Origin: Burkholderiales bacterium
GTDB taxonomy: Bacteria; Pseudomonadota; Gammaproteobacteria; Burkholderiales; JAEUMW01
DNA: 18,420 nucleotides
Reading direction: 5' to 3'
Assembly: GCA_016791285.1 (NCBI GenBank)
Contig: JAEUMX010000051.1
Location: 1 to 18,420, forward strand
The notes under the pieces were generated by a model. The model worked only from the letters and a program-made list of their open reading frames with translations. It was not told the origin of the DNA and ran no database searches. Both the position numbers and the translations under genes were made by a program. Below, piece after piece: positions 1 to 18,420 of this stretch; position 1 is the stretch's first letter, and each line of letters starts with the position of its first letter.

Positions 1-189
1 CGCGGCGCCGGCGAGCGCGATCATGAGCAGGTGCTCCGACACCGGAACCTTGAAGCTGAGGTCGTCGAGGGCGACCGCGATCACGATCATGCACAGAAAG
101 CAGGTCACGAGATAGCCGTGGCTCTCGATCAGCTGGCGCTCGTACCAGCGCTTGAAGCCGAGCTTGCGGATGGACTCCTCGTAGCTCAT
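1..189 (-). CDS. N-terminus of an unidentified membrane protein (cut by window edge)
   Basis: An open minus-strand frame begins with ATG at 189-187 and stays open to base 1, giving the first 63 residues. It opens with a charged stretch (MSYEESIRKLGFKRWYERQL), followed by a hydrophobic segment at about residues 24-42 (YLVTCFLCMIVIAVAL) and the start of a second at about 53-63. A GAGG ribosome-binding site sits about 7 bases before the start, and a TACAAT -10-like box (rc of 211-216) lies in the 65-bp gap to the upstream ybjQ-like gene, so it may have its own promoter. I do not recognise the family from this fragment. The amphipathic N-terminus followed by membrane helices suggests an inner-membrane protein. 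Confidence 0.6.
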   Translation of the reverse strand, partial: MSYEESIRKLGFKRWYERQLIESHGYLVTCFLCMIVIAVALDDLSFKVPVSEHLLMIALAGAA

Positions 190-190
190 G

Positions 191-220
191 GGCGTACCTC
201 AGGAAATCGGATTGTACGCC
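191..220. repeat. Inverted repeat over the candidate promoter/RBS of the edge gene
   Basis: GGCGTAC (191-197) and GTACGCC (214-220) form perfect 7-bp arms separated by 16 bp. On the minus strand the outer arm overlaps the TACAAT -10-like hexamer (211-216) and the inner arm lies between the GAGG ribosome-binding site and the start codon. It could be an operator, or an mRNA hairpin enclosing the ribosome-binding site. With arms this short in a GC-rich sequence, chance remains possible. Confidence 0.3.
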
Positions 221-254
221 GGGGCGAGGCGCGGTCGCCCGGGGCCCGGGATGA

Positions 255-575
255 TCAGCCGAGTACGACCGCGGTCCCGCTCGCCGATACCATCAGCATC
301 CCGTTCTCGGCGCCGAGCACCTCGTAGTCTAGATCGACGCCCACCACGGCCGTGGCCCCGAGCTTGCCGGCCGCTTCGATCATCTCGTCGAGAGCGGTGC
401 GGCGGGCATCGGAGAGCGTGTGCTCGTAGGCGCCGGCACGCCCGCCGACGATGTCGCGAACGCGGGCGAAAAGGTCGCGGAAGACGTTCGCACCGACGAT
501 CGCCTCGCCGGTGACGATGCCGAGGTAGCGCGTGATGCGGTGGCCTTCGATGCTGGGGGTGGTGGTGACGATCAT
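255..575 (-). CDS. YbjQ/UPF0145 family protein
   Basis: 106 residues, the usual length for the UPF0145/YbjQ family (PF01906, annotated as a putative heavy-metal-binding domain). Family traits are visible: an N-terminal [11 protein letters not shown] strand, [18 protein letters not shown], a central helix with [25 protein letters not shown], and a C-terminal [10 protein letters not shown] strand. Members form small oligomers; their physiological role is unknown, and metal binding is a family-level prediction rather than something seen here. The ATG at 575-573 overlaps the TGA of the upstream hydrolase (ATGA) and has a good AAGGAG site, so the two are translationally coupled. It is a common accessory protein and says little about the neighbourhood. 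Confidence 0.9.
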
Positions 576-1402
576 GGCGTCTCCTTGGTTACCGAACCCG
601 TGGCGACGTCGGCGAGAAATTTCGCCAGTGCGTCGCGATAGGTGTCGGGGCTCACGAGAAAGGCGTCGTTATGGCCGCCGCGCAGCTCCACCAGCCGCTT
701 GGGCGATCGTGCGGCGGCGAGCAGACGTTCGGGGTGCGACATGTCGAAGAGCTCGTCCTCGCGGCTGTGCAGGATGAGGAGCGGCGCGTTGATGCGGGAC
801 ACCTCGTCGAGCGTGTCGAACCTGTGCTTCAGCACCCACTGTACCGGGAGAAACGGTAACCGCTCCTGCGCGATGTCCGGCACCGACGTAAAGCCGCTCT
901 CGACGATCACCCCGCCCGTCTGTACCTCGCCGGCGAGATGCACCGCCACGGCCGAGCCGAGCGACTCGCCGTACACGACGATGCGCTCCTGGGCCGCCCC
1001 GCGGGTCGTGACGAGCCACTGGTAGGCTGCGCGCGCATCGCGGTACATGCCCTGTTCGCTGGGTTTCCCGCTGCTCCTGCCGTAGCCGCGGTAATCGATG
1101 ATGAAGGTGTCGGCGCCGAGCTCGTGCAATACCGCGAGCTTCTCCAGCCGGTGCGAGACGTTGCCACCGTTGCCGTGAAAGAAGAGCACGACCGGTGCAC
1201 CGGGGCGCCCGGACGGCACCCACCAGCCGTGCAGGGTCTCCCCATCCTCGGTCGCGAGCGCCACGTCTTCGAAAGGCAGTCCGGCAGCCGCGGGGGTACG
1301 TACGATGTCGCGTGTCGGATAGTACATGGACTGTTGCTCATACCAGCGCAGGCCCAGGAACAGGGCCAGAAGCAGCGCGGCGAAGGAGAGGGCGGCAGTC
1401 AC
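572..1402 (-). CDS. Membrane-anchored alpha/beta hydrolase (YfhR/ABHD13/BEM46-like)
   Basis: 276 residues. An N-terminal hydrophobic helix (about residues 4-18) probably anchors the protein in the membrane with the catalytic domain outside the cytoplasm. The alpha/beta-hydrolase core is complete: oxyanion-hole motif HGNGG at 76-80, nucleophile elbow GESLG with Ser147, probable acid Asp216 in HSREDELFD, and His244 in [13 protein letters not shown] (103-110) is typical of the YfhR/ABHD13/BEM46 group. Substrate unknown; an esterase, lipase or thioesterase acting at the membrane is reasonable. The start is GTG (1402-1400) without a strong Shine-Dalgarno; it lies 30 bp after the lyase-like gene and overlaps the next gene by ATGA, so it is probably co-transcribed with both. 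An Asp/Ser/His triad is intact, so it should be active. Confidence 0.85.
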
Positions 1403-1432
1403 GGCGGGCGGATTCCCGGCGCCCGGGGCGGC

Positions 1433-2425
1433 TCAGATCGACCTCAAGAGTGCGATGAGAGCGCTTGCGTCGAGGGTCGGGTCGCCGGGCTCGTCCTTGA
1501 AGATGTACAGACCCTTCGTGTAGATCGTCCGCGTCGGGCTCGAGCCCCAGCCTTTGTTGACGTCCCACATGTACAGCCCGAACTTCCACGGATGGAAGCC
1601 GGCGCTTTCGCGAAACGCGTTCGGGATGTCGGTGTCGACGATCTGCGCCGCGGGCCCGTTGCCGACGGCCCGCCACACCCGCGTATAGGGACCCTTGGCC
1701 GGATCCCACTCGTACTTCCATTGGATGACGATGTAGTTCCAGACGCCTTTCTTGACCGGGAAATCGAACGTGCTGCCTTGCGCAGTGGCATTCGTGCCGT
1801 CGAGGACGCCACTCGACTGCACCCACAAGCGCAGATTGCCGTCCTTGCGTAGGTCGAGCTTGTTCATGGACTGGGTGATCTTGCTAGTTACGGAGTGTCC
1901 AAGCGACAGGATCGAGATGTGGTCGCCGCTGCCGTCGAAGGGATGGTCGCTGCCGACGTAGATCGCAAAGGCTGCCCAGTACGGAACGCCGTCCCGCAGC
2001 ACGGCGGGCGACGTCGCGCCCCACCTGGACATGATCGACGCGCGCGCCGACTGATAATTCCTATCCTGCCGATAGGACATGCCGGCGGCGATCTTGTGGC
2101 GGAACGCTTTGCCGCTGGTGCGTTCGGGATCTGCGGTGCGGACGACCGTGAACTCGGACGTGTTCGGGTCGCGATAGCCGGGGTCCGGGAAAGTGGTGAG
2201 GTCGCGCTCGATGTTCTTGCCCTCGGCGTCCTGCCCCACCTGCAGCGAGATGCGGCTCTTCGGATAGCCTTCGAAGGGGCGGCCGGGGTCGATCCAGGCG
2301 ACCACCCGTGGATCGTTCGGGCCAGGCAGTCCGCCGGCGGTGCCGGGGGCCGGGCTCGCTGCTTGGCTCTGGATGCTGGTTGCGGCCCACACCAGGAACA
2401 GGGGCCAAAAAAAAGGTCGCGTCAT
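1433..2425 (-). CDS. Secreted heparinase-I-fold protein (polysaccharide-lyase-like)
   Basis: 330 residues from ATG 2425-2423, chosen because GAGGAGAAG lies just upstream and because this start gives a clean signal peptide (MTRPFFWPLFLVWAATSIQS, cleavage near residues 22-23). A longer in-frame start at 2512 would bury the signal peptide and overlap the glycosyltransferase. The mature part resembles PF14099-type concanavalin-A-like polysaccharide lyases (heparin lyase I/PL20 group): YWAAFAIYVGSDHPFDG at about 149-165, GVWNYIVIQWKYEWDP at 227-242, FGLYMWDVNKGW at 282-293 and RTIYTKGLYIFKDE near the C-terminus. No catalytic residue is assigned. It would act in the periplasm or outside, and its position 46 bp after a glycosyltransferase suggests that it trims or binds the glycan made by this locus. 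A sugar-binding protein without lyase activity is the main alternative. Confidence 0.6.
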   Translation of the reverse strand: MTRPFFWPLFLVWAATSIQSQAASPAPGTAGGLPGPNDPRVVAWIDPGRPFEGYPKSRISLQVGQDAEGKNIERDLTTFPDPGYRDPNTSEFTVVRTADPERTSGKAFRHKIAAGMSYRQDRNYQSARASIMSRWGATSPAVLRDGVPYWAAFAIYVGSDHPFDGSGDHISILSLGHSVTSKITQSMNKLDLRKDGNLRLWVQSSGVLDGTNATAQGSTFDFPVKKGVWNYIVIQWKYEWDPAKGPYTRVWRAVGNGPAAQIVDTDIPNAFRESAGFHPWKFGLYMWDVNKGWGSSPTRTIYTKGLYIFKDEPGDPTLDASALIALLRSI

Positions 2426-2471
2426 ATGCGCTTCTCCTCGATCGCGATGACGAATTCCAATGATCCTGCTT

Positions 2472-3575
2472 TTAACGCGTCGATCCGCCTGCGAGCGATG
2501 ATACATCGGCACCGCGCAACCCCATGCCGAGGTACAGGGCCTCCACTTGCGGCACCACTGCGTTGGCGGAAAACGCCACGTCGACCTTGTGCCGCGCCGC
2601 TTCTCCCATCCTTCGCGCGAGCGCCGGATCGCCGAGCAGCCGCTCCAGGCGATCCGCCAGGGCGGCCACGTTGCCGGGCTCGACCAGGAAACCCTCGACG
2701 CCGTCGGTCACCGCCTCGGGAATGCCACCGACCGGGGTGGTCAGGATCGGCAGCCCCGCCGCCATGGCCTCGAGTACGCTGACCGGAAGCCCCTCGTTGT
2801 ACGAAGGCAGCACGTATATCGCCGCCGTCGCGAGCAGCCGCTCCTTGTCCTCACCCCGTACCCAACCCAGCAGGTCGATCTTGTCGGCGATACCGAGCTC
2901 CGTGGCCCGCGCGCGCACCGTCTCCAGCTCACCGTCGCCGCCGAGCAGCAGTCGCAGGGCCGGCCGGCCGGGGGCGATCCGCGCGGCCGCGTCCAGCAGA
3001 TCGTAGGTGCCCTTGCGATGGCCGAGACGGCCCAGGAACAACGCGGTCCCCGGCGTGCGCCGTTCCCACGGAGGGAGCTTCGGCGGCAAGAGGACGGGGT
3101 TGTAGATCGCGAGCACGTTCGGGTTCTCACACATCCGTTGCGCCCACGCCTTCCATGCTGCCGAGAGCACGATCACTCGGGCGCAGTGGTCGAAGACGAA
3201 GCTTACGAAGCGCCTGCGCAGCGCTCCGCACTCCTGGTCGTAGAAGAGCGCGAACTCCGCGCCGTGCAGGTGCAGGACGGCCGGAACCCGGAGCAGGAAG
3301 GCCAGCAGAAAGAAGGGCGACTTTCTCCAGAAGCTCGCGCGGGAGGCAACATGCACGTGAACGAGCGCGGGGCCGCGCAGCAAGGCTGTCGCGTAGGTGG
3401 CGATCGCGGCCAACGCGCGCCAGAGCTTCCTGGCCGCAGAGCCGTCGCAATGCGTCGCGATGTACTGGATGCCGAAACGTTCGAAGAGGCCGTATTGCTC
3501 GTACACGCGAACCACGGACGAGATCCCGCCCCGCGTGTCGAGTGCGGTGCCGAGCATCAGAATGCGAGGGCTCAT
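2472..3575 (-). CDS. GT4-family glycosyltransferase
   Basis: 367 residues. A GT-B fold enzyme: N-terminal acceptor domain opening with RILMLGTALDTRGGISSVV, where the GG motif (16-17) normally contacts the donor phosphate. The C-terminal donor domain contains GRLGHRKG (182-189), LLLGGDGELE (209-218) and the EX7E signature E261...E269 (EGLPVSVLE), then TTPVGGIPEAV. These are standard retaining GT4 features; donor and acceptor sugars cannot be read from sequence. No membrane span, so it is cytoplasmic or peripheral. The ATG at 3575 was chosen because it overlaps the TGA of the upstream CapK-like ligase (ATGA); ATG at 3584 is an alternative. Tight coupling to an adenylate-forming ligase suggests that an acyl group and a sugar are joined in one product. 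Confidence 0.9.
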   Translation of the reverse strand: MSPRILMLGTALDTRGGISSVVRVYEQYGLFERFGIQYIATHCDGSAARKLWRALAAIATYATALLRGPALVHVHVASRASFWRKSPFFLLAFLLRVPAVLHLHGAEFALFYDQECGALRRRFVSFVFDHCARVIVLSAAWKAWAQRMCENPNVLAIYNPVLLPPKLPPWERRTPGTALFLGRLGHRKGTYDLLDAAARIAPGRPALRLLLGGDGELETVRARATELGIADKIDLLGWVRGEDKERLLATAAIYVLPSYNEGLPVSVLEAMAAGLPILTTPVGGIPEAVTDGVEGFLVEPGNVAALADRLERLLGDPALARRMGEAARHKVDVAFSANAVVPQVEALYLGMGLRGADVSSLAGGSTR

Positions 3576-4936
3576 AGCTCGCATACGACGCCGCGGAACT
3601 TGCCGTTGCCGGTGCGCGGGATGTTGCCGACAGGGCGCACGGCGATCGCCACGCTGCTGCCGATCCGCTCGCGCGCGTTGTCGAGGAGCATCCCTTCGAC
3701 CGCAGGGCCGTAACCAGCGCCCGGTACCACGAGAATGTCGATGCGATCGAGTGCTTCCTGCCTGATCTGCGCCTCGATCACGCCGTTCACCCCCTTGAAG
3801 ATGTGATCCAGGCGGCCGATGTGGCGACCATCTGGCAGCTTGACGACATCGTCGGCGCGGCCGTGGATCGCGCGCACCAGGGGAAAGCTCCGGCCGCAGC
3901 GGCATGACGCACCGGGTTCGGCGAGCTCGACGAAATCGCCGGTGCGGTAGCGGATGAGGGGCATGGCGAGGTTGTTGAAGCCGGTGCCGACGATCTCGTG
4001 CGTGCCATCGCCCGCCGGGAGAAACTCGTGCAACGAGTAATCCGACATGATGTGGTAGCTGCCGTGCTCGCACGTTCCGATCGCTGCCACGCGCTCGAAC
4101 TGACCGTACCAGTCGAAAACCCTGCACCCGAACCGGCGCTCGATCACCGCTCGCTGCGCGTCCGACAGCGACTCGGAGGAGCTGACGATGCCCCGGAGCG
4201 ACGCGCCCTCGTAAGAGCGTCCCGCCGTCTCGAGCCAGTTCGCCAGAAAAGCGATCGACGAAGGGTAGGTTTGAATGACGAGCGGGTCGAATCGGGACAG
4301 CGCTTCGAGGTAGGCCAGCGCGCTGCGCTGCGACAGGTGATACGAGGACAGCATGAGCATGTTCTCGGCGCGACTCAAGCGCCAGTATGGCGGCTCGGCT
4401 TGCGCCACCGGCGCCACCATGTCGCCGCGCAGCCATGCGCGCCTGCCCTTCGGGGCCAAACCCGCCCAGGTGAGTTGCCGCTGAATGAACGCGTTTTCGC
4501 GATTGATCGCTTGCAGATCCTGGAACACCCTGAGAGGAGAGCCCGTCGTACCGCTGGTCGCCCCCTCGAAGATCGGCCGGCGCGCCGCGGCCGACAGAAC
4601 GCCGCGCCCCGCCGCGCGTACCTGGCTCTTGTCGAGCAGCGGCAGCTGCGCGAGGTCGGATTCGCTCGTGATGTCGTCCGGCTCCAGGCCGGCTTCGCGG
4701 AAGCGCTCGCGGTAGAAGGCACAATGGGCGTAGGCGTGCTGCAGGATACGGGACAGCATGGCCATGCGGTAGTGCGCCATGGCCTCCGGGCCGTACCACT
4801 GCGATGCTTCGACCTCGGCGCGCATGCGGTCGAAGGTTCGCCCCTCGCGCAGCCGGGCGCGCGACCACGCGCGGAGCGAGATCAACGCCTCCTGCGCCCA
4901 GATCGGACTGCGCCGATAGAGAGACGAAGCAAACAT
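3572..4936 (-). CDS. PaaK/CapK-type adenylate-forming ligase A
   Basis: 454 residues, matching the phenylacetate-CoA ligase/CapK (coenzyme F390 synthetase-like) branch of the ANL superfamily. Visible motifs in order: ATP-binding P-loop SGTTGSP at 128-134, YGQFER at 277-282 (the A5-type position), YRTGD at 330-334, a possible zinc site made of CEHG (289-292) and CRCGR (345-349), GRADD at 359-363, and C-terminal PRTGNGK with the probable catalytic lysine K446. The A10-type lysine suggests real acyl-adenylate chemistry. Such enzymes activate a carboxylate with ATP and transfer it to CoA or another acceptor; in surface-polysaccharide loci they are often present without a known substrate. It follows ligase B after 142 bp and overlaps the glycosyltransferase by ATGA. 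No strong Shine-Dalgarno is seen before ATG 4936. Substrate unknown. Confidence 0.85.
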   Translation of the reverse strand: MFASSLYRRSPIWAQEALISLRAWSRARLREGRTFDRMRAEVEASQWYGPEAMAHYRMAMLSRILQHAYAHCAFYRERFREAGLEPDDITSESDLAQLPLLDKSQVRAAGRGVLSAAARRPIFEGATSGTTGSPLRVFQDLQAINRENAFIQRQLTWAGLAPKGRRAWLRGDMVAPVAQAEPPYWRLSRAENMLMLSSYHLSQRSALAYLEALSRFDPLVIQTYPSSIAFLANWLETAGRSYEGASLRGIVSSSESLSDAQRAVIERRFGCRVFDWYGQFERVAAIGTCEHGSYHIMSDYSLHEFLPAGDGTHEIVGTGFNNLAMPLIRYRTGDFVELAEPGASCRCGRSFPLVRAIHGRADDVVKLPDGRHIGRLDHIFKGVNGVIEAQIRQEALDRIDILVVPGAGYGPAVEGMLLDNARERIGSSVAIAVRPVGNIPRTGNGKFRGVVCEL

Positions 4937-5078
4937 CGGTGATCAGAAACGAGGGTTTGGCAAGTGGCAGCAATCCGAACCGCACGCCGCGCTTGGCGCT
5001 CGCGCGCGAGGTACCGGCGGGTCAGGGCGTCAGTTTAGCAGGCGCCGGCAGGAAACCCTCGCGCCCGCGACCGAATGC

Positions 5079-6404
5079 TCAGGTGAAGCGGCGGATGACG
5101 AACGGCGTCTTGCCGGACGGCAGCCTTTCCATTTCGTCGACGACTTCGACGGTGAGCAGCATGTCCGCCGGCACCCACTCATACGCATTCCGCACCAACT
5201 GTGGTTCATCGATGCGGCCGACGCGCGGATCGACCACGACCCGAATCGTCGCGCGGTCCGTCGCCTCCTGCAATACCTGCATGCGCACCAGACCCTTGAT
5301 GCCGGCTGCGGCGTGCGTGAGGCCGACGATGACTTCACCGCGCGGCGAGATCAGGTGTTCCTTGTCGCGCCCCGTTATCGAAACCACCGGTTTGAGCCCC
5401 AGGGAGACGTCGTCCAGATCCTGCGCGGTGTAGGACTCCGGAACGATCGCCCGGTCGCCGGAGCGGTAGCGCGCGAGCGGCATCGCTTCGTTCCAGTACC
5501 CCGTGGCCACGATCTCGAACGCGCGGTGTCCCGCGGGCGCTTCACCGTCGGCGATCGGAAAGAGCTCGACGCGACCATAGGCCGGATTGAAGAAATAGGC
5601 TCCGGCAGCGACGCCGGCCGCGAACACGACGCGCTCGGCCATCCCGTAGTAGTCGATGACCGTCGCGTTGAACACGCTTTCCATGAGCAGCCTGCCCGCC
5701 GGGTGCAGCATCTCGGATGATGTCAGCACGACCGGGATCTCGAGCGAAAGTCCGCGCTGTTGCAGCAGCCGGGCAAGCGCCTCGCCGGAGCTCGGATGCG
5801 TGAAGAGGATGTCCGGGCGCAGACCGCGCAAGGCCTCGTAGTACCAGTCGACGGTGAGCGCGCTCAGGTGATTGGACGACAGCAGCAGCAGCCGTCCGCC
5901 GTCGCGGTATTGTCCGAAGGGTGGCTTGCGGTCGCTTTGCGGCTTGACGTTGTCGGCGCGCAGGCGCGCCATGCGTGCGCCCCTGAACGTGTAGTTCCAA
6001 ACCCCCAGCAGATCGTCGATGAACGCCTGCTCGGCGGCGACGTTGGCAAACGATCGCACCAGCCTGACCGGTATTCCGGTCGTGCCGCTGGTCGCGGCCG
6101 GGATGCGGATGAACGCCGGTGTGAAGAAGCGCTCGGGATGCGCGCGCACGTCGTCTTTTTCGATGACCGGCCGCTCCGCCAAAGGGATCTCCGCCGGCAG
6201 ACCGCCCGGCAGCCGGGCTGCCCATTGCAGGGTGCGGGCCGTGAGGCGCTCGGCGAGCGCCTGCCGAGCGCTGCGGTCCATCGTATCGAGCTCGCGCAGC
6301 AGTTGGCGTACCGGCTCATAGTACTGGCGCCGGTAGCGCAGCTGGTCGTCGATGACCACGGAGCGCTTGAAGGCATCGGTGAGGCGGTCGATCAGTCTTG
6401 GCAT
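5079..6404 (-). CDS. PaaK/CapK-type adenylate-forming ligase B
   Basis: 441 residues, the same superfamily as ligase A but clearly diverged. Motifs: SGTTGIP at 106-112, TSSEML at 228-233, YYGMAER at 252-258, YRSGD at 313-317, TGRDKEHLISPRGE at 344-357, and LPSGKTPFVIRR with probable catalytic K432. The protein has no cysteine at all, so the CxCG zinc-type site of ligase A is absent. The FFNPAYG stretch at 271-277 replaces the usual Cys/His segment. Retention of the P-loop and the C-terminal lysine argues for an active enzyme with its own carboxylate. It starts 45 bp downstream of the DUF1989 gene, consistent with one transcript. The C-terminal half of the adenylation domain and small lid are complete; no carrier-protein domain is attached. 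Substrate and acceptor unknown. Confidence 0.82.
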   Translation of the reverse strand: MPRLIDRLTDAFKRSVVIDDQLRYRRQYYEPVRQLLRELDTMDRSARQALAERLTARTLQWAARLPGGLPAEIPLAERPVIEKDDVRAHPERFFTPAFIRIPAATSGTTGIPVRLVRSFANVAAEQAFIDDLLGVWNYTFRGARMARLRADNVKPQSDRKPPFGQYRDGGRLLLLSSNHLSALTVDWYYEALRGLRPDILFTHPSSGEALARLLQQRGLSLEIPVVLTSSEMLHPAGRLLMESVFNATVIDYYGMAERVVFAAGVAAGAYFFNPAYGRVELFPIADGEAPAGHRAFEIVATGYWNEAMPLARYRSGDRAIVPESYTAQDLDDVSLGLKPVVSITGRDKEHLISPRGEVIVGLTHAAAGIKGLVRMQVLQEATDRATIRVVVDPRVGRIDEPQLVRNAYEWVPADMLLTVEVVDEMERLPSGKTPFVIRRFT

Positions 6405-6449
6405 GCGTGGTTCCGGGACAGCGGTGGCAGCCAGCGATGATCGGCGGCT

Positions 6450-7049
6450 TCAGCCGATGATCGCGAAGTCGATCGGCTTGAAGCAGCCATTGTTGGAGCC
6501 TTCCGCCGAGCATGCGGTGAGGCCGCAGACCATGTCCATCTCCGCTCTGAGATCGAGGTGATCACCGGCGCGAGAGGTGGGTATGCCCACGTCGAGCTTT
6601 CCCTGCGGATCGATGGTGACGTTCATGAAGATGTTGAACGTGGTCGCGATCTGCTCCGGTCTGATGCCAAAGCGGGCCAGACTGGTATGGAGGTTCTCGA
6701 AGCAGCTCGGGTGGTGGCCGCGGTGCCGGTACAGGATCTCGAACATTTCCTGGCTGCAGGGCGTCAGCAGGAAGTCGTGGCGTCCGACCGTATCGTCGAG
6801 GATCGTGAACATCGGTCGGCTGTCGTTCGCGTAGAGCACGTCGCCCGACGTGAGGTAGATCCTGCCGGCGTAGTCGAGCGAGCGTCCCGACGAGAGCCAG
6901 CACGCGTGGTCCTGGTCGGCGAACGCGAAAAGATCGGCTACCTGTTCGCCCTGCGGATCGACAACCCGCAGCACCTGTCCTCGCCGTAGCCGAAACGCTG
7001 TACCTGACTGCGGCGGGATGCGGTTGAACGTCGGCGCTGAAGTCGTCAT
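6450..7049 (-). CDS. DUF1989 / urea carboxylase-associated family protein
   Basis: 199 residues. Fits PF09347 (DUF1989, urea-carboxylase-associated). Landmarks: GEQVADLFAFA (34-44), SGDVLYANDSRPMFTILDDTVGRHD (68-92, with the Asp and His positions typical of the family), C98, HHPSCFENL (112-120), FNIFMNV (138-144), GDHLDLRAEMDMV (162-174) and a C-terminal TACSAEGSNNG (178-188). Relatives include the two subunits of carboxyguanidine deiminase (CgdAB) in guanidine/urea-carboxylase pathways, so a metal-dependent activity on a small guanidine, urea or carbamate compound is plausible but not proven. Here there is no urea carboxylase or allophanate hydrolase nearby. Start ATG 7049-7047 overlaps the TGA of the YqcI/YcgG gene (ATGA), tying the two proteins together. 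A longer upstream reading of this frame only shadows the neighbour. Confidence 0.88.
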   Translation of the reverse strand: MTTSAPTFNRIPPQSGTAFRLRRGQVLRVVDPQGEQVADLFAFADQDHACWLSSGRSLDYAGRIYLTSGDVLYANDSRPMFTILDDTVGRHDFLLTPCSQEMFEILYRHRGHHPSCFENLHTSLARFGIRPEQIATTFNIFMNVTIDPQGKLDVGIPTSRAGDHLDLRAEMDMVCGLTACSAEGSNNGCFKPIDFAIIG

Positions 7050-7882
7050 CGGTCCTCGGTCTTCGTCTTGTGGAAGGGGCACACCCATGCGTCGGGTACG
7101 GCGCGCCCCGAGTATTGCCGGGCCTCCGAGCTCTCGCCGAAGTCCTTCAGCACCGGATTGATCGAGCCCTGGTACGCCATGTCGCGCGCGCGGATGATGC
7201 GCTTCATCGTTTCGAACTTGCCGCGGGCACGGAGGTGGTCGAACTGCTCGTGGAGATTGAACACCAGACTCGGATGCCCGACCGTGCGCGCCAGGCGCGA
7301 GGCGACAGGATGCAGACCCACGACGAAGAATCCGCGTCCGCCGATGCTGAACGAGAACTCCGGATGAGCCGGATCCGAGCTCACGCGCGCATCCCAGGAG
7401 AAGTGCATGCCGTCGAGTTCGTGCATGCACTGCAGCTGCCGCCAGAGCAGTTCCTCGAAGTGCAGCTCGGACTCGATGGCTGGGCTGCGGAACATGGCAA
7501 TGAAGCTCACGAACCGATCCCCGATGTCCCGAAACTCGTGGCTGAATTCGTAGAGATCGTAGCAGACCCCGGACACGGCGGCGGAGGTGGCGAGCTCTGG
7601 GTAGAGGCCGAAGCGATAGGTTCTGCGATTGAACGCCGACTTGGCACCCACGCACGGAAACCCCTCGCCCATCACCCGCGCCCGCAAGTTCTCGTGCGCC
7701 GCAGCCAGGTCGGCCTCGGCAGTCCGCCCCGGGGACAACGGGTGAACAACCGCGCTGTCGACGAAGGTCGCGTAGCCGGATGCCTCACGTGCCAGGGGAT
7801 CGTTCGCCAGCGGATTCCAGGGCCGCGAGGGGGTGCTGGCGGCCGCTGCCGCTGTCAGTTTGTCTAAGACCACGATTTCCAT
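7046..7882 (-). CDS. YqcI/YcgG family protein (GntA-like haem N-hydroxylase candidate)
   Basis: 278 residues, matching the YqcI/YcgG family (PF08892). Diagnostic segments: GFPCVGAKSAFNRRTYRFG (74-92), the central helix WRQLQCMHELDGMH (147-160), SSDPAHPEFSFSIGG (168-182), FFVVGLHPVASRLAR (185-199), SLVFNLHEQFDHLR (205-218) and a C-terminal VCPFHKT (267-273). The family includes GntA, the haem-dependent N-hydroxylase of guanitoxin biosynthesis; most members are uncharacterised. Conserved His191 and the other His residues are possible haem ligands, but I cannot assign one. By analogy the protein may hydroxylate a guanidine or amine nitrogen of an amino acid. It is the first gene of the minus-strand cluster and is ATGA-coupled to the DUF1989 gene. 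No Shine-Dalgarno precedes ATG 7882; a TAGAAT box only 9 bases upstream suggests a near-leaderless mRNA. Confidence 0.85.
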   Translation of the reverse strand: MEIVVLDKLTAAAAASTPSRPWNPLANDPLAREASGYATFVDSAVVHPLSPGRTAEADLAAAHENLRARVMGEGFPCVGAKSAFNRRTYRFGLYPELATSAAVSGVCYDLYEFSHEFRDIGDRFVSFIAMFRSPAIESELHFEELLWRQLQCMHELDGMHFSWDARVSSDPAHPEFSFSIGGRGFFVVGLHPVASRLARTVGHPSLVFNLHEQFDHLRARGKFETMKRIIRARDMAYQGSINPVLKDFGESSEARQYSGRAVPDAWVCPFHKTKTEDR

Positions 7883-7891
7883 GGGGGTTGC

Positions 7892-7897
7892 ATTCTA
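7892..7897 (-). promoter_or_regulatory. Candidate -10 box for the YqcI/YcgG-ligase-GT cluster
   Basis: TAGAAT on the minus strand matches five of six consensus bases and ends 9 bases before ATG 7882. A transcript from it would be leaderless or nearly so, which agrees with the absence of a Shine-Dalgarno. No good -35 is seen 16-18 bp further upstream. Confidence 0.25.
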
Positions 7898-8150
7898 CTC
7901 AGTGACGCGGGGAGCGGGCAGGGTTTCGACGCATGGCGGAGCCGCCGGGAGTCCGGCTCGCCTGGCGTTTCCGGCCGCGCCTTCGGGGCCATGCCTCACC
8001 CCGGCCGTGCGGATTGCCGGCAGCATTCTGGCGATATCCTTACTACAATGGAAATCTAACGATTCGGGAGATTTTGCCACGCAGTCTGGGCACGGCGGCG
8101 GACATCCGATGGCCGCCGACCGTGCGTTCACGTAGTGCAGTGCAGCAAGA

Positions 8151-8156
8151 AGGAGG
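8151..8156 (+). promoter_or_regulatory. Strong ribosome-binding site that sets the pseudogene start
   Basis: AGGAGG lies 4 bases before ATG 8161 and 7 bases before ATG 8164. It decides the start of the haem-binding pseudogene and argues against an upstream start in the same open frame near 7933. Confidence 0.75.
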
Positions 8157-8160
8157 AACG

Positions 8161-8819
8161 ATGATGGACGAGAACAGGATTGCGTCGACTGACGTGGGCT
8201 CGGGGGGGGGGGTGATCAGGAAATGCTTCTTGGCCGGCGCCGCTACAGGTCTGTTCTTCACCGGCGTGCCCGTGCAGGCTACCGGGGATTGCCCGGTTAA
8301 CTATGCAGGCCTCAAGACAGCGGTCCAAGCCGCCGCCGCCGACTCGTCAGGCGCCGGCAAATCGCAGCTGCCAAGGCCTTTACCGCCAACGGCTTGAGCC
8401 TGGATTCGAAACCCCTCTCCACTGCCCAGTTGTACCGATGGGTGCAGCCGAGCAATCCGGACATCGGCAACCCCCTCTTTGGTCTCGATGGCGGCAACGT
8501 CCTCAACTCCGTCTTCGCCTATCACGGCAATTATTCGGATTTCGGGACGGCCTGGGATCCGATGGTCGGAAAAAGAATCGGCGGCACGATCTCCTTTGGC
8601 GGCGGTCTCGGTCTCTACGCGGGCACGAAGCCCATCGGCGGCATCGGCCTTTCCGGTGACACGGCCTGCGCGGATCATTCCGTCGCCTGGCGTATTCGCC
8701 ACGCTCTCAACATGAAGCCGACGGCTGGAGACGACAGGCTGCCGTTCGCGACCAACCTCAACAACACGAACGGACATCCGCATTGCCCGAACGATGCGAA
8801 CACCCAGGGCGCGGTGTGA
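8161..8819 (+). pseudogene. Broken exported GlcG/HbpS-type haem-binding protein
   Basis: Two frames together resemble one exported GlcG/HbpS (PF03928, DUF336) protein. The first (8161-8397) gives a signal peptide (IRKCFLAGAATGLFFTGVP then VQA) and the mature start CPVNYAGLKTAVQAAAADSSGAG. The family reading then resumes in another frame from about 8355 (RQIAAAKAFTANGLSLD) and runs to TGA 8819 with typical LFGL, DPMVGKRIGG, FGGGLGLY, GDTACADHSVAWRIRHAL and GHPHC motifs. The segment expected between the two parts (the central strands, about 30-35 residues in relatives I recall) is missing, so a deletion of roughly 100 bp that is not a multiple of three best explains the break. An 11-G run (8202-8212) lies in the 5' part. 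An alternative TTG start at 8394 overlaps the first stop but would make an unexported fragment. An assembly error is possible. Confidence 0.7.
8202..8212 (+). repeat. Homopolymeric tract of 11 G
   Basis: Eleven consecutive G within codons about 14-18 of the haem-binding pseudogene, just before the signal peptide. As read it keeps the signal peptide in frame with ATG 8161. Tracts of this length are prone to slipped-strand change and to sequencing error. Confidence 0.9.
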
Positions 8820-8842
8820 GAGTTCCCTGAGCGTTTGCAGGG

Positions 8843-8866
8843 GGTGCCCCACAGGTGTGGGGCACC
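8843..8866. terminator. Hairpin, probable bidirectional terminator
   Basis: GGTGCCCCACA (8843-8853) and TGTGGGGCACC (8856-8866) are perfect 11-bp complementary arms with a 2-base centre. The hairpin sits between the 3' ends of the convergent haem-binding pseudogene (ends 8819) and MFS gene (ends 8936). Only a weak T-rich run (GTTCTT, 8871-8876) follows on the plus strand, so termination efficiency is uncertain. Confidence 0.7.
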
Positions 8867-8935
8867 TCCCGTTCTTACCGATCCGAGGATTGCCGGCCTG
8901 ACCCTCGATGGCCGCCGCGCGAGCTGCGGCAGGCG

Positions 8936-10237
8936 CTACCGGTCGACCAGTTTCGACGGCACCATGAGCACCAGGATCGCACCGAGCACCAGTATCACCG
9001 TCAGGATGTACAAACCCATGTTCGTGCTCTGGGTCAGACTCTTCACCCAGCCGATCAGGAAGGGGCTGGCGAAACCGGCGAGGTTGCCGACGGAATTGAC
9101 CGCGGCGATACCGGCGGCGGCCGACGTGCCGGCGAGAAAGGCGGTCGGCAGCGACCAGAACAGCGGTGCGCAGGTGATGATCCCCCCGGCGGCGAAGCAC
9201 AACGCGATGATCGCGAGCGTCGTGTTCTGAGCCGCCAGGGCACTCGCCGTCAGGCCGGCGGCGCCGATGAGGCAGGGGATGATCAGGTGCCAGCGGCGTT
9301 CCCTCCTGCGATCGGCGCTCGCCCCGACGAGCAGCATCGCTGCCACGGCGACGAGATAGGGGATGGCAGTGAGCAGCCCGATGTTGAACACGCCCTGCAC
9401 GCCGGCGTCCTTGATCAAGGTCGGCAACCAGAACGTGATGCCATATTGCCCCATGACGAATGCGAAATAGATCGCCGACATGTGCCACACGCGCTTGTCG
9501 GCGAACATTGCCCACAGCGAGGGATGCTGGACCTTCTCCTTCTCCTCTTCGGCGATGTGATGCTCGAGGATCGATTTCTGCTCGGCAGTTAGCCACTTGG
9601 CCTTGTGAATGCCATCATCGAGGTAGAACAAAAGGAAAATCCCGACCAGCACCGCCGGCACGGCCTCGATCACGAACATCCACTGCCAGCCGTTCCAGCC
9701 GTGCACGCCGCTGAAGTGCTCCATGATCCAGCCGGATAGCGGGCCCCCGAAGATGCCGGAGACCGGAATGGCGGTCATGAAGAGCGCGATCTTGCGTGCG
9801 CGGCGGTAAGACGGATACCAGAATGTGAGGTACAGGATGATCCCCGGGTAGAACCCTGCTTCCGCCGCCCCCAACAGGAAGCGCAGGGCGTAGAACCAGA
9901 ATTCCGTGGTCACGAACGCGAACATGCCGGAGATGAGTCCCCACGTGATCATGATGCGCGCGATCCAGATTTTCGCTCCCACCTTCTGCATGATCAGGTT
10001 GCTCGGCACCTCGAAGAAGAAATACCCAATGAAAAACAAACCGGCGCCGAGGCCATACACCGCCTCGCTGAATTTCAGGTCACTTAGCATCTGCAGCTTG
10101 GCGAAGCCGACATTGACGCGGTCGAGGTACGCAATGACGTAACAGAGCATGAGGATCGGCATGATCCGGAAGCTCACCTTGCGGTATGCGGCTTCCTCGA
10201 TATCCGATGTTCCGTGTTGCGTGACCGCGGGTGCCAT
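8936..10237 (-). CDS. MFS permease, anion:cation symporter type (probable threonate/erythronate importer)
   Basis: 433 residues with about 12 hydrophobic segments. The ACS-family signature AYLDRVNVGFAK lies in the first helix region (about 36-47), followed by GYFFFEVPSNLIM (about 71-83) and EAGFYPGIILYLTFWYP (about 125-141), with a charged central loop (HHIAEEEKEKVQHPS, about 228-242). This family, which includes phthalate, tartrate and hexuronate permeases, imports organic anions with protons. It is the last gene of the tetronate operon, 39 bp after denD, so L-threonate and/or D-erythronate are the likely substrates; this is inferred from context. ATG 10237 has a GGAGAAG site. A 12-bp palindrome TTCTCCGGAGAA (10245-10256) covers that site and could affect translation. 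Confidence 0.9.
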   Translation of the reverse strand: MAPAVTQHGTSDIEEAAYRKVSFRIMPILMLCYVIAYLDRVNVGFAKLQMLSDLKFSEAVYGLGAGLFFIGYFFFEVPSNLIMQKVGAKIWIARIMITWGLISGMFAFVTTEFWFYALRFLLGAAEAGFYPGIILYLTFWYPSYRRARKIALFMTAIPVSGIFGGPLSGWIMEHFSGVHGWNGWQWMFVIEAVPAVLVGIFLLFYLDDGIHKAKWLTAEQKSILEHHIAEEEKEKVQHPSLWAMFADKRVWHMSAIYFAFVMGQYGITFWLPTLIKDAGVQGVFNIGLLTAIPYLVAVAAMLLVGASADRRRERRWHLIIPCLIGAAGLTASALAAQNTTLAIIALCFAAGGIITCAPLFWSLPTAFLAGTSAAAGIAAVNSVGNLAGFASPFLIGWVKSLTQSTNMGLYILTVILVLGAILVLMVPSKLVDR

Positions 10238-10276
10238 GTTTTTCTTCTCCGGAGAATGCCTGCGCTGGCTGGCTCG

Positions 10277-11257
10277 TTACGCGATGGTGAGGCCTTCGTC
10301 TTCAATGAAGGCGCGGACGATGTCGGTAAAGTCCGTGTCGGCGACGAACCCCAGGCTCTTCGCGTGATCGGCGCTGAAATTCCCCGGCCAGCTGTTCACG
10401 ATCTGCTCGACCTTGGGGTCCCGCTGCATGCGGATGCGGCCGGTAACGCCGGTGCCGGCCACCCGCTCGAGCGCGGCGATCATGTCGGAGACCCGGATCG
10501 ACAAGCCCGGCAGGTTGATGACGCGGCGCTTGCCGATCCGCTCCGGCGGCAGGTCGTGCGCGTGCAGGAGGTTCATCACTACCTTGCGGGGGGACATCAG
10601 CCACAGGGTCGTGTCCGGCGCGACCGGACAGATCGCTTCCTCTCCGTGCAGGGGCTCGCGGATGATGCCGCTCGCGAAGCTGGAGGCGGCGAGGTTCGGC
10701 TTGCCCGGACGCACGACGATGGTGGGCAGGCGCACGCTGCGCCCGTCGACGAAGCCCTTGCGCGCGTAATCGCTGACCAGCAGGTCCGCCATCGCCTTCT
10801 GCGTGCCGTAGGAACTCTGCGGGGCCCAGACCTGGTGGTCGGGCACGATGGCGGGCAATTCACCGCCGAACACCGCGACCGAGCTGGTCATGACCAGGCG
10901 CGGCCCGCTGCCGAGATGACGCAGGCGTTCCAGCAACAGGCGCGTGGCGTCGAAGTTCACGCGCATGCCGAGATCGAAGTCGGCTTCGGCTTGTCCCGAA
11001 ACGACGGCTGCAAGGTGAAAGATGGACGTCACGTCGCCATCGATCACGTCGTGCAGCAGGCCGGCATCGCTAATGTCCCCGGCCACGCTGCGGATGCGGG
11101 GATCGGAGAAGCCTTCCGCCTCTACCATGTCCACCAGCACGATCTGATCGAAGGGCTCGGCACCGCGCGAGCCCTCCAGGGTGCCGCGGTCGAGCAGCGC
11201 TGCTGCAACGCGTTTGCCGAGAAAACCGGCGCCGCCGGTGATGACGACTTTCTTCAT
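10277..11257 (-). CDS. denD: D-erythronate 2-dehydrogenase
   Basis: 326 residues from ATG 11257, which has a GGAGA site 8 bases upstream; an in-frame start at 11341 would run into otnI. An extended SDR/NAD-dependent epimerase-like enzyme: GGAGFLG (8-14) binds NAD, D43 follows the second strand, and the active site is Ser125/Ser126, Tyr150 and Lys154 (YGTQK). DenD oxidises D-erythronate to 2-dehydro-D-erythronate with NAD+, feeding the same isomerase as LtnD. Assignment rests on fold plus the otnI/otnC/otnK/ltnD neighbours, a combination known from Cupriavidus/Ralstonia-type operons. It lies 20 bp after otnI and 39 bp before the permease gene. A sugar-nucleotide epimerase role is unlikely in this context. 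Confidence 0.9.
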   Translation of the reverse strand: MKKVVITGGAGFLGKRVAAALLDRGTLEGSRGAEPFDQIVLVDMVEAEGFSDPRIRSVAGDISDAGLLHDVIDGDVTSIFHLAAVVSGQAEADFDLGMRVNFDATRLLLERLRHLGSGPRLVMTSSVAVFGGELPAIVPDHQVWAPQSSYGTQKAMADLLVSDYARKGFVDGRSVRLPTIVVRPGKPNLAASSFASGIIREPLHGEEAICPVAPDTTLWLMSPRKVVMNLLHAHDLPPERIGKRRVINLPGLSIRVSDMIAALERVAGTGVTGRIRMQRDPKVEQIVNSWPGNFSADHAKSLGFVADTDFTDIVRAFIEDEGLTIA

Positions 11258-11277
11258 GTCTGTTTCTCCGTATCGAG

Positions 11278-12054
11278 CTAGACGAGCGTCTTCAGCCAAC
11301 CCAGGCCCTCCGCGCTGCCTGCGCGCGGGCGATACTCGCACCCGATCCAGCCGCCGTAGCCGAGCGCGTCGACCAGCCGGAACAGGTACCGATAGTTCAC
11401 CTCGCCGTCGTCGGGCTCGTTGCGTTCCGGTACGCTCGCGACCTGGATATGCCCGACGTGATCGAAGTGCTTGCGAAACCTCATCGCGATGTCGCCTTCG
11501 ACGATCTGCACGTGATAGAAGTCCATCTGCACCTTGAGATTGGGCGCTCCCACCTCCTCGCGCACCGCGTGCGCATCGGCCTGTGTATTGAGGAAATAGC
11601 CCGGAATATCGCGTGTGTTGATCGGCTCGATGAGCAGCATCCGATCGTGCTTGGCGAGTTCGCGCGCGGCATAGCGAAGATTCTCGACATAGGTGCGCCG
11701 GTGCGCGGCGCGATCGGCTTCATCCTTCAGCAATCCGCACATTGCGTGCAGCCGTGGCGTGCCGAGCGCCTGCGCGTACTCGAGCGCGCGCGCAACGCTC
11801 GCCCGAAACTCCTCTTCACGTCCGGGGAGCGAGGCGATCCCGCGCTCGCCGGCGGCCCAGTCGCCGGGTGGCATGTTGAAGAGCACGCTTTCCAGGCCGT
11901 TCTCGGTCAGCCACCCGGCCACTTCGCCGGGCGTGTGTTCGTAGGGAAACAGGAACTCGACGGCCTTGAAGCCCGCTGCTGCCGCGGCGGCGAAGCGCTG
12001 CGGAAAGGGAACTTCGTTGAACATCATGGTGAGGTTGGCGGCGAATTTCGGCAT
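11278..12054 (-). CDS. otnI: 2-oxo-tetronate isomerase
   Basis: 258 residues, the same length as E. coli Hyi-type isomerases. TIM-barrel (AP endonuclease 2-like, PF01261) protein beginning [17 protein letters not shown]. The metal/active-site set of the Hyi family appears at E143 ([16 protein letters not shown]), D178 (QMDFYH), Q204 (HIQVASVP) and E240 (GCEYRP). OtnI converts 2-oxo-tetronate to 3-oxo-tetronate, removing the C3 stereocentre so that threonate and erythronate routes merge. Start ATG 12054 has an AGAGAG-type site and lies 14 bp after otnC; an in-frame upstream extension to 12597 only shadows otnC. Hydroxypyruvate isomerase is the family alternative, but the operon argues for OtnI. 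Confidence 0.92.
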
Positions 12055-12068
12055 GGCGTTTCTCTCTT

Positions 12069-12731
12069 TCAGAAATCGAGATGGAAGACCGACTTGAGCT
12101 CGTCGATCTGGGCTTCGTCCAACGGGCGGACCGGCGCGCCGCGCAGGAGCAGAAACAGCTTGGCGGTCTCCTCCAGTTCCTCGGTGGCGTAGACCGCGGC
12201 TTCGAGCGTCGACCCGGAGACCACCGGTCCGTGGTTGGCCAGCAGCACCGCGCTGTTCTTGCCGGCGAGACCGCGGATGGCGTCGCCGAGGGCCGCGTCG
12301 CCGGGTCGGTAGTACGGTATGAGCGGCAGGCGGCCGATCTTCATTACGTAATAGGCGGTGAGCGGCGGCATGCAGTCGGCGTGGTCGAGCCCGTCCATGC
12401 AGGACACCGCGGTGGAGTGCGTCGAGTGCAGGTGAACGATGGCACCCGCGCCGGCGCGCTCTTCGTACATGGCGCGGTGCAGGAAAGCCTCCTTCGACGG
12501 TGGATCGCCGCTCATCGAACGGCCGTTCCAGTCGAGCTTGGCGAGGCGAGCGGGATCGAGCGCGCCGAGGCAGGCGTTGGTCGGGGTGAGCAGCCACCCG
12601 TCGTCGAGACGCACGCTGATATTCCCGCTGCTGCCTGCGGTGAGCCCCCGTTCGAAGATGGAGCGGCCAAACGCGACGATCTGCTCCCGCAGGCGCATCT
12701 CGTCCGCGGCCCGACCGGCCATCGCCGTCAT
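12069..12731 (-). CDS. otnC: 3-oxo-tetronate 4-phosphate decarboxylase (class II aldolase family)
   Basis: 220 residues, class II aldolase/adducin fold (PF00596). Visible: [11 protein letters not shown] (31-41) that binds phosphate in the family, GDPPSKE with E81 at the catalytic Glu position, HLHSTH with metal ligands H100 and H102, and LLANHGPV with H167. OtnC decarboxylates 3-oxo-tetronate 4-phosphate to dihydroxyacetone phosphate and CO2, the last step before glycolysis. Its ATG (12731) overlaps the TGA of otnK (ATGA), so kinase and decarboxylase are translationally coupled, sensible for passing on a labile beta-keto acid phosphate. L-fuculose-phosphate aldolase is the sequence-level alternative; the coupled kinase makes OtnC far more likely. 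Confidence 0.92.
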
Positions 12732-14005
12732 GACAGCCGCGCCCAGGCCTTCAGAAAGAAGTCACCGGTGCCGAAGTTGCCCGACTTGAGCGCAAGCGCC
12801 AGCGGAGCCCCGTCGCGGTCCGCTTGCAGCGCTGCCGTCCAGGGAACGCCGGGATCGATCTCGGGCCCGATCAGCAGGCCGTGCACGCCGAGCGCCTTGA
12901 CCACCGCACCGGACGTTTCCCCGCCGGCCACTATCATTTGTCCGACACCGAGCTTCACCAGGCCGCGAGCGATGCCGGCGAGCGCATCCTCGACCATGCT
13001 GCCCGCGCGCTCGACGCCGATCTGCGCCTGGATTTCCTTGACCGTTTCGGGCGCGGCGGTGGCGTATATCAGGACCGGCTCGCGCGGCAGGTGTGGCACC
13101 GCCCAATCGAGGGCCTCGGTGACGAGGTCGGCTCCCTGCGCGAGACGCAACGGGTCGACGTTGAAGGCGGGATGAACCGCCCGCATCGCGGCGACCTGGC
13201 CTTGCGTCGCGATCGAGCAACTGCCGGATATCACTGCGCGCAGACCACCAGTAGCCGGCAGCGCATCGGCCGCGGTCTCGCGATGGAGCAGGCCGCGGCG
13301 GCGGAAATTCGCGGGCAGACCCAACGCGATGCCCGACCCGGCGGTGACGAGCGGCAGGTCGGCGCAAGCGGCGCCGATCGCTTCCAGGTCCGCGTCGGAC
13401 AGGGCGTCGACGACGGCAAAGCCGCAGCCCTCGCGTTGCAATTGGGCGAAACGATCGCCAACTGCTGCCGAGCCGCGCGCCACGGTCGCGGCATCGACCA
13501 GGCCGACCTTGCGGTGCACCTGCTGCTGCAGCACCCGCACCAGGTTGGCGTCGGTCATCGGCGTCAGCGGATGGTTACGCATGCCCGAATCGGACAGCAG
13601 CACGTCGCCGACGAACAGATGACCCTTGTAGATGGTGCGGGCGTTGGCAGGAAACGCCGGGCAGGCAATGGTGAAGTCGGTGCCCAGGGCTTCCATCAGC
13701 GCCTCGGCGACCGGCCCGATGTTCCCTTTGGGCGTGGAATCGAAAGTGGAACAGTATTTGAAGTAGAACTGACGGCAGCCCGCTGCCTGCAGCCAGCGCA
13801 ACGCGGCGACCGATTCGGCGATGGCCTCCGTGACCGGATTGGTACGGGACTTGAGCGCGATGACGACCGCATCCACATCGTGCGGCACCGGGTTCGCGGG
13901 CACCCCGATCATCTGCACCGTACGCATGCCGGCCTTCACGAGCATGCCGGCGAGATCGGTGCCCCCCGTGAAGTCGTCGGCGATACACCCCAGCAATACA
14001 CCCAT
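12728..14005 (-). CDS. otnK: 3-oxo-tetronate 4-kinase (four-carbon acid sugar kinase)
   Basis: 425 residues, the usual length for the DUF1537 kinase family (PF07005 N-terminal sugar-binding domain, PF17042 C-terminal nucleotide-binding domain). The N-terminal [10 protein letters not shown] (8-17) is the family substrate-binding signature. The C-terminal domain has [10 protein letters not shown] (about residue 360) and [14 protein letters not shown] near residues 404-417, the nucleotide-binding elements. It phosphorylates 3-oxo-tetronate at O4 with ATP. Start ATG 14005 is preceded by a GAGGAGGG site and lies 12 bp after ltnD; it overlaps otnC by ATGA. The related D-threonate kinase DtnK works with PdxA2, which is absent here, so OtnK is preferred. 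Confidence 0.92.
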
Positions 14006-14017
14006 GCCTCGCCCTCC

Positions 14018-14920
14018 TCAAGTCGGCTTGTTGCCCGGCAACCGGATGCCGGGAAAAACTTTCACCACCGCCGAATCGTCCTCGCCACCGTGGCCGGCCG
14101 CCGAGGCATGCATGAACATCTGGTGCGCCGCGGCGGAGAGGGGGAGGGGAAATACCGACTTCTTCGCGTAATCGAGGACGATGCCGAGGTCCTTGACGAA
14201 GATGTTCACGGCCGACAAGGGCGTGTAGTCACCCGCGAGGATGTGCGGCACGCGGTTCTGGAACATCCAGGAGCTTCCGGCGCTGTTGGTGATGACCTCG
14301 TACAAGGCGTCCGGATCACACCCCGCGCGCAGTCCCAGAGCCATGGCTTCGGCGGCGGCGGCGATGTGCACCCCGGCAAGGAGCTGGTTGATCATCTTCA
14401 CCTTGGAGCCCTGTCCCGGCTCGTCGCCGAGGCGATAGAGCTTGCCGCAGATCGCCTTGAACAGCTCTTCGCAGCGGGCGAACGCAGACGGGTCGCCGGA
14501 TGCCATGACCGACATCTCCCCCTGCGCGGCCTTGGCGGCGCCGCCCGACACGGGGGCGTCGATCAGCAGCAACCCGGCTGCCTGCAGGCGCGCGCCCAGC
14601 GCTTCGGCGAACTCGGGCGAGACCGTTGCGCTGGCGATGACGATGGATCCTGGCTGCATGCGGGCGACCGCGCCCTGCTCACCGAACAGCACGGCCTCGG
14701 TCTGCTGCGCGTTCACCACGAGGACGACCAGAGCCTCCACGGCAGCGCCGAGCGCCGCCGGCGAGGCGGCCGGCCGCGCGCCCGCATCCACCATCTTCTG
14801 CACGGCTTCGGCCCGCACATCGCACACATGAACCTCGAAACCGGCTCGGACCAGCGATTGGGCGACACCCATGCCCATGGCGCCGAGGCCGATCACGCCA
14901 ACACGGCGAATTTGCGTCAT
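14018..14920 (-). CDS. ltnD: L-threonate 2-dehydrogenase
   Basis: 300 residues, 3-hydroxyisobutyrate dehydrogenase superfamily. N-terminal Rossmann fold with GLGAMGMGVA (11-20), family motif DAPVSGG (121-127) that binds substrate, and the catalytic lysine K175 in KVKMINQ (173-179), with a C-terminal helical domain (KDLGIVLDYAK). LtnD oxidises L-threonate to 2-oxo-tetronate with NAD+. It is the first gene of the operon. ATG 14920 was chosen over an in-frame GTG at 14938 because GGAGGAG (14930-14936) stands 9 bases before it. Other beta-hydroxyacid dehydrogenases (tartronate semialdehyde reductase, GlxR-type) share the fold; the otnK/otnC/otnI/denD context decides the name. Confidence 0.92.
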   Translation of the reverse strand: MTQIRRVGVIGLGAMGMGVAQSLVRAGFEVHVCDVRAEAVQKMVDAGARPAASPAALGAAVEALVVLVVNAQQTEAVLFGEQGAVARMQPGSIVIASATVSPEFAEALGARLQAAGLLLIDAPVSGGAAKAAQGEMSVMASGDPSAFARCEELFKAICGKLYRLGDEPGQGSKVKMINQLLAGVHIAAAAEAMALGLRAGCDPDALYEVITNSAGSSWMFQNRVPHILAGDYTPLSAVNIFVKDLGIVLDYAKKSVFPLPLSAAAHQMFMHASAAGHGGEDDSAVVKVFPGIRLPGNKPT

Positions 14921-15090
14921 ATGGTTCCACTCCTCCACGGGGTACGGCGCGGCCGGAAATCAGGCGCGCCGCGGGTTAGACGGGGGCGCGACCGCGCCGG
15001 CCGAACGCAAGTCCGGAACGCGTGCGCGAAGGCGGTAGGATCACGGGTGAGGCGGTCGCCTCGGAGAGTCGGGCTGGAACGATCGAGCAC

Positions 15091-15111
15091 GAGCGTGGCG
15101 ATCGCACGCTC
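15091..15111. promoter_or_regulatory. Interrupted dyad, operator candidate
   Basis: GAGCGTG (15091-15097) and CACGCTC (15105-15111) are perfect 7-bp arms around a 7-bp centre. The size and symmetry suit a dimeric helix-turn-helix regulator. It lies about 170 bp upstream of ltnD, downstream of the promoter candidate. No regulator gene is in this window. Confidence 0.35.
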
Positions 15112-15235
15112 TGCACGCGGCTGTCGGGCATAGGGTGCCACCGAGGCCTCCTCCAATCCTCATCGGAACCGCACCCATCCCTGTGCGCTCCGCCCCCTGT
15201 ACCGGAGGCTGGAGACTCTTCTTGTCTGGCGCGAA

Positions 15236-15264
15236 GTTATACTGCCGCGCGCCGCGCCGTGCAA
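15236..15264 (-). promoter_or_regulatory. Sigma70-like promoter candidate for the ltnD operon
   Basis: On the minus strand TTGCAC (rc of 15259-15264) and TATAAC (rc of 15236-15241) are separated by exactly 17 bp. Transcription would start near 15229, leaving a leader of about 310 nt before ltnD that includes the dyad at 15091-15111. It is the best hexamer pair in the region, but the -35 match is only moderate. Confidence 0.35.
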
Positions 15265-15295
15265 GGAGTTTTTGGAGCAAACTGCCCGCAGCGTT

Positions 15296-16804
15296 TCAGC
15301 CGGCCGCGCTCGTCGCCCGCTCACGCAGCACCCGCTTCAGCACCTTGCCCGTGGCGCTCTTCGGCAGCGCGTCGACGATGTTGATCCGGTGGGGCACTTT
15401 GTACGGCGCGAGATGCTCCCGGCAAAAGGCAAGGATGTCGTCCGGCGTCACCCGAGCGTCGGTCCTCGGCACCACGTCCGCGAACACCTGCTCGCCGCGC
15501 ACGCGGTGGGCGGCACCGTACACCGCGGCTTCCTGCACGTCGGGGTGGCGATACAGCACCTGCTCGACTTCCGCCGGCCACACCTTCAACCCCGCGACGT
15601 TGATCATGTCCTTCACGCGGTCGACGATGAAGAGATAGCCGTCCGCGTCGAGCCGCCCGATGTCCCCGGTGTGCAGCCAGCCGCCGCGCAGCGCCTCCCG
15701 GCTCGCGTCCGGACGGTTCCAGTAGCCCTGCATGACACCGGGGCCGCGGAAGCAGATCTCGCCCCATTCGCCGGCCGGCAGCGCGCGGTCGTTCGTGTCC
15801 ACGATGCGCACGCGCACGCCGGGGACGCACTGGCCGACGCTGCCGAGGCGGTGTTGCCCTGGCAGGTTGCAATTGGTGAGCGGCGAGGTCTCGGTGAGCC
15901 CGTAGCCTTGATAGATCGGGCGTCCGGTGCGCGCCTGCCAGCGGTGGACGAGTTCGTCGGGGAGCGGCGCCGCGCCCGCGACCTCGTAGCGCAGCGACGA
16001 GAGGTCGTAGTCCTCGAGCTGCATCGACAGCAGCGCCACGTAGTGGGGAGCAACCGCGAACATCAGGGTTGCGCGCTGCGTCTCGATCCCGCGCAGGATC
16101 GTGCGCGGATCGAATCGCCGGAAGAGCAGCAGGGTCGCCTCGGCTTCGAAGGCGGCGTTCATCATCACGTTCTGCGCGAACACGTGGAAGAGCGGCAGGA
16201 ACGTCGCGACCTTGTCATCGCGGCGGAAGCCCATCGCCTGCACCGTCACGCGCATGTTGGAGACGATGTTGCCGACGGTGAGCGTCGCGCCCTTCGGCCG
16301 GCCGGTGGTGCCGGAGGTGTAGAGCAGGGCCGCCGGATCGTTCGCCTTCCGCGACACGAGAGGCCCGGCGGTCGAAGTCCCCGCCAGCCACTCGGCAAGC
16401 GGCAGGGTGCCCGGCGCTTCGCCTTCGCACGCGACGATGTGCGCGACATTCTGGCAACGGTCCTTGGGAACGTTGCCGAGCAGATCGCGGACGGTAAAGA
16501 CGATGCGTGCGCCCGAGTCGTCGAGGATGTACTGCACCTCCTCGGCCGTGAGGGTCGGATTCAACGACACCGCGATGCCGCCGACGCGCTGGATGGCGAG
16601 ATAGGCGAGCGGAAACGCCGGCACGTTGGGCAGGTACAGCGCGACCCGGTCGCCGGGTCTCACGCCCGCCTCGGCCAGCGAGCACGCGAGGCGGGCGGCG
16701 TGGGCGTCGAGCGTGGCGTAGTCGATCGACGCCCCCTCGAAGACAATCGCCGGGTGGCGCGGAGTCGTGCGCGCCGCCCGTGCGACGTGTTGCGCGACGT
16801 TCAC
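15296..16804 (-). CDS. AMP-dependent acyl-CoA synthetase (fatty-acid/aromatic-acid CoA ligase type)
   Basis: 502 residues, complete class I ANL enzyme. P-loop YTSGTTGRPKG (162-172), YGLTETSP, GWLHTGDIG with DGYLFIVDRVKDMI hinge, GLKVWPAEVE, and PKSATGK with catalytic K487. It converts a carboxylic acid, ATP and CoA to acyl-CoA via an acyl-adenylate; motifs match FadD-like medium/long-chain and aromatic-acid ligases, and the substrate cannot be fixed from sequence. The start is GTG 16804, 10 bp after the muconolactone-isomerase-like gene and without its own clear Shine-Dalgarno, so translation probably depends on that gene. Lack of beta-oxidation genes nearby leaves its pathway open. Unrelated in detail to the CapK-like ligases near 3.5-6.4 kb. 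Confidence 0.9.
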   Translation of the reverse strand: MNVAQHVARAARTTPRHPAIVFEGASIDYATLDAHAARLACSLAEAGVRPGDRVALYLPNVPAFPLAYLAIQRVGGIAVSLNPTLTAEEVQYILDDSGARIVFTVRDLLGNVPKDRCQNVAHIVACEGEAPGTLPLAEWLAGTSTAGPLVSRKANDPAALLYTSGTTGRPKGATLTVGNIVSNMRVTVQAMGFRRDDKVATFLPLFHVFAQNVMMNAAFEAEATLLLFRRFDPRTILRGIETQRATLMFAVAPHYVALLSMQLEDYDLSSLRYEVAGAAPLPDELVHRWQARTGRPIYQGYGLTETSPLTNCNLPGQHRLGSVGQCVPGVRVRIVDTNDRALPAGEWGEICFRGPGVMQGYWNRPDASREALRGGWLHTGDIGRLDADGYLFIVDRVKDMINVAGLKVWPAEVEQVLYRHPDVQEAAVYGAAHRVRGEQVFADVVPRTDARVTPDDILAFCREHLAPYKVPHRINIVDALPKSATGKVLKRVLRERATSAAG

Positions 16805-16814
16805 GCCGGGTAGA

Positions 16815-17126
16815 TCAGCCGGCGCGCGTCTTCATGTCCGCCGCAAAGTCTTCGTAGCGACGCAGCGGCGTCACGTCGACCTGCACGTGCTGACCGTGCG
16901 CCTGCATGATCGGCAGATCCATCAGAATCTGGTCGAGCGTGTCGGGACCGTCCACATCCACGATCGCCACCACGCGACGGCTGCCGACGCACTTCCAGAG
17001 ATCCACGACCGCACCGGCCTTCTTCGCCTCCAGGGCCGCCTCGGCCTCGCCCACCCACATCGCGAAGAGCTCCTTCTGCGACATGGTGCTCGGGTATTCG
17101 ACGCTGAACAGCAGGTGATAGAGCAT
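16815..17126 (-). CDS. Muconolactone delta-isomerase-like small protein
   Basis: 103 residues, slightly longer than typical muconolactone isomerases (about 90-97). The N-terminal MLYHLLFSVEYP strand, a helix ELFAMWVGEAEAALEAKKAG (about 19-38), DLWKCVGSRRVVAIVDVDG (about 42-60), LDQILMDLPI and a final VDVTPLRRYEDF resemble PF02426, a ferredoxin-like dimeric fold. True MLI acts in the catechol branch of the beta-ketoadipate pathway, but no catechol genes are present, so an isomerase or binding role on another compound is more likely. ATG 17126 has a very strong GGAGGAGG site, and the gene is tightly followed (10 bp) by the acyl-CoA synthetase. It starts 70 bp after the dehydrogenase gene. Confidence 0.75.
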   Translation of the reverse strand: MLYHLLFSVEYPSTMSQKELFAMWVGEAEAALEAKKAGAVVDLWKCVGSRRVVAIVDVDGPDTLDQILMDLPIMQAHGQHVQVDVTPLRRYEDFAADMKTRAG

Positions 17127-17172
17127 GATGGTCCTCCTCCTGGTTTGGGTAACGGAAACGGCAGCGCAGATT

Positions 17173-17197
17173 ATCGCCCAGCGCTGCAGCGGGCGAT
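17173..17197. terminator. Hairpin at the 3' end of the TtuC-like gene (attenuator or weak terminator)
   Basis: ATCGCCC (17173-17179) and GGGCGAT (17191-17197) form a perfect 7-bp stem around an 11-base loop that itself includes the palindrome GCTGCAGC. The stem reaches the stop codon (17199-17197). No U-run follows on the minus strand (AATCTGCG), so it may reduce read-through or protect the 3' end rather than terminate fully. Confidence 0.35.
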
Positions 17198-18252
17198 CAG
17201 ATTGCCTGCGCGAGGGCCTGTCCCAGTTCCTGCGTGCTGGCCTTGCCGCCCAGGTCCGGCGTGTGCGGACCTTCGGCGAGCACGGTTTCGATTGCCCGCA
17301 TGACCGCCGCGGCGGCCTCCGGGTGACCCAGGTGCTCCAGCATCATCGCGCCCGACCAGACCTGTCCGATCGGGTTCGCGATGTTGCGGCCGAAGATGTC
17401 GGGCGCGGAGCCGTGCACGGGCTCGAAGAGCGACGGATACTCCCGCTCGGGATTGAGGTTCGCCGACGGCGCGATGGCGATGGTGCCGGTGGTCGCCGGG
17501 CCCAGGTCCGAGAGGATGTCGCCGAAGAGATTCGATCCGACCACCACGTCGAACCAGTCCGGGTGCTGCACGAAGTGCGCGGAGAGGATGTCGATGTGGT
17601 ACTGATCGGTGCGCACGTCCGGATACTCCCGCGCCATGGCCGCGAAACGCTCGTCCCAGAAGGGCATGGTGATGGCGATGCCGTTCGACTTGGTCGCGGA
17701 CGTGACATGCTTCCCGGGGCGCGCGCGGGCAAGCTCGAAGGCGTAGCGCAGGATGCGGTCCACACCCTTGCGGGTGAACGTGCTCTGCTGCACCACGACC
17801 TCGTCGTCGGTGCCCTCGTACATGCGGCCGCCCACGGCCGAGTACTCGCCCTCGTTGTTCTCGCGCACGACGACGTAATCGATGTCGCCGGGCGTGCGGT
17901 TCGCGAGCGGCGAGCGCAGGCCCGGAAACAGGCGCACCGGACGGATGTTCGCGTACTGGCGAAAGCCCCGCCGCATCGGGATCAGGAGCCCCCACAGCGA
18001 CACGTGGTCGGGCACACCGGGGAAGCCGACCGCGCCGAAGTAGATCGCTTCGAACGGGCGCAGCCGGTCGAGCCCGTCTTCGGGCATCATGCGGCCGGTC
18101 TTCGTGTAGTGCTCGCAGCCCCAGGGGAACTCGACCCAGTCGCAGCGGAAGCCGAACTTGCGGCCGGCTGCTTCCATTGCCCGGATGCCCTCCGGCATGA
18201 CTTCGTTGCCGATGCCGTCGCCGGGGATCACCGCGATTTTGTGCGTGATCAT
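17197..18252 (-). CDS. TtuC/DmlA-type tartrate or D-malate dehydrogenase
   Basis: 351 residues, isopropylmalate/isocitrate dehydrogenase superfamily (PF00180). IAVIPGDGIGNEV (6-18), substrate-binding ANIRPVRLFPG (101-111), R130 with Y137 in RENNEGEYS, catalytic K188 (TKSN), metal Asp residues D221, D245 and D249 (DILSAHF, NLFGDILSD) and the NAD-loop EPVHGSAPDIFGRNIANP (277-294). Length and the PWGCEHY and RMMPEDGL segments favour the tartrate dehydrogenase/D-malate decarboxylating branch over LeuB. It would convert D-malate to pyruvate or tartrate to oxaloglycolate/glycerate with NAD+ and a divalent metal. ATG 18252 has an AGAGGA site; an in-frame extension to 18378 has none. It begins a second operon that also handles hydroxy acids or CoA esters; exact substrate not resolved. 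Confidence 0.85.
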   Translation of the reverse strand: MITHKIAVIPGDGIGNEVMPEGIRAMEAAGRKFGFRCDWVEFPWGCEHYTKTGRMMPEDGLDRLRPFEAIYFGAVGFPGVPDHVSLWGLLIPMRRGFRQYANIRPVRLFPGLRSPLANRTPGDIDYVVVRENNEGEYSAVGGRMYEGTDDEVVVQQSTFTRKGVDRILRYAFELARARPGKHVTSATKSNGIAITMPFWDERFAAMAREYPDVRTDQYHIDILSAHFVQHPDWFDVVVGSNLFGDILSDLGPATTGTIAIAPSANLNPEREYPSLFEPVHGSAPDIFGRNIANPIGQVWSGAMMLEHLGHPEAAAAVMRAIETVLAEGPHTPDLGGKASTQELGQALAQAI

Positions 18253-18328
18253 CGTCGTGTCCTCTTGGTCGCACGCGCCCCGATGGTAACCGATTGCAGC
18301 GTCGGAAAGCGCGCCGGGGCCGCGATGC

Positions 18329-18334
18329 GATAAT
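18329..18334 (+). promoter_or_regulatory. Candidate -10 box for dusA
   Basis: GATAAT ends 6 bases before ATG 18341. If used, the transcript would start at or next to the ATG, making it leaderless; no Shine-Dalgarno is seen. No matching -35 at normal distance (TTGCAG at 18294-18299 is 29 bp away). Confidence 0.25.
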
Positions 18335-18340
18335 GCCGCC

Positions 18341-18420
18341 ATGTCCGCGACACCCTGTTCCGCCCATCGCCTGTGCACCGCGCCGATGATGGACTGGTCG
18401 GATCGGCACTGCCGGTACTT
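18341..18420 (+). CDS. dusA: tRNA-dihydrouridine synthase A, N-terminal fragment (cut by window edge)
   Basis: The plus-strand frame from ATG 18341 gives 26 codons plus two bases: MSATPCSAHRLCTAPMMDWS then DRHCRY. The stretch RLCTAPMMDWSDRHCRY is the strongly conserved DusA N-terminus that forms the first strand of the FMN-binding TIM barrel (APMMDWSD). DusA reduces uridine to dihydrouridine in the D-loop of tRNA using FMN and NADPH. It is divergent from the TtuC-like gene, with only 88 bp between the two starts. The rest lies outside the window. Confidence 0.9.
   Translation, partial: MSATPCSAHRLCTAPMMDWSDRHCRY

Follow-up and report, generated by a model that had tools for sequence, protein, structure and literature searches.

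A conserved YqcI-DUF1989 gene pair, predicted to N-oxygenate and cleave a guanidine, next to a separate glycan gene set in a Burkholderiales contig

Introduction

Adjacent genes on one strand may form one pathway or several, and this is the question raised by the window analyzed here, the whole 18,420-nucleotide stretch of contig JAEUMX010000051.1 from a Burkholderiales bacterium. Positions 2472 to 7882 hold five consecutive minus-strand genes encoding a YqcI/YcgG-family protein, a DUF1989 protein, two CapK-type ligases (CapK1 and CapK2) and a GT4 glycosyltransferase. The original prediction described their order correctly, as well as the overlaps at 7046/7049 and 3572/3575 (4 bp each), and read the five genes as a single pathway ending on a glycan. 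The best explanation of the interval as a whole, which we hold with middling confidence, is that it consists of two modules, YqcI-DUF1989(-CapK1) and CapK2-GT4-polysaccharide lyase.

Results

The gene content was compared with that of a syntenic Burkholderiales contig, L095, which matches the window at 265-4936 (75%) and 15318-18420 (83%). It carries CapK2, GT4, lyase, hydrolase and YbjQ genes as well as the distal catabolic genes, and is devoid of YqcI, DUF1989 and CapK1. The blastn homology stops at position 4936, and a 59-bp match is found at 8042-8099, which places the outer limits of the missing interval, the YqcI-DUF1989-CapK1 cassette, at 4937-8041 (no strand assigned). The L095 genome gave no YqcI match at 1e-10 and no DUF1989 match at 1e-20. 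As all three genes are absent from L095, they come or go as a block, and the one-pathway reading fails since the CapK2-GT4-lyase set stands there by itself. Joint conservation of the five genes was not seen in homologous neighborhoods.

CapK2 (3572-4936, minus strand), a PaaK/CapK-type ligase, and the GT4 glycosyltransferase (2472-3575, minus strand; PF00534/PF13692) both have 78% orthologues in L095. The third member of this glycan gene set is a PF14099 polysaccharide-lyase-like protein (1433-2425, minus strand; 39.8 bits) with a 73% homologue in L095, its start being taken as the ATG within the longer ORF 1433-2512. Among the loci compared, the lyase query matched only L088 and L095 (one place). 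Over 76 YqcI loci, some of which end early at contig ends, GT4 had no tblastn match at 1e-5, and the CapK2 matches at this threshold were confined to L001 and L020, where both are the CapK1 gene.

The other part of the interval has a different distribution. DUF1989 lies directly downstream of YqcI in 63 of the 76 loci, three of these 63 being one fused ORF, and just upstream in another three, while eight loci have YqcI without DUF1989. The two genes usually overlap and are sometimes fused; they are a strongly conserved, widespread and portable two-gene unit, which bears out the idea that they belong together. Many close relatives occur in Nitrospira and Nitrosomonas, Janthinobacterium fluminis has the pair too, and the pair is isolated in most neighborhood maps inspected. 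Stress- or repair-type neighbors (hemerythrin-like, catalase, DNA ligase; partly named by eye) were seen at some pairs.

An EcfG motif (GGAAC-N15-18-CGTT, searched close upstream) precedes 5/15 alphaproteobacterial copies compared with 3/292 control genes, relatedness being uncorrected, and is found ahead of 0/12 actinobacterial and 0/34 other copies. Judging from this motif, some alphaproteobacteria may regulate the pair through the EcfG stress response.

The YqcI/YcgG-family protein (7046-7882, minus strand) scores 192 bits against PF08892 (cut-off 27), and AglA was matched by the A3 profile at about 4e-26. AglA (PDB 9ub3) is also the top fold match, and the structure model, although mediocre (pLDDT 62), is consistent with the AglA sandwich fold. 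Residue mapping showed that AglA residues C44, R166, K196, R200, F152, F182 and Q228 are all retained, from which C77 is predicted to be the heme ligand and R199, K227 and R231 to bind the heme propionates. Over the 76 loci, and in AglA numbering, the Cys is conserved in 73, R166 in 76, K/R196 in 68 and R200 in 58. The membership of a GntA-like N-hydroxylase family that had been proposed thus agrees with the presence of residues expected of a heme-thiolate guanidine N-oxygenase, and N-oxygenation by this protein is plausible. Glu replaces AglA Lys225 in the window protein and is found at this position in 74/76 loci; three relatives that lack DUF1989 (L099, L100 and L102) carry it too, which means that this Glu is no hallmark of the pair. 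Position 179 is His in 76/76 loci and position 177 is Asn in 75/76, and the substrate may differ from that of AglA because these two residues replace Arg and Gln.

The DUF1989 protein (6450-7049, minus strand; PF09347) was aligned to 3oru and to TMAO demethylase 9q59. It retains the three cysteines that bind zinc in this family, in line with its earlier assignment, and is a predicted Cys3-zinc enzyme cleaving a C-N bond. C98, C116 and C180 are conserved in 58/58 DUF1989 sequences and aligned with Cys of 9q59. H113 lies within HxxC in a column outside the >93% conserved set; the Tdm residue H276 is a proposed iron ligand. Identity as CgdAB or a urea amidolyase associated protein (UAAP) was rejected by scores below the TIGR03424 (119.8 vs 284.7 bits) and TIGR03425 (93.3 vs 205.95 bits) cut-offs. 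Identity as a TMAO demethylase was likewise rejected, as this 199-aa protein consists of DUF1989 only and has no GcvT domain by Pfam.

CapK1 (5079-6404, minus strand) is a PaaK-type adenylate-forming ligase and the third gene of the cassette. Of the two ligases that had been tied to the pair, CapK1 follows it in two other genomes (orthologues in 2/76 loci, L001 and L020), whereas CapK2 belongs to the separate unit. In L020 the trio is flanked by genes that, judged by eye, resemble map and rpsB. Five of 32 CapK1 contigs, including L001 and L020, equal a YqcI contig in size (shift-null mean 0.15); the same comparison gave 0/40 for CapK2. CapK1 is rare, being found among 399 genomes, and among 85, only in the query-bearing genome, and we regard it as a lineage-specific extension of the pair. 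It has the ANL fold with its conserved core residues, has no Pfam match and does not reach the PF00501 AMP-binding gathering score, and CapK2 also falls below this cut-off (21.2 vs 29.9 bits). The homologues carry the label PF27533.

Discussion

YqcI, predicted to be an AglA-type heme-thiolate enzyme, would hydroxylate a free guanidino amino acid on a nitrogen of its guanidine group. The foremost candidate is arginine: the AglA K225E variant hydroxylates free arginine at Ndelta, according to PMC12866846, and Glu at the corresponding position suggests that the substrate may be arginine, with Glu253 pointing to Ndelta. DUF1989 would then cleave a C-N bond of the N-hydroxyguanidine to give a hydroxylamino- or hydroxyurea-type product, and CapK1, where present, might activate the carboxylate of this product or of a partner as an adenylate. 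The two-module account with guanidine N-hydroxylation followed by zinc-dependent C-N cleavage has, in our judgment, about an even chance of being right. More tentatively, YqcI and DUF1989 could be a widespread guanidine N-oxygenation/cleavage system, found across many bacterial phyla, in at least one archaeon and on plasmids, in places as a single fused protein and in some groups under stress regulation, making an N-hydroxy or hydroxyurea-type metabolite from arginine or another guanidine for a general cellular purpose; many proteins annotated as guanitoxin GntA would then belong to it.

A single pathway, in which an N-oxygenated building block is made and attached to a glycan, would account for the adjacency, common strand and short gaps of the five genes and for the homology of CapK1 and CapK2 (32-34% cross-matches). 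Glycosyltransferases of kinds other than the window GT4 also lie downstream of the trio in L001, near the pair in L080 and close to further copies in L024, L028, L033 and L070, and a GT2-like family occurs in 11/76 YqcI loci; as such genes recur near some copies, a looser glycan link of the pair may exist. Yet the set in L095 without the other three genes, the trio of L020 without glycan genes and the lack of GT4 matches over the 76 loci make one pathway improbable, and product guesses should not lean on CapK2 or GT4. A true guanitoxin-pathway GntA is scarcely credible. The window YqcI does pass the NF041366 GntA equivalog (271 bits, cut-off 145), but guanitoxin models matched none of the other eight of nine window proteins scanned with NCBIfam (farther genes were scanned with Pfam only), 14 of 21 plasmid copies, whose hosts are unrelated bacteria, are annotated with this name as well, and the usual partner is DUF1989, which presumably is not among the guanitoxin genes. 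The pathway name is not supported by gene context.

The pair might instead degrade guanidine for nitrogen or detoxification, with oxygenation by YqcI, deamination by DUF1989 and no lasting product. DUF1989 relatives include carboxyguanidine deiminase (PMC11271267) and TMAO demethylase, and both the relatives in Nitrospira and Nitrosomonas and the solitary position of most pairs would fit. We consider degradation rather unlikely, as inspection of the maps by eye revealed neither a urea carboxylase nor an allophanate hydrolase nor a guanidine transporter, no Rfam riboswitch was found in the window or in seven loci, and the adenylating ligase of the trio suits synthesis better. That YqcI acts on a non-guanidine N-H or C-H substrate, the pair being a stress-response oxidation system, is unlikely. 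The changed substrate residues N209 and H211 would allow it, and the EcfG motif enrichment and the stress-type neighbors point in the same direction, but the aromatic clamp, Q256 and the heme residues match a guanidine hydroxylase, and the family members named in PMC12866846 act on guanidines.

The preferred reading, guanidine N-hydroxylation followed by C-N cleavage, joins two families with separate backgrounds: YqcI/YcgG enzymes have been described in a few specialized pathways, whereas DUF1989 proteins act in the breakdown of guanidine and TMAO. Their conserved pairing, usually with an overlap and sometimes as a fusion, points to a common step of metabolism, of which searches of the main text of open-licence papers found no description. 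Proteins automatically named after a cyanobacterial toxin gain a concrete two-enzyme assay, and the natural fusions, such as that of Nitrospira (L006), make the partnership testable.

Relation to known systems

AglA, of argolaphos biosynthesis, shares the heme Cys, both aromatic residues of the clamp, Q228 and three residues that bind the heme propionates with the window YqcI, which differs in Lys225->Glu, Arg179->His, Gln177->Asn and the missing loop residues S221/T222; AglA sits in a phosphonopeptide pathway, while the partner here is DUF1989. TMAO demethylase and the window DUF1989 protein have the three zinc cysteines in common, and an Asp is aligned as well, but only the former combines DUF1989 with GcvT. 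The CgdAB carboxyguanidine deiminase and urea amidolyase associated proteins are of the same DUF1989 fold family; unlike in their setting, no urea carboxylase was recognized in the window. The CapK2-GT4 part resembles units of exopolysaccharide loci, the two genes adjoining in L095, L097 and the Vps-type locus L094, but the window unit comprises ligase, GT4 and lyase only, and neither an export gene nor a polymerase gene was seen. In D-cycloserine biosynthesis, an arginase-like C-N cleaving enzyme, DcsB, follows DcsA. The parallel is one of idea, a heme arginine oxygenase and then a C-N cleaving enzyme, with DUF1989 in the second place in the window pair. DcsA is described as a heme arginine oxygenase in PMC10849742. 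ChmN of chalkophomycin, according to the same paper a heme-thiolate arginine N-oxygenase, shares the YqcI/YcgG family and heme-thiolate class with the window YqcI, a likeness by description rather than by sequence. In its NRPS/PKS cluster, ChmN is partnered by an SznF-like enzyme, where the window has DUF1989.

Gene organization of the window

A single-strand gene run extends on the minus strand from 7882 down to 255. It comprises YqcI/YcgG (PF08892; 7882-7046), DUF1989 (PF09347; 7049-6450), the PaaK/CapK-type ligase CapK1 (6404-5079), a second ligase of this type, CapK2 (4936-3572), a GT4 glycosyltransferase (3575-2472), a PF14099 lyase-like protein (about 2425-1433) and, at the end of the run, an alpha/beta hydrolase followed by YbjQ. 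The coordinates and both gene overlaps first predicted for the five genes from YqcI to GT4 were correct. From 8.9 kb, an MFS transporter, an epimerase, a TIM-barrel isomerase and a class II aldolase are encoded, and further in the same stretch an SBD_N/NBD_C kinase, 3-hydroxyisobutyrate-dehydrogenase-like and acyl-CoA-ligase-like proteins, and a muconolactone isomerase, followed by a protein that by eye is tartrate-dehydrogenase-like.

An HbpS/GlcG-like gene (PF03928; 7933-8819, plus strand) is broken across two reading frames and looks like a decayed gene; its homologue in the syntenic Burkholderiales contig L095 is longer and lies in one frame.

The five genes are two modules

The original prediction joined YqcI, DUF1989, both ligases and GT4 in one pathway, which is not borne out: L095 carries CapK2, GT4 and the lyase without YqcI, DUF1989 or CapK1. 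At a cut-off of 1e-100, CapK2 had matches in three of 398 genomes from the order to which Janthinobacterium fluminis belongs, at four places, two of which (L088 and L090) have GT4 adjoining; the best match was L095, in genome G035. By blastn, window positions 265-4936 pair with L095 14155-9468 (75%) and 15318-18420 with 7590-4480 (83%). CapK2, GT4, lyase, hydrolase and YbjQ occur in the same order in both, with protein identities of 78%, 78%, 73%, 79% and 92%, respectively. L095 has no orthologue of YqcI, DUF1989 or CapK1, and its whole genome yielded no YqcI at 1e-10 and no DUF1989 at 1e-20. Homology stops with the first base of CapK2 (4936), and a match of 59 bp is found at 8042-8099, which indicates that the genes of the YqcI-DUF1989-CapK1 interval are either all there or all missing. 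The whole catabolic operon (window 8936-14938) is also missing from L095, where a remnant of its kinase gene (about 210 bp) lies at 7714-7925. CapK2-GT4 adjacency recurs in a polysaccharide-type locus (L097, 45%) and, on a Pseudoalteromonas plasmid, in a locus of the Vps type (about 41%).

YqcI and DUF1989 form a conserved pair

The pair brings together two enzyme families that are already known, and their combination is conserved; it is this pair, which annotation names after guanitoxin, that deserves attention rather than the five-gene run. No description of it was found in the open-licence full text searched. Among 76 loci from a YqcI alignment scan of genome contigs, which are not independent (the closest are mainly Nitrospira) and are biased by two peptide patterns to the window's YqcI clade, 63 have DUF1989 directly downstream on the same strand. 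Classed by predicted start codons, 40 of these have an in-frame start fitting a 4-bp overlap, nine overlap otherwise, 11 are adjacent and three are one-frame fusions (Nitrospira L006, Legionella L040 and L051). DUF1989 lies just upstream in three loci (one only a partial match) and was not found in eight, and the contig ends in two more. By record titles, the hosts are nitrifiers, beta-, gamma- and alphaproteobacteria, actinomycetes, Bacteroidota, a planctomycete and a Chthoniobacterales MAG. Most mapped neighbourhoods (38 loci, by eye) have little in common except the DUF1989 partner. In an order-level search, YqcI was found at 1e-40 in four of 300 genomes, with DUF1989 beside it at four of five places.

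YqcI matches also occur in 21 plasmid records. DUF1989 or a "urea carboxylase-associated" gene stood beside YqcI in five of eight plasmids inspected, including those of Deinococcus and a haloarchaeon, and did not in three. The product name guanitoxin GntA on 14 of the 21 records (among H2-H17), from unrelated bacteria, is probably over-annotation by one profile.

Some loci have unusual arrangements. In Cesiribacter, the pair is accompanied by a second YqcI-like gene that has no FPC heme cysteine (L023, 11579-12271; L038, 11573-12181) and perhaps encodes an inactive partner. On the haloarchaeal plasmid L101 (2158-3654), DUF1989 stands between an asparagine-synthase-related gene and a distant YqcI (about 30%), and the order of the pair is reversed. 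Genes judged by eye to be nuclease-like and DNA-ligase-like follow the pair in L035, L049 and L050 (a planctomycete, an Oligoflexus MAG and a proteobacterial MAG), joined in L035 and L049 by a helicase-like gene.

CapK1 is the third gene of the cassette

Two other genomes, those of Nitrosomonas MAG_42 (L001, 70%) and J. fluminis (L020, 62%), have a CapK1 orthologue after the pair. The L020 trio is placed between map-like and rpsB-like genes, and behind that of L001 come, by eye, two glycosyltransferase-like genes and one that is epimerase-like. Of the 32 CapK1 contigs, five, L001 and L020 among them, are exactly as long as some YqcI contig (shift-null mean 0.15, maximum 2); none of 40 CapK2 contigs is. 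CapK1 is rare elsewhere, as only the query-bearing genome itself was matched at 1e-70 among 399 genomes (G001) and at 1e-60 among 85 (G002). Distant relatives (35-40%) are located in exopolysaccharide clusters, and the structure predicted for CapK1 has a PaaK/ANL fold.

Possible roles of the pair

Promoter motifs provide a lead towards a stress role. The EcfG motif, GGAAC-N16-CGTT in PMC7083833 and GGAAC-N17-20-GTT in PMC6599016, occurs within 200 bp upstream of 5/15 alphaproteobacterial YqcI genes versus 3/292 other genes of the same loci (Fisher p 7e-6, ignoring kinship; L034 and L037 are of one genus). A relaxed motif gave 7/15 versus 9/292, and in other groups the motif preceded YqcI in 0/12 and 0/34 cases. 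YqcI, YcgG and guanidine are not named in the main text of either paper. Other neighbours pull towards a glycan role: a GT2-like family lies within 8.5 kb in 11/76 loci, several-glycosyltransferase sets occur near the pair in L024, L028, L033 and L070 (Alteromonas, Phycicoccus, Erythrobacter), and L080 has a glycosyltransferase and glf close to it.

Predicted chemistry and comparison with known enzymes

The window DUF1989 aligns to 3oru and to the DUF1989 domain of TMAO demethylase. By order and spacing, C98, C116 and C180 are counterparts of the zinc cysteines named in PMC12560246, and all three are present in 58/58 DUF1989 sequences (the window and loci ORFs of 150-300 aa, excluding fused and cut ones). 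D39 is found in 57/58; the aligned Asp is Ala in entry 9q5a and is taken to be D198 of that paper. Known family activities, carboxyguanidine deamination (PMC11271267) and TMAO cleavage, break C-N bonds, and DUF1989 is for this reason placed second, where it would cleave an N-hydroxyguanidine made by YqcI. Residues and pairing are observed; we infer its metal, its reaction and the order of steps.

AglA, the YqcI/YcgG heme enzyme of argolaphos biosynthesis, was matched at about 4e-26 by a profile built from 18 diverse YqcI sequences. Its heme contacts C44, R166, K196 and R200, as given in PMC12866846, correspond to C77, R199, K227 and R231 in the window, and F152, F182 and Q228 are kept as F186, F214 and Q256. 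In AglA numbering, the 76 loci have C44 in 73, R166 in 76, R200 in 58 and K or R at 196 in 68 (Arg in 45; the window has Lys). AglA differs in having Q177, R179 and K225, which are N209, H211 and E253 in the window; Asn at 177, His at 179 and Glu at 225 occur in 75, 76 and 74 loci. Two points limit a substrate assignment: no characterised counterpart of the His/Asn pair was found in the literature covered, and Glu at 225 also occurs in relatives without DUF1989. According to PMC12866846, AglA K225E hydroxylates free arginine at Ndelta, the amino group being held by Glu, and K196R has the same effect. Given Glu at 225 or Arg at 196, this behaviour of the AglA mutants makes a free guanidino amino acid the best guess for the YqcI substrate.
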